DNA of 64,000 nt from Candidatus Saccharibacteria bacterium. Lineage in GTDB: Bacteria > Patescibacteriota > Saccharimonadia > Saccharimonadales > Saccharimonadaceae. The notes under the pieces are model-generated. The model did no database searches. It was not told the DNA's origin and saw nothing but the letters and a program-made list of their open reading frames with translations. The stretch spans positions 372,001 through 436,000 of the forward strand of contig JAEUQU010000002.1 of assembly GCA_016789455.1 (NCBI GenBank), written 5' to 3'. Every line of letters starts with the position of its first letter. The first letter of the stretch is position 1. The translations under genes were made by a program, and so were the position numbers. Positions 1-64,000 of this stretch are shown in pieces.

Positions 1-37
1 CGAGCTACGCCCGTACGGCGTGCAATAGGGAGGACTG

Positions 38-544
38 ATGGGCGCCATGCGCCGATTATTGTTGGCCGTGCTGGCTGCGATAGCGGTCATGCCGCTGATG
101 TCGGCAACTGCACAAGCGGCCGGTTGCTACGGCGACTGGTGTTCCGGCAAAGACCCGGCAGCGACCGGCTGCGCACGGGATGCCGTCACTGTCGCGTCGG
201 TTCCGCTGACGTATGCCAGCGGGTCGCTATCGGCTGGCCCCGGCGTCGTTTCCGGTTCTGTCGACATCGGGGGTGACGTATATGGGGAGCTGGAGCTGCG
301 GTGGTCGCCGACGTGCAAGACGAACTGGGCGCGGATGCGTACCTGGCGTACCAACCAGGTGTTCATGTTGTATACCACCCAGGATACCGGCTACCGGCAA
401 GTCAGAAGGGTGTCGGGCAGGGGTGCCGAGTGGACGCCGCCTGGCGATTCCTACACCTGGATGATATACTCGCCGGCACGATCGGTTCGGGCGCATGTCA
501 GTGGCGGCCCGGCTTCTCCGCCCATATCCACCACTTGGGTCTGA
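38..544 (+). CDS. Secreted DUF2690-type four-cysteine protein, copy 1
   Basis: A 168-residue exported protein. A basic start, a hydrophobic stretch and an AQA site around residue 28 form a signal peptide. The mature part opens with CYGDWCSGKDPAATGC and later has a CKTNWARMRTW block, giving four conserved cysteines that could form two disulfides. This matches my memory of Pfam DUF2690, a family common in Actinobacteria and without known function. GGGAGG just upstream favours the ATG at 38 over the in-frame ATG at 47. It is followed by a strong hairpin and a small membrane protein, an arrangement repeated twice more here. Function is unknown; host contact, toxin or surface roles are speculation. 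Its promoter lies outside the window. Confidence 0.8.
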   Translation: MGAMRRLLLAVLAAIAVMPLMSATAQAAGCYGDWCSGKDPAATGCARDAVTVASVPLTYASGSLSAGPGVVSGSVDIGGDVYGELELRWSPTCKTNWARMRTWRTNQVFMLYTTQDTGYRQVRRVSGRGAEWTPPGDSYTWMIYSPARSVRAHVSGGPASPPISTTWV

Positions 545-550
545 CGGCCC

Positions 551-588
551 GTTCCTCCGCAGTGCGCTGCCATGTGCTGCGGAGGAAC
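551..588 (+). promoter_or_regulatory. Intercistronic hairpin, cassette 1
   Basis: A 12-bp perfect stem (551-562 with 577-588) starts 6 bases after the DUF2690 stop. There is no T-run, so it probably acts as an mRNA stabiliser or partial attenuator rather than a full terminator. Equivalent hairpins follow the other two DUF2690 copies. Confidence 0.7.
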
Positions 589-618
589 AACACTACCATA
601 ATAAATGAAAGGTCCATC

Positions 619-882
619 ATGACGCTTGAAGGTCTGCGCGGTTTATTTGTTACGTTTTCAACTTTTTTGGTGGAGATTAGCCTGCTGGTTGCGCTTATCA
701 TTTTCCTACCAAGGTTGCTTCGGGCGGTGAGGGTGAACGTGGACGCACATAAACATATCATTGCGACGGCGCGAGCGGTCATGCTGGCGTATCTGCTTGT
801 ATTCTATGTCTTGAAAGTGGCGTCGCTGTTCGTAAGTGGTGTTTTGCTGCGGATATTTGATGTAGTGACTGGAACTTATTAG
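619..882 (+). CDS. Small two-helix membrane protein (family A)
   Basis: An 87-residue protein with two hydrophobic segments (about 10-30 and 52-80) joined by a basic loop. The first segment ends in the motif FLPRLLRAVRV, which recurs as L-P/H-x-x-x-x-(x)-I/V-basic in four other small proteins of this window. AAAGG at 608-612 supports the ATG at 619; a longer reading from 301 would run through the DUF2690 gene and is not credible. It lies 74 bases downstream of the DUF2690 gene beyond a hairpin and ends at a T-run terminator, so the two are probably one transcription unit. No known family recognised; role unknown, possibly the membrane partner of the secreted protein. Confidence 0.72.
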   Translation: MTLEGLRGLFVTFSTFLVEISLLVALIIFLPRLLRAVRVNVDAHKHIIATARAVMLAYLLVFYVLKVASLFVSGVLLRIFDVVTGTY

Positions 883-888
883 AGCTGT

Positions 889-919
889 AATTGCGGCGCT
901 GGTGCTGCAATTGTTTTTT
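889..919 (+). terminator. Intrinsic terminator of cassette 1
   Basis: Stem AATTGC (889-894) / GCAATT (907-912) followed by six T. It starts 6 bases after the stop of the small membrane gene. Confidence 0.7.
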
Positions 920-1038
920 GCTGTCGGGTTCCTGCGCTGTGCGTGTTCGAATGGCGCCCCAGCTCCAAAGGAGACTGCTGCATGTCACAAACTATCAACT
1001 CAGCTCGGAAGCATTACGCAGACAACGGTTCCAATTGC

Positions 1039-1067
1039 TTGATTTTTTACAACAGATACACTATACT
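1039..1067 (+). promoter_or_regulatory. Promoter of cassette 2
   Basis: TTGATT (1039-1044), 17-base spacer, TATACT (1062-1067). The predicted leader to the GTG at 1140 is about 65 bases. Confidence 0.65.
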
Positions 1068-1139
1068 GCCAGCATTCAGGAGCTGTTTGTTTCTGAAGTG
1101 ATCCATCCGCGAGATTCGACTGGAGGAGTTATAGGTAAG

Positions 1140-1616
1140 GTGCGCCGGCTACTATTGGCAGCCTTGGCTACTGCTGCGATGCTGGTGCTTACACCGGCAA
1201 CGGCACAAGCGGCCGGTTGCTACGGTGACTGGTGTACTGGCAAGGACCCCGCAGCTACAGGATGTGCAGCAGATGCCGTCACAGTGGCAGTCGTGGGCCT
1301 GCATCTCAACACCATCGGCGTCGGTGGACTCAGCATTGGCGGCGACCAGTATGGCCAGCTTGAATTGCGCTGGTCTGCCCGATGCAAGACGAACTGGGCA
1401 AGAGTTCGCACGTGGATGAGCAGTAGCATGGCCGCTGTTGCTGTGGTGCAAGAGTCTACGAACAAGATGAAAGCTAGGTGGATAGGTGGCAACGAGCAGC
1501 TGCGCACTCAAGCAGGAAGCGCCTACTCACCGATGATTTACTCGCCAAAGCTGGCGGTCAGAGCATTTATCATCGGAGGCTTGTCTTCACCCGGCGCAAC
1601 CACGAATTACGTGTGA
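1140..1616 (+). CDS. Secreted DUF2690-type four-cysteine protein, copy 2
   Basis: A 158-residue paralogue of the protein at 38-544. It has a signal peptide ending TAQA-AG, then CYGDWCTGKDPAATGC and CKTNWARVRTW blocks and a shared C-terminal MIYSPKLAVRAF segment. The start is taken as GTG 1140, because GGAGGAG lies 11 bases upstream and the signal peptide begins directly there (MRRLLLAALA); upstream in-frame codons would add a non-hydrophobic extension spanning the promoter. The middle third differs strongly from copy 1 while both ends are conserved, as if that part diversified. It shares an operon with the two small membrane proteins downstream. Function unknown. Confidence 0.78.
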   Translation: MRRLLLAALATAAMLVLTPATAQAAGCYGDWCTGKDPAATGCAADAVTVAVVGLHLNTIGVGGLSIGGDQYGQLELRWSARCKTNWARVRTWMSSSMAAVAVVQESTNKMKARWIGGNEQLRTQAGSAYSPMIYSPKLAVRAFIIGGLSSPGATTNYV

Positions 1617-1625
1617 CAGGCATGC

Positions 1626-1664
1626 TTCTTCAGCGGGGCGGCAGCACACCGCCTCGCTGAAGAA
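1626..1664 (+). promoter_or_regulatory. Intercistronic hairpin, cassette 2
   Basis: A 16-bp stem (1626-1641 with 1649-1664, one G-T pair) begins 9 bases after the DUF2690 stop and ends 27 bases before the next start codon. No T-run. Position and spacing match cassette 1 although the sequence differs, which points to conserved structure. Confidence 0.72.
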
Positions 1665-1691
1665 CTAGAACTATATAAGAATGGAGATACT

Positions 1692-1952
1692 ATGGAATAT
1701 ACAATCGTATCAGTAATCGTTCCTGCTATCCAGTTCATACTGGGTCTCAGTCTGTACTTATATGTGTTTATAAAACTTCCGCAGATTGTGCGGATATTTC
1801 ACATGACGCGCTATATAAACGAGCACGGTATTGCGGTGCTGCGAGCACTGATGTTTGGCGCAGTTTTATCTATGGTCATTGTAGTCATTACCAGTGTGGT
1901 GGGTACTGGCATTCTACAGCTTCTATACGCTACTGGTTTACTTTTCAACTAA
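1692..1952 (+). CDS. Small two-helix membrane protein (family B)
   Basis: An 86-residue protein with two long hydrophobic segments (about 5-30 and 49-84) and a loop containing His, Arg and Glu. The first helix ends in KLPQIVRIFHM, matching the L-P motif of the other small membrane proteins here. GGAG at 1683-1686 lies 5 bases before the ATG. It lies downstream of DUF2690 copy 2 and 29 bases before another member of the same type. No known domain recognised; membrane location is clear, function is not. Confidence 0.72.
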   Translation: MEYTIVSVIVPAIQFILGLSLYLYVFIKLPQIVRIFHMTRYINEHGIAVLRALMFGAVLSMVIVVITSVVGTGILQLLYATGLLFN

Positions 1953-1981
1953 AATGACTCCAGTCGAAATAAAAGAGCATC

Positions 1982-2209
1982 ATGTTATTAACCATTGCTT
2001 ACCTGTTTTGTATGGCTCTTGTAGCTATGGCCATCAGGCTTTTGCCCCGGTTGAAAGACATTAAGTTTTTCAAGGGTTATATCAGCGATGAATCTATCAA
2101 GATAGCGACCGGCATCATCATCGCGTACACGGTAGTGCAAATGATCATCGCCCCTATTTTCGTTACGTTGGGCAACGGCGTCCTTGGCCGCCTGCCCTTC
2201 ATTTACTAG
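1982..2209 (+). CDS. Small two-helix membrane protein (family C)
   Basis: A 75-residue protein with two hydrophobic segments (about 2-22 and 42-66). The first ends in RLLPRLKDIKFFKG, the same L-P-plus-basic motif as its neighbours. The ribosome-binding site is weak (GAG only), so translation may depend on coupling to the gene 29 bases upstream. A strong terminator follows. It appears to be an extra membrane partner in cassette 2, perhaps from tandem duplication. Function unknown. Confidence 0.65.
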   Translation: MLLTIAYLFCMALVAMAIRLLPRLKDIKFFKGYISDESIKIATGIIIAYTVVQMIIAPIFVTLGNGVLGRLPFIY

Positions 2210-2231
2210 CAAGACGGGGTGGCGCATGAGA

Positions 2232-2258
2232 AATCACAGGCATTGCCTGTGATTTTTT
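2232..2258 (+). terminator. Intrinsic terminator
   Basis: Perfect 10-bp stem AATCACAGGC / GCCTGTGATT with a 3-base loop and a T-run of six; closes the DUF2690 / membrane protein operon. Confidence 0.9.
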
Positions 2259-2271
2259 ATTCCTTTTACGC

Positions 2272-2277
2272 TATAAT
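2272..2277 (+). promoter_or_regulatory. -10 box of the transketolase operon
   Basis: Consensus TATAAT 20 bases before the ATG at 2298. No good -35 box at the usual distance. Confidence 0.5.
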
Positions 2278-2297
2278 CAGTCATAAGTAAGGTGCTT

Positions 2298-3146
2298 ATG
2301 ACAATTACACAACTCGAACACAAAGCCAACGAAATCCGGCAGGATATTATCCGTATGCTGGAACACGCCGGGAGCGGTCATTCGGCGGGACCGCTGGGCC
2401 TGGCGGATATTTTTACCGCTCTTTATTTCTCGATATTAAAGCATGATCCGCACAATCCTGATTGGGATGGCCGCGACCTGCTGGTGCTTAGCAACGGCCA
2501 CTGTGCGCCGGTGCGGTACGCCACCATGGCCCACGCCGGCTACTTCCCGCGCGAGGAACTGATGACCCTGCGCCAGCTGGGCACGCGCCTGCAGGGCCAC
2601 CCGGAGCGTACGCGCCTGCCAGGCATGGAAACCACCAGCGGTCCCTTGGGCAGCGGCCTGAGCCAGGCGGCCGGCATGGCCTACAGCCTGCTTAAGATTG
2701 ACAACGTCTACACGCGCTGGGTCTATGTCGTCCTAGGTGATGGCGAACTGAATGAAGGCAACATCTGGGAAGCCGCCATGTTCGCCGGCAAGAACAAGCT
2801 GCACAACCTGATCGGCATCATCGACCGCAATAATATTCAGATTGACGGCAACACCGAAGACGTCATGCCGCTGGAAGATCTGCGCGGCAAGTGGGAATCG
2901 TTCGGTTGGCACGTGGTAGAGATTGATGGCAACAACCTGGAGAGCATCGTCGATGCCTGCAGCATGGCCCGGGCCATCGTCGAGAAGCCGGTGATGATCA
3001 TCGCGCATACCATCCCTGGCCGCGGCGTTGATTTCATGGAGTACGATTACCACTGGCATGGCGCACCGCCGAACAGCCAGCAGGCCAAAGAGGCTCTCAA
3101 GAAGCTACGCACCCTGAACGGAAAGATACGGAGTGAACATGAATAA
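2298..3146 (+). CDS. Transketolase, N-terminal subunit
   Basis: A 282-residue thiamine-diphosphate-binding half of transketolase, which moves two-carbon units between sugar phosphates in the cytoplasm. The TPP motif is clear: GDGELNEG near 150, then an Asn pair in IIDRNN about 30 residues later. The active-site GHP is present in LQGHPER. TAAGG six bases upstream favours ATG 2298 over the GTG at 2292. The gene overlaps the C-terminal half by 8 bases, so the subunits are translationally coupled and should assemble as a heteromer, as in other split transketolases. It is first in an operon with aldolase and a sugar kinase. One product, sedoheptulose 7-phosphate, is the substrate of the GmhA domain encoded at 45.3 kb. 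Confidence 0.93.
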   Translation: MTITQLEHKANEIRQDIIRMLEHAGSGHSAGPLGLADIFTALYFSILKHDPHNPDWDGRDLLVLSNGHCAPVRYATMAHAGYFPREELMTLRQLGTRLQGHPERTRLPGMETTSGPLGSGLSQAAGMAYSLLKIDNVYTRWVYVVLGDGELNEGNIWEAAMFAGKNKLHNLIGIIDRNNIQIDGNTEDVMPLEDLRGKWESFGWHVVEIDGNNLESIVDACSMARAIVEKPVMIIAHTIPGRGVDFMEYDYHWHGAPPNSQQAKEALKKLRTLNGKIRSEHE

Positions 3147-4137
3147 TCTGGCGTCCCACTTACACCTTTCAGCCGATATCGGTGAGGACGGCATCGCCAG
3201 GGAGTCGACGCGCAAAGGCTTTGGCCGCGGTCTCAAGCAGGCCGGCGATCAGGATGAGCGTATCGTTGCGCTTTGTGCCGATCTGACTGAATCAACACAG
3301 ATATCCCAGTTCAGAGAGGCTCATCCCAAGCGGTACATCGAGGTGGGTGTAGCCGAGCAAAATCTGGTGACCGTCGCCGCCGGCCTGTCGGCAATGGGCA
3401 AAATTCCGTTCACTAGCAGTTACGCGGCCTTCAGCCCTGGTCGCAACTGGGAGCAGATTCGCACCACTGTCTGCCTGAACGAACGGCCGGTAAAGATCGT
3501 CGGATCGCATGCCGGGCTGAGCGTCGGCCCCGATGGCGCAACTCACCAGATGCTCGAGGATATCGCACTGATGCGCGTGCTGCCGCAGATGGTCGTCGTC
3601 GCGCCGGGTGACAGTGTTGAGGCCCAGAAGGCAACCTTGGCGGTCGCCTTTAATGATTCCCCGAGTTATATCCGTCTTGCCCGCGAAGACTCACCGGTAT
3701 TCACTACCGAGCACACGCCATTTGAAATTGGCAAAGCGTACATACTGAGGGAAGGCAAAGATATCACTATCTGCGCCACCGGTACCATGACGTACCAGGC
3801 GCTGCTCGCTGCCAAGACGCTGGAGGCCGACGGCATCCAGGCCGAGGTGCTGCACGTGCCGACCATCAAACCGCTCGACGTCGATACTATCGTGGCCAGC
3901 GCCAGCAAGACCGGCCTGGTCATCACCGCCGAAGAAGCCCAGATTGCCGGCGGCTTCGGCTCTGCCGTCTGCGAGGCCTTGAGCCTGCATCACCCGGTGC
4001 CTGTGCGCCGCATCGGTATGGAAGACCGTTTTGGTGAGTCCGGTAAGCCGGAGGAGCTGCTGAAGCAGTTCGGCCTCACCGGTACGCACATCGCCCTGGT
4101 GGCGCATGACATGCTCGATAACCGCAAGACGAAGTAA
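3139..4137 (+). CDS. Transketolase, C-terminal subunit
   Basis: A 332-residue partner of the preceding gene carrying the pyrimidine-binding and C-terminal domains. The Glu that activates thiamine lies in EVGVAEQNLV, followed by a SSYAAF segment typical of the family. A DXS-like arrangement was considered, but the separate N-terminal subunit with a transketolase signature argues for transketolase. Start ATG 3139 is preceded by GGAG; the in-frame GTG at 3133 is less likely. Cytoplasmic. Confidence 0.92.
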   Translation: MNNLASHLHLSADIGEDGIARESTRKGFGRGLKQAGDQDERIVALCADLTESTQISQFREAHPKRYIEVGVAEQNLVTVAAGLSAMGKIPFTSSYAAFSPGRNWEQIRTTVCLNERPVKIVGSHAGLSVGPDGATHQMLEDIALMRVLPQMVVVAPGDSVEAQKATLAVAFNDSPSYIRLAREDSPVFTTEHTPFEIGKAYILREGKDITICATGTMTYQALLAAKTLEADGIQAEVLHVPTIKPLDVDTIVASASKTGLVITAEEAQIAGGFGSAVCEALSLHHPVPVRRIGMEDRFGESGKPEELLKQFGLTGTHIALVAHDMLDNRKTK

Positions 4138-4164
4138 TAAAAGAAAACAAGGAACGCCAGCCCC

Positions 4165-5076
4165 ATGTCACTCAGCATCAGGGATATCCGTGAAAACTGT
4201 ATCAAAGCCCGCCACCTCATGCAGCGCGCCCGCCAGCAGCACTTTGCCGTCGGTGCTTTCAATATCGATAACCAGGAGACGTTGATTGCCGTCTCCCGGG
4301 CCGCCCAGAAACTGCAGGCACCGGTGCTGGTAGAGGTGAGCGAGGGCGAGGTCAAGGCGATCGGCCTTGAGAACATCAGGGACATGGTCGATAACTACAA
4401 GCAGGAATACGGCATTGAGATGTTCATCAACCTGGACCACAGTCCCAGTGTCGAGGCAGCCAAGCGTGGCATCGATGCCGGCTTTGAGTTCATCCACATC
4501 GATGTTTCACAGGCAGACCACGAGGCGAGCGACGAGAAGATCATCGATTGCACCCGCCAAGTAGTGGAGTATGCCAAGTTTACGGGCGCGTTGGTAGAGA
4601 GCGAGCCGCACTACTTCGGTGGATCTTCTAATCTGCACACTGAGGACATCAACTACGGCGAAATTCGTAAGACCTTCTCGACACCGGAAGGGGCCAAAGC
4701 CTTCATCGACGCCACCGGCATCGACACTTTTGCCGCCGCCATCGGCAACCTGCATGGCAAGTATCCCGTGCCCAAGCAGCTTGACCTGGAGCTGCTGAAG
4801 CGCATCCGCGAGGCCATTGATTGCAACATCAGCCTGCATGGCGGCAGTGGTACGCCCATCCATTTTTATGAAGAGGCGGCCAAGATCGGCGTCAGCAAGG
4901 TGAATATCAACTCCGACATGCGCTTTGCCTTCCGCAAGACGCTAGAGAAGGTGTTGGCGGACAACCCCGACGAGTACGCCATCGTCAAGCTGATGCCCAC
5001 CGTCTATGGCGCTGTCCAGGATGTGGTAGAAGAAAAGATCAACGCCTTTGGATCGGCAGGACGCGCGGTAGTCTAG
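4165..5076 (+). CDS. fba: Class II fructose-bisphosphate aldolase
   Basis: A 303-residue zinc-dependent aldolase that cleaves or forms fructose 1,6-bisphosphate; relatives also act on tagatose or sedoheptulose bisphosphates. Zinc-site features seen: LDHSPS near 90, ESEPHYF near 148, AAIGNLHGKY near 194 and SLHGGSGT near 230, giving the usual His and Glu ligands. The length is normal. It starts 27 bases after transketolase with AAGGA upstream and abuts the kinase gene. The precise substrate cannot be read from the sequence. Confidence 0.92.
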   Translation: MSLSIRDIRENCIKARHLMQRARQQHFAVGAFNIDNQETLIAVSRAAQKLQAPVLVEVSEGEVKAIGLENIRDMVDNYKQEYGIEMFINLDHSPSVEAAKRGIDAGFEFIHIDVSQADHEASDEKIIDCTRQVVEYAKFTGALVESEPHYFGGSSNLHTEDINYGEIRKTFSTPEGAKAFIDATGIDTFAAAIGNLHGKYPVPKQLDLELLKRIREAIDCNISLHGGSGTPIHFYEEAAKIGVSKVNINSDMRFAFRKTLEKVLADNPDEYAIVKLMPTVYGAVQDVVEEKINAFGSAGRAVV

Positions 5077-6033
5077 ATGAGCCGTATTCTCACGATTGGC
5101 AAAGCGACGCAGGATGTCTTCCTGAGCGGCCAGGTGTTTGCCGCCCACCGCGAGAAGGGCATTTTTTACCAGCACCTTCAGCTGGGTAGCAAACTGGAGC
5201 TCGGCAATGTCATATTTTCGACCGGTGGTAACGCCACCAACGCCGCTACTACCTTTGCGCGGCAGGGGCTGGATGCGTCGTACATGTGGGTACTGGGCAC
5301 GGAGATAGCCAGCCAGGCCATCATGCAGACACTGGACGCCGAGAACGTCGATCTGTCTGCCGTGGTGCAGGACGACGGCTATCGGGCCAGTTATTCATCA
5401 GTGCTGCTGGCGCCGGATGGCGAGCGGACTATTTTGAATTACCATGGCACCATGGTGCCGGTCAGCGGCTTCCCGCTTGACTTAGAGCGTATTGGCCGCA
5501 ACGACTGGCTGTATGTTTCATCGCTCGGCACGATGGGCTTGCTGGAGAACGTCGTGACGCGGGCGCATAAAGCCGGCGTCAAGGTGGCCATGAACCCGGC
5601 CGGCAGTGAACTGGCGCATCCCAAATCGCTTATACCGATCCTGCATGATGTCTCAATCCTCAGCGTTAACAAAGAAGAGGCACAACTGCTGGTAGAAGGA
5701 AAGACTGCCGAAGAGCTGGCGCGGCGGCTCACCGCCATTTGCCCGACGGTCATCGTCTCGGACGGACCGCGTGGTTCGGTGGCTACCGATGGCAAGCAAA
5801 TTGTCCTGGCTGGTATGTATCAGGATGTGCCGGTGATCGACCGTACAGGCGCCGGAGACGCCTTCGCCAGCGGCTTCGTCACCAAGGTAATCCAAGGTGC
5901 CAGCCTGGAGGAGGCGGTGGTGTTTGCCAGTGCCAACTCCACCAGCGTGGTGCAGAAGATCGGCGCCAAGGATGGCATTCTGCATCGCGGGACGCATCTG
6001 CATGATATGCCGCTGACGGTCAAGGCATTTTAG
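5077..6033 (+). CDS. PfkB-family carbohydrate kinase
   Basis: A 318-residue ribokinase-like ATP-dependent sugar kinase. The N-terminal GGNATNAA signature near 50 and the catalytic DRTGAGDAFASGF box near 252 are intact, the latter with the general-base Asp. The ATG directly follows the aldolase stop with no gap, so translation is coupled. The position after class II aldolase suggests a phosphofructokinase-type or 1-phosphofructokinase-type step, but ribokinase-like or other sugar specificity is equally compatible; family members cannot be separated by motif alone. Confidence 0.85.
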   Translation: MSRILTIGKATQDVFLSGQVFAAHREKGIFYQHLQLGSKLELGNVIFSTGGNATNAATTFARQGLDASYMWVLGTEIASQAIMQTLDAENVDLSAVVQDDGYRASYSSVLLAPDGERTILNYHGTMVPVSGFPLDLERIGRNDWLYVSSLGTMGLLENVVTRAHKAGVKVAMNPAGSELAHPKSLIPILHDVSILSVNKEEAQLLVEGKTAEELARRLTAICPTVIVSDGPRGSVATDGKQIVLAGMYQDVPVIDRTGAGDAFASGFVTKVIQGASLEEAVVFASANSTSVVQKIGAKDGILHRGTHLHDMPLTVKAF

Positions 6034-6054
6034 GTCTGTAGTCATATAGTGAAT

Positions 6055-6090
6055 AAGGCCCGTCTCCGCGCAGTGCGGAGACGGGCCTTT
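6055..6090. terminator. Bidirectional hairpin between convergent genes
   Basis: A 15-bp perfect stem (6055-6069 / 6075-6089) with a short T-run on the + strand, shared by the sugar operon and the leftward gene at 6098. Confidence 0.75.
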
Positions 6091-6097
6091 GTGTGGG

Positions 6098-6472
6098 TCA
6101 CCCGGTTCGATCTGGTGCTTCGACGGCCTTCTGGGTACCGAAGAGCAGCAACTGTTCAGCGGTCACCAGCAGCTCGCCGTCCTCGGGGGACATGCCGGTC
6201 AGGAAGTAGCGCGGCGGGGCCTCAGCCGACTGCTCAACCCTGAGGTTCGGATGCCGCAGCTCGGGGCTGACGCCGCGGGTAGCCAGGGTCGTGGCCAGAT
6301 TCTCCAGCGGCAGAAGCCGCAGGGTTACCTCGCCGTCGGCCGGGTCATCGGTCTTAAGTCGCAGCCGCCCTCGGTGCAACGCGGCGATGAGCAACCGGTT
6401 GCCGGCCGCGTCGGCCAGCTGGTAGGGGTTGCCGATGGTCAGGCGGCCCCAACGGGTGTGGGCGACAGCCAT
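6098..6472 (-). CDS. Unknown 124-residue protein
   Basis: No family recognised. The protein is soluble in appearance, with no signal peptide or membrane segment, rich in Arg, Leu and Ala, and contains a GRLRLKTDD stretch resembling GRVRLRTTE in the next leftward gene, so the two may be distantly related. A clean AAGGAG lies six bases before the ATG (CAT at 6470-6472). It is monocistronic with a hairpin at its end. This is one of several GC-rich solo genes inserted between core operons in this window, with a style reminiscent of actinobacterial genes. Function unknown. Confidence 0.6.
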   Translation of the reverse strand: MAVAHTRWGRLTIGNPYQLADAAGNRLLIAALHRGRLRLKTDDPADGEVTLRLLPLENLATTLATRGVSPELRHPNLRVEQSAEAPPRYFLTGMSPEDGELLVTAEQLLLFGTQKAVEAPDRTG

Positions 6473-6533
6473 GATGCTCCTTCGTGTCTCGGGTGTGGAA
6501 CGTGTGTATTATGCAACTTTTCATGTGAAATGT

Positions 6534-6597
6534 AAATAAAAAAAGGGGCGGGCACCGCCCGCCTCACCTGTGGTCGTTGGGTGAGGCGGGCGGTGCC
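6534..6597 (-). terminator. Strong leftward terminator
   Basis: An 18-bp perfect stem (6551-6568 / 6580-6597) followed on the - strand by a T-rich run (6534-6544). It ends the gene at 6635-7036. Confidence 0.9.
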
Positions 6598-6634
6598 GCA
6601 TGTGTCCGGCGTCCGTCCCCCGAGGTACGCCGGA

Positions 6635-7036
6635 CTAGACCGGGATGGCCGGGTTGGCCTTTTCGTAGACGTTCTGCAGCTCCTCCAGATCGCTGAGGCT
6701 GATGTGGAGCGGCAGGGCGCAGTCGTCGCTGTCGATGAAGAACGTGTCCTCACCGCACTGTGCGTCGGTGCACTTGCGCACGTGCAGCAGCTGCTCCTGC
6801 GGCGTGCCGTCCGGGTCGGCCCAGATGCCGAACAGGCGGCGGCGCGTCAGGATGGCTTCCAGACGCCGTTGGCCGATGATGATGGCCAGCTCATCTGACT
6901 CGGTAGTGCGCAGGCGCACCCGCCCGTCGGCCAGCAGCTCGGCGATGGGGCAGCCGCCCACCCCGTTGTTCTTGTCGCAGTACGTCACAGGGACGCCGGG
7001 CGACAAGGGGCCGAGAATCGTCGATACGGTAGTCAA
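6635..7036 (-). CDS. Unknown 133-residue protein with five cysteines
   Basis: No family recognised. The start is a TTG (CAA at 7034-7036) with AAGGAG eight bases upstream. Cysteines lie at YCDKNNGVGGC near 19-28, KCTDAQC near 88-94 and DDCALP near 106, which could bind a metal or form disulfides, but there is no signal peptide. The middle holds a GRVRLRTTE strand and basic LEAILTRRRL. A very strong terminator follows. Monocistronic; function unknown. Confidence 0.6.
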   Translation of the reverse strand: MTTVSTILGPLSPGVPVTYCDKNNGVGGCPIAELLADGRVRLRTTESDELAIIIGQRRLEAILTRRRLFGIWADPDGTPQEQLLHVRKCTDAQCGEDTFFIDSDDCALPLHISLSDLEELQNVYEKANPAIPV

Positions 7037-7143
7037 GGGGATGACTCCTTGTGATGTCGAGGACCGTCTTGGTAACGGTCTTCATGGATACTGTACGACG
7101 AAACCAATGGGCTGTAAATGCCGGCCGCTTATCTTGCTTATGG

Positions 7144-7149
7144 TATGAT
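7144..7149 (+). promoter_or_regulatory. -10 box, probable leaderless promoter
   Basis: TATGAT ends 9 bases before the ATG at 7159 and no ribosome-binding site fits, so the mRNA probably begins at or near the start codon. Confidence 0.5.
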
Positions 7150-7158
7150 AAGAGCAAT

Positions 7159-8400
7159 ATGGCTACATTTTTACGCGACTTATTACAGGCAGAGGAGCCG
7201 CTGTTCTCGCTTTCGCTGCAGCAGCTGGAGCGGGCAAGCGGCAAGCAGGGCATCGACGCCAAACTCATCGGGGAAATCATCAAGAAGACCAAGTCGTCGC
7301 AACGCGAGCTGGGTCTTGATCCGGCCGACACCACCGGCAAGGAATTCTACCGCGCCCTGATTGCCCGCATCACGGCCGATGACGAGCGCGTGGCCCGCAA
7401 GATCGGTGGCAAGAACATCTATAACGTCCAGGAGATGGTACCGCTCATCGTCCGGGCGTCGGCGACGGTCCAGGCCGACTGGAATTGCTGGGCACTGAAA
7501 CGCTCCGTTGCCAAAGAGCTGTTGCGTAAGATGCCGCCAAAGAAGCTGATGGCGCACCTTGGCTACCGCTCGGTGGCCTCGATGCTGAAGCAGGAGCCCA
7601 TTGACGAGCTGTATACCGCCTTGCGTTTCTCCGAGGGCCCCGAGTGGCTTAACGAATACAATGAGCTCTTCAAGACGGTCCGTCCAAGCGATTTTGAGAC
7701 CCGGCCGATATCACTGGTGGTCATGCACCATCACAAGTACGTTGAGCTGGCCGAGCATTTCGTTGAGAAGAAGCTGCACAATATTACGCACACCAAGGAG
7801 ATGGGTACGATCGTCGTCGTGCCGATGGTCCACCAGGAGATGAAGGGTATCACGCTCAAAAGCCTGCCGCTGATCTTCCATTACCTTAATGAAGTGCGGC
7901 TCTATTCCGCCTTCTTCAAGCTCAAGCAGGTAGAGAAGAACTTTGGAGAGGTTATCGTCAATACCTTGATTGCCGATCCGGGCAAGGCGGCCTCGATGGC
8001 CGGCCAGCACGTCCACTGGCGGGTCATCCAGCGCTACTTTGGTAAACTGAAGGACGAAAACCACCCCGAGGCCTTCCAGCCGCACGTCCAGCCAGAAGAC
8101 CTCCACTGGCGCCGGGCCGAGGAGCTACTCTATCAGCTTGATCCGGAACTGAAGTTCTGGAAAGGCAAAGATTATGTGGGGATGATGTATGACGGCGCGC
8201 CAATCACGCTCAACCTGATTGACGTCAGCCTGAGTGCCAGCAACGAGGTGCCATACGAGAACCGGTACAGCTACCACTTCCGCGAGAGTCTCTGGAATGA
8301 AATCTTTATGCGCTACATGGGTCAGAAAAACCTTGAAGAGCAGATCCTGCAACAACTTGATAATGATATGATCGCGCCGGAGACGCTGCGCGTCATCTGA
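7159..8400 (+). CDS. Conserved-looking unknown protein, 413 residues
   Basis: A soluble 413-residue protein without signal peptide or obvious enzyme motif. It has a helical N-terminal part (1-60), a Lys/Arg-rich middle with AHLGYRSVASMLKQ near 135, a His-rich VVMHHHKYVELAEHF segment near 190, and a C-terminal half rich in aromatic residues. Codon use resembles the surrounding core genes rather than the solo unknown genes. The ATG at 7159 is chosen because a TATGAT box sits 9 bases upstream; the open frame extends further but would run across that promoter. It lies upstream of nusA. No function assigned. Confidence 0.7.
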   Translation: MATFLRDLLQAEEPLFSLSLQQLERASGKQGIDAKLIGEIIKKTKSSQRELGLDPADTTGKEFYRALIARITADDERVARKIGGKNIYNVQEMVPLIVRASATVQADWNCWALKRSVAKELLRKMPPKKLMAHLGYRSVASMLKQEPIDELYTALRFSEGPEWLNEYNELFKTVRPSDFETRPISLVVMHHHKYVELAEHFVEKKLHNITHTKEMGTIVVVPMVHQEMKGITLKSLPLIFHYLNEVRLYSAFFKLKQVEKNFGEVIVNTLIADPGKAASMAGQHVHWRVIQRYFGKLKDENHPEAFQPHVQPEDLHWRRAEELLYQLDPELKFWKGKDYVGMMYDGAPITLNLIDVSLSASNEVPYENRYSYHFRESLWNEIFMRYMGQKNLEEQILQQLDNDMIAPETLRVI

Positions 8401-8419
8401 TGACTGCTCACGGCCGCCC

Positions 8420-8449
8420 TTGCCAACGCCGGGGCGGCCGTAGTATAGT
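8420..8449 (+). promoter_or_regulatory. Candidate promoter upstream of nusA
   Basis: TTGCCA (8420-8425), 18-base spacer, TATAGT (8444-8449). It overlaps a GC-rich inverted repeat (8410-8419 / 8432-8441) and is followed at once by a terminator-like hairpin. Confidence 0.4.
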
Positions 8450-8460
8450 AGTCTCAGAAG

Positions 8461-8483
8461 CCGGCCGGAAGGTCGGATTTTTT
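8461..8483 (+). terminator. Terminator or attenuator before nusA
   Basis: Six-bp stem CCGGCC / GGTCGG (one G-T pair), GGAA loop, then A and six T. It may end the 7159 gene or attenuate transcripts entering nusA, 41 bases before its ATG. Confidence 0.55.
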
Positions 8484-8523
8484 CATCTCACCACCAGAAT
8501 ATACATAAGTAAGGAGAAACATA

Positions 8524-9663
8524 ATGTCAGGAATTGACGTCAAACAGTTGGCACTGGCCGTCCGCACCATCGCCGACGAGAAGAACCTGCCAGAAGAAAT
8601 GGTCCACGAGATCCTGGAACAGGCCATTGCTGCCGCCTGGCGCCGCGATAACGGCGATCGTGAGCAGGAAGTCCGCGCCACTATGAACCAGAACACCGGC
8701 GCCGTCACCGTCTATGTTACCCGCGAGGTGGTTGACACCGTTGAGAACCCGGCGCTCGAAATCAGCCTTAACGACGCCCGCAAGGTCAACCCGGACATCC
8801 AGGAAGGCGATACCTTCGAGGAAGTGGAGCACCCGACCGTATTCGGCCGCGTTGCCGCCCAGACTGCCAAGCAGGTGGTGCTGCAGAAGCTGCGCGAAGC
8901 TGAGCGCGAGGTGGTACTGAATGAGTTTGAGGACCGCATCGGTTCAGTCGTGACTGGCACCGTTCAGCGCGTCGAGCAGCGGGTCGTCCGCATCGAGCTG
9001 GGTAAGGGAAGCGGTATCATGCCGTCCAGTGAGCAGATTCCTGGAGAATATTATGGCATCGGCAGCCGCATCAAGGTCCTGCTCAAGGACGTCGAGCGTG
9101 GTACTCGCGGGCCGCAGCTGATCCTGAGCCGCGCCAGTGAAGCCTTCATCGAGCACCTCTTCCGCCAGGAAGTGCCGGAAATGAGCAATGGTGCCGTCGA
9201 TATCAAGGCGATCGCCCGTGAAGCGGGCAAGCGCACCAAGCTGGCCGTTTACTCCAGCGTCCCCGGTGTCGACCCTGTTGGTACGTTCGTCGGCGGTCAC
9301 GGTATCCGTGTCCAGGCTGTCATGAACGAGATCGGCGATCAGGAAAAGATCGATATCATCACCTTCAGCGAAGAACCGGAAGTCTTTATCCGTAACGCGC
9401 TAAGCCCGGCCGAGATTGCCAGCATTACCATTGACGAGGAAAAGAAGCACGCCCGCGTCGTCGTCAGCCGTGACCAGCTTTCCATCGCCATCGGCCGTGG
9501 CGGCCAGAACGTCCGCTTGGCCGGCAAGCTGACTGGCTACGAGCTGGATATTGAGGCGAGCGACGATGCTGCTGCCCGTCCTGCCGCTGCCGCCGAGGAG
9601 AAGAAGCCGCGCAAGAACATTGAGGATTCATTGTTGAGCGCGCTCGAAGAGCAGTCTAAGTAG
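8524..9663 (+). CDS. nusA: Transcription termination/antitermination factor NusA
   Basis: A 379-residue NusA, which binds RNA polymerase and nascent RNA to control pausing, termination and antitermination. Order: N-terminal polymerase-binding domain (1-125), S1 domain beginning IGSVVTGTVQRVE near 140, then two KH domains, with FVGGHGIRVQAV near 258 and the GRGGQNVRLAGKLTG loop near 325. The short acidic-basic tail lacks the extra repeats of the E. coli protein, as in most bacteria. AAGGAG precedes the ATG by 7 bases. Here it stands alone rather than in the usual rimP-nusA-infB cluster. Confidence 0.95.
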   Translation: MSGIDVKQLALAVRTIADEKNLPEEMVHEILEQAIAAAWRRDNGDREQEVRATMNQNTGAVTVYVTREVVDTVENPALEISLNDARKVNPDIQEGDTFEEVEHPTVFGRVAAQTAKQVVLQKLREAEREVVLNEFEDRIGSVVTGTVQRVEQRVVRIELGKGSGIMPSSEQIPGEYYGIGSRIKVLLKDVERGTRGPQLILSRASEAFIEHLFRQEVPEMSNGAVDIKAIAREAGKRTKLAVYSSVPGVDPVGTFVGGHGIRVQAVMNEIGDQEKIDIITFSEEPEVFIRNALSPAEIASITIDEEKKHARVVVSRDQLSIAIGRGGQNVRLAGKLTGYELDIEASDDAAARPAAAAEEKKPRKNIEDSLLSALEEQSK

Positions 9664-9711
9664 GCTATCTTCTCTGTTCTAACCGCACGACCCGTATGTA
9701 GTAATTATGAA

Positions 9712-9738
9712 TTAGCACTCTTGACCATAGAGTGCTAA
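9712..9738 (+). promoter_or_regulatory. CIRCE operator upstream of clpC
   Basis: Perfect consensus inverted repeat TTAGCACTC - 9 bases - GAGTGCTAA, the binding site of the heat-shock repressor HrcA. The spacer contains the -35 box, so repressor binding would block polymerase. Confidence 0.95.
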
Positions 9739-9749
9739 TTCCCTATAAT
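9721..9749 (+). promoter_or_regulatory. clpC promoter
   Basis: TTGACC (9721-9726), 17-base spacer, TATAAT (9744-9749), embedded in CIRCE. It gives a leader of about 75 bases that contains an inverted repeat (CTTCTTTA 9759-9766 / TAAAGAAG 9783-9790). Confidence 0.9.
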
Positions 9750-9831
9750 GCTATTGAACTTCTTTATTCACGCCACCTAGCGTAAAGAAGGGGTATAAGA
9801 AGGGGCAGAAAGAGAGTATAGTAATTCATAG

Positions 9832-12309
9832 ATGCAACGCGGTGAATTTATTGATTTCAGCGAATTCCTGACCGATAACGCTCGTTCAAGCCTGCAGCAG
9901 GCCGAAGCCATTGCCCGTTCACTTGGAAGTGTCTACATCGGCACTGAGCATATACTGCTTGGCGTACTCAGCCAGGGCAATTCCGTGGGCGCAAAGCTGC
10001 TTGATAAGGTTGGCGTGACCTTGGAGCGTGCACAATTGGCATTGAATCTCACACCAAAGGCCTTAGTCATCAACACGGGGGCACGCGGCCTCTCCGAGAC
10101 CGCTAAACTGACGCTCCGTATGAGCTGGGACGTGGCCCAGGAGTTCAATCAGGACTATTGCGGCACCGAACATATATTATTCAGTATCATGACGCAGAAG
10201 AACGCCCGGGCAACCGTGCTGCTGCGCGACATGAACGTCGACATTGATGCATTGACCAGTGAGCTCGAGGGGTACCTGCAGCGCCAGCAGTCTGAGTTTG
10301 AATCAGAGCTGAAGGCTGATGCCAACGCCCGGCGGACCGGGGTGAAGCGCGGCGGCGTCGTCGATAGTTTCGGCGTCGACCTGACATCGCAGGCGGAGGA
10401 CAGTGAGCTTGATCCGGTCATTGGCCGCGAGGACATCATCAAGCGCGTCACCACCGTGCTCGGCCGGCGCACCAAGAACAATCCGGTGCTGATCGGTGAG
10501 CCTGGCGTCGGTAAGACGGCGGTCGTCGAGGGCCTGGCCCAGGCGATTGCCAGCGAAGATGCGCCCGAGCATGCCTTGGAGATGCGTATCGTCTCGCTCG
10601 ATCTGGCGGGTATGATCGCCGGTACCAAGTACCGGGGCGAATTTGAAGAGCGTCTGAAGCGGTTGGTTGAGGAAGCCTCGCGGGACCGTAACCTGGTGCT
10701 GTTCATCGATGAGCTGCACCTCCTTGTCGGTGCCGGTGCGGCCGAAGGGGCGCTTGATGCCGCCAATATCCTCAAGCCCGCCCTGGCGCGCGGCAATATG
10801 CGCGTCATCGGTGCGACCACGCTTGACGAGTACCGTAAGCATATCGAGAAGGACGCCGCCTTGGAGCGCCGTTTTCAGCCGGTCATCGTGCCGGAGCCTG
10901 ATATCAAGGAGGCGACCGCCATCGTCCGCGGGCTAAAGCATCACTACGAAAAGTACCATGGCGTCGCCATCAGCGATGATGTGGCCGCCGACGCCGTCAA
11001 GCTGGCTGACCGCTTCATCTCTGAGCGTTTTATGCCGGACAAGGCTATCGATGTGCTTGATGAGACGGCCGCCCACGTCAAAGCCGAGCGCGGCAAGGCC
11101 AATGCCAGCCTGCGGCGCATCCAGCGTGAGGTCAAACTGGTCTCGGGCAAGATGGAGGAGGCCGTGGAGGTTGAAGACTACGAACGGGCTGCGTTATACA
11201 AGACGCGTCTCAGCCGCCTTGAGCAACGGGCACGTGAGCTGAAGGAGACCCATCAGTCAAAGCAGAAACTGGTGATGAACACTAATGATATCGCTACCAC
11301 CATCGCCCGTTCAACCGGCATTCCGGTGACGCAGTTGCTGCGTCAGGAAGCCCAGTTCCTGAAAAACCTTGATGACCACCTACGCAAAGCGGTGATCGGG
11401 CAGGAGGCGGCGACCAGCGCCGTGGCCCGCGCCATCCGCCGTAACCGCCTGGGTATTGCCAGCAGCAACCGGCCGATCGGCTCATTCATCTTCATGGGTC
11501 CGAGCGGCGTCGGCAAGACGGAGATGGCCCGCGTGCTGGCGCGTGAGGTTTTTGGCCGCAAGGATGCGCTCATCAAGATTGACATGAGTGAATTCAGCGA
11601 ACGGCACACCAGCTCGCGTCTGCTTGGAGCACCTGCCGGCTATGTCGGCTATGATGACGGCGGCGAGCTGACAGAAAAGGTCCGCCGCAACCCGTATAGC
11701 GTCATTCTGTTCGATGAGATTGAGAAAGCTCATCCGGACGTGCTGAATATGCTGCTGCAGATTTTAGAAGACGGCTATGTCAGCGATGCCAAGGGCCGCC
11801 GGGTCAATTTCGCCCACAGCATCATCATCCTGACCAGCAACGTCGGTGCCGAGAAGTTGCAGCGCGAAGCTGATTTCGGTTTTAACGTCCATGGCCGCAA
11901 AGAAGAGGATAAGCTTGACGAGCTGCACCAGAAACACGAGCGCGATGCGCTGGAAGAACTGCGCAAGACGCTGCGTCCAGAGTTGCTGAACCGCTTTGAC
12001 AAGGTTGTCGTGTTCCGGGCGTTGACCCGTAAGGACGCGCTCGCTATCGCACATCTGCAGATTAGCGAGCTGAACGAACGGCTGCAGCACCAACACCTGA
12101 AGTTGCAGGTGCAGAATTCGGCCTATACCTTTCTGCTTGACAAGGGCTACGAGGCCATGCAGGGTGTCCGTCCGCTGCGCCGGGCTATTCAGGAGCATAT
12201 TGAAGACCGCCTGGCAGATGAATTCCTGAGCGGTGCCATTAACCGGGGTGATGTCGTTCGCGTCAGTGCCCGCAAGGGTGTGCTTGCCTTCAATGCGAAG
12301 CAGGAGTAG
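9832..12309 (+). CDS. clpC: ATP-dependent Clp protease ATPase subunit ClpC
   Basis: An 825-residue HSP100 unfoldase that feeds substrates to ClpP. Order: two Clp_N repeats (about 5-155), first AAA+ module with Walker A GEPGVGKT near 222 and Walker [10 protein letters not shown] near 290, a UVR-like coiled segment ([12 protein letters not shown] near 446) marking ClpC rather than ClpA, and a second AAA+ module with GPSGVGKT near 557. FGFNVHGR near 682 corresponds to the Gly-Phe loop that docks on ClpP. An upstream CIRCE makes it an HrcA target; clpP at 35.1 kb carries the same operator. The C-terminal coding end overlaps the next gene by 17 bases. Confidence 0.96.
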
Positions 12310-13321
12310 GTCACGCCAGCCGATTGTCCGCCAATCGGGCAAGATCGCCAACGTCATCTTTTCGGTGACGTTGCTGGCGTTGGCGGCTGGCATCCTATTT
12401 TTCCGCCAGGACATTCAGGATTGGATGGTGCTGCGCAACTACCAGCCAAATGCCGACATCCGGCAGCTGGCTGAGCGGGCAGCGTTGAGCGCCCACGGGC
12501 GGCACGTCTTCTATGTGACGCAGCCTGAGCTGCATGGCAAGCAAAGTTTTTCTGAGAAATGCCGGGATGTGGCAAATGATGCCTCAAGCAACGTGCTGGG
12601 GTGCTATGTGGCGCACCGGACGTATATTTTTGATGTTAAGGACGAGCGGCTCCAAGGTGTGCGGGAGGTGACCGCCGCCCACGAAATGCTCCATGCGGCG
12701 TACGAGCGGCTGCAGGGGTCCGAACGGGAGCGGGTTGACGGCTTGATCCAGAAACAGCTTGATACGGCGGTCGACGAGCACATAAAAGAGCTGATAATCT
12801 TGTACAACCGCATTGAGCCGGGGCAACTGCTCAACGAGATGCACTCCATCCTGGCGACGGAGCAGCGGACTATCAGCCCGGAGCTGGAAGACTACTATAA
12901 GCGATACTTCGAGGACCGCGCCACGGTAGTGGGGCTGTCAGACGATTACCGGGCTGTCTTTGATGAGCTGAAAAGCCGGCAGGAACAGCTGGTCCGCGAC
13001 ATTGAGTCTTTGGCCAATCGGATCAATGATGATACTGCCGAGCTGAATCTGGCTGTGACCCGTTTCAACAAGGATGTGCAGGATTTTAATGCCGCGGCAG
13101 CCAGTGGCACCATGACCCAACAGGAATTCGCTGCTGAACGGTCCGCACTGACGGCGCGCAAGGATGAGCTGGCCCGGCTGAGGACGGCCAATGATGGGCT
13201 GCGTGCCGAGTATGAGGCCAAGCAGGCCGAGTTCGAATCGCTTGCCATCGAGTACAAGGGACTGCAGGAGAAGGTTGATAGCAGCCTTGACGCCACCGGA
13301 GACTTGACGGAAGTCGAGTAG
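12293..13321 (+). CDS. Membrane-anchored HExxH protein with coiled coil
   Basis: A 342-residue protein. A basic N-terminus is followed by one hydrophobic segment (about 18-36), then an extracellular domain with TAAHEMLHAAYERL near 128, a HExxH zinc-metallopeptidase motif. From about 190 to 335 the sequence is charged and heptad-rich, a long coiled coil. Start ATG 12293 overlaps clpC by 17 bases and gives the full membrane anchor. Two cysteines flank the HExxH domain. A downstream Glu could be the third zinc ligand, but I cannot assign it. No named family recognised. Overlap with clpC suggests co-expression under HrcA, hence a possible cell-envelope stress role. Confidence 0.75.
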   Translation: MRSRSRSRQPIVRQSGKIANVIFSVTLLALAAGILFFRQDIQDWMVLRNYQPNADIRQLAERAALSAHGRHVFYVTQPELHGKQSFSEKCRDVANDASSNVLGCYVAHRTYIFDVKDERLQGVREVTAAHEMLHAAYERLQGSERERVDGLIQKQLDTAVDEHIKELIILYNRIEPGQLLNEMHSILATEQRTISPELEDYYKRYFEDRATVVGLSDDYRAVFDELKSRQEQLVRDIESLANRINDDTAELNLAVTRFNKDVQDFNAAAASGTMTQQEFAAERSALTARKDELARLRTANDGLRAEYEAKQAEFESLAIEYKGLQEKVDSSLDATGDLTEVE

Positions 13322-13355
13322 CTGGAGAATACTGTAGAGACTAAGGAGGAGCGCC

Positions 13356-14705
13356 GTGGCAAAAACCAAAACATCGTTTGTCTGTCAGCAGTGCGCGGCG
13401 ACCTATCCTAAATGGTCGGGCCGCTGCGAAAACTGTGGAGCCTGGAACAGCTTGGTGGAGCAAATGCCGCAGGAAAAGGGCAATGCTGCCGTCTTCCGGT
13501 CATCCGGCAAGGCTTTGGAGCCGCAGCCGCTCAGTGCATCAAGTGGCAAGGCAGTGCCGCGCATCGCCGCCAGGATCGGTGACATCGATGCCGTCCTGGG
13601 TGGCGGTTTCGTGCCGGGAAGCGTCGTCCTGCTGGCGGGACAGCCTGGCATCGGCAAGAGTACGATTTTGGCTCAGGTGGCAGCGCAAGTGGCTGCTGAT
13701 AAAACTGTCCTCTATATCAGCGGCGAAGAGTCGCTGGAGCAGGTGGCGGGGCGTGTACAGCGCCTGAAGGCCAACCATGAGAACGTCAGTTTTATCAGCA
13801 CCAATTCAGCGGACGACGTGGCGGCGACCATCCGTCAGGCCAAGTATGACGTGGTGGTGCTGGACTCAATCCAGACCATGGCGCTGGCTGAACTGAGCTC
13901 TGCCCCGGGATCGGTCAGCCAGATTACTAATACTACCAATGTGTTGACGATGGCGGCCAAGCAATCGAACACAACCCTGATCATGATTGGTCACGTCACC
14001 AAGGAAGGCAGCATCGCCGGACCGAAGGTATTGGAGCATCTGGTTGATGTGGTGCTTTCGATTGATGGCGACCGTTACGCCGGTTTCAAGGTGCTGCGTG
14101 CCCTTAAGAACCGCTATGGCTCGACCACTGAGGCGGCCGTCTTTGAAATGGACCAATCCGGACTGAAGCCGGTGGCCAACCCCTCGGCGGCGCTGCTGGC
14201 AGAGCGCCAGACGACGGACGGTTCGGTGGTGCTGGCGACGATGGAAGGCAACCGGCCGCTGCTGGTGGAGATCCAGGCGCTGGTTACTACGACCAGCTTT
14301 GGGTATCCTAAGCGCACGGCATCGGGATTCGACCTGAACCGCCTGAACGTCTTGATCGCCGTGATTGAGCGGCGCACCAACCTGAAGCTATCCGAGAAAG
14401 ACGTGTACATAAATGTAGTGGGCGGCATCAAGCTGCAAGACCCAGGTGCCGACCTGGCTATCTGTATGGCCATTGCCAGCGCAGCAGCCCAGCGTCAGCT
14501 GCAGGACGACGCCGTTGTCTTTGGAGAGGTCGGCCTAGCGGGCGAAGTCCGCTCGACGACCGGCATGGACCGTCGGTTGAATGAGGCTATGAAACTTGGG
14601 TTTACCACGGCCATTACGCCGCCTTCGGCAACGGCGGTCAAGGGCATCAACGTGGTTGCGGCGCGGAACTTACGCGATACGCTGATTGCGCATCTGCAGA
14701 AATAA
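13356..14705 (+). CDS. radA: DNA repair protein RadA
   Basis: A 449-residue RecA-like ATPase that promotes branch migration during recombinational repair. A zinc finger uses Cys 10, 13, 24 and 27; Walker A GQPGIGKST lies near 95; the family motif KNRYGST lies near 251; and a C-terminal Lon-protease-like domain fills the last 150 residues. GTG start with GGAGGAG 4 bases upstream. The retained zinc finger contrasts with the loss of zinc cysteines in RpoC. It is in an operon with the HExxH gene upstream and the PIN-TRAM gene 3 bases downstream. Confidence 0.96.
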   Translation: MAKTKTSFVCQQCAATYPKWSGRCENCGAWNSLVEQMPQEKGNAAVFRSSGKALEPQPLSASSGKAVPRIAARIGDIDAVLGGGFVPGSVVLLAGQPGIGKSTILAQVAAQVAADKTVLYISGEESLEQVAGRVQRLKANHENVSFISTNSADDVAATIRQAKYDVVVLDSIQTMALAELSSAPGSVSQITNTTNVLTMAAKQSNTTLIMIGHVTKEGSIAGPKVLEHLVDVVLSIDGDRYAGFKVLRALKNRYGSTTEAAVFEMDQSGLKPVANPSAALLAERQTTDGSVVLATMEGNRPLLVEIQALVTTTSFGYPKRTASGFDLNRLNVLIAVIERRTNLKLSEKDVYINVVGGIKLQDPGADLAICMAIASAAAQRQLQDDAVVFGEVGLAGEVRSTTGMDRRLNEAMKLGFTTAITPPSATAVKGINVVAARNLRDTLIAHLQK

Positions 14706-14708
14706 CCT

Positions 14709-15461
14709 ATGGAACGCGACGATATCATCATACTGCTGCTGGCTGCGAACCTGATTGTGCAGGCAGCCTTTGTGGTATGGCTCTCGCGACGGTTCGCGGC
14801 TGCCAGTACAGCTAGCGGTGACAGGACTGCCTCTCGTGGCGGCGCCGGTAAAGACGTCGTCATTGATTCCTGCGCGCTGATAGACGGGCGCATCATGCAG
14901 ATAGCAAAAGCCGGTTTTCTGCCCGGCACCATCGTCATACCTGAACGAGTGTTGCAAGAATTACAACTATTGGCGGATACGGCCGATTCCTACAAACGCA
15001 GCCGGGCACGGTATGGCCTGGACACCGCCAAGGCGCTGCAAGATGCATTACCTGGCAGGGTCGATATAGCCGATGACGGACTAGCGCGTAATGTGCCGGT
15101 TGATGATGCCATCACCCAGTTGGCCCGGCGGCGCAACGCTTGTCTGTATACCACTGACTACAACTTGAACAAGGTTGCCAGCCTGAAGCAAGTCTGCGTC
15201 CTGAACGTCAATGAGCTTGCCGGGGCACTGCGTCCCGAACATTTGCCGGGCGAGACTGTCACGGTCAAGCTGGTGCAGAAAGGCGAAGGCCGCGGACAAG
15301 GCATCGGGTATCTGGAGGAAGGGGCGATGGTCGTCGTTGATGGCGGCGCCGCATTGCTTGGCCGGACGGTTGAAGTCCGGATTGACAGGATGCTGCAGAC
15401 CGAGGCTGGCCGGATGGCCTTCGCCTCGCTCAAGAAGGCGGCACAGAAAAAACGCGCGTAA
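14709..15461 (+). CDS. PIN-TRAM domain protein (YacL-like)
   Basis: A 250-residue protein with one N-terminal hydrophobic segment (about 7-26), a PIN nuclease domain from about 48 with acidic residues in VIDSCALIDGR, a central VPVDDAITQLAR and YTTDYNLNKVA, and a C-terminal TRAM RNA-binding domain from about 180. It resembles Bacillus YacL, also next to radA, but has a single membrane segment instead of several. It is likely a membrane-tethered RNase. The start is 3 bases after radA, so the two are coupled. Confidence 0.85.
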   Translation: MERDDIIILLLAANLIVQAAFVVWLSRRFAAASTASGDRTASRGGAGKDVVIDSCALIDGRIMQIAKAGFLPGTIVIPERVLQELQLLADTADSYKRSRARYGLDTAKALQDALPGRVDIADDGLARNVPVDDAITQLARRRNACLYTTDYNLNKVASLKQVCVLNVNELAGALRPEHLPGETVTVKLVQKGEGRGQGIGYLEEGAMVVVDGGAALLGRTVEVRIDRMLQTEAGRMAFASLKKAAQKKRA

Positions 15462-15484
15462 GGTACTGCGCGTTTTTTCTGTGC
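15441..15484. terminator. Bidirectional terminator
   Basis: Perfect 17-bp stem (15441-15457 / 15468-15484) containing six A and six T, between the convergent PIN-TRAM and penicillin-binding protein genes. It overlaps the end of the PIN-TRAM coding sequence. Confidence 0.9.
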
Positions 15485-15503
15485 CTGTTCGTTTGTGTCC
15501 TGT

Positions 15504-18293
15504 CTACTCGTCCCAGACATCGGCGAACCGCTCACGCCAGCTCATGGAGCGGTTGCTATTGCTGTTGCCATGACCGCTACCGCCTCCTGCAGAGGAAACG
15601 GTAACGTTGATGTTCTTGCTGAGTGAGCCGTCGTAGAGGGCGGCGTCGATGGCGGTGACTGTCACGTCGATGCTGCCATTATTGGTAGCAGTGTACTCAA
15701 GGACGTAGTCGCCGCTGGCGCTGGCGCTGGCCGAGCCGATGACCTGGCCGTTGACGCTGAACTCGACGTTCTGCAACGGATTGGTGCCGGCGGCCACAAC
15801 GGCCTTTATCTGGTATCTGCCGGCCGAGACGCGGCTGGCCTGGATGTCGTTGACGAAGGGCTTGGTGTCGCTACACTTGTGCCTGTCATCTTCGGCATTG
15901 GGGTCGTAACCGTCCGGGGCGCTCAGGCGCTCGACGTTGCGGACCGGGTCTTTGATCTTCTCGACGAATTCCTCAACCTTGGCGCGGGCCGGCGTACAGT
16001 CGGTAGCCTTCTTGCGGCTGATCTTGTCGAACGTCATCTTGAAGCCACTGTTGGCGTTGGCCTTCTTGAACCAGGAAGGATAAATGTCCTTACGGCCGTT
16101 GATGACCAGGTCCTGGATACCGTTTGGCCGGGCGAACCAGTCGCCGGGTTTCCAGCGGCCTTGTGGTTCGTAAACATCGGTGTGTACCTTCTGCATGTAG
16201 TCGTTGACGACGCGGCGGACGACATCGCTGGCGCTGTTGCCGATGGCGGATCCATCGTGGTTGCCAGACCAGACGCCGGTAGCAACCTTGGGTGAGAAGC
16301 TCATCATCCAGCTGTCCTTCGGTTTGCCCAGGCCGTTGTCGGTAGTGCCGGTCTTGGTGGCAGTCTTGACGCCGGGTATATTGAAGCCGTATGAGCGTCC
16401 CGAGGCTCCAAAGACGAGGCTGCGGGCGTCGGCATCGGCCAGGGTGTCGGCCAGCATGTAGGCGACCTGAGGATCAAGCGCCTGCTTGCCATCGGCGTTC
16501 TTCCATTGCTTCAAGGTCTGGCCTTGGGCGTTTTTGACTTCCAGAACGTAGGCCAGCGGCTTGTAGCTGCCGTTTCGGGCGACGGTGGCGTAGGCATTGG
16601 TGTGCTCAACCTGCAGCGAGGTACAGCCACCACCGATGGCCAGCGACAGGCCTGGCGTAGCATTGCGCTCACAGACATGGATGTTGCCCATGTCCTTTGC
16701 AGTCTGAACGACTGACTCGGGGCTGGCGACGATGACCGCCTTGACGGCTGGAATGTTGAGCGAGCTGCCAAAGGCCTGGCGGACGGTGACGTTGCCATAG
16801 AAGCGGCCAGTGAAGTTGCGCAACTGACACTTGCCGCTGGTATTACCGGCACAGTACAAGTCGTCGATGTTCTCGTCCCTGAGGACGGAGCCGGGGCCAT
16901 AGTTGGTGCCATCACGCTCCTTGAAAAGGGCGGCGTAATCGTAGAGCTTCATGCTGGAACCCGGTTCGAGCGGGCTGGTGGCGGAGTTGAACTGGCCGTT
17001 GATGCCTTCATTGTTGAAGTCAGCACTGCCCACCATGGCGATGACCTGGCCGGTCTCAACATCGACGGAACTGAGGGCGATGTTGTCGGCGCCGGCGGTC
17101 GGCAACAGCTTGGCACCGGTGTTCACGGCAGTCTCGGCGAATTCCTGAGCCTTTTTGTCGAGAGTAGTCTTGACGGTCAGGCCGCCCTTGCCGACGAGCG
17201 CATCACCGAACTCGGCCTTCAGCTGGCGTTTGACTTCCAGTACGAAATGAGGTGCGAAAGCGGTGGCGAATTCCTTGTTCTCGGGCTGCAGCTTGCTTTG
17301 CAGGGTGGCGGAATCCGGGAACTCCTTCTTGGCGGCTTCGATCTCTTCTTTTTTGGCATAGCCCTGTTCAAGCATTTTATCGAGCGTGAACTGCTGGCGT
17401 TTGAGCAAGTATTCATTGCCCTCGACGTTGTATGGGTTGTAGAGCGACGGCTGCTGTGGGATGGAGGCCATGATGGCCGCCTCGGCCAATGTCAGCTCTT
17501 TGGCGTGCTTGCCAAAATAGGTCTGGGCGGCAGACTCGACGCCGTTGCGCGGCCCGCCATACGGCACCTCGTTGAGGTAAAGGTTCAAAATCTGGTCCTT
17601 GTTATACATGCGCTCGATCTCGATGGCCAGAATAGCTTCTTTGGCCTTACGGCTCAGGCCGCTCAGACCGGAACGCTGGTTGGCCTCTTCCTCTGAGAAG
17701 AATACCTTTTTGACCAGCTGCTGGGTCAGGGTGGAGCCACCCTGGGTGCCACCGCCACCGACGGCGTTGTTAAGCACGGCGCGGGCGGTGCCGCTGAAGC
17801 TGACGCCGCCATGCTTGTAGAAGTCCTTGTCCTCGAGGGCGACCGTGGCCTGCTTCATCGGTTTGCTGATTTCATTGAAATCGACGACGATCTTATAATC
17901 GCCACCACCTTTATCTTCCCAGAGCAGTTCGCCGTTGCGGTCGATGTAGCGGGTGACGGTCGTCTGGACACGCTTGGAAAGCTCGCCGGGTCGGATGGCA
18001 TCAAGGTCTTTGCGGAAGTAGGCGAACAGGCCGGCAAACATGATGCCGACCAACAATGCACCGATACCGACGATCTTCAACGCCATGATGGCGCCGTCGC
18101 GGCTGGTCCAGAACTTCCAGGCCCGCTTGGGGTGCAAGCGGTAGAGCAGCCGTTTTATCGGATGCTTCGGCAGGGTGGCCAGATATTCTGCTTTACGGCG
18201 TGCCTTGGCATCGGAACGCTGGCGCCGTCTGGCTGACAGGTTGGAATATACCTGCAGCGTCTTCCCCTTCGGGGAGTTTTTCTGGGAACTCAT
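15504..18293 (-). CDS. Class A penicillin-binding protein (PBP1A type)
   Basis: A 929-residue bifunctional peptidoglycan synthase. A basic cytoplasmic tail (1-70) precedes one membrane helix (about 72-95). A glycosyltransferase family 51 domain follows (EDKDFYKHGG near 150, then QGGSTLTQQLVK). The transpeptidase domain has the three active-site motifs SSMK near 449, SSLN near 509 and KTGT near 647. A C-terminal immunoglobulin-like domain and a Gly/Ser/Asn-rich tail end the protein. AAGGAG lies upstream of the ATG. It shows that the cell makes its own peptidoglycan. Monocistronic, convergent with the radA operon. Confidence 0.95.
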   Translation of the reverse strand: MSSQKNSPKGKTLQVYSNLSARRRQRSDAKARRKAEYLATLPKHPIKRLLYRLHPKRAWKFWTSRDGAIMALKIVGIGALLVGIMFAGLFAYFRKDLDAIRPGELSKRVQTTVTRYIDRNGELLWEDKGGGDYKIVVDFNEISKPMKQATVALEDKDFYKHGGVSFSGTARAVLNNAVGGGGTQGGSTLTQQLVKKVFFSEEEANQRSGLSGLSRKAKEAILAIEIERMYNKDQILNLYLNEVPYGGPRNGVESAAQTYFGKHAKELTLAEAAIMASIPQQPSLYNPYNVEGNEYLLKRQQFTLDKMLEQGYAKKEEIEAAKKEFPDSATLQSKLQPENKEFATAFAPHFVLEVKRQLKAEFGDALVGKGGLTVKTTLDKKAQEFAETAVNTGAKLLPTAGADNIALSSVDVETGQVIAMVGSADFNNEGINGQFNSATSPLEPGSSMKLYDYAALFKERDGTNYGPGSVLRDENIDDLYCAGNTSGKCQLRNFTGRFYGNVTVRQAFGSSLNIPAVKAVIVASPESVVQTAKDMGNIHVCERNATPGLSLAIGGGCTSLQVEHTNAYATVARNGSYKPLAYVLEVKNAQGQTLKQWKNADGKQALDPQVAYMLADTLADADARSLVFGASGRSYGFNIPGVKTATKTGTTDNGLGKPKDSWMMSFSPKVATGVWSGNHDGSAIGNSASDVVRRVVNDYMQKVHTDVYEPQGRWKPGDWFARPNGIQDLVINGRKDIYPSWFKKANANSGFKMTFDKISRKKATDCTPARAKVEEFVEKIKDPVRNVERLSAPDGYDPNAEDDRHKCSDTKPFVNDIQASRVSAGRYQIKAVVAAGTNPLQNVEFSVNGQVIGSASASASGDYVLEYTATNNGSIDVTVTAIDAALYDGSLSKNINVTVSSAGGGSGHGNSNSNRSMSWRERFADVWDE

Positions 18294-18351
18294 TGTTTTG
18301 TCTCACTCCTTGATACTTTGCAGTTAAAAAACTAACTGGGAATCACTTGGC

Positions 18352-18357
18352 ATTATA
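18352..18357 (-). promoter_or_regulatory. -10 box of the penicillin-binding protein gene
   Basis: TATAAT on the - strand, 58 bases before the ATG; no clear -35 box. The leader contains a small CAGTTA / TAACTG hairpin. Confidence 0.5.
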
Positions 18358-18452
18358 GCACATCGCGGGTTCGAAAAGAGGCCTCTGCTGGCCGCTGTTA
18401 TAGAAGGTGCTTTAAGCTAACCATAAGGCTACAAGCGGGGTCGTATCTCTGG

Positions 18453-18458
18453 TATACT
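18453..18458 (+). promoter_or_regulatory. -10 box of tyrS, probable leaderless promoter
   Basis: TATACT ends 7 bases before the ATG; no ribosome-binding site can fit. Confidence 0.65.
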
Positions 18459-18465
18459 AACGCCC

Positions 18466-19701
18466 ATGAGCAAACAGACCGATATGACCCTATCCGAAGA
18501 ACTGGCCTGGCGTGGTTTTGTCAACCAGTCGACCTTCGCCGACACCGCAGAACTGGACAAAGAGACGCGGACGTTCTATTGGGGTGTCGATCCAAGTGCG
18601 GATTCAATGACGGTCGGCAACTTCGCTATGGCCATGATGGCCCGCCATTTTATGAACCATGGCTACAAGGCGGTGCTGCTGGTGGGCGGCGCCACGGGGA
18701 TGATTGGTGACCCGGACGGTAAGGCGGAAGAACGCTCGCTGCGGCCACTGGAAGAAATTGAGCACAATAAGAAAGCTATTGCCGCGCAGTACGACCGCGT
18801 ATTCGATGGCATGCCATTCACGCTGGTTGATAATTACGATTGGTTCCGTGATATGGGGTACCTGAACTTCTTGCGGGATGTCGGCAAGCATTTTTCGATG
18901 ACACAGTTGCTGCAGCGCGATTTCGTGCAGAACCGCATCGGCGAGGGCGGGGCAGGCATCAGTTACGCCGAGTTTAGCTACTCCCTGATTCAGGGCTACG
19001 ACTTCTTGCACCTGTTCCGTAAACATGGAGTGACGCTGCAGATAGCGGCTTCCGATCAATGGGGCAACAGCATATCGGGAACAAATCTCATCCGTAAGCT
19101 CGAGGGTGCGCAGGCGCATGTCTGGACCGGGCCGTTGATTATTAACGCGGCCACCGGCAAAAAGTTCGGCAAGACTGAAGACGGTGCCATCTGGCTGGAC
19201 GAGAAAAAGACAAGCGTCTACAAGTTCTACCAGTTCTGGCTGAACGTCGATGACCGGGGCGTGATCCATTACCTCAAGATTTACACACTGCTCAGTCCCG
19301 ACGACATCACCCGGCTCGAACACTCCCTGCAGCAGAACCCTGGTGCCCGCGAGGCCCAGAAAGCCCTGGCGTACGAAGTGACGAAACTGGTACACGGCGA
19401 AGCCCGCGCCGAGAGCGTCCGGCGCGTCAGCGAAGTACTGTTTGGCAAGCGTGCATTCGCCGACCTGGACGCAGCCGACCATGATGAGCTGGCAAAGGAA
19501 ATCCCGGTTGTCACTGAAGCCGAGACGGTCGGCGAGGCACTGCTTGCGGCCCAGCTGGCCACATCCAGCTCCGAGGCCCGGCGGCTCATAAGCGGCGGCG
19601 GCATCAGTGTAAGCGGTGAAAAGCTGACCGAAGACGGTCCGGTTCCGTCCCGGCCAGCCCTGCTGAAGCGCGGCAAGAACGGCTTTGCATTGATCCGCTA
19701 G
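18466..19701 (+). CDS. tyrS: Tyrosyl-tRNA synthetase
   Basis: A 411-residue class I synthetase that charges tRNA-Tyr. The Rossmann core has YWGVDPSADSMTVGNFA near 30-46, where the usual HIGH signature reads TVGN; tyrosine-recognition QGYDFLHL and SDQWGN segments near 178-201; KFGKT at the KMSKS position near 230; and a C-terminal S4 RNA-binding domain from about 345. The double change in HIGH (both His lost) is unusual, though other residues are intact. A -10 box 7 bases upstream suggests a leaderless mRNA. recG follows after 4 bases. Confidence 0.95.
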   Translation: MSKQTDMTLSEELAWRGFVNQSTFADTAELDKETRTFYWGVDPSADSMTVGNFAMAMMARHFMNHGYKAVLLVGGATGMIGDPDGKAEERSLRPLEEIEHNKKAIAAQYDRVFDGMPFTLVDNYDWFRDMGYLNFLRDVGKHFSMTQLLQRDFVQNRIGEGGAGISYAEFSYSLIQGYDFLHLFRKHGVTLQIAASDQWGNSISGTNLIRKLEGAQAHVWTGPLIINAATGKKFGKTEDGAIWLDEKKTSVYKFYQFWLNVDDRGVIHYLKIYTLLSPDDITRLEHSLQQNPGAREAQKALAYEVTKLVHGEARAESVRRVSEVLFGKRAFADLDAADHDELAKEIPVVTEAETVGEALLAAQLATSSSEARRLISGGGISVSGEKLTEDGPVPSRPALLKRGKNGFALIR

Positions 19702-19705
19702 CCAA

Positions 19706-21766
19706 ATGAAGCTGGACATGCCCCTCTCCCTCCTGGCCGGCATCGGCCCAAAGCGCGCGGAGCAGTTCGCGCGGCTTGGCCTTGAGACAGTAGGAGATCT
19801 GCTGCATTTTTACCCGCGGACGTACGAGAACTTTGGCGAAGTAAAACCTATTAACCAGGTGCAGCCGGGCAAGGTAGCCATCGTGGCGCGGCCCGTCACT
19901 GTGACCGGCCGGTATGTCCGCCGGGGCCTGCACATTACTGAAGCGGTAGTGGCCGATGCCAGCGGCGAACTTCGTGTAGTCTGGTTCAACCAGCCGTATA
20001 GGGCTGCACAGATTAACACACAGAAAGAATATTACTTCTCCGGCGAGTATGAGTTTGGCCGCGGCCGGTATGTGTTGAACAACCCGCAAGCGGAGCTGGC
20101 TGAACACCTTGAGGGCAATGGGTCCAACATCACGCCGGTCTACCGCGAGACCAAGGGTCTGACCTCGGTCATTATCCGCAAGGCGCTTGATTCGATTCTC
20201 CCTCTGGTGGATGAGCTGCCGGAGACATTGCCACCGGAACTATTGCAGCAGTATAAGCTGATGCCGCGGCCGGCCGCCCTGCAGGCCATCCATGCCCCGC
20301 AGACCACGCAGGACTACGAGGCTGCACGGCACCGCTTCGGCTTTGAGGAGTTGCTGGCTGTCGTATTGGCGGCGGCGATGAACAAGCAGGAGAATGCGGC
20401 CCTGGAGGCCTGGCATATTCCTTTTGATGTCGCAGCTGCCAAGAAGTTCACGGCCGCATTGCCGTTCCAGCTGACCAATGCCCAGCGCACGGCCGTCTGG
20501 GATATCATCCAGAACCTGGAGGCCGGCACCCCGATGAACCGTTTGCTGCAGGGCGATGTCGGCTCTGGCAAGACCGTCGTCGCCGCCATGGCCGCCTATA
20601 TGGCAGCCCAGGCCGGATACCAGACCGCTTTCATGGCGCCGACCGAGCTGCTGGCGGCCCAGCATGCCACGACACTGGATAGATTACTGGCACCGCACCA
20701 CATTACCGTGGCGTTGCTGACGGGTAGCGTCAAGACCAAAGCCAGGCCGGCACTACTGGAGGGAATTGAGAGCGGCGCCATCGCCGTGACCGTCGGCACA
20801 CATGCCCTGATCCAGCCGAATGTCAAGTTCCACTCGCTTGGATTCGTGGTGATCGACGAGCAGCACCGCTTCGGCGTTGAACAGCGCCGGACGCTGGTGG
20901 ATAAGAGCCGGCGCATGCCGCACCTGCTCTCGATGAGCGCCACGCCGATTCCGCGCAGCCTGGCCCTGACCGTCTATGGGGAGCTTGACGTCAGCATCCT
21001 CAATGAATTGCCGCCCGGCCGGACGCCCATCGTTACCAAGATAGGCTCGCCCAACAGCCGCGAGAAAATATACGGCCTTGCTGATACCGCCATCGCGGAA
21101 GGCCGCCAGGTCTACGTCATCTGCCCGCAGATCGAGCCGACCGAGGGCAAAGCAAAGACAGCCAAGGCCAAGTCCGACGACGATACCAGCAGTGTCACCA
21201 AGGCCTTTCAAAAGATCAGCGGCAACCTGCTGAAACACCGGCGCGTCGCCATGCTGCACGGCAAGATGAAGGCCGAGGAGAAGGCGGAGGTCATGGCGGG
21301 CTTTGCGGCCGGCGACATAGACGTACTGGTCTCGACGACGGTCATCGAGGTGGGCGTGGACGTACCCAACGCCACGGTCATGATCATCGAGAACGCCGAC
21401 CACTTCGGTCTGGCCCAGCTGCATCAGCTGCGCGGAAGGGTAGGGCGCGGCCAGCACCAGAGCTACTGCTACCTGATACCGGCCACCAGCAAGGCACCGA
21501 GCCGCCGGCTGCGTGAACTTGAACAGTCGACCGATGGTTTCTACCTCTCCGAGGTCGACCTGGAGCTGCGCGGTCCCGGCGAAGTCTACGGTGCGGCCCA
21601 GCATGGCCAGCTGGATATGCGCCTGGCCCGCATCGGCGACCTGCGGTTCGTCGAGATGGTGCAAAAGGCGGCTTTATGGCTGCTACAGGAGGGAATTGAT
21701 ATCAGCCGCTATCCCGAGCTGCACGACCGCGTCGAGCGCGCCCGCCGCATGATAACCCTGAACTGA
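19706..21766 (+). CDS. recG: ATP-dependent DNA helicase RecG
   Basis: A 686-residue branch-migrating helicase that remodels stalled forks and Holliday junctions. It has an N-terminal wedge OB-fold (about 60-150), a helicase core with Walker A GDVGSGKT near 284, DEQH near 385, and motif VI QLRGRVGRG near 575, with a normal C-terminal TRG region. The length is usual. It begins 4 bases after tyrS, so translation is coupled and it lacks its own clear ribosome-binding site. Confidence 0.96.
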   Translation: MKLDMPLSLLAGIGPKRAEQFARLGLETVGDLLHFYPRTYENFGEVKPINQVQPGKVAIVARPVTVTGRYVRRGLHITEAVVADASGELRVVWFNQPYRAAQINTQKEYYFSGEYEFGRGRYVLNNPQAELAEHLEGNGSNITPVYRETKGLTSVIIRKALDSILPLVDELPETLPPELLQQYKLMPRPAALQAIHAPQTTQDYEAARHRFGFEELLAVVLAAAMNKQENAALEAWHIPFDVAAAKKFTAALPFQLTNAQRTAVWDIIQNLEAGTPMNRLLQGDVGSGKTVVAAMAAYMAAQAGYQTAFMAPTELLAAQHATTLDRLLAPHHITVALLTGSVKTKARPALLEGIESGAIAVTVGTHALIQPNVKFHSLGFVVIDEQHRFGVEQRRTLVDKSRRMPHLLSMSATPIPRSLALTVYGELDVSILNELPPGRTPIVTKIGSPNSREKIYGLADTAIAEGRQVYVICPQIEPTEGKAKTAKAKSDDDTSSVTKAFQKISGNLLKHRRVAMLHGKMKAEEKAEVMAGFAAGDIDVLVSTTVIEVGVDVPNATVMIIENADHFGLAQLHQLRGRVGRGQHQSYCYLIPATSKAPSRRLRELEQSTDGFYLSEVDLELRGPGEVYGAAQHGQLDMRLARIGDLRFVEMVQKAALWLLQEGIDISRYPELHDRVERARRMITLN

Positions 21767-21845
21767 CGGGACTTTACTTCGCTCATGGTATACTTAGCAG
21801 CAGTAAAGGCGAGTCCTACGATATAAAACGAAATAAGCAAGCGGT

Positions 21846-22673
21846 ATGTATTCCGGAACGACCCTGCGCTCCAGCTCCGGCAAGGTGCTGGGCGCACATC
21901 AGAAGATTGATCGCGTAGCCCGCAGGGCTTTGGCGCAGGTGGCGCCTGAATTGCCGTTTCCGGGCATTAAGGCCATTGTCCATTTTGAGGGGATGAACGG
22001 CCCGGACGGACTAAAGCGCAAATCGCCCGCCCGTGACGAACCGTGGCACTACTACAACCCGGCCAACCCCGATGATACGGCCATCCTGACCATGATCCTC
22101 GATCATCGGGCCAACCTTATCAAAGCCATCAGCGAGCACAACCGTGAGCGGGCTGCCTTTGAGGCGGCCTGGATGGCCCACGCCATCGTTGACGGCCTGA
22201 CGCCGGCCCATCACGCACCGCTTGAGGAAGCAATTGAGCAGCTGCGCGGCGAAGGCATCGAGACCCGCACTACCATCTACAAGAAACTGGTGTACCCCGG
22301 CAACAATCCGCGCGAGCGTTTCCGGAACAACTGGTATGTATGGGGCGCCGGTGGTGTCATGACGACGCACTCTACCTATGAATGGGGTGTGGCTACCTCG
22401 ATCGCCTCGCTCAAACTGCAGCAGGGTTACCCCGACAAGATGGAGTGCCAGCGCGTCGTCCGTCTCGGTATTGACGAGATTTTTCAGGAAGCGGCCTCAA
22501 AGATTTACAGCATGAAGATGTACACCACATTCCAAAAGAAGGGGTGGACCTCTAAACTGGCCCGTCAGACCAGGGAAGTACTGGCGCCGCTGATCGTCAA
22601 AGTAGTGGCCTTGGCATGGTATGAAGCCGCCTATCAGGCGCATCAGCTGGAGCGGGGAACTTCCAAGCCGTGA
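21846..22673 (+). CDS. Possible zinc phospholipase C / S1-P1-like protein
   Basis: A 275-residue protein without signal peptide. WHYYNP near 60 and AHAIVDGLTPAHHAP near 115 resemble the HFWDPD and H-x3-D-x3-P-x-H zinc-ligand segments of zinc-dependent phospholipase C and S1-P1 nucleases; this is the only hint of function. The C-terminal half is helical and basic. A TATACT box lies about 55 bases upstream. The stop overlaps the GTG start of rsmD. The fold call is an inference from motif spacing; the lack of a secretion signal is unusual for that superfamily. Confidence 0.5.
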   Translation: MYSGTTLRSSSGKVLGAHQKIDRVARRALAQVAPELPFPGIKAIVHFEGMNGPDGLKRKSPARDEPWHYYNPANPDDTAILTMILDHRANLIKAISEHNRERAAFEAAWMAHAIVDGLTPAHHAPLEEAIEQLRGEGIETRTTIYKKLVYPGNNPRERFRNNWYVWGAGGVMTTHSTYEWGVATSIASLKLQQGYPDKMECQRVVRLGIDEIFQEAASKIYSMKMYTTFQKKGWTSKLARQTREVLAPLIVKVVALAWYEAAYQAHQLERGTSKP

Positions 22674-23206
22674 GATTGCGCGTCATATCCGGCGAACTAA
22701 GGGGATTGCGCTTTGATGCGCCGCCCGGCTTTGCTACCCACCCGATGGGTGACCGGGTGCGCATGGCCCTGTTCAACAAACTTGGCCCGATTGCCGGCTG
22801 GGAAGTACTGGACCCCTTTGCCGGCAGCGGTGCGCTCAGTTTTGAAGCTATCAGCCGCGGTGCTGCCAGCGCCATTGCCATCGAGCGCGACAAAACGGCG
22901 CAGAAGTACCTGGAGCGCAACATCACCAAACTCCGCCTGGAAGATCGCGTCCAGCTGATAAAAGGCAACAACCGCTCCTGGAGCAACATCTATCCCGACC
23001 AAATGTTCGACCTCATCCTCTGCGACCCGCCCTACGACGACATGAAACGCACCACACTCATCCAGCTGACCCGGCACCTGAGGCCGGACGGTCTGATGGT
23101 CCTCTCACAACCCGCCAGTGAGGAGCCGGTGCCCATAGAGGGGCTGCGCATAACCGACACTTCGAAATACGCCAATGCGCGGCTGGTGTTTTACCGCCCG
23201 TCGTAA
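22670..23206 (+). CDS. rsmD: 16S rRNA guanine-N2 methyltransferase RsmD
   Basis: A 178-residue SAM-dependent enzyme expected to methylate G966 of 16S rRNA. Signatures: MRLRVISGELRG at the N-terminus, DPFAGSGALSFEA near 45, and the catalytic DPPY near 122. The start is GTG 22670, overlapping the previous stop (GTGA), and the N-terminal motif fits this start exactly. Confidence 0.93.
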   Translation: MRLRVISGELRGLRFDAPPGFATHPMGDRVRMALFNKLGPIAGWEVLDPFAGSGALSFEAISRGAASAIAIERDKTAQKYLERNITKLRLEDRVQLIKGNNRSWSNIYPDQMFDLILCDPPYDDMKRTTLIQLTRHLRPDGLMVLSQPASEEPVPIEGLRITDTSKYANARLVFYRPS

Positions 23207-23287
23207 CGCCTGGATTGTCATTTCTCCTTCGGTAGGCTACTATATGACCAAGACGTTTTCTCCACGGAACATCACGTCCATGCTCAT

Positions 23288-23372
23288 GCGCGAGTGGTGG
23301 AATTGGTAGACACGCATGCCTTAGGAGCATGTGCCGAAAGGCGTGAAGGTTCAAGTCCTTTCTCGCGCACCA
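23288..23372 (+). tRNA. tRNA-Leu (anticodon UAG), CCA encoded
   Basis: The 7-bp acceptor stem GCGCGAG / CTCGCGC, D-arm, anticodon stem CATGC / GCATG with loop CTTAGGA, a long variable arm typical of leucine tRNA and a T-arm with GGTTCAAGTCC are all present. The 3' CCA is encoded at 23370-23372. The anticodon TAG reads CUA and by wobble other CUN codons. Confidence 0.95.
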
Positions 23373-23411
23373 TAGAAAAAAGCCAGGCTTTACAGCTGGC
23401 TTTTTTCTATG
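23371..23411. terminator. Bidirectional terminator after tRNA-Leu
   Basis: Perfect 16-bp stem (23371-23386 / 23396-23411) with runs of six A and six T, between the tRNA and the convergent lectin gene. Confidence 0.9.
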
Positions 23412-23425
23412 GTGCAGGACGATGC

Positions 23426-24361
23426 CTACAGAGGGTAACGCTCCATTAGCCATTGTTGATTGATAGAAGAACTGTTGCAAGGATACTGCCGCACGAACGA
23501 ATCGAAGGCGAGCGTACTCAGACAGAGGCCGCTGTGACGGACGTAGATACGACGTTTACCGGCACCTATCGGGTCGAAATTGTACAGTTGTACGTCAGAA
23601 AGACAGGTTCCTTGGGAAAGTAGCGTCCCACTGGCAGTACTGGCATTCGGAATTTCGACGCATAAGCCGTTACTGCGCGCCGACAAGCCGGACGAACCGA
23701 TGCGCGCAGGCAGCTCTTTGTACTGCTGACTCAGGCTGGTACTTGCTGCCCGCATCAGTACCAGGCCGCCACTGGAAGCATCCATGTAATTGTTGGTAGC
23801 AACATTCTTAATCTTGTAATAGCCTTGTGTCAGTTCGGCGTAGGCCGCCCGGACATTGGTGTCGCCGCCATCGAGGCTGGTAAAGCGAACCGTCAGGTTG
23901 TTGGCACCAAAGTAGTCGAGCGACGATGCGGGGACACTGAACGATCGCCAGCCAAACCCTTGTCCCGCAGCTACGGTGTAGGTAGCGACGATACTGCCTT
24001 GTGTCAGCGCCTCCACGCGCAGTCTGGTCGAAGCCCCGGTATTTGCATAGAAGTACACCTGTCCCCAATAGTAGGGCGCGTCAATCGGAGCGCTCGTAAA
24101 CCCGACTTCGGTCACGCGTCCGGCGCCACTGGCATATATCCAGTCGGTCGCCCCGACGGGCTGGCCATTGACCGTGGCATCATCGAGAGCAGCCCAGGCC
24201 GCAGTGCCAGCCGGCGTGACACTCCAGCCTGAAATCACATCACGCTGTGGGCGGACAATAAAAGGTGCTGCCCCTGCTTCAGCCGGGGCAGGGGCAAAAA
24301 CTACCGCCATGAACGACAGTACCGCCCCCAGGATGCTTAATCTGATGTTGTTACTATGCAT
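23426..24361 (-). CDS. Secreted ricin-B-type lectin protein
   Basis: A 311-residue exported protein with a signal peptide ending AEA near 28. The first half (35-180) looks like an all-beta jelly-roll domain rich in Gly, Ser, Thr and aromatics. The second half (180-311) has features of a ricin B beta-trefoil: LCVEI, LCLST and a final QQW (QxW) with paired cysteines. It could bind glycans on host or community cells. GGGAGGG lies upstream of the ATG. Monocistronic; a TATAAT (24421-24426, - strand) lies about 60 bases upstream of the start. Confidence 0.75.
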   Translation of the reverse strand: MHSNNIRLSILGAVLSFMAVVFAPAPAEAGAAPFIVRPQRDVISGWSVTPAGTAAWAALDDATVNGQPVGATDWIYASGAGRVTEVGFTSAPIDAPYYWGQVYFYANTGASTRLRVEALTQGSIVATYTVAAGQGFGWRSFSVPASSLDYFGANNLTVRFTSLDGGDTNVRAAYAELTQGYYKIKNVATNNYMDASSGGLVLMRAASTSLSQQYKELPARIGSSGLSARSNGLCVEIPNASTASGTLLSQGTCLSDVQLYNFDPIGAGKRRIYVRHSGLCLSTLAFDSFVRQYPCNSSSINQQWLMERYPL

Positions 24362-24540
24362 AGGCCCTCCCTATCTTGTGCCGCCATGGAGCATGGGCAC
24401 TGTTATGGTTTGTGTTGTTAATTATACCCCTCATGTGGCATGCGGATGTGTGATTGCGCATCAAACTACTATTGTGGTCGGCGGGGCTCTCTGCTTTTAT
24501 TAAGGCAGTCCATTTCAACCATCCTGCTGAAAGGAACGAC

Positions 24541-25194
24541 ATGCCGGGCCAGGTAGTGACCACGGTACTGGTGACGGTCGTCAGCCTTCTGCCCTTCGTC
24601 GCCATCGCCATGCTGGTCGTGGTGCGGCAGGCCAGACGGCGGATGTGGGCAGAGCTGGACCGCGACAAGGCGCAGCACCAGCAAGACTGCGAACGGCTCC
24701 TCAAGGCCCAGGAATGCCAGCGCCGTGCCACCGGTGCCGTGCTTGACCGCGCTAAATCGGCCGAGGAGTACGCCGCCGCCTTGGTGTCAGGGCTGCTCAG
24801 GGATGGCATTGACGATCCGTACGAGCTCGCCCAGCTTAACGAGTTTTGGACCGCACTGACCGAATGGGCCTTCTGGCAAGGACGGATGCGCCTGCTGAGC
24901 GATTTTAACGCGCAGCGGACGGCCATGCTGGAGGCGATGCAGTTGGCGGAGCGGAACGGCGAGTCGAGGGTCATCAGGACTATCGACGGAGAAAAGCTGC
25001 GCGCTTACGCTGACGAACAGTGCGGATGGGGGCCGGTGATCCAAGCCGCCCGGCGCGATGTGCGCGTGCTGGAGGACCTTATGGCACAACAGCTGGCCGG
25101 CTGTGAGCACACTCTCCTCCGTCTGAAGCGCGCCGCCGCCGCAGTCAGCCAGTGGCTGCCGGACGAGATTCGGCAGGGTGCGGCACGGCCGTAA
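24541..25194 (+). CDS. Unknown membrane-anchored coiled-coil protein
   Basis: A 217-residue protein with one N-terminal hydrophobic segment (about 5-28) followed by RQARRR, which places the rest in the cytoplasm. Residues 35-110 are charged and heptad-like (coiled coil). Three cysteines are scattered. AAAGGAA precedes the ATG by 5 bases, and this start is preferred over an open extension to 24454. A terminator follows directly. Monocistronic and GC-rich like the other solo genes in this window. No family recognised. Confidence 0.62.
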   Translation: MPGQVVTTVLVTVVSLLPFVAIAMLVVVRQARRRMWAELDRDKAQHQQDCERLLKAQECQRRATGAVLDRAKSAEEYAAALVSGLLRDGIDDPYELAQLNEFWTALTEWAFWQGRMRLLSDFNAQRTAMLEAMQLAERNGESRVIRTIDGEKLRAYADEQCGWGPVIQAARRDVRVLEDLMAQQLAGCEHTLLRLKRAAAAVSQWLPDEIRQGAARP

Positions 25195-25201
25195 GCAGTA
25201 C

Positions 25202-25233
25202 ACCCCGGGCGCAGGCCATGCGTCCGGGGTTTT
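25202..25233 (+). terminator. Intrinsic terminator
   Basis: 12-bp stem (25202-25213 / 25219-25230, one G-T pair) ending in four T, 7 bases after the stop of the coiled-coil gene. Confidence 0.8.
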
Positions 25234-25349
25234 CATATTGTGTTCTTATGGTATAGTTTTGATTACTCCTCATGCATGTGAGGTCCACCGCGAAAGCGGA
25301 TGGTGCATAGTGCGCCAATCAAGCTCCACGAAGATACCAGGGAGATGCC

Positions 25350-25715
25350 ATGACGACCGAGGCTGCCTACAGGCTGTTCAAAATCCACATCCCGGTCGAC
25401 ATCCTGCACATCGTCGGCGGCCCCAGCAACCTCCAGTTCACGGAGGTCATGGACCAGCTCAACGCCGGCGGTACGGAGTCCGTGGAGCTGGTGTTTACGC
25501 TCAAGACCGGCGCCAGCACGACCGCCTTTACGGCGCGGCTTGCCGTGTGCTCGATCGGCGAGACCGATGAAGGCACCTACGGCTTCGTCGTGGTGTACAA
25601 CGACTGGGAGCTCTCTGGCGTGTACAACACCGAGACCGGCAACGGCCACCTGGCACCTGCCCGCCAGCGCCACCTGCTCGGTGCCTCCCAGCGGCGGCGC
25701 CGTGCCAACACATGA
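25350..25715 (+). CDS. Unknown 121-residue protein
   Basis: A soluble protein with a beta-rich middle (VELVFTLKTGAS, YGFVVVYNDWELSGVYN) and a very basic C-terminal tail ending in several Arg, which could bind nucleic acid. GGGAG lies 6 bases before the ATG. A TATAGT box near 25253 would give a leader of about 90 bases containing a CCGC-GAAA-GCGG hairpin. Terminator directly downstream; monocistronic. No family recognised. Confidence 0.6.
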   Translation: MTTEAAYRLFKIHIPVDILHIVGGPSNLQFTEVMDQLNAGGTESVELVFTLKTGASTTAFTARLAVCSIGETDEGTYGFVVVYNDWELSGVYNTETGNGHLAPARQRHLLGASQRRRRANT

Positions 25716-25724
25716 TGCGGAGAG

Positions 25725-25753
25725 CCCGCCGGCCACCTGGTCGGCGGGTTTTT
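25725..25753 (+). terminator. Intrinsic terminator
   Basis: 10-bp GC-rich stem (25725-25734 / 25739-25748) and five T. Confidence 0.88.
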
Positions 25754-25914
25754 CACGCGCTACAGCGGCCCGTTCTTTTACACAGGCCAGGCTCCGGATT
25801 CCTTCCTTTTTCCGGTTGTCTAAGCATTATGAGATAAGGTATCATAGTGGAAATAATAAAAACGTAAAACTGTAAATAGGGACTTCAAGCTACAATCGCT
25901 GTTAAAAAATCCTC

Positions 25915-25943
25915 TTGACAAAAAAGCGAATTTGTGCTAGTAT
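25915..25943 (+). promoter_or_regulatory. Promoter of the exopolysaccharide operon
   Basis: Consensus TTGACA (25915-25920), 17-base spacer, TAGTAT (25938-25943), 54 bases before the TTG start. The AT-rich stretch at 25800-25914 holds no other clear feature. Confidence 0.85.
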
Positions 25944-25997
25944 CAAGACGTTTAGAGACGTATCAGTAAACAATAACTCTTATTAAAGGATGCCATC

Positions 25998-26777
25998 TTG
26001 AGTGAACATGCCGTCACGCTGTCTATCGTTGTGCCGACTCTGAATGAGGCGGGCAACGTCGCACTCCTGCTCCAGCGCATCGCCGCCAATCTGCAGCCGG
26101 CCGGCATCGCTTATGATGTCCTGTTCATCGATGACCATTCAACCGATGGTACGGTAGAGACCATCAAGAGCCTTGCCGGTACGTATCCGGTCAGCGTCAG
26201 CCTTAAGCACGGCCGCCGCGGCAAGGCGTATTCCATCCTGCAGGGCATCGATGAGGCCCGCGGCGAACTTATCTGTATGATCGACGCCGATCTGCAGTAC
26301 CCGCCCGAGGCCATAAGCGCAATGGTCAAATATATTACAGACAACAAAGCCGATGTGGTATTAAGTCAACGTGTGACTCACAACACCAGCCCGCTGCGCC
26401 AGCTCAGTAGTAAGGTTTACAATTTCTTCTTTACCAAGCTGTTATTCGGCATCGATTACGATACGCAATCCGGCCTGAAAGTCTTCCGCCGCGAAATCAT
26501 GCAGGACATGCAGCTGCACCCGTCTCCATGGAGCTTCGATCTGGAATTCATAGTTGAATGTCTGCTGCGCGGCTACCGGGTCGTCAGTCACGAGGTCGAA
26601 TTTGCCTCGCGCCATAGCGGCAAGGCCAAGTTAAGCGTTTTCACAGCTACCCTTGAGTTAATTAAGGCGACCCTGCAACTATGGATTCGTGTGCCGCGCG
26701 GACAGGTCCGTGCCGGCTTCGCGCGTAATCGCCAGCGGGCCATCCATCACAACATTTCCTCGGAGACCACAGCATGA
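25998..26777 (+). CDS. Family 2 glycosyltransferase, dolichol-phosphate mannosyltransferase type
   Basis: A 259-residue GT2 enzyme. VVPTLNEAGN near 12, IDDHSTDGT near 46 and MIDADLQYPPE near 96 are the donor-binding and metal-binding motifs of polyprenyl-phosphate glycosyltransferases. There is no membrane segment, so it is probably cytoplasmic or peripheral. The start is a TTG with AAAGGA 7 bases upstream. It is the first of four overlapping genes and likely makes a polyprenyl-phosphate sugar donor, which would feed the GT39-like transferase at the end of the operon. Confidence 0.85.
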   Translation: MSEHAVTLSIVVPTLNEAGNVALLLQRIAANLQPAGIAYDVLFIDDHSTDGTVETIKSLAGTYPVSVSLKHGRRGKAYSILQGIDEARGELICMIDADLQYPPEAISAMVKYITDNKADVVLSQRVTHNTSPLRQLSSKVYNFFFTKLLFGIDYDTQSGLKVFRREIMQDMQLHPSPWSFDLEFIVECLLRGYRVVSHEVEFASRHSGKAKLSVFTATLELIKATLQLWIRVPRGQVRAGFARNRQRAIHHNISSETTA

Positions 26778-27943
26778 AACGGCTCGCAACATTTATTTTC
26801 TGTGCACTCCTGGTCGTCGCGGCGGCCTTCTTTGCGAGCACTGCTTATGCCAACCGCCTGGCTGAGACCGGTGGTCAGCGTGTGCCGCAGATTTACTCTC
26901 CGAACCGCCTGACGCTCGAGCTGTGGAGCGCATTCAAGAAGAATATGGTCGAAGAAGGCACGGGGCGCACCATCCAAAAGGATCTGGGCGGCGACTCGAC
27001 TGCCAGCGGCCAGGCCATGACCATGCAGCGCGCCGTCTGGATGGACGACCCCAAGACGTTTGATGCCAGCTGGCAATGGACCAAGGACAATCTGCAGACG
27101 GAAGAATACCACTTCTCCGGCAGTTTCGGTGAGCTGGTCAACGGCAATTACGGTATCAAGAGTACCGAGACGAGTGCCGGTGCCGACGCCAGTGTCGCCT
27201 ATGGCCTGATCATGGGTTCGGCGCGGTGGCGCGAAGGGAAGTACCTCTGGGATGCCCGTCCGGTCATGGTGGCCCTCTGGCGCGACCACGTAGTTGAGAT
27301 CGATGGCAAACCGGTCCTGGTGTCCGACAAAGAGGCTGGCACCCTGCGTCCTGCTGACTTTGCGCCGTACATGTACCGCACCTTTGCCAAGGTCGACCCC
27401 AGCCACGACTGGGCGGCCGTGATGGAGAACACCTATGATCTGCTGGTTGCGGCTCGCGAAGACCAGCCGGACAAGCTGCTGGCGGCCGAATACACACTCG
27501 ATACCACCGGCGCGACGCCTGTTCTGACTTCTCCTGAGGATGACGCAGCTGCCATTGCCCAACGCGACCTGGCCCTGGCCTACCACTTGACCCTCGACAG
27601 CACCTGGTACAAGGACGCCCGCGCCCGTGAGCTGCTGGCCAGCTTCAAGCCGCTTGGCGGCTACTGGCACAAGCACCAGGAGTTGGTGACGGGCTACCGC
27701 GCCGACGGTGCTGCTGATTCCGTGGCTGATGTCCCTGCCAATTACGGCATGCTGATCGGCTACTTCATGACCTATGACCGCGCTGCTGCCGACGCCATCT
27801 ACCAGCGCAAACTCCTTACTCTCTACAATCCTGACACCCAGTCCTGGGCGCGCGAACTTGGTTATCGTGACGACACCTGGGCCTGGCTCGGCATTGCGCT
27901 GTATAACGACGATCTGACTAACATTGGGGGACTCTATGAATAA
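26774..27943 (+). CDS. Secreted GH8-like glycoside hydrolase
   Basis: A 389-residue exported protein with a signal peptide ending AYA near 26. The body resembles glycoside hydrolase family 8 (BcsZ-like endoglucanases): alternating Trp-rich helices, GADASVAYGLIMGSARW in the position of the catalytic Asp motif, and a late YGMLIGYFM. It overlaps the GT2 gene by 4 bases and the synthase gene by 8 bases. In cellulose operons such enzymes trim the nascent chain; the same role is inferred here. The GH8 assignment is by pattern only. Confidence 0.68.
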   Translation: MKRLATFIFCALLVVAAAFFASTAYANRLAETGGQRVPQIYSPNRLTLELWSAFKKNMVEEGTGRTIQKDLGGDSTASGQAMTMQRAVWMDDPKTFDASWQWTKDNLQTEEYHFSGSFGELVNGNYGIKSTETSAGADASVAYGLIMGSARWREGKYLWDARPVMVALWRDHVVEIDGKPVLVSDKEAGTLRPADFAPYMYRTFAKVDPSHDWAAVMENTYDLLVAAREDQPDKLLAAEYTLDTTGATPVLTSPEDDAAAIAQRDLALAYHLTLDSTWYKDARARELLASFKPLGGYWHKHQELVTGYRADGAADSVADVPANYGMLIGYFMTYDRAAADAIYQRKLLTLYNPDTQSWARELGYRDDTWAWLGIALYNDDLTNIGGLYE

Positions 27944-29492
27944 ATCCGATTCGCGCTTCGCATTCCTGCGGGGTACTGCCAGCAAGCCGCTACTGCTCGT
28001 CAATATACTGTTGTCGATCATGTACTTCATCGTCATCACGTTCTTCTTTGAGCACGGCAACCCCATTCTGTTCTCGCTGCTGATCGCCGGTGAAGTCTTC
28101 CACCTCTGGCAGATCATCGGCTACTGTTACACCGTCTGGGAAATGAAGAATGACAGCGTTTTTGCGCCGCACTTCGCCCGGCCGGTCGATGTCTTCATCA
28201 CCGTGGCCGGTGAGCCGGTTGAAATTATCGAAGAGACCGCCCGCGCGGCGCTCGCCATGGATTACCCAAGCTTCACTGTCAACATCCTTAACGACGGCTA
28301 TGTGGCCAAGAAGGATAACTGGCAGGATGTCGTCCGTCTGGGCGAGGAGCTCGGTATCAACGTCATCACGCGCACCACGCCGGGCGGTGCCAAGGCAGGG
28401 AACATCAATAACGCCCTGCGTGAGACCAGTAACCCCTACGTCGTCATCTTCGACGCCGACCACGTGCCATACCCATCATTCCTGCGTGAGACCATGGGCT
28501 ATTTCATCGACCCCAAGATGGGCTTTGTGCAGACGCCGCAGTTCTACCACAACCAGGGCATTAACGGCGTGACACAAGTGGCCTGGGACCAGCAGTCGTT
28601 GTTCTTCGGCCCGATCATGGCTGGTAAAAACCGCCTGGGCTCGGTCTTTATGTGCGGCACCAACATGGTGCTTGCCCGGGAGGCCCTGACGGATGCCGGC
28701 GGCATGTGTGAGTTCAACATCGCCGAAGATTTCCTGACCTCGCTGTTCATGCACGAAAAAGGCTGGAAGAGTGTCTACGTGCCAAAAGTACTGGCCGAAG
28801 GCCTGGCACCCGAAGACTTCCTGTCGTACTACAAGCAGCAGTACCGCTGGACGCGCGGCAGCCTTGAGGTCATCTTCAAGTTCAACCCGCTGTTCCGCCG
28901 CGGTCTGAACTTCAAGCAGAAGATGCAGTACCTGATTTCCGCCAGCTACTACCTTTCCGGCGTGGTCGTGCTGATTGACGCGCTGCTGCCCATCATTTTC
29001 CTGTTCACCGGCCTGACCGCCATCACTACTTCTACCATGACCCTGGCGCTGGTCTTCATGCCGTACATCTTTGTCAGCCTGTATCTGCTGCAATCGACCA
29101 GTAACTACGCCTATACCTTCCAGGCTATCTCGTTCTCTATCAGCTCGTTCTTCCTGCAGATCCGCGCCCTCATCGCGGTGCTGCTCAACCAGAAGACTTC
29201 GTTCGTCGTCACCTCCAAGCAGGCTATCCAAGGCAACTTCCTGTACCTGGTGGTGCCGCAGATCGCCTATATCGTGCTGACTATCGCCGGGTCAATCGTC
29301 GCTTTCAACCGCGAAGGCATGTCGGCGTCGCTGCTGGCCAACCTGGCCTGGGCGTTGGTGACCGTGGCGTGTTTCATCCCGTTCATCATGGCCGCAGCGC
29401 CAAAACTGAGCCTGCCGGGTGCCAAGTGGCTGCAACGTCCGAGCAAGCGCCGGGCGGCCCATCAGCCCGTACCTGTGGAGCATGTGTCATGA
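27936..29492 (+). CDS. Cellulose-synthase-like processive glycosyltransferase
   Basis: A 518-residue membrane GT2. Two N-terminal membrane helices (about 15-60) are followed by the catalytic domain with NDGYVAKKD near 108, FDADH near 175, TPQFYH near 200 and QYRWTRG near 305 (the D, DxD and QxxRW motifs of processive beta-glycan synthases), then about five C-terminal helices. ATG 27936 is preferred over an in-frame TTG 12 bases earlier. No PilZ domain is visible, so control by cyclic-di-GMP is not indicated. The probable product is a beta-linked glucan or related polymer. Confidence 0.88.
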   Translation: MNKSDSRFAFLRGTASKPLLLVNILLSIMYFIVITFFFEHGNPILFSLLIAGEVFHLWQIIGYCYTVWEMKNDSVFAPHFARPVDVFITVAGEPVEIIEETARAALAMDYPSFTVNILNDGYVAKKDNWQDVVRLGEELGINVITRTTPGGAKAGNINNALRETSNPYVVIFDADHVPYPSFLRETMGYFIDPKMGFVQTPQFYHNQGINGVTQVAWDQQSLFFGPIMAGKNRLGSVFMCGTNMVLAREALTDAGGMCEFNIAEDFLTSLFMHEKGWKSVYVPKVLAEGLAPEDFLSYYKQQYRWTRGSLEVIFKFNPLFRRGLNFKQKMQYLISASYYLSGVVVLIDALLPIIFLFTGLTAITTSTMTLALVFMPYIFVSLYLLQSTSNYAYTFQAISFSISSFFLQIRALIAVLLNQKTSFVVTSKQAIQGNFLYLVVPQIAYIVLTIAGSIVAFNREGMSASLLANLAWALVTVACFIPFIMAAAPKLSLPGAKWLQRPSKRRAAHQPVPVEHVS

Positions 29493-31096
29493 ACCGTCTT
29501 GCTGATGATATCAAGAAGCCGGTCGTCGCCAAGAAGACGGACCAGCCGGTAAGCAAGCCGGCGGAAAAAGCCGCCGAGCAGGCCGAAGCACCCAAGAAGC
29601 GCGGTTTTGATTGGGGCAGGCTCCTGGTCGGTGCCGTCATCGCCGCCTGCATGGCCGGTGTGGTGTTGATCTCTCAACTCTTTCTTATCGACAACAGCCT
29701 GCGCCTGGACGAGAGCCAGAGCGTCTGGCAGGCCTCGCATAGCCTCAGCGGTATGCTTGGCGTGGTGGCACAGGACGTCCATATGCCGCTGTACCACATC
29801 CTGCTGCAGCAGTGGATGCACCTCTTCGGCGATAGTGTCGTCAGTGTACGCTCTATGTCGATGGTATTCTTCCTGGCGACGATTCCGTTTGTCTATCTGT
29901 TGGCCAGGTTGGTGCTTTCACGCAAGTGGTCGCTGATAGTGACCATCCTCTTCAGCCTGTCGCCGTTCATGAACTGGTATGCCAACGAGGCGCGTATGTA
30001 CACCTTGCTGGTGTTCTTTGCGGCGGCCAACCAGTACTTCTACGCCCGTATACTCAAGGACGGCAAGGGGTGGTTCGGCTACCTGCTGACCACCATCTTC
30101 GGCGCTTATTCGCATTACTTCTTCATGTTCAACCTGCTGGCCCAGGCCATGTTCTACCTGGTCAACCGTAAGAAGTACTTCAGGCCCGGCATGTTCAAAC
30201 GCTTCATCGGCGTCATGGTGGCGCTGGCCGTAGCCCTGTCACCCTGGGTGGCCTACTTCATCATGTCCGGTCTGGCCAGCAACACCCGGCCGCTGATTGA
30301 GCGTCCGACGGCGGTCAACTTCTTCAACGTCTACTCGCAGTTCCTGTTCGGTTTCCAGACGGACGCCGTCAACACGGCCATCGTCTCGCTTTGGCCGCTG
30401 ATTCTGATCATCGCCTTCTTCACGGTCAAGCGCCACCTGCGCATGGACCGCGTGGTAGCCTATCTGCTGACCATGGCCTTCGTACCGATTATTGTGGCGT
30501 TCGCGCTCAGCTTCGTAGTGACGCCATTCTTTTTGAGCCGCTACATGGTGTCGGCCATCGCGCCGCTGACCATCGCGCTGGTCTGGCTGATCAGCCGCTA
30601 TGGGCCCAAGTTCTCGACGCTGCTGATCACGCTCTGGTTCCTGATCGTTGGCGCTACCTTCACGCAGCAGCTAGCCAGCGCTGATACGCCGGTGAAGGAA
30701 GACTTTAAGGCCGCAGCCCAGAGCATTGAGAAGACATCGTCCGTGCATGACATCATCGTGCTTTCCAGCCCGTTCACCGTGTATCCATTTGAATACTACT
30801 ACGACGGCCCGCTGCAGATCCGCACCTTGCCGCTCTGGGACCGCCAGAACATTGGCGCCGTCCCAACCTTCAGCGAGGAACGTTTGCCCGAAGAAGTCGA
30901 GACCCTCAAAGAAGGTCACGACTACATCTACCTGCTCCTGAGCTATGACCAGGGCTACGAAGAAGAGATCTACCAGCACTTCAACATGCGTTACGAAAAA
31001 GTGAAGACGCAGAAGTTCTCCAACGACCTCACCCTGCATGTCTACCGCGTCGGCTACGACGTCATGCCTGAAGTGCTGCCGACCGTCGACCAGTAG
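29489..31096 (+). CDS. GT39/ArnT-like integral membrane glycosyltransferase
   Basis: A 535-residue protein. A Lys/Ala-rich cytoplasmic tail (1-45) precedes about ten membrane helices. LRLDESQSVWQ just after the first helix is the D-E motif of GT-C enzymes that use polyprenyl-phosphate sugars, and HMPLYH follows. The C-terminal 130 residues are soluble. It overlaps the previous gene (ATGA). It probably uses the donor made by the first operon gene to modify protein, lipid or the nascent polymer outside the membrane. Confidence 0.8.
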   Translation: MNRLADDIKKPVVAKKTDQPVSKPAEKAAEQAEAPKKRGFDWGRLLVGAVIAACMAGVVLISQLFLIDNSLRLDESQSVWQASHSLSGMLGVVAQDVHMPLYHILLQQWMHLFGDSVVSVRSMSMVFFLATIPFVYLLARLVLSRKWSLIVTILFSLSPFMNWYANEARMYTLLVFFAAANQYFYARILKDGKGWFGYLLTTIFGAYSHYFFMFNLLAQAMFYLVNRKKYFRPGMFKRFIGVMVALAVALSPWVAYFIMSGLASNTRPLIERPTAVNFFNVYSQFLFGFQTDAVNTAIVSLWPLILIIAFFTVKRHLRMDRVVAYLLTMAFVPIIVAFALSFVVTPFFLSRYMVSAIAPLTIALVWLISRYGPKFSTLLITLWFLIVGATFTQQLASADTPVKEDFKAAAQSIEKTSSVHDIIVLSSPFTVYPFEYYYDGPLQIRTLPLWDRQNIGAVPTFSEERLPEEVETLKEGHDYIYLLLSYDQGYEEEIYQHFNMRYEKVKTQKFSNDLTLHVYRVGYDVMPEVLPTVDQ

Positions 31097-31129
31097 GGTT
31101 GCCGATGCGCGCCCCCTCTGGTGGCATGC

Positions 31130-31135
31130 TATACT
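31130..31135 (+). promoter_or_regulatory. -10 box of hisS
   Basis: TATACT 22 bases before the ATG; no convincing -35 box. Confidence 0.45.
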
Positions 31136-31157
31136 AAGGTGTAACTAAAAAACCACT

Positions 31158-32498
31158 ATGTCTTATCTATCGACCCAACCATACAAAGGCGCCCGCGACT
31201 ACTACCCGCAGGACAAGCGCCTCCAGAACTACATCTTTGCCACCTGGTGCCGCGTGGCCGAGAGCTACGGCTACGAGGAATATATGACGCCGCTGCTGGA
31301 AAGCTATGACATCTTTGCCGCCAAGACCGGCCAGGAGATTGTCAACGAGCAGACCTACAGCTTTACCGACCGCGGTGACCGCCGCGTGGTCATCCGCCCC
31401 GAGATGACACCGGGCGTCAGCCGCTTGGTGGCTGCCCGCCGGCAGGAGATGGCTTATCCGGCCCGGCTGTATTCCATTGCCAACTTTATGCGCTACGAAC
31501 GTCCGCAGAAGGGGCGCGAGCGGGAGTTCTGGCAGATGAATGTCGACCTGTTCGGGGTGGCCGGCATGCAGGCTGACCTAGAGATTGTCAGTATGGCCGA
31601 CGGTATCATGAAGGCCTTTGGCGCCACCGAGAAGATGTACGTTATCAAACTCAACAGCCGCAAGCTGATCAACGTCATGATGAGCGAGTATCTGCAACTT
31701 GACGTCATGCAGACCGAACTGATGATCAAGCTGTTCGACCGCAAGGATAAGATCTCACCGCACGAGTTCCGTGAGGCTGCGGCCGACATCTTTGATGATG
31801 ACCAGGCCGAGGCCGGGCTGTTGAAGATCGCCGAGCTGGTCGGCGCCAAGACCATGCAGGAGCTGCCAAAACCGGTGCGCGACAGCGCCGCCGTCCGCGA
31901 AGTGCAGAGCCTGTTCGACCAACTGCGCGCCCGCGGCGTCCACACCGCCGTCTTTGACATTACGCTGATGCGCGGCTTCGACTATTACACCGACATCGTC
32001 TTTGAGGTCTTTGACCTCCACCCCGATAACCGCCGCGCCATGTTCGGCGGCGGCCGCTACGACGGCTTGGTCAGCCTGTTCGGCGTCGAGACGGTGCCGA
32101 CTGTCGGCATGGCTCCGGGCGCCACTATGATGGAAGAATTCCTGCGCACCCACAAGCTGGTGCCGGAGCTGCGCCCGGCGACTGAGGCCTACATGATTAT
32201 CCTGGGCGAGGACCACCTGGCCGGCGCCCAGGTGCTAGCCGACAGGCTGCGTGCCGAAGGCGTCAACGTGGCCGTCGATATTACCGGCCGCAAGCTCGAT
32301 AAGCAGATCAAGGCCGCCGTCAAGATGGATGTGCCGTTTCTGATCTTCATCGGTGCCGACGAGCTGCGCGAAAACCGTTTTACCGTCAAGTTCACCCGCG
32401 AAAGCCAGGAGCACAAGATGAGCTTTGAGCGTCTGGTCGCCACCATCCACGACCATCGCGTCAAGGACGGCCCGATTCAGGACGTACTCGAGGCGTAA
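31158..32498 (+). CDS. hisS: Histidyl-tRNA synthetase
   Basis: A 446-residue class II synthetase. Motif 2 (MRYERPQKGREREFWQ near 115) and the His-specific RGFDYYTD near 272 are intact, and the C-terminal anticodon domain starts near 340. In motif 3 the usual G-x-G-x-ER reads GMAPGATMM near 317, so the conserved Arg is missing, a variant I associate loosely with HisRS of reduced-genome CPR bacteria. Upstream leader about 20 bases. A TrmH-family gene follows after 14 bases. Confidence 0.93.
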   Translation: MSYLSTQPYKGARDYYPQDKRLQNYIFATWCRVAESYGYEEYMTPLLESYDIFAAKTGQEIVNEQTYSFTDRGDRRVVIRPEMTPGVSRLVAARRQEMAYPARLYSIANFMRYERPQKGREREFWQMNVDLFGVAGMQADLEIVSMADGIMKAFGATEKMYVIKLNSRKLINVMMSEYLQLDVMQTELMIKLFDRKDKISPHEFREAAADIFDDDQAEAGLLKIAELVGAKTMQELPKPVRDSAAVREVQSLFDQLRARGVHTAVFDITLMRGFDYYTDIVFEVFDLHPDNRRAMFGGGRYDGLVSLFGVETVPTVGMAPGATMMEEFLRTHKLVPELRPATEAYMIILGEDHLAGAQVLADRLRAEGVNVAVDITGRKLDKQIKAAVKMDVPFLIFIGADELRENRFTVKFTRESQEHKMSFERLVATIHDHRVKDGPIQDVLEA

Positions 32499-32512
32499 GG
32501 GAAACTGTTGCT

Positions 32513-33319
32513 ATGCCGGTCAACCCGTATCCTATTTCCAGCCGCCAGAACCCCAAGCTCAAGCACATCAACGCGCTGCGGCGGAGCCATTACCGCAAAA
32601 AGACGGGCGAATTCCTGATTGAGGGCTTCCGTGAGCTTGAGCGGGCCGTGGCCAGCGGCCGGGTGGAGTTTGGCATGGTGCTTATCTCGCGCGAGTGCTT
32701 CCTGGGCAAGAATGAATGGCAGCTGCTGGAGAAGATTCCGGTAGAGATCTTTGAAGTGCCAAAGCATATGTTCGAGGATCTGTCGTATCGCGACCGGCCG
32801 GACGGGCTGATGGCGGTGGCGAAGCAGTTCGTGTTTCCAACCCTTACTGATGCCACCTTGCGGGAGCGGCCGCTGCTGGTAATTGAAGGCGTCGAGAAGC
32901 CGGGCAATGCCGGCACTATCTTTCGTACCGCCGAGGGTGCCGGTTTTACTGACATAGTCATTGCCGATCCGCGCGTCGATCTGTTCAACCCCAATGTGGT
33001 GCGGGCCAGTACGGGCGTCATGTTCAACCTCAACGTCATGCAGCAGTCGATTGAGTCGGTGTATGAGTGGCTGAAGCAGCATGGCTGGACCATCGTGGCC
33101 ATCACGCCGGAGGGCAAAGAGTCTGTCTACGATGTGGATCTGACAGGGAAGGTGGCGTTGGTCTTTGGCTCTGAGCAATATGGGCTGAGTGAATATGCCC
33201 GGGCCCACTACGATATCGGCGCGTCCCTGCCGATGCTGGGGGCGGCGGATAGTCTGAATTTGGCGATGTGTGCGGGTATTATTATGTATGAATCAAATCG
33301 CCAAGGCACTGTTAAATAA
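32513..33319 (+). CDS. TrmH/SpoU-family RNA 2'-O-methyltransferase
   Basis: A 268-residue SPOUT methyltransferase. An N-terminal L30e-like substrate-binding domain (SSRQNPKLKHINALRR, EGFRELERA) precedes the knotted SAM domain with EGVEKPGNAGTIFRTAEG near 125, FGSEQYGLS near 220 and SLNLAMCAGIIMYE near 244. Closest in layout to 23S rRNA methyltransferases of the RlmB or TsnR type; the exact target nucleotide is unknown. In operon with hisS. Confidence 0.9.
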   Translation: MPVNPYPISSRQNPKLKHINALRRSHYRKKTGEFLIEGFRELERAVASGRVEFGMVLISRECFLGKNEWQLLEKIPVEIFEVPKHMFEDLSYRDRPDGLMAVAKQFVFPTLTDATLRERPLLVIEGVEKPGNAGTIFRTAEGAGFTDIVIADPRVDLFNPNVVRASTGVMFNLNVMQQSIESVYEWLKQHGWTIVAITPEGKESVYDVDLTGKVALVFGSEQYGLSEYARAHYDIGASLPMLGAADSLNLAMCAGIIMYESNRQGTVK

Positions 33320-33384
33320 TCGATACACTGCCACGTTTATAACCGCTATGCTGGTCACGTCAACCTAAGCAGGAGTACCTGATC

Positions 33385-33573
33385 ATGAGTGGCACTACAG
33401 ACAAGATGGCCGGCAAGGCCAAAAAGACCATCGGTAAGATGACCGATAATAAGAAAATGCAGGCAGAAGGCAAGACCCAGGAAACCAAGGGTAAGATGAA
33501 GTCTGGCATGAAGGATGCGGGCGAGACGCTCTCGCGCAAGACAGACGACACCAGTCGTAAGCACGTACTCTAG
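33385..33573 (+). CDS. CsbD-like general stress protein
   Basis: A 62-residue, Lys/Gly/Thr-rich hydrophilic protein with a KMAGKAKKTIGKMTD start and repeated K-x-x-G-K units, matching the CsbD family of small stress proteins whose function is not defined. CAGGAG lies 9 bases before the ATG. Monocistronic, with a TATGCT box at 33347-33352 and a strong terminator. Confidence 0.8.
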   Translation: MSGTTDKMAGKAKKTIGKMTDNKKMQAEGKTQETKGKMKSGMKDAGETLSRKTDDTSRKHVL

Positions 33574-33608
33574 CTGGCGGCGTGCTATATGTAGCTGAGA
33601 AGTAAGCG

Positions 33609-33652
33609 GGCTCGCCGGATACGTCGTAACGCGTATCCGGCGAGCCGTTTTT
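33609..33652 (+). terminator. Intrinsic terminator
   Basis: 15-bp perfect stem (33609-33623 / 33632-33646) and a T-run, downstream of the CsbD-like gene. Confidence 0.92.
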
Positions 33653-33671
33653 AAAAGCAACCTCCTTATGG

Positions 33672-33700
33672 TTGGCCTAATCCCCCAATCAGTCTATAAT
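33672..33700 (+). promoter_or_regulatory. tig promoter, near-leaderless
   Basis: TTGGCC (33672-33677), 17-base spacer, TATAAT (33695-33700); the -10 box ends 9 bases before the ATG at 33710. Confidence 0.8.
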
Positions 33701-33709
33701 TGCACAGAT

Positions 33710-35023
33710 ATGAAATATACTGTAGACCACCTCACACCCACCCGCGTCAAGATTGCGATTTCGCTTGATGCCGACGACCTGGCCAACGTCCGCCAGCTTA
33801 CACTTGCCAAATTGGCAAAATCTATAAAGGTACCCGGCTTCCGCAAGGGCAAGGTACCAGCCGCCGTGGCTGCCCGCCAACTCGACCCGGCTGCCGTTGA
33901 CGCCCAGATGGCTGAAGATGCCGCCAATGTCTTCGTCATTGAAGCGTTTAATAAGGAAGCACTGCAGCCGCTGGAGCGCCCGGCCGTCGATGTTACCGCT
34001 TTTGAGCCGGCCGAGAAGCTGGAGCTGACCGCCGAGGCTGATGTTTTGCCTGCCATCAAGCTTGGCGAATACAAGGGGCTCAAGGTAAAGAAAGAGGTCA
34101 AGAAGATCACCGACAAGGAAATTGACGAAGTCGTTGAGAACCTGCGCCGCGGCAGCGCCAAGAAGGAAGCCGTCGAGCGCGAGGCTCGGAACGGTGACGA
34201 GGTGGTTATCGACTTTGAGGGCCGTAATGAAAAGGGTGAGCTGGTACCTGGTGCCGCTGGCAAGCAGTATCCGCTGACCTTGGGCTCTGATTCGTTCATC
34301 CCCGGCTTTGAGGCCGGGCTGACCGGCAAGAAGGCCGGTGAGGAGTATGAACTGCCCTTGACGTTCCCTAAGGACTACCATCAGGCCAGCCTGGCCGGTG
34401 CCAAGGTAACGTTCACTGGTAAGGTGGAAACAGTTAACGAGATCAAGCTGCCAGAGCTGAACGATGAGTTCGCCGCCCAGCACGGCGAGTTCAGCAACCT
34501 GGACGAGCTGAAGCAGGACATCCGCCACGAGCTGGAAGCCCGCGCCAACCAGGCTGCCCTAGAGAATTACAAGAACGACCTGCTGGAAGCCCTGCTCAAG
34601 AAGAGCGAAGCCCCGGCTCCTGAAGTGTTGGTAGCCGACCAGCTCACCAGCCTCAAGCGCGACATGTTCCAGAACCTGCAGTACCGTGGCCTGACCTACG
34701 ACGCCTTCCTGGAAGAGCAGGGCACGACGGCTGAGGAATATGAGGCCAAAGAGCTGCGTCCGGCTGCCGAGAAACGTGTGCAGATAGGCCTGCTGCTGTC
34801 TGAGCTGAGCCGCGCCGAGAACATCGAGGTCAGCCAGGGCGAACTCAACGCCCAGCTGAAGCAGCTGGTCCAGCAGTATCCGCACATGCGCCAGCAGCTG
34901 GACACGCCTGAAGCCCGCCGTGACATCGCCAACCGCGCCCTGACCGACAAGACGCTTGACCGCCTGGTTGAGCTGAACGACGCGCCGGCGAAATCCGGCA
35001 AAGTCCTCAAATCCAGCCAGTAG
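33710..35023 (+). CDS. tig: Trigger factor
   Basis: A 437-residue ribosome-associated chaperone and prolyl isomerase. The ribosome-docking signature GFRKGKVPAAV lies near 42, the FKBP-type PPIase domain spans about 150-245 (VVIDFEGRNEKGE, GSDSFIPGFE), and a helical C-terminal substrate cradle follows. ATG 33710 is chosen because an open extension to 33668 would contain the -10 box. It lies directly upstream of clpP, the same order as in many bacteria, but clpP has its own CIRCE promoter. Confidence 0.95.
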   Translation: MKYTVDHLTPTRVKIAISLDADDLANVRQLTLAKLAKSIKVPGFRKGKVPAAVAARQLDPAAVDAQMAEDAANVFVIEAFNKEALQPLERPAVDVTAFEPAEKLELTAEADVLPAIKLGEYKGLKVKKEVKKITDKEIDEVVENLRRGSAKKEAVEREARNGDEVVIDFEGRNEKGELVPGAAGKQYPLTLGSDSFIPGFEAGLTGKKAGEEYELPLTFPKDYHQASLAGAKVTFTGKVETVNEIKLPELNDEFAAQHGEFSNLDELKQDIRHELEARANQAALENYKNDLLEALLKKSEAPAPEVLVADQLTSLKRDMFQNLQYRGLTYDAFLEEQGTTAEEYEAKELRPAAEKRVQIGLLLSELSRAENIEVSQGELNAQLKQLVQQYPHMRQQLDTPEARRDIANRALTDKTLDRLVELNDAPAKSGKVLKSSQ

Positions 35024-35043
35024 CGCTCGAATGTAGTAGAAAA

Positions 35044-35070
35044 TTAGCACTCGCTTGCATAGAGTGCTAA
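35044..35070 (+). promoter_or_regulatory. CIRCE operator upstream of clpP
   Basis: Second perfect TTAGCACTC - 9 bases - GAGTGCTAA, again with the -35 box inside the spacer. Same geometry as at clpC. Confidence 0.95.
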
Positions 35071-35083
35071 TTTTCGTTATGCT
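35055..35083 (+). promoter_or_regulatory. clpP promoter, leaderless
   Basis: TTGCAT (35055-35060), 17-base spacer, TATGCT (35078-35083). The -10 box ends 7 bases before the ATG at 35091. Confidence 0.85.
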
Positions 35084-35090
35084 GGAATGT

Positions 35091-35687
35091 ATGAACAAGC
35101 CATCCAATTACTTAGTCCCCACAGTGATCGAGAGTACGCGCGGCGGCGAGCGGGCATACGACATTTATAGCCGGCTGCTCAAGGAGCGCATCGTCTTCCT
35201 GGGCGAAGAGGTCAATGAACACACCTCCAACCTGGTGGTAGCCCAACTGCTGCACCTGGCCTACGAAGACCCTAACAAAGATATTTCCTTGTACATCAAT
35301 AGTCCTGGCGGCGGTATTTACGACGGACTGGCCATTTATGACACCATGCAGTTTATCAAGCCGAATGTGGCGACGTATGGCATCGGCCTGCAGGCTAGCA
35401 TGGGCGCATTTTTGCTGAGCTCCGGCACTAAAGGCAAGCGTTATTTACTGCCGCACGCCACCACCATGATTCACCAGCCCCGCAGCGGTTCCCGCGGAGT
35501 GGTCACCGATATGGAGATCACGCTGAAGGAAACGGTCCGGCTCAAGGAACGCCTCTCGGAAATCATGGCCGACAACACCGGTCAGAAAATTGACAAGATC
35601 CGTGCCGACATGGAGCGCGATTATTGGATGAACGCCGAGGAGGCCGTGGCGTACGGGTTGGCCGACAAGGTAGTCAAGAAATCGTAA
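35091..35687 (+). CDS. clpP: ATP-dependent Clp protease proteolytic subunit ClpP
   Basis: A 198-residue serine protease that forms the barrel fed by ClpC. The active-site Ser lies in [12 protein letters not shown], the His in ATTMIHQP and the Asp in ERDYWM, in normal order. ATG 35091 is chosen from the promoter position; starting at 35055 would place the -35 box in the coding sequence. Regulated by HrcA through the CIRCE operator. The stop overlaps the next start (TAATG). Confidence 0.96.
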
Positions 35688-36358
35688 TGGCGGGTCCTGA
35701 GAGAAGTGAAGGCGGGGTAGAGCTCGTTCCGTTTGATTTTTACCGGCCAGACCAACTGGGCGAGGTGCTCTCGGCCATGGTGCACCGCAATACCGACGCA
35801 CTGACGCCGCACTATCCGGGTGTGGTCGAGCGGTACTGGGGAGAACCACAGGCGGCGGCTTCGGTGGAGCGGGCGATTGCCCGGGCTGCCACTGAAGCTT
35901 GCGGCTATTACGCCGTACGGCTGGACGGCCAGGAGGCGGGTGTCGCATCGTTCCAGCAGGGCAGTGTACCGCATCCGCGGGTAGCACGGGTGGCGCGTTT
36001 CTTGCCAGGTTCTCTGACGCCGAACGTGGTCGAAGGGCCGAACGTCGCCTACTGGCTGGATGATGAGCGCAACCAGGAACGGTTCTCGACAGATGAACTG
36101 CGTGCGTTCGGGGCTCAGACACTGAGCCTGCTTGCCCTGGAGGCTGCCAGTAGTCCGCGTACCGATGGTTATCTGTGGACCGTCGAGCGGCCTGATAATA
36201 CCGAGGCCATCGCCGTCGTTGAGGCTTCGACCGACCCGGCCTTCCATATGGTTGGCGAGGAGCGGCCATGGCTGGTAGGCGACGGAGTGGTGGTGCCGCG
36301 GCGGCTGTATGTGGGTAACGAGACCGTTGAGAAAATACGCGAATCTGCAGCGGCTTAG
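35687..36358 (+). CDS. Unknown protein, possibly GNAT-like
   Basis: A 223-residue soluble protein whose ATG overlaps the clpP stop, so it is co-translated with clpP. ELVPFDFYRPDQLGEVLSAM at the start and a YYAVRLDGQEAGVASF strand pair near 80 recall divergent GNAT acetyltransferases, but no clear acetyl-CoA loop is visible. Codon use is similar to the GC-rich solo genes. Function not assigned. Confidence 0.6.
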   Translation: MAGPERSEGGVELVPFDFYRPDQLGEVLSAMVHRNTDALTPHYPGVVERYWGEPQAAASVERAIARAATEACGYYAVRLDGQEAGVASFQQGSVPHPRVARVARFLPGSLTPNVVEGPNVAYWLDDERNQERFSTDELRAFGAQTLSLLALEAASSPRTDGYLWTVERPDNTEAIAVVEASTDPAFHMVGEERPWLVGDGVVVPRRLYVGNETVEKIRESAAA

Positions 36359-36378
36359 CTTTTTGAGCTATTCAGTAC

Positions 36379-36603
36379 TTAGCGTGCGTTGAGAAGTAAT
36401 GACCCAACTGCTGCGACGGGTGCCACTGCGATTACTACGGCGATATAAAGAATGAGTAACACCTTGGACAGGCGTACCGTTAGCTCATACGTTTCGGTAT
36501 CCAGCTTGATTTTCTTAAGTACTTTAGGAAGTAGCCAGACGACAATTGTGCCACTAGCGATTAGTAATAGGCGTGTTGCTAAGTCGAATGTGAACTGAGA
36601 CAT
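36379..36603 (-). CDS. Small two-helix membrane protein (family D)
   Basis: A 74-residue protein with hydrophobic segments at about 8-25 and 46-70 and the loop WLLPKVLKKIKLD, the L-P-plus-basic motif of this local family. AAAAGGAA lies 7 bases before the ATG. It sits downstream of the disrupted DUF2690 copy 3, beyond a hairpin, with a second 8-bp inverted repeat (36619-36626 / 36642-36649) in the gap, which could be an additional regulatory element. Function unknown. Confidence 0.7.
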   Translation of the reverse strand: MSQFTFDLATRLLLIASGTIVVWLLPKVLKKIKLDTETYELTVRLSKVLLILYIAVVIAVAPVAAVGSLLLNAR

Positions 36604-36671
36604 AAATAATTCCTTTTAAGCTGCGTATGATATTAAATGTAACGCAGCTGCTGTATTAATCATATACCTTT

Positions 36672-36700
36672 GTCCGGCCTCGCTTCACGCGAGGCCGGAC
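36672..36700 (-). promoter_or_regulatory. Intercistronic hairpin, cassette 3
   Basis: Perfect 12-bp stem (36672-36683 / 36689-36700) with a 5-base loop, 3 bases after the end of the DUF2690 reading frame. No T-run on either strand. Confidence 0.75.
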
Positions 36701-36703
36701 GAG

Positions 36704-37243
36704 TCAGTGTGAGTACGTCGTGGCGTAGAGAGTGATGTCACCTGCTTCCATGTATGCTCGAACAGCATGGTTGCGCGAGTAGATCATTGGTGTTGTGAAC
36801 GTCCCGGGTCCACCGCCGATCCAGCAGTTCATTTGCGAGTAACCCGTGTCCTGCTAAGCTCTTAGGCAAGGGCTCCAAAAGTTGCCGTGGTGTACGAGCT
36901 TTGCCCAGTTGGTGCCGCAACTCTCAGACCAACGCAGCGAGAGCTGGCCTACCCGGTCGCCTCCGTACGAGAAGCCGACGCCTTCGATTTCAGCGGTCAC
37001 TGATCTGGTGATGACGGGCACGGTCTCCAGCGTGATCGCGTCACGGTAGCAACCAGATGCAACGGGATCTTTCCCCGAGCAGTAGTCGCCATAGCATGTT
37101 GCCGCATTGGCAGCTGGCGCGCCGAGCATCCCCAAGAGCATCGTCAGTACTGCAGTCAGGCTCACTCTAGTTAGGTGTCGCGCAGCGGTGCGGGGGCGTT
37201 GAGTTGGTTCCTCGGAGCCATTCAACTTGTAGCTTCCTTTCAC
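36704..37243 (-). pseudogene. Disrupted DUF2690-type secreted protein, copy 3
   Basis: The N-terminal half is intact: signal peptide, CYGDYCSGKDPVASGC and a CGTNWAK block. The frame then meets TAG at 36854-36856, but the same frame continues afterwards with QDTGYSQMNCW and a TPMIYSRNHAVRAY end matching copies 1 and 2, stopping at TGA (36704-36706). So it is either a single amber mutation or a pair of compensating indels: between them another frame reads KARTPRQLLEP, resembling the NWARxRT of the paralogues. The start may be GTG 37243 or, with better AAAGGAAG spacing, TTG 37225. Suppressed readthrough is possible but unsupported. Confidence 0.75.
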
Positions 37244-37586
37244 TCGTAGTCACACTGACAATAGCAGTTTACAAATAGTTGCATGCTTAACAAATAGCCA
37301 TGCGTACATGTTGATAATGCCATTGTTGAGGAGTTACTTTCATGTTTCCGCAGAAGTCGGACGTAAGGGCTGGCAAAATCTCAATAATACTGTTGACAGT
37401 TTGCATTTTCTTCTAGACAATAGTATGCAAGAAGTAGTATAAGGTGGCGGCGAGTGCGTCTTGGGATACAACGGTTGATTGATGGGTGGCGCCATTGTCA
37501 TGTATCCTGGCGGGAGAGCCATCTAGTGATCTTCGGTTGCCAATTCCAACAACCAATCATAATCAATGACAAGGGGTGAACGCCTA
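37244..37586 (+). other. Intergenic region upstream of rpoB
   Basis: 343 bases between the divergent DUF2690 copy 3 and rpoB. AT-rich around 37250-37440. Holds the rpoB promoter candidates (37393-37421; also TAGTAT at 37436-37441). No RNA gene or repeat recognised; no long ribosomal-protein-type leader structure seen. Confidence 0.5.
37393..37421 (+). promoter_or_regulatory. rpoB promoter candidate
   Basis: TTGACA (37393-37398), 17-base spacer, GACAAT (37416-37421), giving a leader of about 160 bases. Confidence 0.6.
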
Positions 37587-40500
37587 ATGGCTAAGTCTGA
37601 TAAGACTCCCGTCGCACCTGCCGCAGGGACCGGCATGGGCGAACGGCGCTTTTTCACTGAGGCAGACAGTCTTCTGCCAATGCCAAACCTAATTGAGCAC
37701 CAGGTCCGTTCCTGGGAAGAGTTCGTCCGCGAGGGTCTGGGTGAGATCTTTGCCGAGATCAACCCGATCAAGGACTATACGGAGACCAAGCTGGAGCTGC
37801 GCTTCAAGCAGTACCACTTCGAAGATCCGAAGATGGGCGAGGCTGAAGCCCGCGACAATAACGTCAGCTACGAAGCGCCACTCAAGGCTACCGTCGAGCT
37901 GACCAACAAGGTGACCGGCGAGGTCAAGGAACAGGAAATCTACCTGGGCGACTACCCATGGATGACCGACCGCGGTACCTTCGTCATCAACGGCGCTGAG
38001 CGTGTTGTCGTCAACCAGCTGATCCGCTCGGCCGGTGTCTTCTTTACTGCCGACAACAACGGCAGCCGCAACCTGTACGGCGCCAAGCTGATTCCAGGCC
38101 GTGGTGCCTGGCTGGAGTTTGAGACGGCTTCCGCCGGTGCGCTCTACGTCAAGATTGACCGCCGCCGCAAGATTCCGGTTACCACCTTCCTGCGTGCCCT
38201 TGGCTACGCCTCTAACTCTGCTATCAAAGAACTGTTTAAAGACATTGACACCGGTGAGACCTCCTACATCGACGCCACCCTCGACAAGGACCCGACCAAG
38301 GGGAGCAATGAGGCTATGATCGAAGTCTACCGCCGCCTGCGTCCGGGTGACCTGGCCACCGTCGATAACGCCCGCAGTATGATCGAGCGGATGTTCTTTG
38401 ACTTCAAGCGTTTCGACCTGTCCCGCGTCGGCCGCTACAAGGTCAACCAGCGCCTCGGCGTGGACGTCGCCAACACGGTTGAGAACCGTGTCGTCCGCCT
38501 GGAGGACATCGTTGCCATCATCAGCGAGGTGATCCGCCTCAACAACACCCAGGAAGACGCTGACGACATTGACGCCCTGCACAACCGCCGCGTCAAGATG
38601 GTCGGCGAGCTGGTCGGCCGGCAGTTCCGCATCGGTATGCTGCGCATGGAGCGCAACGCCAAGGACCGCATGAGCATGAGCGACATCGAGACCGTCACCC
38701 CGGCCCAGCTCATCAATGCCCGTCCGGTCGTCGCCGCTGTCCGGGAATTCTTTGCCAGCTCGCAGCTGTCCCAGTTCATGGACCACACCAACCCGCTGTC
38801 TGAGCTGGCCCACAAGCGCCGTCTGAGCTCCATGGGTCCTGGTGGTCTGTCCCGTGAGCGCGCCGGCTTTGAGGTCCGTGACGTGCACCCGACACACTAC
38901 GGCCGCCTCTGTACTGTTGAGACGCCGGAAGGCGCCAACATCGGTCTGGTGCTGAACCTGGCCAGTCACGCCCGCGTTAACGAGTACGGCTTTATTGAGA
39001 CTCCATACCGTAAGGTAGTAGACGGTAAGGTGACCGACGAGGTCGTCTACTTGGACGCCTCGCAGGAAGCCCGCGAGATCATCGCCGAAGCCGGTAACCC
39101 GCTCAAGGCTGACGGCAGCTTCGCCAACGCCCGCGTCTCTGCCCGTAACCGCTTGCTGCCAGGCCAGGACAATGCCGCCGACATCACCTACATGGATGCC
39201 GGCCGCAGCCAGATCCTCGGCTCGACCGCAGCCCTGATCCCATTCATCGAAAAGAACCGCATCGACCGCTCCCTGACCGGCTCGAACATGCAGAAGCAGG
39301 CCGTGCCGCTGGTCAAGACGACCGCTCCGATCGTCGGTACCGGCATGGAAGGCACCGTCGCCCGTAACTCCGGCCAGCTGATTGTCGCCGAAGAAGACGG
39401 CGAAGTCGTCAAGGCTGAAGGCGCAGAAGTACAGGTCAAGTACGCCAAGGTCACCAAGAGCTACCACCCGGTCCACTTCCGCCGCAGTAATGAAGGCGAA
39501 AGCATCACGCAGAAAGTCGTCGTCACTCGTGGCCAGAAGGTCCGCGCCGGTGACGTACTGGTAGAAGGTATGAGCATGGCCGAAGGCGAGCTGGCCCTGG
39601 GCCGTGACCTGATGGTCGCCTTCATGCCTTGGGGCGGCTATAACATGGACGACTCCATCATCCTGAGTGAACGCCTTGTGCAGCAGGATGAGCTGACCAG
39701 CATCCATATCACCGACTTCATGGTTGAGGTCCGTGAGACCAAGCTGGGTCCGGAAATCGTCACCCGTGACATCCCGAACGTCAGCGAAGACAGCCTGCGC
39801 CACCTCGATGAAGACGGTATCGTCCGCATCGGTGCCGAGGTCAAGGCCGGTGACATCCTCGTCGGTAAGATTACCCCGAAGGGTGAGCAGGAACTGAGCT
39901 CAGAGGAGCGTCTGCTGCGCGCCATCTTCGGCGAAAAGGCCAAGGATGTCCGCGACACCTCTCAGCGCATGAGCAACGGTAAGCACGGCAAGGTCGTCGG
40001 CGTAAAAGTCTTCTCGCGTGAGAACGGCCATGAGCTGAAGGCTGGTGTCCTGATGCAGATCCAGATCTTCGTCGCCCAGATGCGCAAGATCTCCGTCGGT
40101 GACAAGCTGGCCGGCCGCCACGGTAACAAGGGTGTGGTCGCCCGTATCCTGCCAGTGGCTGACATGCCATTCATGGAAGACGGTACGCCGATCGACGTCA
40201 TCCTCAACCCGCTGGGTGTCCCTTCCCGTATGAACCTGGGCCAGCTGTTTGAGACCCACCTGGGTATGGCTGCCCGCGCCTTGGGCTACAAGGTTGCTAC
40301 GCCGCCATTCAACGGTGTGACCAAAGAGACCATCGTCGAAGAGCTCGTCAAAGCCGGCTTCCCGGAAGACGGCAAGATGCAGCTGATTGACGGCCGCACC
40401 GGTGAGCCGTTCCAGGAACGTACTGCCGTGGGCAACATGTACATCATCAAGCTGCACCACATGGTCGCCGACAAGATCCACGCCCGCTCTATCGGGCCGT

Positions 40501-40988
40501 ACACCATGGTCACCCAGCAGCCGCTCGGTGGTAAGGCACAGAATGGTGGCCAGCGCTTCGGTGAGATGGAGGTATGGGCACTTGAGGCCTATGGTGCCGC
40601 CACCACGCTGCAGGAAATGCTGACCATCAAGTCTGACGATGTCTACGGCCGCGCCAAGGCATACGAAGCCATCATCAAGAACGAACGCATCATGGGACCG
40701 AAGGTTCCGGAGAGCTTCAACGTCCTGGTGAAGGAACTTCAGGGTCTGGGCCTGCGCGTCGACCTGATTGAAGGCAGCCAGGACATCGATGCCGAAGAAG
40801 TACTTGCCAACTCGACGCTTGGCACCGGTGACGACACCGTGCTGGTCATCCCTGATGACGCCGCCAAGCCACTTGACGTGTCCGTTGCCGACGAGGCCGA
40901 TGAATTCGGTGACCTCGACCTGGGTGAGGGCATGACTATCCGTGATACTGAAGAAATTGAAGAAGAAATTAAGAAGGAGATTGCCTAA
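37587..40988 (+). CDS. rpoB: DNA-directed RNA polymerase subunit beta
   Basis: A 1133-residue beta subunit. It contains the rifampicin-region FFASSQLSQFMDHTNPLSEL near 390, the RERAGFEVRDVHPTHYGR stretch after it, GGYNMDDSIILSE near 690, RHGNKGV near 850 and the C-terminal QPLGGKAQNGGQRFGEMEVWALEAYGA near 980. ATG 37587 follows GGGGTGA and is preferred over the ATG at 37566. It overlaps rpoC by one base (TAATG). It is not preceded by ribosomal protein genes rplJ-rplL, which normally lie upstream. Confidence 0.97.
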   Translation: MAKSDKTPVAPAAGTGMGERRFFTEADSLLPMPNLIEHQVRSWEEFVREGLGEIFAEINPIKDYTETKLELRFKQYHFEDPKMGEAEARDNNVSYEAPLKATVELTNKVTGEVKEQEIYLGDYPWMTDRGTFVINGAERVVVNQLIRSAGVFFTADNNGSRNLYGAKLIPGRGAWLEFETASAGALYVKIDRRRKIPVTTFLRALGYASNSAIKELFKDIDTGETSYIDATLDKDPTKGSNEAMIEVYRRLRPGDLATVDNARSMIERMFFDFKRFDLSRVGRYKVNQRLGVDVANTVENRVVRLEDIVAIISEVIRLNNTQEDADDIDALHNRRVKMVGELVGRQFRIGMLRMERNAKDRMSMSDIETVTPAQLINARPVVAAVREFFASSQLSQFMDHTNPLSELAHKRRLSSMGPGGLSRERAGFEVRDVHPTHYGRLCTVETPEGANIGLVLNLASHARVNEYGFIETPYRKVVDGKVTDEVVYLDASQEAREIIAEAGNPLKADGSFANARVSARNRLLPGQDNAADITYMDAGRSQILGSTAALIPFIEKNRIDRSLTGSNMQKQAVPLVKTTAPIVGTGMEGTVARNSGQLIVAEEDGEVVKAEGAEVQVKYAKVTKSYHPVHFRRSNEGESITQKVVVTRGQKVRAGDVLVEGMSMAEGELALGRDLMVAFMPWGGYNMDDSIILSERLVQQDELTSIHITDFMVEVRETKLGPEIVTRDIPNVSEDSLRHLDEDGIVRIGAEVKAGDILVGKITPKGEQELSSEERLLRAIFGEKAKDVRDTSQRMSNGKHGKVVGVKVFSRENGHELKAGVLMQIQIFVAQMRKISVGDKLAGRHGNKGVVARILPVADMPFMEDGTPIDVILNPLGVPSRMNLGQLFETHLGMAARALGYKVATPPFNGVTKETIVEELVKAGFPEDGKMQLIDGRTGEPFQERTAVGNMYIIKLHHMVADKIHARSIGPYTMVTQQPLGGKAQNGGQRFGEMEVWALEAYGAATTLQEMLTIKSDDVYGRAKAYEAIIKNERIMGPKVPESFNVLVKELQGLGLRVDLIEGSQDIDAEEVLANSTLGTGDDTVLVIPDDAAKPLDVSVADEADEFGDLDLGEGMTIRDTEEIEEEIKKEIA

Positions 40989-43900
40989 TGGTACGTACTG
41001 GTACGACGACGAGTATCGCCGACTTTGACGCGGTACGCCTTGCAATCGCAAGCGACGAAGACATTCTCAACTGGAGTTATGGCGAGGTTACCAAGCCTGA
41101 GACCATCAACTACCGTACCCAGAAGCCAGAGCGCGACGGTCTGTTCTGTGAGCGTATCTTCGGGCCGACCAAGGACATCAACGCCAACGATGTCAAGCTG
41201 AAGGGCGTCCGTTCACGTGAAGCCGCCGTCGACAAGAGCGGTGAACTGGTTACCCGCAGCATCGTCCGCCGCGAACGTATGGGCCACATCCAGCTGGCCG
41301 CCCCTGTGGCACACATCTGGTTCATGCGCGGCACCCCAAGCGCCATGAGCTTGCTGCTTGGCGTGACGGTCCGCAATCTTGAGCGCGTCGCTTACTTTGC
41401 CAGCTACATCATCAAGACCGTGGAGACCGACAAGCGCGATCAGCTGCTCAGCGACGCTGAGGCCGAACTGGAAGCCGCCAAGGTCGCTATCAAGATCCGC
41501 TTTGAGAAGGCGGCCGACGAAGAAGGCGCCGATGTGAAGCAGCTTGCCAAGGACCAGACCCGCGAGCTGGAAGAAGTTGCTGAAACCTACGCCACGCGCC
41601 GCAACCAGCTGGAAAGCCTGGAGCGCGCCCGCCTGATCAGCGAGATTGAATACCGCGCCCTGCCGGAAGACTACCGCGACATCATCACCGTCGGCATGGG
41701 CGGCCAAGCCCTGCGTGAGCTGCTGCGCGAGATCAACCTCGACAGCCTGATTACCGAGCTGGCCGAAGAAGCCGAGGGTGCCAAGGGTCAGCGCAAGAAG
41801 AAGCTGATGAAGCGGCTGAAGGTGCTCGAAGGCATGCAGCGTGCCGGCATCAAGCCGGAGAGCCTGTGTATCAACGTCCTGCCAGTCATCCCACCGGACC
41901 TGCGTCCGATGGTCCAGCTGACCGGTGGCCGTTTTGCTACCTCCGACCTGAACGACCTGTACCGCCGTGTCATCAACCGCAACAACCGTCTGAAGAAGCT
42001 GATTGACCTCAACGCGCCGGAAGTTATCCGCCGCAACGAGATGCGCATGCTGCAGGAAGCCGTCGACGCCCTGATTGACAACAGCGCCGCCCGCAGCGGC
42101 CGTGCTGTCAGTGCTACCGGTGGCCGCCGCCGCCTGAAGAGCCTGAGCGACCTGCTCAAAGGTAAGCAGGGTCGGTTCCGCCAGAACCTGCTCGGTAAGC
42201 GTGTCGACTACTCGGGCCGTTCCGTCATTGTGGCCGGTCCGGAGCTGAAGATTCACGAGTGTGGCCTGCCGAAGATGATGGCTCTGGAGCTGTTCAAGCC
42301 ATTCGTCATTTCCATCCTGCTGGCTAACGAATACGCCCACAACATCCGCTCGGCCACCCGCCTGATTGAGTCCGGCGACAGCGTCGTCTGGGATGCCCTC
42401 GACGAAGCCATCCAGGGCAAGTATGTCCTGCTGAACCGTGCACCGTCACTGCACCGTCTGTCTATCCAGGCCTTCCAGCCCCGCCTGATCGAGGGTCGCG
42501 CCATCCAGCTGCACCCGCTGGTCTGTAAGGGCTTCAACGCCGACTTCGATGGTGACCAGATGGCCGTCCACCTGCCGCTGAGCGATGAAGCCCAGGCCGA
42601 AGCCGCCCAGCTGATGGCTGCCAGCAAGAACCTGCTGAAGCCGGCTGACGGTTCGCCGATGCTGAACATCGCCCAGGACATCGTGCTTGGTTGTTACTAT
42701 CTGACCTATAACAAGCCGGGTGTTTCCGACCGCGAAGCTGTCCGTTACTCCAGCGTCAACGAGGCACTTGCCGCCCTGGACCGCGGTGTCATCAAACTGC
42801 AGACCCCGATCATCGTCGAGGTCCGCGGCAAGCTGCGCACCACTACTATCGGCCGCGTTCTCTTCAATGAGCTGCTGCCGGACGACATGCCGTACGTCGA
42901 AGACGTCATGAGCAAGAAGCGTCTGAACAAAGTCTTCGGTACCGTCTTCAACCGCTACGGCCAGGAAGTTACGGCTGAGATCGCCGACGCCGTCAAGGCG
43001 CTTGGCTTCAAGCACGCCACCCAGGCTGCCATCTCGACCGGTATGACCGACTACTTCGAACTTGGCAACCTCGACGAACTGATGAAGGAAGGTGAGGACC
43101 GCGCGGTCAGCATTTCCCAGCAGTTCGACGAAGGTCTGATCTCCGACGACGAACGGTACCACCTGACCGTCAACAACTGGCGTGCCGTCGACAAGAAGAT
43201 CCTCGAAGCGCTGGAAGGTCACATCCAGAATGAGGACACCTCCGTCGCCATCATGGTTGACTCCGGTGCCCGTGGTGACATCGGTAACGTCAAGCTGGCA
43301 ACGACCATGATCGGCATCATGGTGGATGCCACCGGTAAGGAAATCGAGCTGCCAATCAAGTCGAGCTTCAAGAAGGGTCTGTCCCCGCTGGAAGCCTTCG
43401 TGGCCACCCGTGGTTCACGTAAGGGTCTGATTGACACCGCTCTGAAGACCGCCGACTCCGGCTACCTGACCCGCCGTCTGGTAGACGTGTCTCAGGACAT
43501 CTTCACCATCGACGAGCCAGCCGAAGACAGTGGCTTCGAGATCGCCCGCAGCGAAACCGAAGAGACCATGGTCGAGTTCGGCAACCGCCTGTTCGGCCGC
43601 TACGCCGCTAAGGATGTCCCCGGCCACATCAAGGCCGGTGAGCTGATCGACCGCGAAATCGCTGACGCCATCGAGGCCGACGAGAAGATCCAAAGCGTCA
43701 GCATTATGAGCGTCCTGACCTGCAGCAACCTGCGTGGTATCCCGATCAAGAGTTACGGTATCGACATGGCCACAGGCAAGCCGGTCCGCAACGCCGAGCC
43801 GGTCGGCGTCATCGCCGCCCAGTCGGTCGGTGAGCCTGGCACCCAGCTGACCCTGCGTACCTTCCACGCTTCCGGTGTGGCCGGTGACGACATTACCCAG

Positions 43901-44812
43901 GGTCTGCCGCGTGTCGACGAGCTCTTTGAAGCCCGCGCGCCTAAGGGTGAGGCCTTCGTGACCGAACTCAGTGGTGTGGCTAATGTCTGGGAAGACGGCG
44001 ACAACTACATCGTCCAGGTCACCCCGACCGAAGGCAAGAGCACGCAACTGCCACTCGAGAAGCGCACTGTCCGCGTCAAGACCGGTACCGAAGTGGTCGC
44101 CGGCGACGTCCTGGCCAGTGACGAGAACGAGAGCCGTCCGCTGACCGCTCCGCACGAAGGTACTGTCTCGGTTGAGAAGGACATGATCGTCGTCTCGGCC
44201 GCCCAGCACGCCCCGGTACGCTACGAAATCCCAGGCTTCAAGCAGCTGACCGTCAGTGACGGCGACAAGATTGCCGCCGGTGACCGCCTGACCACCGGTT
44301 CACTGAACCTGCACGACCTGATGCGCCTCAAGGGTGTAGAAGCTACCCAGCGCTACATCATCAACGAGGTCCTGCGCATCTACGCCGCCCAGGGTCAGAA
44401 CATCGCCGACAAGCACCTTGAGGTCATCGTCCGCCAGATGTTCAGCCGCGTCCAGATTGAGGACCCGGGTGACTCGCCGTTCGTGACCGGTGACATCGTC
44501 AGCAAGGCTGCCGTCGTCGAAGAGAACCTGCGCCTCACGGAAGAAGGCAAAACGCCTGTCCAGTTTACCCAGCTGCTGCTTGGTATCACCAAGGTGTCCA
44601 TCTGGAGCGACAGCTTCCTGTCTGCCGCTTCCTTCCAGGACACCACCCGTGTGCTGATCAACGCTGCCACCTCCGGCCGCGTCGACAACCTCTACGGTCT
44701 GAAGGAGAACGTCATCATCGGCCGCAAGATTCCGGTTGGTACCGGTGTCGAGGGCAATGGTCTGACGGTTTCGGATGACATCATTGAGGATAGTGTGGAG
44801 TTTGCTGAGTAA
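40988..44812 (+). CDS. rpoC: DNA-directed RNA polymerase subunit beta-prime, zinc sites lost
   Basis: A 1274-residue beta-prime subunit. The catalytic NADFDGD lies near 517 with its three Asp, and trigger-loop and C-terminal regions look normal (IAAQSVGEPGTQLTLRTFH near 945). Two zinc sites are absent: after FGPTKD near 58 the C-x-C...C-x2-C of zinc site 1 is replaced by a Cys-free segment, and at zinc site 2 only the Cys in LTCSNLRG remains while the VCAxCYG equivalent reads IPIKSYG and the upstream DCGT is missing. Everything else supports an active enzyme. A strong terminator follows. Confidence 0.97.
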   Translation: MVRTGTTTSIADFDAVRLAIASDEDILNWSYGEVTKPETINYRTQKPERDGLFCERIFGPTKDINANDVKLKGVRSREAAVDKSGELVTRSIVRRERMGHIQLAAPVAHIWFMRGTPSAMSLLLGVTVRNLERVAYFASYIIKTVETDKRDQLLSDAEAELEAAKVAIKIRFEKAADEEGADVKQLAKDQTRELEEVAETYATRRNQLESLERARLISEIEYRALPEDYRDIITVGMGGQALRELLREINLDSLITELAEEAEGAKGQRKKKLMKRLKVLEGMQRAGIKPESLCINVLPVIPPDLRPMVQLTGGRFATSDLNDLYRRVINRNNRLKKLIDLNAPEVIRRNEMRMLQEAVDALIDNSAARSGRAVSATGGRRRLKSLSDLLKGKQGRFRQNLLGKRVDYSGRSVIVAGPELKIHECGLPKMMALELFKPFVISILLANEYAHNIRSATRLIESGDSVVWDALDEAIQGKYVLLNRAPSLHRLSIQAFQPRLIEGRAIQLHPLVCKGFNADFDGDQMAVHLPLSDEAQAEAAQLMAASKNLLKPADGSPMLNIAQDIVLGCYYLTYNKPGVSDREAVRYSSVNEALAALDRGVIKLQTPIIVEVRGKLRTTTIGRVLFNELLPDDMPYVEDVMSKKRLNKVFGTVFNRYGQEVTAEIADAVKALGFKHATQAAISTGMTDYFELGNLDELMKEGEDRAVSISQQFDEGLISDDERYHLTVNNWRAVDKKILEALEGHIQNEDTSVAIMVDSGARGDIGNVKLATTMIGIMVDATGKEIELPIKSSFKKGLSPLEAFVATRGSRKGLIDTALKTADSGYLTRRLVDVSQDIFTIDEPAEDSGFEIARSETEETMVEFGNRLFGRYAAKDVPGHIKAGELIDREIADAIEADEKIQSVSIMSVLTCSNLRGIPIKSYGIDMATGKPVRNAEPVGVIAAQSVGEPGTQLTLRTFHASGVAGDDITQGLPRVDELFEARAPKGEAFVTELSGVANVWEDGDNYIVQVTPTEGKSTQLPLEKRTVRVKTGTEVVAGDVLASDENESRPLTAPHEGTVSVEKDMIVVSAAQHAPVRYEIPGFKQLTVSDGDKIAAGDRLTTGSLNLHDLMRLKGVEATQRYIINEVLRIYAAQGQNIADKHLEVIVRQMFSRVQIEDPGDSPFVTGDIVSKAAVVEENLRLTEEGKTPVQFTQLLLGITKVSIWSDSFLSAASFQDTTRVLINAATSGRVDNLYGLKENVIIGRKIPVGTGVEGNGLTVSDDIIEDSVEFAE

Positions 44813-44835
44813 TACTCAGTAAGCACTGCCATATA

Positions 44836-44870
44836 AAGTACGGCTCCATCATGGGGCCGTACTTTTATTT
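44836..44870 (+). terminator. rpoBC terminator
   Basis: 12-bp stem (44836-44847 / 44853-44864, one G-T pair) and a T-rich tail, 23 bases after rpoC. Confidence 0.9.
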
Positions 44871-44914
44871 AGCATGTATAACAAGCTACTGCTTTGATTA
44901 CTGTAGTGTCGGCG

Positions 44915-44920
44915 TATAAT
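44915..44920 (+). promoter_or_regulatory. -10 box, probable leaderless promoter
   Basis: TATAAT ends 8 bases before the ATG at 44929; TTTGAT lies about 16 bases upstream as a weak -35. Confidence 0.6.
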
Positions 44921-44928
44921 AAAGAGCC

Positions 44929-45192
44929 ATGAAAGATGTTATAAATTCATTTAGTACTGGCATTGGCATTGGCAGTACGACTCCATATCCGTATCTAGCT
45001 ACTGTAACGGCTATATTGTTGGGCGTACTATCAATTTACCTCTTGCATCGATTGTCGCGAATTAAAAGGCTTTCAACCGTGCTGAATCGCCTTGTGGTTG
45101 ATGTTGTGACGATTGGCATAATACTGTACGTCCTCATCGTATGGGTGATTGGGGGCCTCAGCGCGTATGCTGTCGTCCTGACCGCGCGATAA
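44929..45192 (+). CDS. Small two-helix membrane protein (family E), solo
   Basis: An 87-residue protein with hydrophobic segments at about 23-40 and 56-85. The loop YLLHRLSRIKRLS matches the L-P/H-basic motif of the four other small membrane proteins. It has its own promoter and terminator and no DUF2690 partner next to it. With cassette 3 it brackets rpoBC. The codons are more AT-rich than the neighbours. Function unknown. Confidence 0.68.
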   Translation: MKDVINSFSTGIGIGSTTPYPYLATVTAILLGVLSIYLLHRLSRIKRLSTVLNRLVVDVVTIGIILYVLIVWVIGGLSAYAVVLTAR

Positions 45193-45206
45193 AAACCGAT
45201 ACGAAT

Positions 45207-45236
45207 AAAAAAGACACACTACAGCGTGTCTTTTTT
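45207..45236 (+). terminator. Intrinsic terminator
   Basis: 11-bp stem (45207-45217 / 45226-45236) with runs of six A and six T, 14 bases after the small membrane gene. Confidence 0.9.
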
Positions 45237-45289
45237 GCTATAAAATATTTCATATAAGATTTCCGACAGCACATATTGCCGCGCTCAAT

Positions 45290-45295
45290 TATGCT
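45290..45295 (+). promoter_or_regulatory. -10 box of the heptose operon
   Basis: TATGCT ends 6 bases before the ATG at 45302; a leaderless start is implied. Confidence 0.55.
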
Positions 45296-45301
45296 GTGTT
45301 C

Positions 45302-47242
45302 ATGAAACATAAGATTGCCCTCATCAGTGAACATGCCTCGCCGCTTGCGGCCATCGGTGGCGTGGACGCCGGCGGGCAGAACGTGGCGGTGGCCGAACTG
45401 GCGCAGCATCTGGCGGCAATCGGGTATGAAGTGGATGTCTTTACGCGGTGGGATGATCGGCGCTTGCCGGCAATCGTCAACTGGCGTGACGGTGTCCGCG
45501 TCATCCATGTCAAAGCCGGTCCGGTCACCTATGTACCCAAGGAGCAGATTCTGCCGTTCATGTCTGAGTTCACGGACTTCATAGCGGCATTCATCGAGCG
45601 CGAAGGCAATCCCTATAAGTTAATTCATGCCCACTTCTTTATGTCGGCACTGGTTGCGGCAGATTTGAAAAAGCGCCTCGGTATACCATTTGTGGTAACT
45701 TTTCACGCGCTGGGCAAGGTGCGCCGCAAGCACCAGGGCAAGCAGGACTGGTTCTCTGACGAGGGCTTTGCCATTGAGGAGCGCGCCGTGCTTGAGGCCA
45801 ACCAGATTGTCGCCCTCTGTCCGCAGGACCACGAAGACCTGGTAAGGCTTTACAATGCCGACCCAGCAAAGATAGCGATTATTCCCAACGGATACAACCC
45901 GTCTGAACTTTACCCGATGGACAAGCTGCTGGCCCGGACAGTACTCGGCCTCGATCCGAAGGAAAAGGTCATTTTGCAGCTTGGCCGCATGGTGAAACGC
46001 AAAGGTGTCGACACGGTAGTCAAAGCCTTGGCCGAGCTTAAGCATACACACCGAACCAAAGCGCGCCTGGTCATCGTCGGTGGCGAATCGGATGCGCCAG
46101 ATGCTGGCATTACGCCGGAAATCGGCCGCCTGCAGGCTCTGGCCGAAAAGCTGGAAGTATCAGACATGGTGACCTTTACCGGCCGACGCGGGCGCGATGC
46201 CTTGCATTATTACTACAGTGCGGCTGATGTCTTTGTGACGGTGCCGTGGTACGAACCGTTCGGCATCACGCCGGTGGAAGCGATGGCCTGCGGCACACCA
46301 GTGGTCGGCTCGGCCGTGGGCGGCATTAAGCATACGGTACGGGAAGGGGAAACAGGATTCCTGGTGCCGCCAAAAGATGCTGCCAGCCTGGCCGGGCGCC
46401 TTAAGGATATCCTGAGTAGCCGTAAGTTGCGTGATTTTTTCAGCGAAAATGCTCTGCGTCACGTCAAAGCTCACTACACCTGGGCCCGCGTAGCAAACTC
46501 GACCGCCACTATGTACGAGCGTGTAGTGCTGGAAAGCCCGCGCCGCGTCGATATCGATGTCACGGATGACAGCTTTGCCATCATCGACCAAAATTTTGCC
46601 GGATTGCTCCAGGCCGTGAAGGATACGAAACACGCATTGCGCGTGCCTATCATGGATGCCGCCCAGGCTATCAGCCGGGCCTTGCTGCAGGGCAACCGGG
46701 TGCTGCTGTGCGGCAACGGCGGCAGTGCGGCCGAGGCCCAGCACTTTGCTACCGAGTTGGTCGGCCACTATAAGATCGATGGCCGACGCGCTTTGCCGGC
46801 GCAGGCCCTGACCACCGACGGCACCCTGCTGACGGCCTGGGGTAACGATGCGGCTTTTGACCAGATTTTCTCACGCCAGGTAGAGGCCTTCGGTCAGCCA
46901 GGCGATGTCCTGATTGCCCTGACCACCAGCGGCAATTCACCCAATATCGTAGAAGCCTGCCATGCCGCCCGCAAGCAGGAGATGTTCTGTATCGGTATGC
47001 TGGGCGGATCGGGCGGCGCGGTGGCACCGCTGGTGGACATCGCACTGACTGTGCCGTCGCATGACACGCCGCGCATCCAGGAGATACATCAGCACCTGGT
47101 GCATACGCTCAGCTATCTGGTGGAACGCAGTATAGAAGCGGCCGACCAAAAGGAGCGTGAACGCCTGCCCCAGTGGAAATTCAACAAACTTAGTACTACA
47201 GTGCATGCCCGTATAGCGGCCGGACAACGAAAGGATTCCTGA
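45302..47242 (+). CDS. Fusion of GT4 glycosyltransferase and GmhA-type heptose isomerase
   Basis: A 646-residue two-domain protein. Residues 1-410 form a GT-B family 4 glycosyltransferase (GGVDAGGQNV near 16, IPNGYNP near 197, EPFGITPVEAMACGTPVVG near 320). Residues 425-630 form a SIS-domain phosphoheptose isomerase (GNGGSAAEAQHFATELVG near 464, TTSGNSPN near 542). GmhA converts sedoheptulose 7-phosphate to heptose 7-phosphate, the first step to ADP-heptose, so synthesis and transfer are joined in one chain. No stop or frameshift lies between the domains. First gene of an overlapping operon; the next ATG overlaps its stop by one base. Confidence 0.88.
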   Translation: MKHKIALISEHASPLAAIGGVDAGGQNVAVAELAQHLAAIGYEVDVFTRWDDRRLPAIVNWRDGVRVIHVKAGPVTYVPKEQILPFMSEFTDFIAAFIEREGNPYKLIHAHFFMSALVAADLKKRLGIPFVVTFHALGKVRRKHQGKQDWFSDEGFAIEERAVLEANQIVALCPQDHEDLVRLYNADPAKIAIIPNGYNPSELYPMDKLLARTVLGLDPKEKVILQLGRMVKRKGVDTVVKALAELKHTHRTKARLVIVGGESDAPDAGITPEIGRLQALAEKLEVSDMVTFTGRRGRDALHYYYSAADVFVTVPWYEPFGITPVEAMACGTPVVGSAVGGIKHTVREGETGFLVPPKDAASLAGRLKDILSSRKLRDFFSENALRHVKAHYTWARVANSTATMYERVVLESPRRVDIDVTDDSFAIIDQNFAGLLQAVKDTKHALRVPIMDAAQAISRALLQGNRVLLCGNGGSAAEAQHFATELVGHYKIDGRRALPAQALTTDGTLLTAWGNDAAFDQIFSRQVEAFGQPGDVLIALTTSGNSPNIVEACHAARKQEMFCIGMLGGSGGAVAPLVDIALTVPSHDTPRIQEIHQHLVHTLSYLVERSIEAADQKERERLPQWKFNKLSTTVHARIAAGQRKDS

Positions 47243-47973
47243 TGAAAAAGCAGTTTTTGAAAGACAAGGTAGCATTGATCACTGGCGGCAGCCAGGGGCT
47301 TGGCGAAGCTATCTCGCGCCGTTTGGCGCACGCTGGCGCCACGGTCTGCATCGCGGATATCAAGAAGGAACAGGCTGAGCAGGTGGCTGCTTCCATTACT
47401 GAGGCGGGCGGCAAGGCGGTTGCCATCGAGCTGAACGTCACCAGCCCGGAAGGGGCCACGAGGGTCGTGGAGCAGCTTAAGGCCGATCAGGGCAGCATTG
47501 ATATCCTCGTCAATAACGCCGGTACTGATGCCACCAAGCCGCTGACTGATCTGACCGTCGACGACTGGAACCGGGTGATCGGCGTCAACCTGAGCGGTCC
47601 GTTCCTGCTTTCCAAGGCGGTCTATCCTGTTATGAAAGCACAGGGCAGCGGCCACGTCATCAATATCACTTCTACGGCTGCCAAGCGTACGTGGACTGAA
47701 GCTACGGCGTATCACGCCAGCAAGTGGGGTTTGCTCGGCTTCAGCCACGCCCTGCATGCAGAAGGCCGTCGTGACGGCATCAAAGTGACGGCCGTGGTGG
47801 CTGGCGGTATGCGCACTGCCTTTATCCTAGAGCGGTTCCCAGACACCGATCCGAATGTCCTGCAGGACCCGAAGAATGTGGCCGAGACCGTCTGCTTTGC
47901 CCTGAGTCTGCCAGACGAAAGTGTCATCCCGGAGGTCATGGTGCTGCCGATGCGGGAGACCTCATGGCCGTAA
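47242..47973 (+). CDS. Short-chain dehydrogenase/reductase (classical SDR)
   Basis: A 243-residue NAD(P)-dependent oxidoreductase with TGGSQGLGEA near 13, NNAG near 88, catalytic Ser in ITSTAAK and YHASK near 153. It is FabG-like in layout. It is too short and of the wrong SDR class for the heptose epimerase HldD, so its substrate in this heptose operon is unclear; it might reduce or oxidise a sugar. Overlaps gmhB by 10 bases. Confidence 0.85.
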   Translation: MKKQFLKDKVALITGGSQGLGEAISRRLAHAGATVCIADIKKEQAEQVAASITEAGGKAVAIELNVTSPEGATRVVEQLKADQGSIDILVNNAGTDATKPLTDLTVDDWNRVIGVNLSGPFLLSKAVYPVMKAQGSGHVINITSTAAKRTWTEATAYHASKWGLLGFSHALHAEGRRDGIKVTAVVAGGMRTAFILERFPDTDPNVLQDPKNVAETVCFALSLPDESVIPEVMVLPMRETSWP

Positions 47974-48569
47974 CCCGCCGGCCGGCCGTCTTCATTGATA
48001 AGGACGGCACTTTGATTAAAGACGTACCGTACAACGTCAGGCCGGAACTGATTGCGCTGTATCCGGATGCTGCCATCAGCCTGGCGGCCCTGCAGCGCGC
48101 TGGTTATAAAATAATCGTCGTTTCCAATCAATCCGGTGTGGCCCGGGGTATATTTACGGCAGAAGATTTGCAACCGGTCAGCGACGCCATCCGAGACAGG
48201 CTGCAGCCGCACGGCGTTAATCTGACCGCTATCTACTACTGTCCGCATTCGGCGGTTGACGGCTGCTATTGCCGCAAGCCACGCTCCGGCATGCTGCGCC
48301 AGGCGGCTGCCGAGCATGGTATCGATCTGACCGCATCATGGATGGTCGGCGATATCCTCAACGACGTGGAGGCAGGCAACCGGGCTGGCTGCCGCACTAT
48401 CCTGATAGATAACGGTAATGAGACGGAGTGGCTGCCTGGCCCTCACCGTGCACCATTCGCTACCGTTGGCAGTCTGACTGCCGCTGCCCGCACTATCATT
48501 ACTACCAAGCACAAGGAGACGAACCATGAAACGCAGTTTGCAGGACATCATCTCGCACTTCACCGATAA
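47964..48569 (+). CDS. gmhB: Heptose bisphosphate phosphatase GmhB (HAD)
   Basis: A 201-residue HAD phosphatase removing the 7-phosphate from heptose 1,7-bisphosphate. FIDKDGTL near 10 carries the nucleophile and acid Asp; VVSNQSGVARG near 52 is motif II; YYCPHSAVDGCYCRKP near 92 is the GmhB zinc loop with Cys and His ligands; MVGDILNDVEAG near 130 gives the metal Asp pair. GGGAG precedes the ATG. Its 3' end overlaps hldE by 44 bases, and the last 15 residues are probably a non-conserved extension. Confidence 0.92.
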   Translation: MAVTRRPAVFIDKDGTLIKDVPYNVRPELIALYPDAAISLAALQRAGYKIIVVSNQSGVARGIFTAEDLQPVSDAIRDRLQPHGVNLTAIYYCPHSAVDGCYCRKPRSGMLRQAAAEHGIDLTASWMVGDILNDVEAGNRAGCRTILIDNGNETEWLPGPHRAPFATVGSLTAAARTIITTKHKETNHETQFAGHHLALHR

Positions 48570-49989
48570 AAAGGTCCTCGTCATCGGCGAGGCCATGCTG
48601 GACGTCTACCTGACGGGTGCGGCTCACCGTGTCTGCCGCGAGGCGCCGGTGCCGATTGTCGACATCGACCAGATGCAGTTCGTGCCGGGCGGAGCTGCCA
48701 ACACGGCCGTTAACCTGGCTAATTTGGGCGCCAAGGTATCGTATCTGACCGTCATCGGCAACGACCATGAGGGCGAGTTGGTGCGCGACAGTCTGATAAA
48801 GCATGGCATCGATACAAGTCTGGTCTTGGGCGACAGTGGACGGCGCACCATCACCAAGCAGCGTGTCATGGCAGGCGACCACATGCTGGTGCGGTTTGAT
48901 TTTGGCACGACCACCGATATCAGCCCCAAAAGCGAGCAGGAGTTCATACGCGAGCTGACCAAACAGTACCACGAGGTCGATGCCGTCATCATTTCTGACT
49001 ACGGCTACGGCATTTTGACTGACCGCATCATCCGGCGCATCAAGACGTTGCAGGCTGCCGATGAGAACATCCTGGTCGTCGATGCCAAATCGCTCGATAA
49101 GTACCGTACCGTCGGCGCCACGGCCGCCAAGCCCAACTACCAGGAGCTGACGACGCTGCTTTCCATCACTGACCCGGCTCCCCATGGCCGGAGGGCTGCG
49201 CAGCTGGAGGAATACCGGCATGCCATCCTCAATACAGTCGGTGCCCGGTATGTCGCTGCGACACTGGACAAGGAAGGCGCCCTGCTGTTCCGTCGCGGCC
49301 GCAAGCCATACCGTACGTATTCCAAACCGGTTGAGAACAATAAGGCTGCCGGCGCTGGCGACACGTATGTCAGCGCGCTGACCCTGGCACTTGCCGCCAA
49401 GGCGAACATTGAGCAGGCCAGTGATCTGGCCCAGGCGGCAGCCATGGTAATCCTTGGCAAGTCCGGCACCGCCACCTGTGGCCAGGATGAGCTTGTTTCG
49501 GCCATGACCCACGATAATAAGTATCTGCCCGAATGGACTGAGCTGAAGCGCAAGGTGCAACGGCTCAAAGCCGAGGGACGCAAAATAGTGTTCACCAATG
49601 GTTGCTTCGATATACTTCATGGCGGCCACGTACAGTATCTGCAGCAGGCCAAGGCACGGGGCGACATCCTGGTGGTCGCACTGAACAGCGACGAAAGTGT
49701 CGCCCGCCTGAAGGGGCCTCAGCGCCCGGTCAACACGCTTGTGGAACGGGCACGGGTGATGGCTGGGCTGGGTGCCGTCGATATCGTCACGGCCTTTACC
49801 CAGGACACCCCTGTCGACCTGTTGGAGGTAGTCCGGCCTGACATCTATGTAAAGGGCGGCGACTATAAGCGGGAAGACCTGGTAGAGGTGCCGGTGGTTG
49901 AGCGCCATGGTGGTACGGTTGAGATACTGAACTTCCTTGACGGCCGCTCGACCTCTAATGTCATTGCTAAGATCAGGCAACATTCTTAG
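48526..49989 (+). CDS. hldE: Bifunctional heptose kinase / ADP-heptose synthase HldE
   Basis: A 487-residue fusion. The N-terminal ribokinase-like domain (1-315; GGAANTAVNLANLG near 63, NKAAGAGDTY near 272) phosphorylates heptose 7-phosphate at C1. The C-terminal cytidylyltransferase-fold domain (345-485; FTNGCFDILHGGHVQYL near 352, with the HxGH motif) attaches AMP to give ADP-heptose. AAGGAG lies 7 bases before the ATG. With GmhA and GmhB it completes the route to ADP-D-glycero-beta-D-manno-heptose. Confidence 0.95.
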   Translation: MKRSLQDIISHFTDKKVLVIGEAMLDVYLTGAAHRVCREAPVPIVDIDQMQFVPGGAANTAVNLANLGAKVSYLTVIGNDHEGELVRDSLIKHGIDTSLVLGDSGRRTITKQRVMAGDHMLVRFDFGTTTDISPKSEQEFIRELTKQYHEVDAVIISDYGYGILTDRIIRRIKTLQAADENILVVDAKSLDKYRTVGATAAKPNYQELTTLLSITDPAPHGRRAAQLEEYRHAILNTVGARYVAATLDKEGALLFRRGRKPYRTYSKPVENNKAAGAGDTYVSALTLALAAKANIEQASDLAQAAAMVILGKSGTATCGQDELVSAMTHDNKYLPEWTELKRKVQRLKAEGRKIVFTNGCFDILHGGHVQYLQQAKARGDILVVALNSDESVARLKGPQRPVNTLVERARVMAGLGAVDIVTAFTQDTPVDLLEVVRPDIYVKGGDYKREDLVEVPVVERHGGTVEILNFLDGRSTSNVIAKIRQHS

Positions 49990-50013
49990 CCACGGTTGAG
50001 ACGGACGCGCGAC

Positions 50014-51093
50014 ATGTTCGAAGGATGGCAGCACTATCGCAACATACTCTGCATCAGGCCCGACAACATGGGCGACGTACTGATGACCGAACCGGCCCTC
50101 AGGGCTTTGAAAGAGGCCGTGCCTGGGCGCAAGCTGACACTGTTGACATCTTCGGCGGGTGCAGCAGTGGCCCGGCTGCTTCCCGTCGTCGACGATATCA
50201 TTACGTTTGATGTGCCCTGGGCAAAGCACGAGGCCGCGTGGGACGGTACAGCCGTAGCAGCCATGGCCGGACAATTGCGGGAGAGGCGGTATGATGTCGC
50301 GGTCATCTTTACTGCGTATAGCCAGAACCCGCTGCCGGCAGCCATGCTGTGCTTCATGGCCGGCATGCCGCATGCGCTGGGGTATTGCCGCGAAAATCCT
50401 TACGGACTGATGGATTGCTGGGTGCCCGATCCCGAGCCACTTGATACTATCCGGCATGAAGTGGACCGGCAACTGGCCCTGGTGGCGACAACCGGTGCCA
50501 GGACGGAGGACACCGCCATGCACCTACCGGTGCCTGAGCAGCCAGGCCAGGAGATACGGCGCCGCCTGCAGGCAGAAGTGCCGTCAGGCGGCCGATGGCT
50601 GGTGCTCCATCCCGGAGTCAGTGAAGCGAAGCGACGATATCCTCCCGGGCACTATGCCGAGGCGATGCGCACCTTGGTCGCAGACGGTTTCACTGTCGTC
50701 ATGACGGGGGCAGCCACGGAAAAGGCTCAGGTGGACGAGCTGGCACAAGCCATCGGCACAGGCGTCGTCAATCTGGCGGGACAGCTGAGTGTCTCCGAGC
50801 TGGCAGCACTGTTGGCCGAGGCGCCGCTGCTGGTGGCAAACAATACCGGACCGGTGCATATTGCCGCTGCCGTCGGTACGCCGGTGGTAGTCTTGTACGC
50901 TATGACCAATCCGCAGCATACGCCGTGGCAGGTGCCGCATAGTGTGCTGTACTTTCCGGTCGAACCGGAGCTGCGCAGTAAGAACCGCTTTTTACAGACG
51001 TTTCCTGGCGCCGGCGAGCCGGCCGCTTCGCCGGCGGCCATCGTCAAGGCCGTACACGGTCTGATTGATGCGCCAAGGGAGGCAAGCTCATGA
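50014..51093 (+). CDS. GT9 heptosyltransferase family protein 1
   Basis: A 359-residue GT-B enzyme of family 9 (ADP-heptose:acceptor heptosyltransferases). ILCIRPDNMGDVLMTEPALRA at the N-terminus is the family signature, LHPGVSEAKRRYP near 185 is the second-domain strand, and NNTGPVHIAAAVGTPVV near 270 the donor-binding loop. ATG 50014 is preferred over a TTG at 49996 because the signature then begins near residue 10, as usual. Acceptor unknown. Confidence 0.87.
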   Translation: MFEGWQHYRNILCIRPDNMGDVLMTEPALRALKEAVPGRKLTLLTSSAGAAVARLLPVVDDIITFDVPWAKHEAAWDGTAVAAMAGQLRERRYDVAVIFTAYSQNPLPAAMLCFMAGMPHALGYCRENPYGLMDCWVPDPEPLDTIRHEVDRQLALVATTGARTEDTAMHLPVPEQPGQEIRRRLQAEVPSGGRWLVLHPGVSEAKRRYPPGHYAEAMRTLVADGFTVVMTGAATEKAQVDELAQAIGTGVVNLAGQLSVSELAALLAEAPLLVANNTGPVHIAAAVGTPVVVLYAMTNPQHTPWQVPHSVLYFPVEPELRSKNRFLQTFPGAGEPAASPAAIVKAVHGLIDAPREASS

Positions 51094-52175
51094 CGACACC
51101 ATCATCTTTCACGCCAGAAACAGTCAAGAAGATTGCCGTGTTACGTGCCAATGCCTTGGGCGATTTCATTTTCAGCATCCCGGCGCTGGCGGCCTTACGC
51201 CGGACTTTTCCGGGAGCCGAGATCGTTTTACTAGGCAAACCTTGGCACACGAAATTCGTCCCAGGGCGCGTGCAGGCGGTCGATCGGGTAGTGGTCACCC
51301 CACGCTACAAGGGCCTGGGCGAACCCGAAGACTACCAGCCGGATGAGGCGGAGCTGACGCAATTCTTCCTGGCTATGCAGGCCGAGCATTTTGATATCGC
51401 CCTGCAGATGCACGGCGGCGGTGGCAACTCAAATCCTTTCGTCAGCCGTCTTGGCGCCGGCTTTACGGCTGGTATGCGCGACACGGGCGCACCGGCGCTC
51501 GATGCCACCATCGCTTACGTCTTTCACCAGAACGAAATCATGCGGCAGCTGGAGGTGGCGGCTATGGTCGGAGCTTCCACTTCCGACATAATGCCGGAGG
51601 TCATCGTCCTGCCGGAGGACTATGCAGAAGCCCGGTCGGTAAGCAGGAAGCATGGGCTGCAGGCACGATATCTCGTCTTGCACCCGGGTGCTACTGATCC
51701 GCGCCGTCAGTGGCCGCCAGAACACTTTGCCGAAGTGGCCCGCCACTATATGGAGCAGGGTTATGGAGTGGCGGTAACGGCAGTGGCAGCCGAAGCTGAC
51801 CTTGCCGAACGTATCTGTGCGGCCGCACCGGGTGCCATCAATCTGACGGATACGCTGAGTATGGGCGGCCTGGCTGCGCTGCTATCGGCTTCGGCCGTAG
51901 TACTCAGTAATGATACGGGGCCGCTTCACCTTGCCAACGCCGTCGGTGCGCGCACGGCCGGCATCTACTGGGTAGGCAACGTGATTACAGCCGGGCCGCC
52001 GCGGGTCGCCCGGCACCGGCCGCTGGTCAGCTTCCAGATAGATTGTCCGGTCTGTGGCGTGCCGACGGCCCAGCCAGAATCGAAGGCGGAGCGCAGTTGT
52101 CCGCATAACGACTCCATTGTCGCGCAGGTGTCGCCAGACTACGCCTGCCGGATGATTGACCAGCTACTGGTTTAG
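51090..52175 (+). CDS. GT9 heptosyltransferase family protein 2
   Basis: A 361-residue paralogue of the preceding gene, overlapping it by 4 bases. IAVLRANALGDFIFSIPALAAL near 15, QMHGGGGNSNP near 108, LHPGATDPRRQWP near 192 and SNDTGPLHLANAVGA near 270 are the GT9 landmarks. Four cysteines near the C-terminus (CPVCGVP, CPHND, ACR) are not typical and might bind metal. Last gene of the first heptose operon. Confidence 0.87.
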   Translation: MTTPSSFTPETVKKIAVLRANALGDFIFSIPALAALRRTFPGAEIVLLGKPWHTKFVPGRVQAVDRVVVTPRYKGLGEPEDYQPDEAELTQFFLAMQAEHFDIALQMHGGGGNSNPFVSRLGAGFTAGMRDTGAPALDATIAYVFHQNEIMRQLEVAAMVGASTSDIMPEVIVLPEDYAEARSVSRKHGLQARYLVLHPGATDPRRQWPPEHFAEVARHYMEQGYGVAVTAVAAEADLAERICAAAPGAINLTDTLSMGGLAALLSASAVVLSNDTGPLHLANAVGARTAGIYWVGNVITAGPPRVARHRPLVSFQIDCPVCGVPTAQPESKAERSCPHNDSIVAQVSPDYACRMIDQLLV

Positions 52176-52634
52176 GGCTCGGCTTTCTTCGCACCTGCGC
52201 AAGTGCCAGTCAGGACGGCTTCAGCCAGGATATGGCCCTGCATAGCCGGCCTGACGGTTGTTTTATCAGCGGTGGCGGGCAGGTCTAACAGGCTGTCCAG
52301 GGCGAACAGCTGGAACCGGTAGTGGTGGAGGCCGCCAAAGTATATAGGTGCCGGACCCTCATAGCCCGGCGTGCCCCCCATTGGCATGACCCTCAGTGCC
52401 GCCGGCCGGTATCGTGCCCGCCGCCACTTCGCGTGTCTGGGGCGGAATATTGAACACCAGCCAGTGCACCCATGGATCCGGGGTGGCATCGGCATCTTCC
52501 ACCACGAGCACCAGGCTTTTGGCCTCTGCCGGAATGTCACTGAAGGCCAGTGGAGGGCTGATGTTGGCACCGGCGCCGGTGTATTGCTCCGGTATCGTTG
52601 AAAGTCCTGTAAAGGCAGGGCTGATGATATTCAT
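52172..52634 (-). pseudogene. Frameshifted YbhB/YbcL-type PEBP protein
   Basis: Two reading frames on the - strand together make a normal phosphatidylethanolamine-binding-like protein of about 150 residues. The N-terminal frame gives NISPPLAFSDIPAEAKS, VEDADATPDPWVHW and GHANGG, then stops; the other frame continues GGTPGYEGPAPIYFGG, HHYRFQLFALD and the family end. The junction is a run of six G (C at 52374-52379); five G would restore the frame. So this is a one-base insertion, a sequencing error, or slipped-strand switching. AAGGAG lies before the ATG. It is convergent with the GT9 gene, overlapping its stop, inside the heptose cluster. Confidence 0.8.
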
Positions 52635-52721
52635 GAAGGTCTCCTTAGTCTAAGGATAGTGAACAATAACGCGCCGCCAGCGACTGTATAAAATCTCATA
52701 GCCGTACCACGCCGCCAGTCA

Positions 52722-52727
52722 TATACT
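52722..52727 (+). promoter_or_regulatory. -10 box of the second heptose operon
   Basis: TATACT 15 bases before the ATG at 52743. Confidence 0.5.
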
Positions 52728-52742
52728 GCCGCCAGAACATCT

Positions 52743-53735
52743 ATGGCCGATATTACCCACGAACCCATCAACAAGATCGCCGTCTTCCGCGCCCTGCGCC
52801 TGGGAGATGTGTTGGTGGCCATACCAGCGTTGAGAGCGCTCCGTGCCGCCTTTCCGAGGGCGCACATCGACTACATCGGCTTGCCGATGACTCGTGAACT
52901 TGTGCAGCGCTACACCAGCTACATAGACGGCTACATAGACTTTCCAGGCTATCCGCCGTTGCCCCAGCAAGAGGCCGACCCGGCCAGGGTGGTGGAGTTT
53001 TTGCAGCGGATGCAGGCCGGTACATACGACCTGGCGATACAGATGCACGGCAACGGCTCCAGTACGAATGCCCTGGTGGCGCTGTTTGGTGCCCGACGCA
53101 CAGCCGGCTATGCCATACCGGAAGGCTACTGGCCCAACCGGCAGTGGTTCATGGCCCATCCCGAAGGCCAGCCCGAAATTCTACAGCATCTCGCGCTGAT
53201 GGAGTTCCTCGGTATCAAGAACCAAGGCGAGAAGCTGGAATTTCCCATGAGCGACGAGGATCAGCGGCGGCTCAAGGCCTTATTCAATCCGCAGTCCCAG
53301 CCATATGCCTGCATCCATCCAGGAGCGTTCAGCAACGCCCGCTGGCCGGCAGAGCAGTTCTCCGTGGTGGCCGACCGGCTGGCAGAGACGGGACTCACCA
53401 TCGTCCTGACCGGATCCGAACAAGAGCGCGGGCTGACGGGCCAGGTGGCCGCCGGCATGAAATCCGATGCCATAGACCTGGCCGGCAAGACAGACCTGGG
53501 TACGCTGGCGGCACTGCTGCGCCACAGCCGCCTGCTGGTCAGCAATGACACCGGCGTGGCACATATGGCCGTTGCCACCGATACGCCCAGTGTCACCATC
53601 TTCACGACGGCCGACCCGGCTGTCTGGGCCGCACTCGACCAGCAGCGCCATCCATATCTGACGCTCGATTGGGCCACGCCCACGACCGTATTGAACAAAG
53701 CGACCGAATTACTGAAAGGAGCCCATCATGAGTAA
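52743..53735 (+). CDS. GT9 heptosyltransferase family protein 3
   Basis: A 330-residue third GT9 member: KIAVFRALRLGDVLVAIPALRAL near 10, QMHGNGSSTNALVALFG near 102, CIHPGAFSNARWP near 184 and SNDTGVAHMAVATDTPSV near 262. Three such enzymes suggest a glycan with several heptose residues or distinct linkages. It overlaps the next gene by 8 bases. Confidence 0.87.
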   Translation: MADITHEPINKIAVFRALRLGDVLVAIPALRALRAAFPRAHIDYIGLPMTRELVQRYTSYIDGYIDFPGYPPLPQQEADPARVVEFLQRMQAGTYDLAIQMHGNGSSTNALVALFGARRTAGYAIPEGYWPNRQWFMAHPEGQPEILQHLALMEFLGIKNQGEKLEFPMSDEDQRRLKALFNPQSQPYACIHPGAFSNARWPAEQFSVVADRLAETGLTIVLTGSEQERGLTGQVAAGMKSDAIDLAGKTDLGTLAALLRHSRLLVSNDTGVAHMAVATDTPSVTIFTTADPAVWAALDQQRHPYLTLDWATPTTVLNKATELLKGAHHE

Positions 53736-54669
53736 TAAGTTACGAGTCTTTACCTGGCATATCCACGGCAGTTACCTGTATTACCTGACACAGGCCGATG
53801 TTGAGTTCTACCTGCCGAAAGGTGAGGGCGAAGGATATGGCGGCCGGGCCGGCACCTTCCCGTGGGGCGAGAATGTCCATGAGATTCCAATTGACGAGGT
53901 CAAGAACCACACGTTCGACATCATCCTGTTTCAGCACCGAAAGAACTACCTAAACGATCAGTACGAAATACTCAGCGAAGCACAGCGCAACCTGCCAAAA
54001 ATCTATCTGGAGCATGACCCGCCGCAGGAGCACCCCACTGATACGAAACATTTCGTGGACGACCCGCAGGTGCAGCTGGTCCATGTCACCCATTTCAACC
54101 AGCTGATGTGGGACAATAACCGCACGCCCAGCACCGTCATCGAACACGGCGTCATGGTGCCGGAAGACGTGACGTATACGGGCGAAGTCGCCAAAGGCCT
54201 GGTCGTCGTCAATAACCTTGGGAAGCGCGGCCGTCGTCTTGGGCTGGACGTTTTTGAGACGGTGCGCGGGCAAGTACCGCTCGAGCTAGTAGGCATGGGT
54301 GCTACCGACATCGGCGGCAGCGGGGAGGTGCAGCCGCACAAGATTGCCCGCTACGCGAGCCACTATCGCTTTTTCTTCAATCCCATCCGCTATACCAGCC
54401 TGGGCCTGGCCGTCTGTGAAGCCATGATGGTCGGCCTGCCTATCGTCGGACTGGCGACCACTGAGATGGCGACGGTCATCACGAATGGTAAGAACGGCTA
54501 TATCGCCACCGATCCGCAGGAACTGATTGAAAAAATGCAGCTGCTGCTTGATAATCCAGAGCATGCCAAACACCTAAGCAGGAGTGCCCGCCAGTATGCT
54601 CAGGAGCGCTTCGGTATCGAACGCTTCGCCCGCAACTGGGAAGCGCTGTTCGCCACGGTTGCTAAATAG
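53728..54669 (+). CDS. GT4-like glycosyltransferase
   Basis: A 313-residue GT-B type transferase. LRVFTWHIHGSYLYYL at the N-terminus, VIEHGVMVP near 137 and TSLGLAVCEAMMVGLPIVGLATTEM near 227 (the E-x7-E-like donor region), then NGKNGYIATDP. It lacks a membrane segment. The sugar donor is not deducible. It lies between a GT9 enzyme and a dehydrogenase in the same transcription unit. Confidence 0.82.
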   Translation: MSNKLRVFTWHIHGSYLYYLTQADVEFYLPKGEGEGYGGRAGTFPWGENVHEIPIDEVKNHTFDIILFQHRKNYLNDQYEILSEAQRNLPKIYLEHDPPQEHPTDTKHFVDDPQVQLVHVTHFNQLMWDNNRTPSTVIEHGVMVPEDVTYTGEVAKGLVVVNNLGKRGRRLGLDVFETVRGQVPLELVGMGATDIGGSGEVQPHKIARYASHYRFFFNPIRYTSLGLAVCEAMMVGLPIVGLATTEMATVITNGKNGYIATDPQELIEKMQLLLDNPEHAKHLSRSARQYAQERFGIERFARNWEALFATVAK

Positions 54670-54678
54670 GGGAGTATC

Positions 54679-55608
54679 ATGCAAGAAGTCTACGTTACCG
54701 AACCCGGTGCCATTAACCTTGATCAGCTGCGGCAGCTGCTGCCGGCAGACAGCTATGCCATCACCGCCGGACACCCCACCTTCGCCGGCGATTTCACCTC
54801 CCGGGCGCAGGTGCTCATCATCCGTACCGCCACGACCGTCACGCCGGAGGTGTGTCAGAAATTTCCGCAGCTAAAGGCGGTGATCCGTATGGGTACCGGT
54901 TTGGATAACGTCGACACTAAGTATTGCGAAACTGCCGGCATCAAGGTCTATAACGCGCCTGGAGCCAACGCTGATGCCGCCGCTGAGTATGTGACCGCCA
55001 TGATCCTGCATGTCCGCCGCCGGCTTTACCTGCTGGATGAGCAACGGGTCAGTAGCTGGCGGCGCTTTGACTTCAGTGGAACCAGCATCAGTGAGCAATC
55101 CGTCGGTATCGTCGGGTTCGGCAATATCGGCAAGCTGCTCAAGCAGAAACTGGCCGGACTGGGCGCGAGTGAATTTTATGTGTACGACCCGTTCCTGACC
55201 GCCGAAACCGTCACCCAGTACGGCGCGACCATGCTTGCACTGGATGAGCTGCTGGCTCAAGCCGACATTGTCTCGCTGCACCTGCCGCTGACCGACGAGA
55301 CCAGACACCTCATCAATGACGATAAGCTGGCCCTGATGAAAGAAGGCGCCCTGCTTATCAACGCAGCCCGCGGCGGCATCGTCGACGAGACGGCACTGTT
55401 GGCTGCCATTCAGTCGAAGAACCTGTACTACGTCGCCGATACCGTGGAAGGTGAGCCGCACGTCAATCCGGCGCTGCTGGCACACGAGCGGGTGGTGGTG
55501 ACGCCACATATCGCCAGTCTGACCGCTGCCTCCGAAACAGCGATGCTCTCTACTGCGGTCGGGAACTTCCTGAAAGCACAGGGTCCTGTGTCAGTGGACA
55601 AATATTGA
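54679..55608 (+). CDS. D-isomer-specific 2-hydroxyacid dehydrogenase
   Basis: A 309-residue NAD-dependent oxidoreductase of the SerA/LdhA superfamily. VGIVGFGNIGKLLKQKL near 137 is the NAD loop; the catalytic residues are the Arg of NAARGG near 232, Glu of VEGEP and His of TPHIAS near 274. There is no ACT domain, so it is shorter than typical SerA. Its role in a glycan cluster is unclear: it may supply D-3-phosphoglycerate-, glycerate- or lactate-type substituents. GGGGAG precedes the ATG. A promoter for the next RNA lies in its 3' end. Confidence 0.85.
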   Translation: MQEVYVTEPGAINLDQLRQLLPADSYAITAGHPTFAGDFTSRAQVLIIRTATTVTPEVCQKFPQLKAVIRMGTGLDNVDTKYCETAGIKVYNAPGANADAAAEYVTAMILHVRRRLYLLDEQRVSSWRRFDFSGTSISEQSVGIVGFGNIGKLLKQKLAGLGASEFYVYDPFLTAETVTQYGATMLALDELLAQADIVSLHLPLTDETRHLINDDKLALMKEGALLINAARGGIVDETALLAAIQSKNLYYVADTVEGEPHVNPALLAHERVVVTPHIASLTAASETAMLSTAVGNFLKAQGPVSVDKY

Positions 55609-55623
55609 AAAGTGTGATATAAT
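55595..55623 (+). promoter_or_regulatory. Promoter of a short transcript
   Basis: TGGACA (55595-55600), 17-base spacer, TATAAT (55618-55623); the -35 box lies inside the dehydrogenase gene. Confidence 0.7.
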
Positions 55624-55629
55624 AAAAGA

Positions 55630-55745
55630 GTAAGTACTCTGCAGTAGTACGCCCGCACCACCCGATGCCGGAGGTAGGCACATGAGCGCTGGTCGCAGAG
55701 AGCATGCCAGGCACGTTCCCGTCCGTGGGGCGTGCCTTTCTCTTT
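55630..55745 (+). ncRNA. Candidate small RNA or leader with short ORF
   Basis: About 115 bases from the predicted start (about 7 bases after TATAAT) to a hairpin with a T-rich tail (AGGCACG 55709-55715 / CGTGCCT 55731-55737, inner CCC/GGG, then TTTCTCTTT). GGAGG lies 9 bases before an ATG at 55682. No known RNA family recognised. Confidence 0.45.
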
Positions 55746-55765
55746 GTGGCGGTGCAGGCGATTGA
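55682..55765 (+). CDS. Short ORF of 27 codons in the small transcript
   Basis: ATG with GGAGG 9 bases upstream, encoding a 27-residue basic peptide beginning MSAGRREHARHV and holding two Cys. The frame runs through the terminator hairpin and beyond it, so ribosome movement could affect termination, as in leader-peptide attenuators; but no rightward gene follows, so the role is unclear. It may be fortuitous. Confidence 0.3.
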   Translation: MSAGRREHARHVPVRGACLSLCGGAGD

Positions 55766-55794
55766 AAAGGCGGCCGTCCGGGTGGACGACCGCC
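55765..55794 (-). terminator. Terminator of the lipoprotein gene
   Basis: 11-bp stem (55769-55779 / 55784-55794, one G-T pair) with TTTT on the - strand, after the stop of the leftward lipoprotein gene. Confidence 0.75.
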
Positions 55795-55823
55795 GGTGTC
55801 TCCGGCGCGGCCGGGGACGGGTA

Positions 55824-56339
55824 CTACACGGGCCTGCCGCCGCAGAGCACCACCTTGTCGTTGGCGCCGAAGTCGCGGCCGAGGAACTTGATGGTCCTGA
55901 TGTCGCTGCCCAGGCCTTCAGGCAGGTCGACGACGACGCTGTCGTTGACGATGGCCCCCGTGAAGGGTGCAGGCTGGCCGGTGAAGGTGACGTGCAGCCC
56001 GTCCGGCAGCTGCCGGCCGGCGATGATGACGCCGTCGGCATCGAGGTTGCCCATCAGGTTGATCTCGACGGGCTTGCCGTGCTTCTCGTCGCAGACGGGC
56101 TGGCCGCCGGGCTGCCAGACGACGCCGTCGACGAAGCCGGTCTTGGGGTAGACCTCGGTCTCGTCGGGCCGCGCGTCCGGGCTGGTGCTCTCGGGTGCGC
56201 CCGCGGGTGGCGGGGCGGCTTCGGCGCTGGCAGTCGCTTCGCCGCTGGGTGCGGGCGCACCGGGGGTGCTGCCGCCGCAGCCGGCCAGAACAAGCGCGCC
56301 TGCGCTCAACACCAAGGCCAGGCGTATCCAAAACCACAT
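55824..56339 (-). CDS. Unknown lipoprotein
   Basis: A 171-residue exported lipoprotein: MWFWIRLALVLSAGALVLAGC has a clean lipobox (LAGC). A Pro/Ala/Ser/Glu-rich linker follows (25-70), then a small domain of about 100 residues with GFVDGVVWQPGGQPVCDEKHG, VIIAGRQLPDGLHVTF and a final VVLCGGRPV; its two Cys could pair. GGAG lies 5 bases before the ATG at 56339; a longer open frame upstream is unlikely. Monocistronic and GC-rich, of actinobacterial appearance. No family recognised. Confidence 0.72.
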   Translation of the reverse strand: MWFWIRLALVLSAGALVLAGCGGSTPGAPAPSGEATASAEAAPPPAGAPESTSPDARPDETEVYPKTGFVDGVVWQPGGQPVCDEKHGKPVEINLMGNLDADGVIIAGRQLPDGLHVTFTGQPAPFTGAIVNDSVVVDLPEGLGSDIRTIKFLGRDFGANDKVVLCGGRPV

Positions 56340-56441
56340 AGGAGCTCCCATGTCGGGCCAGTGCCGAGTGCGCTGGCTGTGTGCATATATCATCATTAGA
56401 CGTGCAAGAAGTCAATAGTTACTGGTACGGACGTGCGCCTC

Positions 56442-56470
56442 TAGACGCTTTCCACTTTTATTGCTATAAT
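56442..56470 (+). promoter_or_regulatory. rpsL operon promoter
   Basis: TAGACG (56442-56447), 17-base spacer, TATAAT (56465-56470). Confidence 0.7.
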
Positions 56471-56551
56471 ATCTCTAGAGTTTCTGCCTACGGCTATCTG
56501 GAACGGAGTGCTGACCCGACCGGATACGCGCATAGGCGTCCAATCATAAGC

Positions 56552-56593
56552 GTGCCACCCGTCTGATTAGTGTGTAATCAGGCTGTCTGGCAC
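56552..56593 (+). promoter_or_regulatory. Structured leader upstream of rpsL
   Basis: Nested inverted repeats: outer GTGCCA (56552-56557) / TGGCAC (56588-56593), inner CTGATTA (56563-56569) / TAATCAG (56575-56581). It ends 23 bases before the rpsL ATG and could be a ribosomal-protein autoregulation site. Confidence 0.5.
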
Positions 56594-56616
56594 TAACCAA
56601 TGGAGTCATTTTAGGA

Positions 56617-57033
56617 ATGCCTACTATCAACCAGTTAGTGCGCAAGCCCCGCAAGACTGCCGGCAAGAAGAGCAAGTCTCCGGCACTGGGCCGCATCTAC
56701 AACGCCCTTAAGGTCAAATACTACGACCGCAACGCCCCGCTGAAGCGTGGTGTCTGTGTCCGCGTGACCACCAAGACCCCAAAGAAGCCGAACTCGGCTC
56801 TGCGTAAGGTCGCCCGCGTCCGCCTGATGAACGGCCACGAAGTCTGGGCCTACATCGGGGGCGAAGGCCACAACCTACAGGAGCACGCCGTCGTCATCAT
56901 CCGTGGCGGCCGTGTACCAGACCTTCCTGGTGTCCGTTACCACGTCGTCCGCGGCGCACTGGACCTCCAGGGTGTCAAAGACCGCAAGAACGCCCGCAGC
57001 AAGTACGGCGCTAAGAAGGAGGGCAAGAAGTAA
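56617..57033 (+). CDS. rpsL: Ribosomal protein S12
   Basis: A 138-residue small-subunit protein at the decoding centre. [12 protein letters not shown] start, [15 protein letters not shown] near 56 (the streptomycin-region Lys is present) and [16 protein letters not shown] near 99. The Lys-rich tail is slightly longer than in E. coli. First gene of the str operon; the rpsG ATG overlaps its stop by one base. Confidence 0.97.
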
Positions 57034-57512
57034 TGCCTCGCAAGAAAACCAAGTCATTGCAGCGCAAGCTGAACGGCGACCGTATCTACAACTCGGCCCA
57101 GGTTCAGCGCCTCATTAACAAGAGCATGCTCGACGGCAAGAAGCAGCTGGCCGAGCGCCAGGTCTACGAAGCCCTGGAAATCGCTGCCAAGAAGCTGAAG
57201 CTGGAGAACCCGCTTGAGCTGTTTGAGGCCGCCATGAAGAACATCACCCCCAACGTCGAGGTCAAGAGCCGCCGCGTCGGTGGCGCCAACTACCAGATCC
57301 CCTTCCCAATCAGCGGCCACCGCGCCCAGCACTACGCCTTCATGTGGCTGGTGCAGGCCGCCCGTGCCAAGAAGGGCATGCCGTACAACCAGCGCCTGGC
57401 TGCCGAGCTGGCAGACGCCTACAACCAGGCCGGTGCCGCCTTCAAGAAGAAGGAAGACACCCACAAGATGGCCGAGGCCAACCGCGCCTTTGCCCACTTT
57501 GCCCGCGGGTAA
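57033..57512 (+). CDS. rpsG: Ribosomal protein S7
   Basis: A 159-residue small-subunit assembly protein with the conserved basic start and a central RRVGGANYQIPFPISGHR near 79. The normal S12-S7-EF-G order is kept. The start overlaps the rpsL stop (TAATG), consistent with coupling. It normally represses the str operon by binding mRNA; no site is recognisable in the one-base junction here. Confidence 0.97.
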   Translation: MPRKKTKSLQRKLNGDRIYNSAQVQRLINKSMLDGKKQLAERQVYEALEIAAKKLKLENPLELFEAAMKNITPNVEVKSRRVGGANYQIPFPISGHRAQHYAFMWLVQAARAKKGMPYNQRLAAELADAYNQAGAAFKKKEDTHKMAEANRAFAHFARG

Positions 57513-57551
57513 TACTTTTAGCACTGTAATCAAAAGGAAAGCTACTACTGA

Positions 57552-59633
<2,082 letters not shown>

Positions 59634-59649
59634 TCCGCCACTTAGCTCC

Positions 59650-59680
59650 AAAAAGACCACTCAGTACGGGTGGTCTTTTT
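59650..59680 (+). terminator. Terminator of the str operon
   Basis: 11-bp stem (59650-59660 / 59670-59680) with five A and five T, 16 bases after fusA. Confidence 0.92.
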
Positions 59681-59737
59681 GATGCACTTATTGTTATACA
59701 ATCTCAAATCGCAACCGGTCAGACCTCAAGGAGTATC

Positions 59738-60091
59738 ATGATCATTTCACCCGAGCTGGCGCGGCTCGTCTTCGGCGATCAGGACAAGACCCGCCTGGGC
59801 ATCGAGGCCGCAGCTGACTGCGCCGTGATCCTGGGAGAACGCATGGAGGACCTGGAGCTCATCAGGAAGCAGATTGTCGTCGCCCTGATGGACTCGGGCA
59901 CGGTGAACATCGCTCATCTGGCGCGCCTCCTGGGCGTCCGGCGGGCCAAGCTGTACGCCTGGAAGGAGGAGGTGCAGCAAGCCCGCGCCGCCAGTGAACA
60001 AGCTGAAGGCGAAACCGCCGAACTGACCCCTCGGGAGGCGTGGAGAAGGGTGTTCTTCATGGAGCCGCATGACGAAGGGCTGGGTGCCTAG
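59738..60091 (+). CDS. Unknown protein with helix-turn-helix-like segment
   Basis: A 117-residue soluble protein. HLARLLGVRRAKLYAWKEEV near 61 has the shape of a helix-turn-helix (V/L-A-x-x-x-G-x-x-x-x-x-x-Y-x-W-x), so DNA binding is plausible. The tail is acidic then basic. AAGGAG 5 bases before the ATG. Monocistronic with its own terminator between fusA and tuf. No family named. Confidence 0.62.
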   Translation: MIISPELARLVFGDQDKTRLGIEAAADCAVILGERMEDLELIRKQIVVALMDSGTVNIAHLARLLGVRRAKLYAWKEEVQQARAASEQAEGETAELTPREAWRRVFFMEPHDEGLGA

Positions 60092-60106
60092 CCGCAGCCA
60101 TCGTCA

Positions 60107-60141
60107 CCGGGAGCCGTGCCATCTGTGCGCGGCTCCCGTTT
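60107..60141 (+). terminator. Intrinsic terminator
   Basis: 9-bp GC-rich stem CGGGAGCCG (60108-60116) / CGGCTCCCG (60130-60138), followed by TTT. Confidence 0.75.
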
Positions 60142-60147
60142 CAATTC

Positions 60148-60178
60148 TTGACAAGCCTGCCAATGATGTTACTTTAAA
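60148..60178 (+). promoter_or_regulatory. Promoter-like sequence
   Basis: TTGACA (60148-60153) with a poor -10 region (ACTTTAAA around 60171-60178), 36 bases before the ATG at 60214. Confidence 0.45.
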
Positions 60179-60213
60179 TATGTCCGACTACAATCAACAG
60201 AGGGGAGCGACCC

Positions 60214-61122
60214 ATGGCATCACCTGCTGTGCGTCCATGGCTCGACCTGCAGTTGTACGGCAAGACCAAGCTGCGATCTGCCGGCCTGTGGCGGCTGGTG
60301 CGCGAGGACAAGACCTGGGAACAGTTCGACCGCGGCGAGGCTGAGGCATACCGTGCCATCCGCATCGGCGGCCAGACCTTCTGGGTGATGGCCAAGAGCT
60401 GGCCGCACGACAACCCGCTGGCGGCGTTGCCGTTCCGGAACAGGCTGTTCACTCGGCTGCTCGAAACGCTGCCGGGCGTGCCGCGCGTCGCTGAATGGTC
60501 ACGCGCGGAATTCTGGGTGTGGCGCATCAGCCCGGCCGTGCAGCGGATGCAGTTCAAGTACGCCATCACCATCTCGGTCGAACCGGGCGTGGTCACCAAT
60601 CTGCTGCAGGAGGTGCAGGCGCGGGGCTGGCTGGGGACCGAAGACGGTCAGCCTCAAGAGGCTGCCAGCGCTTCGCTCGGCCCGCTGGCCCGGCTGCGCA
60701 AGACGGCCGTGTACAAGCGGGTGACTATGCCGATCGCCCTGGCGGTCGACCTGTCGCTGCTGGCCATGCGGCCAACCTGGGCCCGCTGGCGGGTCCTGAA
60801 CGCGGGGCACAGCTGGAGCGACTTTGAGGCCGGGCTGGCCCGGGCGACCGCCACCATCACCATCGGCGGGCGTCGGTTCTGGCTGACTGCCAAGATCATC
60901 CCGGTGGATGCGGAGCTGGACCGGCGTACGCGTGAGCTGAGCAGCGGCCTGCCGTTCTTCCTCGGCATGCTGAGGGAGGCCGGCCTGCGCTACCGCCTGT
61001 GGATCTGCGATCCAGGCGACGTCACCTGCAACCCCGCCGAGCACAGCATCGAGCTGGGGCAAGGGGAGGGTGCCTTCGGTTCGCCGGAGGACGCAGCCCG
61101 CACCAAGGGGTGGATCGAGTAG
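60214..61122 (+). CDS. Unknown protein with two tandem copies of one domain
   Basis: A 302-residue soluble protein. Residues 25-110 and 190-275 are related: LWRLVREDKTWEQF...IRIGGQTFWVMAKSWP aligns with RWRVLNAGHSWSDF...ITIGGRRFWLTAKIIP, and both end in a Trp-Arg/Ile-x-x-P motif. So it arose by internal duplication of a domain of about 85 residues (IGG-x-x-FW core). GGGGAG precedes the ATG by 6 bases. Monocistronic between fusA and tuf. No family recognised. Confidence 0.65.
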   Translation: MASPAVRPWLDLQLYGKTKLRSAGLWRLVREDKTWEQFDRGEAEAYRAIRIGGQTFWVMAKSWPHDNPLAALPFRNRLFTRLLETLPGVPRVAEWSRAEFWVWRISPAVQRMQFKYAITISVEPGVVTNLLQEVQARGWLGTEDGQPQEAASASLGPLARLRKTAVYKRVTMPIALAVDLSLLAMRPTWARWRVLNAGHSWSDFEAGLARATATITIGGRRFWLTAKIIPVDAELDRRTRELSSGLPFFLGMLREAGLRYRLWICDPGDVTCNPAEHSIELGQGEGAFGSPEDAARTKGWIE

Positions 61123-61127
61123 GCGAC

Positions 61128-61154
61128 AAGGGGCCGCAGCCAGCGGTCCCTTTT
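61128..61154 (+). terminator. Intrinsic terminator
   Basis: 10-bp stem (61128-61137 / 61143-61152, one G-T pair) ending in four T. Confidence 0.8.
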
Positions 61155-61242
61155 CACTGCACCATGAGGTTTCTTCTTGCTTCTAGTATATATCTGTGAT
61201 GTAATGCTGGCCGTACGCAGTTCCCGTCACGAAGGAGTGATC

Positions 61243-61629
61243 ATGCGCGAACTTTGGCCGATCCGTCGGTTCGACCTTGGCAAGGAGGTCGAACTGGAAG
61301 CCTTCACCGACAAGCTTCGAGGCATCCTCGCCGGCAAGGGCCAGCACCTGACCGAGCCGATTCTGCTCGACAACACGAACGGCGAGCAGCTGCTGGCACT
61401 GGTGGTCTGCGCCCAGGACCCGGTCGCCATCGGTCACCGTCTGTTGCTACGCGCCGTCCTCGGCACAAAGGGACTCGTCAGCTCGCACCACCAGCTGGAG
61501 CTGAGCATCGAGTCGGCGCCAGGCGGTGCTGCCGTGTCGGCCACGTCTCTCTCGCCCGAACAGGCGGGTGAGCTGCTGAACGAGGTGTACGGCGCACTGC
61601 AGGCCGACCCCTCCGCCCAGGAGGAGTGA
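61243..61629 (+). CDS. Unknown 128-residue protein
   Basis: Soluble, with a mixed alpha/beta pattern (ELEAFTDKLRGILAG, EQLLALVVCAQD, HHQLELSIES) and an acidic tail. AAGGAG lies 6 bases before ATG 61243; an open extension upstream is unlikely. Monocistronic, directly upstream of the tuf promoter. No clear terminator; a CTCC/GGAG hairpin with TTTT near 61650-61672 is weak. No family recognised. Confidence 0.6.
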   Translation: MRELWPIRRFDLGKEVELEAFTDKLRGILAGKGQHLTEPILLDNTNGEQLLALVVCAQDPVAIGHRLLLRAVLGTKGLVSSHHQLELSIESAPGGAAVSATSLSPEQAGELLNEVYGALQADPSAQEE

Positions 61630-61675
61630 CTTCCCGTGGGATGGAAGCTTCGCTCCTCGGGGCGGAGTTTTCATC

Positions 61676-61704
61676 TTTACAGATACACAACAGATGTATA
61701 TAAT
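61676..61704 (+). promoter_or_regulatory. tuf promoter
   Basis: TTTACA (61676-61681), 17-base spacer, TATAAT (61699-61704), giving a leader of about 75 bases. Confidence 0.85.
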
Positions 61705-61783
61705 TGCCTCATACGTCTTGAGGTCGCAACACTTCAAACGATTTTTAATGTATATAACTTAATACAAGGGAGAGACACCTTAT

Positions 61784-62974
61784 ATGGCAGCATCACAATT
61801 TGACCGCTCCAAGCCTCACGTCAACGTCGGTACTATGGGCCACGTCGACCACGGTAAAACAACCCTAACCGCTGCGATTACTGCCGTTCTTGCTGCTAAG
61901 CTGCCAAGTGACGTCAACAAGTCTATCGCTTACGACCAGATTGACAATGCTCCAGAAGAGCGCCAGCGTGGTATTACCATCGCTACTTCTCACCAGGAAT
62001 ACGAAAGCGAAGCACGCCACTACGCTCACGTCGACATGCCTGGTCACGCTGACTACGTCAAGAACATGATTACCGGTGCTGCCCAGATCGATGGCGCCGT
62101 CCTGGTCGTCTCCGCTGCTGACGGCCCGATGCCTCAGACCCGCGAGCACGTCCTGCTGGCCCGCCAGGTTGGCGTACCGAAGATCCTGGTCTTCCTGAAC
62201 AAGATGGACATGGCCGACGAAGAGCTCGTCGAGCTGGTTGAGGAAGATGTCCGCGACCTGCTTGCCAAGCAGAGCTTCGACCGTGACTGTCCGATCATCA
62301 AGGGTTCTGCCCTCAAGGCCCTCGAAGACCCGAACAGCGAGTGGGGCGACCGCATTATGGAACTGGTCAAGGCTATGGACGACTACATCCCACAGCCAGA
62401 GCGTGACCTCGACAAGCCATTCCTGATGCCTATCGAAGACGTCTTCTCGATCAAGGGTCGTGGTACTGTTGCTACCGGCCGTATCGAGACTGGTATCGTC
62501 AAGCTGAACGACGAAGTTGAAGTCATCGGTATCCGCGACACCCGCAAGACTGTCGTTACCGGTATCGAAGCTTTCAAGAAGCAGCTGGACCAGGGCCAGG
62601 CTGGTGACAACGCCGGTCTGCTGCTCCGTGGTGTTGAGCGCGACGACATCGAGCGCGGCCAGGTTATCGCCAAGCCGGGTTCCGTTACTCCTCACACCGA
62701 GTTCGACGCCGAGGTCTACGTCCTGACCAAGGAAGAAGGCGGCCGCCACACCCCGTTCTTTAAGGGTTACAAGCCGCAGTTCTACTTCCGCACCACCGAC
62801 GTTACCGGTGAGGTTGAGCTCCCGGCTGACAAGGAAATGGTCATGCCTGGTGACACCATCACCTTCAAGGTCAAGCTGCTGGCTCCGATTGCTATGGACC
62901 AGGGTCTGCGCTTTGCTATCCGCGAAGGCGGCCGCACCGTTGGTGCCGGTGTTGTTACTTCTATCACCAAGTAG
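61784..62974 (+). CDS. tuf: Elongation factor Tu
   Basis: A 396-residue GTPase that delivers aminoacyl-tRNA. [10 protein letters not shown] near 20, effector [12 protein letters not shown] near 60 (TSH-x-E-Y), DMPGHADYV near 82, NKMD near 137; domains II and III are complete. GGGAGAG precedes the ATG. It has its own promoter and terminator. Codon use is noticeably more biased than in neighbours, as expected for very high expression. Confidence 0.98.
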
Positions 62975-62990
62975 TAACAGTCTGCCATTT

Positions 62991-63020
62991 GAAAAACGCC
63001 CTCAACCGGGGGCGTTTTTC
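62991..63020 (+). terminator. tuf terminator
   Basis: 11-bp stem (62991-63001 / 63010-63020) containing five A and five T. Confidence 0.92.
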
Positions 63021-63083
63021 TTGCTTTGTGCGTATTCTGATACCTGGATGCGAATGTCGCAAAACGACAAATGCCCCACGTAG

Positions 63084-63120
63084 TCACGCAGGACACCCGT
63101 CGAGAGCGGAGTGTGCGTGA
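63084..63120 (-). terminator. Possible leftward terminator
   Basis: Inverted repeat TCACGCA (63084-63090) / TGCGTGA (63114-63120) with extra inner pairing, 15 bases after the stop of the gene at 63136; only a weak T-run on the - strand. Confidence 0.4.
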
Positions 63121-63135
63121 CCGCGCGGGGCGGTA

Positions 63136-63765
63136 CTAGGGTGTGCTGGTTGCGGGTTCGCCCTCCTGTTCGTCGCAGTCCTCGTTCAGCCATCGCTCGA
63201 ACTCTTCCTGCGTCAGGCCGATGTCCTCGGGGAGGAGCAGAAGCGACTGTAGGCACTCGGCCACATACTCAGGATTTGCCGCTTCGCCGTTCCGCCAACG
63301 CGCAATCTCGTGATCGAGGCTGACTATAGATGCCGCCCATCTGTCCGGTGATGTCGATGGCGGCAGCGGCGTCTGCGCCAAGACGAACTCCATGAGTCCG
63401 GTGGCCCGTTCACGGTAGCTGTCCGAACCAGCTGGGAGACTGGCGGCGAACTGGTGGGCGCGTCGTACCAGGGAAATTTCCTGGAGTACCTCCGCGACAT
63501 GCTTGCGCAGCGTGCCAGTAGTGTCGCGGATGCCCGCCGCGTAAAAGCGGGCCGCGATGCGCAGCAGTTCGGCGCCTGTCGAAACCGGGGGAGTGGCCTG
63601 CGTCCGGCTGTAGGCCATATTGACCAGTTGCCAGAAGCGCACTTCATTGCCGACGGTCTGCCAGACTTCGGGCAGCAGCTCGTCCGGCACGCCTCTCAGC
63701 TCACGCAGGCGCGCAAGGGCAGTAGAGAAGGTGAGGTTGGGGGTGAAACCGAGCGGAAGATACAT
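63136..63765 (-). CDS. Unknown helical protein, 209 residues
   Basis: Soluble, mostly alpha-helical by pattern (long Leu/Ala/Arg/Glu stretches), ending in an acidic tail (NEDCDEQEGE). No signal peptide, membrane segment or catalytic motif. The ribosome-binding site is weak (GAGAC). Monocistronic, leftward, convergent with tuf. Part of the group of GC-rich solo genes of unknown role. Confidence 0.6.
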   Translation of the reverse strand: MYLPLGFTPNLTFSTALARLRELRGVPDELLPEVWQTVGNEVRFWQLVNMAYSRTQATPPVSTGAELLRIAARFYAAGIRDTTGTLRKHVAEVLQEISLVRRAHQFAASLPAGSDSYRERATGLMEFVLAQTPLPPSTSPDRWAASIVSLDHEIARWRNGEAANPEYVAECLQSLLLLPEDIGLTQEEFERWLNEDCDEQEGEPATSTP

Positions 63766-63851
63766 ACTGTCTCATTTCTGAGTCGGGGCCGTAATGACGG
63801 CGAGTGCTAGTACTAATAAAGTATTACACCACAAAATCATAATTAAGAGAA

Positions 63852-63879
63852 GGCCCCGGCAGCAAACGCCGCCGGGGCC
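63852..63879 (-). terminator. Terminator of the partial edge gene
   Basis: 9-bp perfect stem GGCCCCGGC (63852-63860) / GCCGGGGCC (63871-63879) with a TTCTCTT tail on the - strand. Confidence 0.6.
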
Positions 63880-63896
63880 AGTGCCGGTTGGTACGG

Positions 63897-64000
63897 CTAC
63901 GCCACCCGTCCCTGCGGGAGTCGGTACTCCTCGCACGGCGGGACGTTGGGCAGCAGGATCTCCGGCAGGTCGAAGCCCGTGATCAGGAAGTGGTCGTTGA
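63897..64000 (-). CDS. C-terminal end of an unknown gene (cut by window edge)
   Basis: The - strand is open from the window end to a TAG at 63897-63899, giving NDHFLITGFDLPEILLPNVPP and then CEEYRLPQGRVA. It is followed by a GC-rich hairpin in the right place for a terminator. Too short to assign. Confidence 0.5.
   Translation of the reverse strand, partial: NDHFLITGFDLPEILLPNVPPCEEYRLPQGRVA

Follow-up and report, generated by a model that had tools for sequence, protein, structure and literature searches.

ADP-heptose is the activated seven-carbon sugar that Gram-negative bacteria normally use for lipopolysaccharide (LPS), and the 6-epimerase HldD is required only for its L,D form. As summarized in PMC11461863 and PMC11573728, Tang et al. 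2024 found NDP-heptose enzymes across kingdoms, including complete sets in organisms that do not make LPS. The pathway outside Gram-negatives is thus already published and is not in itself new; the role of heptose there is an open question (PMC11573728). For the CPR bacteria, PMC9166423 reports ADP-heptose synthesis in freshwater Paceibacteria only, and this was the one relevant paper among those retrieved for heptose in Saccharibacteria, Patescibacteria, CPR or Nitrosospira, or together with carbamoyltransferase.

The window (the whole stretch of DNA analysed, 64,000 nucleotides) contains, between rpoC and rpsL, a block of mostly overlapping, operon-like genes (Table 1). A first-pass annotation had named GmhA, GmhB, HldE and five sugar-attaching enzymes (three GT9 and two of GT4 type), all of which are intact ORFs, and the SIS, PfkB and GT9 domains score far over their Pfam cut-offs. 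That list overlooked the fusion of GmhA to a GT4 glycosyltransferase, a conserved SDR, the island status of the block and the existence of a Nitrosospira-type copy. The island itself has no gene for an acceptor, flippase, polymerase, ligase or exporter.

Table 1. Genes of the island and the transketolase genes of the same window
Feature	Position	Strand	Evidence or remark
GT4 glycosyltransferase-GmhA (phosphoheptose isomerase) fusion	45302..47242	+	Pfam PF00534/PF13439 + PF13580; GT4, residues 1-409; GmhA (SIS_2), residues ~430-610
Classical SDR oxidoreductase	47242..47973	+	PF00106, E 4e-56; between GmhA fusion and GmhB
GmhB-type HAD phosphatase (heptose 1,7-bisphosphate 7-phosphatase)	47964..48569	+	NF006506, below cut-off; motifs
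Bifunctional HldE (heptose 7-phosphate kinase + heptose 1-phosphate adenylyltransferase)	48526..49989	+	TIGR02199, TIGR02198
GT9 heptosyltransferase-like a (WaaF-like)	49996..51093	+	PF01075, 1e-31
GT9 heptosyltransferase-like b	51090..52175	+	PF01075, 2e-25
PEBP-family protein, antisense within the island	52172..52570	-	PF01161
GT9 heptosyltransferase-like c	52743..53735	+	PF01075, 2.5e-35
GT4-like transferase b	53728..54669	+	PF13692/PF00534, C-terminal half only
D-2-hydroxyacid dehydrogenase, last gene of the interval	54679..55608	+	PF02826, 2e-51
Split transketolase (two genes), outside the island	2292..4137	+	PF00456, PF02779, PF02780

Saccharibacteria usually live on other bacteria. Assignment of the organism to this group (TM7), and its description on first pass as a monoderm CPR bacterium, are supported by an exact site for the Saccharibacteria probe TM7-1177 in the 16S gene and by the absence of LpxC and Omp85 from the genome (96% complete) and from 40 relatives, in searches for which the control genomes were positive. 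LpxC, the sole lpx gene searched, served as the test for lipid A.

The predicted GmhA, GmhB and HldE set stands, with its catalytic motifs kept. The closest solved structures to the GmhA part of the fusion are GmhA 1tk9/2xbl; it retains the HxxxE and Q(x7)H metal/catalytic motifs, and the fusion motifs GSAAEAQHFATE and RIQEIHQHLVH are conserved. GmhB preserves the HAD motif DKDGTL and the zinc motif CPH..CYCRKP, and HldE the GAGDT and HxGH motifs. Domain II of HldE scores above its NCBIfam cut-off (TIGR02199, 203.8 vs 181.5 bits), and the TIGR02198 score, 253.6 bits, is under that model's own cut-off of 345. Against the full-length equivalog models all three proteins fall short (GmhA 176.8 bits vs 209, and under the TIGR00441 cut-off; GmhB 149.6 vs 178 for NF006506; HldE 401 vs 521) and are therefore divergent members. 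According to the summaries in PMC11461863 and PMC11573728, the motif (F/L)XXGRSTT defines STTR5 heptose nucleotidyltransferases that are promiscuous for NTPs; the corresponding FLDGRSTS of HldE, in which the Arg in position 5 is kept and the last Thr is replaced by Ser, suggests that the products may include CDP- and UDP-heptose. The reported absence of HldD extends to the whole genome in a profile search: the sole TIGR02197 match (123 bits, cut-off 274.6) proved to be GalE (TIGR01179, 372.5 bits vs 262.3). The split transketolase is the likely source of sedoheptulose 7-phosphate.

The best solved relatives of the GT4 domain of the fusion are MshA 3c48 and 6kih Tll1590, a sucrose-phosphate synthase (SPS), and its scores are below the cut-offs of both the MshA equivalog (285.8 bits; 462.5) and the SPS model (149.2 bits; 576). 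All three GT9 proteins are under the curated cut-offs of the LPS heptosyltransferase I/II/III models (WaaC/WaaF/WaaQ, equivalog level). Since GmhA, GmhB, HldE and the GT9s are all under the curated cut-offs at full length, donor specificity is not assured. GT9a, whose best solved relative is 1psw, has Asn instead of Asp in its (N/D)TGPxH motif, where WaaC has the Asp of its DTG motif; this Asn is conserved in the GT9a subfamily. In addition to YxxxK, the SDR has a conserved ETSWP tail at its C terminus; both are subfamily motifs across loci. An AlphaFold model of the fusion built from three sequences (mean pLDDT 47.8) was too poor for use.

The first reading treated the cluster as a trait of a CPR bacterium. 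The island is missing from the rpoC-rpsL junction in all 12 of the 12 sampled relatives, the congener included, and is common to Nitrosospira-type bacteria; the island-less site and the distribution of HldE rule out vertical inheritance in Saccharibacteria. Its composition is not clearly foreign (GC 0.594 and GC3 0.70, against 0.599 and 0.76 in the flanking genes), and its exact ends are not fixed, because the rpoC-rpsL intergenic DNA of the congener fails to align with its borders. The block is best read, from sequence, as a putative horizontally acquired heptose-glycan locus.

Homologous loci were compared by tblastn, since genes of the GC-rich loci escaped the clustering of called ORFs. The island is most closely matched by a near-complete cluster (L132) in the Nitrosospira-type betaproteobacterium G946, at 42-69% identity, where the first five genes follow the order of our island. 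HldE is succeeded there by GT9a, the PEBP homologue (60% identity), GT9c, GT4b and GT9b; this cluster differs in an extra GT2, an inositol-monophosphatase-like gene and the location of GT9b on the other strand. Nitrosospira sp. Nsp11 has a contig-truncated copy (L058), and in both the fusion, SDR, GmhB and HldE genes are ordered as in the island. Neither yielded a 2-hydroxyacid dehydrogenase, nor was a close homologue of it seen in the other homologous loci, and its membership in the pathway is uncertain. Microgenomates clusters (Roizmanbacteria UBA1450 and others; L059 and L133-L136) share the GT4(-GmhA)-SDR core and mostly also GmhB, the HldE kinase, GT9 and GT4b, in variable order; GmhA is missing in L135 and L136, and an ABC exporter is adjacent in L059 and L134.

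The module also occurs on Burkholderiales chromosomes and plasmids, and a rearranged, divergent set is carried by an Arthrobacter plasmid. In Burkholderia and Paraburkholderia (L107, L108 and L168) the order is GT4-GmhB-GT9-carbamoyltransferase-GT-GT9-GT4. These loci have GT4, GmhB, GT9a, GT9c and GT4b in common with the island (43-57% identity) and differ from it in lacking GmhA and HldE and in their added carbamoyltransferase and UDP-glucuronate decarboxylase; some have an ABC transporter. GT4b is kept in most homologous loci (46-66% identity), the SDR adjoins GT4 or GmhB in most, and an ABC exporter of MsbA type recurs alongside, frequently together with a carbamoyltransferase. Copies outside the LPS-bearing Burkholderiales usually include their own GmhA and/or HldE. 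Apart from the Nitrosospira-type copies, those in Burkholderiales omit both, which would be expected where ADP-heptose comes from LPS synthesis; GmhB and the SDR are kept in such loci, so that GmhB could have another substrate.

In the GT4 tree our gene groups with the Nitrosospira-type copies (support 100/99), as it does weakly for GT9a (86/72), whereas for GT4b it pairs with Roizmanbacteria (96/88); resolution is weak for SDR and GmhB. The GT4 and GT9a groupings speak against an origin from other CPR bacteria and the GT4b tree for it, so that the trees do not fix the donor or the direction of transfer.

From its gene content, motifs, genomic setting and shared locus, we consider it probable (roughly 0.7) that the island, acquired horizontally, makes ADP-D,D-heptose and builds a heptosylated glycan other than LPS. 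Transketolase would provide sedoheptulose 7-phosphate, which GmhA, HldE and GmhB would convert to ADP-D,D-heptose, possibly accompanied by CDP- or UDP-heptose; with HldD absent, the heptose would stay in the D,D form. The three GT9 enzymes are predicted to transfer heptose to a putative acceptor and the two GT4 enzymes to add other sugars, and the SDR probably oxidises, reduces or epimerises one of the sugars. The product would most likely be surface-bound or exported. Against this reading stand the want of acceptor, flippase, polymerase, ligase and exporter genes in the island, the sub-threshold full-length scores, the Asn of GT9a and the retention of GmhB in loci without GmhA and HldE. A cell-wall glycan or glycoprotein, as proposed on first pass, is possible; the recurrent MsbA-type exporters make an exported glycoconjugate somewhat likelier than protein glycosylation.

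The same exporters, which accompany several loci, would also suit a small soluble or secreted heptose oligosaccharide or metabolite, in which case GT4 would attach a sugar to a small acceptor carrying a phosphate, later removed by the GmhB-like phosphatase. The solved relatives of GT4, its physical fusion to an enzyme acting on a ketose phosphate, the retention of GmhB beside it in Burkholderiales loci without GmhA and HldE, and the fact that the island has neither a lipid-linked initiating transferase nor a flippase all fit this scheme. We regard it as unlikely, though, given that the MshA and SPS models are well under cut-off, that three GT9s exceed the needs of a small metabolite, and that HldE and GT9 match the standard nucleotide-heptose route. 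Another unlikely reading has the SPS-like GT4-GmhA use the phosphate of a heptose or heptulose as the starting unit, which GmhB and the SDR would modify and the GT9s extend with heptose for export, as an undescribed, horizontally spread heptoglycan system; a Saccharibacterium would thereby gain a surface or secreted molecule with heptose in it and no LPS. Protein O-heptosylation, in which the GT9s would modify a surface protein in the manner of the TibC/Aah heptosyltransferases, is improbable: those enzymes do belong to the GT9 superfamily, but the TIGR04414 matches of GT9a and GT9c (21.6 and 19.6 bits) are far under the cut-off of 200, the island has no autotransporter or repeat adhesin, and a number of distinct GTs work in concert. 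The idea that the genes are a cryptic or remnant LPS inner-core pathway in a cell with an outer membrane, suggested by heptosyltransferase-like genes and ADP-heptose enzymes typical of LPS cores, is very improbable in view of the absence of LpxC and Omp85 from the 96% complete genome and 40 relatives, the island-less relatives and the sub-threshold LPS heptosyltransferase scores.

If the non-LPS heptosylated glycan is indeed the product, it would give Saccharibacteria a surface or secreted sugar not expected of them, and a cell without LPS might be a source of ALPK1 agonist. NDP-heptoses activate ALPK1 (PMC11461863), and the earlier remark on this point is chemically sound, but nothing places the organism on an animal. 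The locus is common to LPS-bearing Burkholderiales, monoderm CPR bacteria and an Arthrobacter plasmid, and its near-copies point to a widespread non-LPS heptose-containing product, of which no description was found in searchable papers; the GT4-GmhA fusion and the signature SDR offer a handle for finding it.

Like the known ADP-heptose biosynthesis pathway, the island comprises the same four enzymatic steps and motifs, with a bifunctional HldE, and unlike it, GmhA is fused to GT4, HldD is absent, an SDR is inserted and the genome is without LpxC or Omp85. In the phylum sample, 13 further genomes have ADP-heptose enzymes, and those of the CPR/Paceibacteria are mostly a separate kinase, phosphatase and nucleotidyltransferase, with 29-37% identity to our kinase. 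The nucleotidyltransferase has an STTR5-like motif that ends in STS, against STT in the enzymes of Tang et al. 2024, and the summaries of that work (PMC11461863, PMC11573728) name no GT4-isomerase fusion among their enzyme types. The locus type and its setting in Saccharibacteria appear to be undescribed in searchable papers; in its ordered GT4-GmhA, SDR, GmhB, HldE and GT9 genes, the island matches the heptose locus of Nitrosospira and Microgenomates.

The heptose island lies between rpoC and rpsL and comprises nine genes on one strand and a single antisense gene. Spacing runs from -44 to +6 bp among the first six genes and from -8 to +9 bp among the last three, so that within each set the genes overlap or almost touch; since such contacts are a mark of operons, the arrangement is operon-like. 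The catalytic signatures of the pathway enzymes are retained: HxxxE and Q(x7)H of solved phosphoheptose isomerases in the GmhA domain, the HAD motif and the CxH...CxC zinc motif in GmhB, and, in HldE, GAGDT for the kinase and HxGH for the nucleotidyltransferase. HldE ends in FLDGRSTS, which resembles (F/L)XXGRSTT, the STTR5 motif of nucleotidyltransferases that can also form CDP- and UDP-heptose (PMC11461863, PMC11573728). Coordinates and gene orders are collected in the table.

Features of the window and of related loci in other genomes (positions of the named stretch)
Feature	Positions	Strand	Content or gene order
Split transketolase	2292-4137		two adjacent genes
Transketolase segment	2292-6033		two-gene transketolase, class II aldolase, PfkB kinase
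Lectin-domain protein	23426-24361	-	ricin-type beta-trefoil lectin domain, C-terminal part
Polysaccharide genes	26774-31096		GH8 glycoside hydrolase, cellulose-synthase-like GT2, PMT_2-type membrane protein; tandem, one strand
rpoC	end 44812		left flank
Heptose island	45302-55608		GT4-GmhA fusion, SDR, GmhB, HldE, GT9a, GT9b, PEBP (antisense), GT9c, GT4b, D-2-hydroxyacid dehydrogenase
Island-edge ORF	55824-56396	-	small, lipoprotein-like; right edge of island
rpsL	start 56617		right flank
L132 (genome G946)			fusion, SDR, GmhB, HldE, GT9a, GT2, inositol-monophosphatase-like gene, PEBP, GT9c, GT4b, GT9b
L059 (Roizmanbacteria UBA1450)			GT4b, fusion, SDR, GmhB, HldE, extra HldE nucleotidyltransferase domain, GT9a
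L110 (Arthrobacter plasmid StoSoilB13-2)	8317-18955		rearranged, divergent heptose locus: two HldE-like genes, relatives of GT9, GT4, GmhA, GmhB and SDR; no usable annotation for this plasmid

For the ORF at the island edge neither Pfam nor NCBIfam gives a match, and the fetched relatives lack a homologue.

The host genome (1.44 Mb, two contigs, 96% complete) carries the Saccharibacteria probe site TM7-1177 in its 16S gene with zero mismatches; the TM7-305 site shows two. The name and sequence of TM7-1177 are given in PMC6073563. The first-pass annotation had seen neither HldD nor a lipid A or outer-membrane gene in the window. Genome-wide, the sole HldD-like protein is GalE, and neither LpxC nor Omp85, the two markers searched, was found in this genome or in 40 relatives, while both searches were positive in the expected control genomes. 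The genome encodes exactly three GT9 proteins, all within the island. Elsewhere in the window, the polysaccharide genes possibly form a cellulose-like exopolysaccharide operon in this Saccharibacterium.

Canonical HldE, scoring above the family cut-off, occurs in one of 197 genomes of the order, namely this one, and only 13 others among 380 genomes of the phylum yield a match at 1e-30 (29-43% identity, with kinase and nucleotidyltransferase mostly encoded by separate genes); the congener has none. All 12 relatives with rpoC and rpsL in one fetched stretch, the congener included, lack heptose genes between them, the gap being about 0.05-2.3 kb; in the remaining four stretches of the set (L152-L167) rpoC was not found near rpsL. 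In the congener rpoC is 88% identical and the gap is 940 bp. The spacer varies in length and its sequence is not conserved between window and congener, so this may be a site of repeated insertion.

In the gene trees, full support (100/99) places the GT4 of the fusion with the Nitrosospira-type pair, and GT4b pairs with Roizmanbacteria (96/88). GT9a groups weakly with G946, a genome of the Nitrosospira order (86/72), within a strong trio that includes Roizmanbacteria (100/98); the SDR and GmhB trees are weakly resolved. Together these trees support horizontal acquisition of the island well, but no particular donor.

Nitrosospira Nsp11 (L058) carries the fusion, SDR, GmhB and HldE in island order up to the contig end, and G946 has homologues of every island gene except the dehydrogenase (42-69% identity). 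Related clusters occur in four other genomes of the Roizmanbacteria UBA1450 class (membership of which is the basis for calling sampled genomes "Microgenomates"), with GT4 unfused to GmhA in two. In the order of Nitrosospira Nsp11 (the basis, likewise, for "Burkholderiales"), thirteen further genomes of the 399 sampled match GT4 at 1e-120. Eleven loci fetched from these, and Burkholderia/Paraburkholderia plasmid loci, lack GmhA and HldE and retain varied sets of GT4, SDR, GmhB, GT9a, GT9c and GT4b. This would be consistent with LPS synthesis providing the ADP-heptose in Burkholderiales, whereas LPS-less hosts would need their own copy. In the plasmid loci L107, L108 and L168 the related GT4-GmhB-GT9-carbamoyltransferase locus lies on large replicons amid stress-type genes (hemerythrin, manganese catalase, PRC-barrel, BON, DUF892); in two of them a gene pair for a PIG-L deacetylase and a GT is close by.

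As to mechanism, the split transketolase can provide sedoheptulose 7-phosphate, and without HldD the heptose would remain in the D,D form. The GT9 trio and both GT4 proteins would then assemble a glycoconjugate. GT9a may use a different donor, since throughout its subfamily Asn replaces the Asp of the DTG motif. The SDR, a distinct subfamily (signature STAAKR-W--A-AYHASKWGLLG ... ETSWP), accompanies GT4 or GmhB in most loci and therefore probably modifies one sugar of the product. Carbamoyltransferases and MsbA-like ABC exporters repeatedly adjoin related loci, and the recurrent exporter suggests that the product is exported; the island itself contains no ABC exporter.

In the literature searched, which excluded most subscription papers, we found no description of the locus, the GT4-GmhA fusion or a Saccharibacteria heptose pathway. 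NDP-heptose enzymes have been published in LPS-less organisms (PMC11461863, PMC11573728), and ADP-heptose genes have been reported in CPR, among freshwater genomes in Paceibacteria only (PMC9166423). The system is thus real and well supported, not categorically new: a known pathway found in a host where it was not expected, within a conserved locus.
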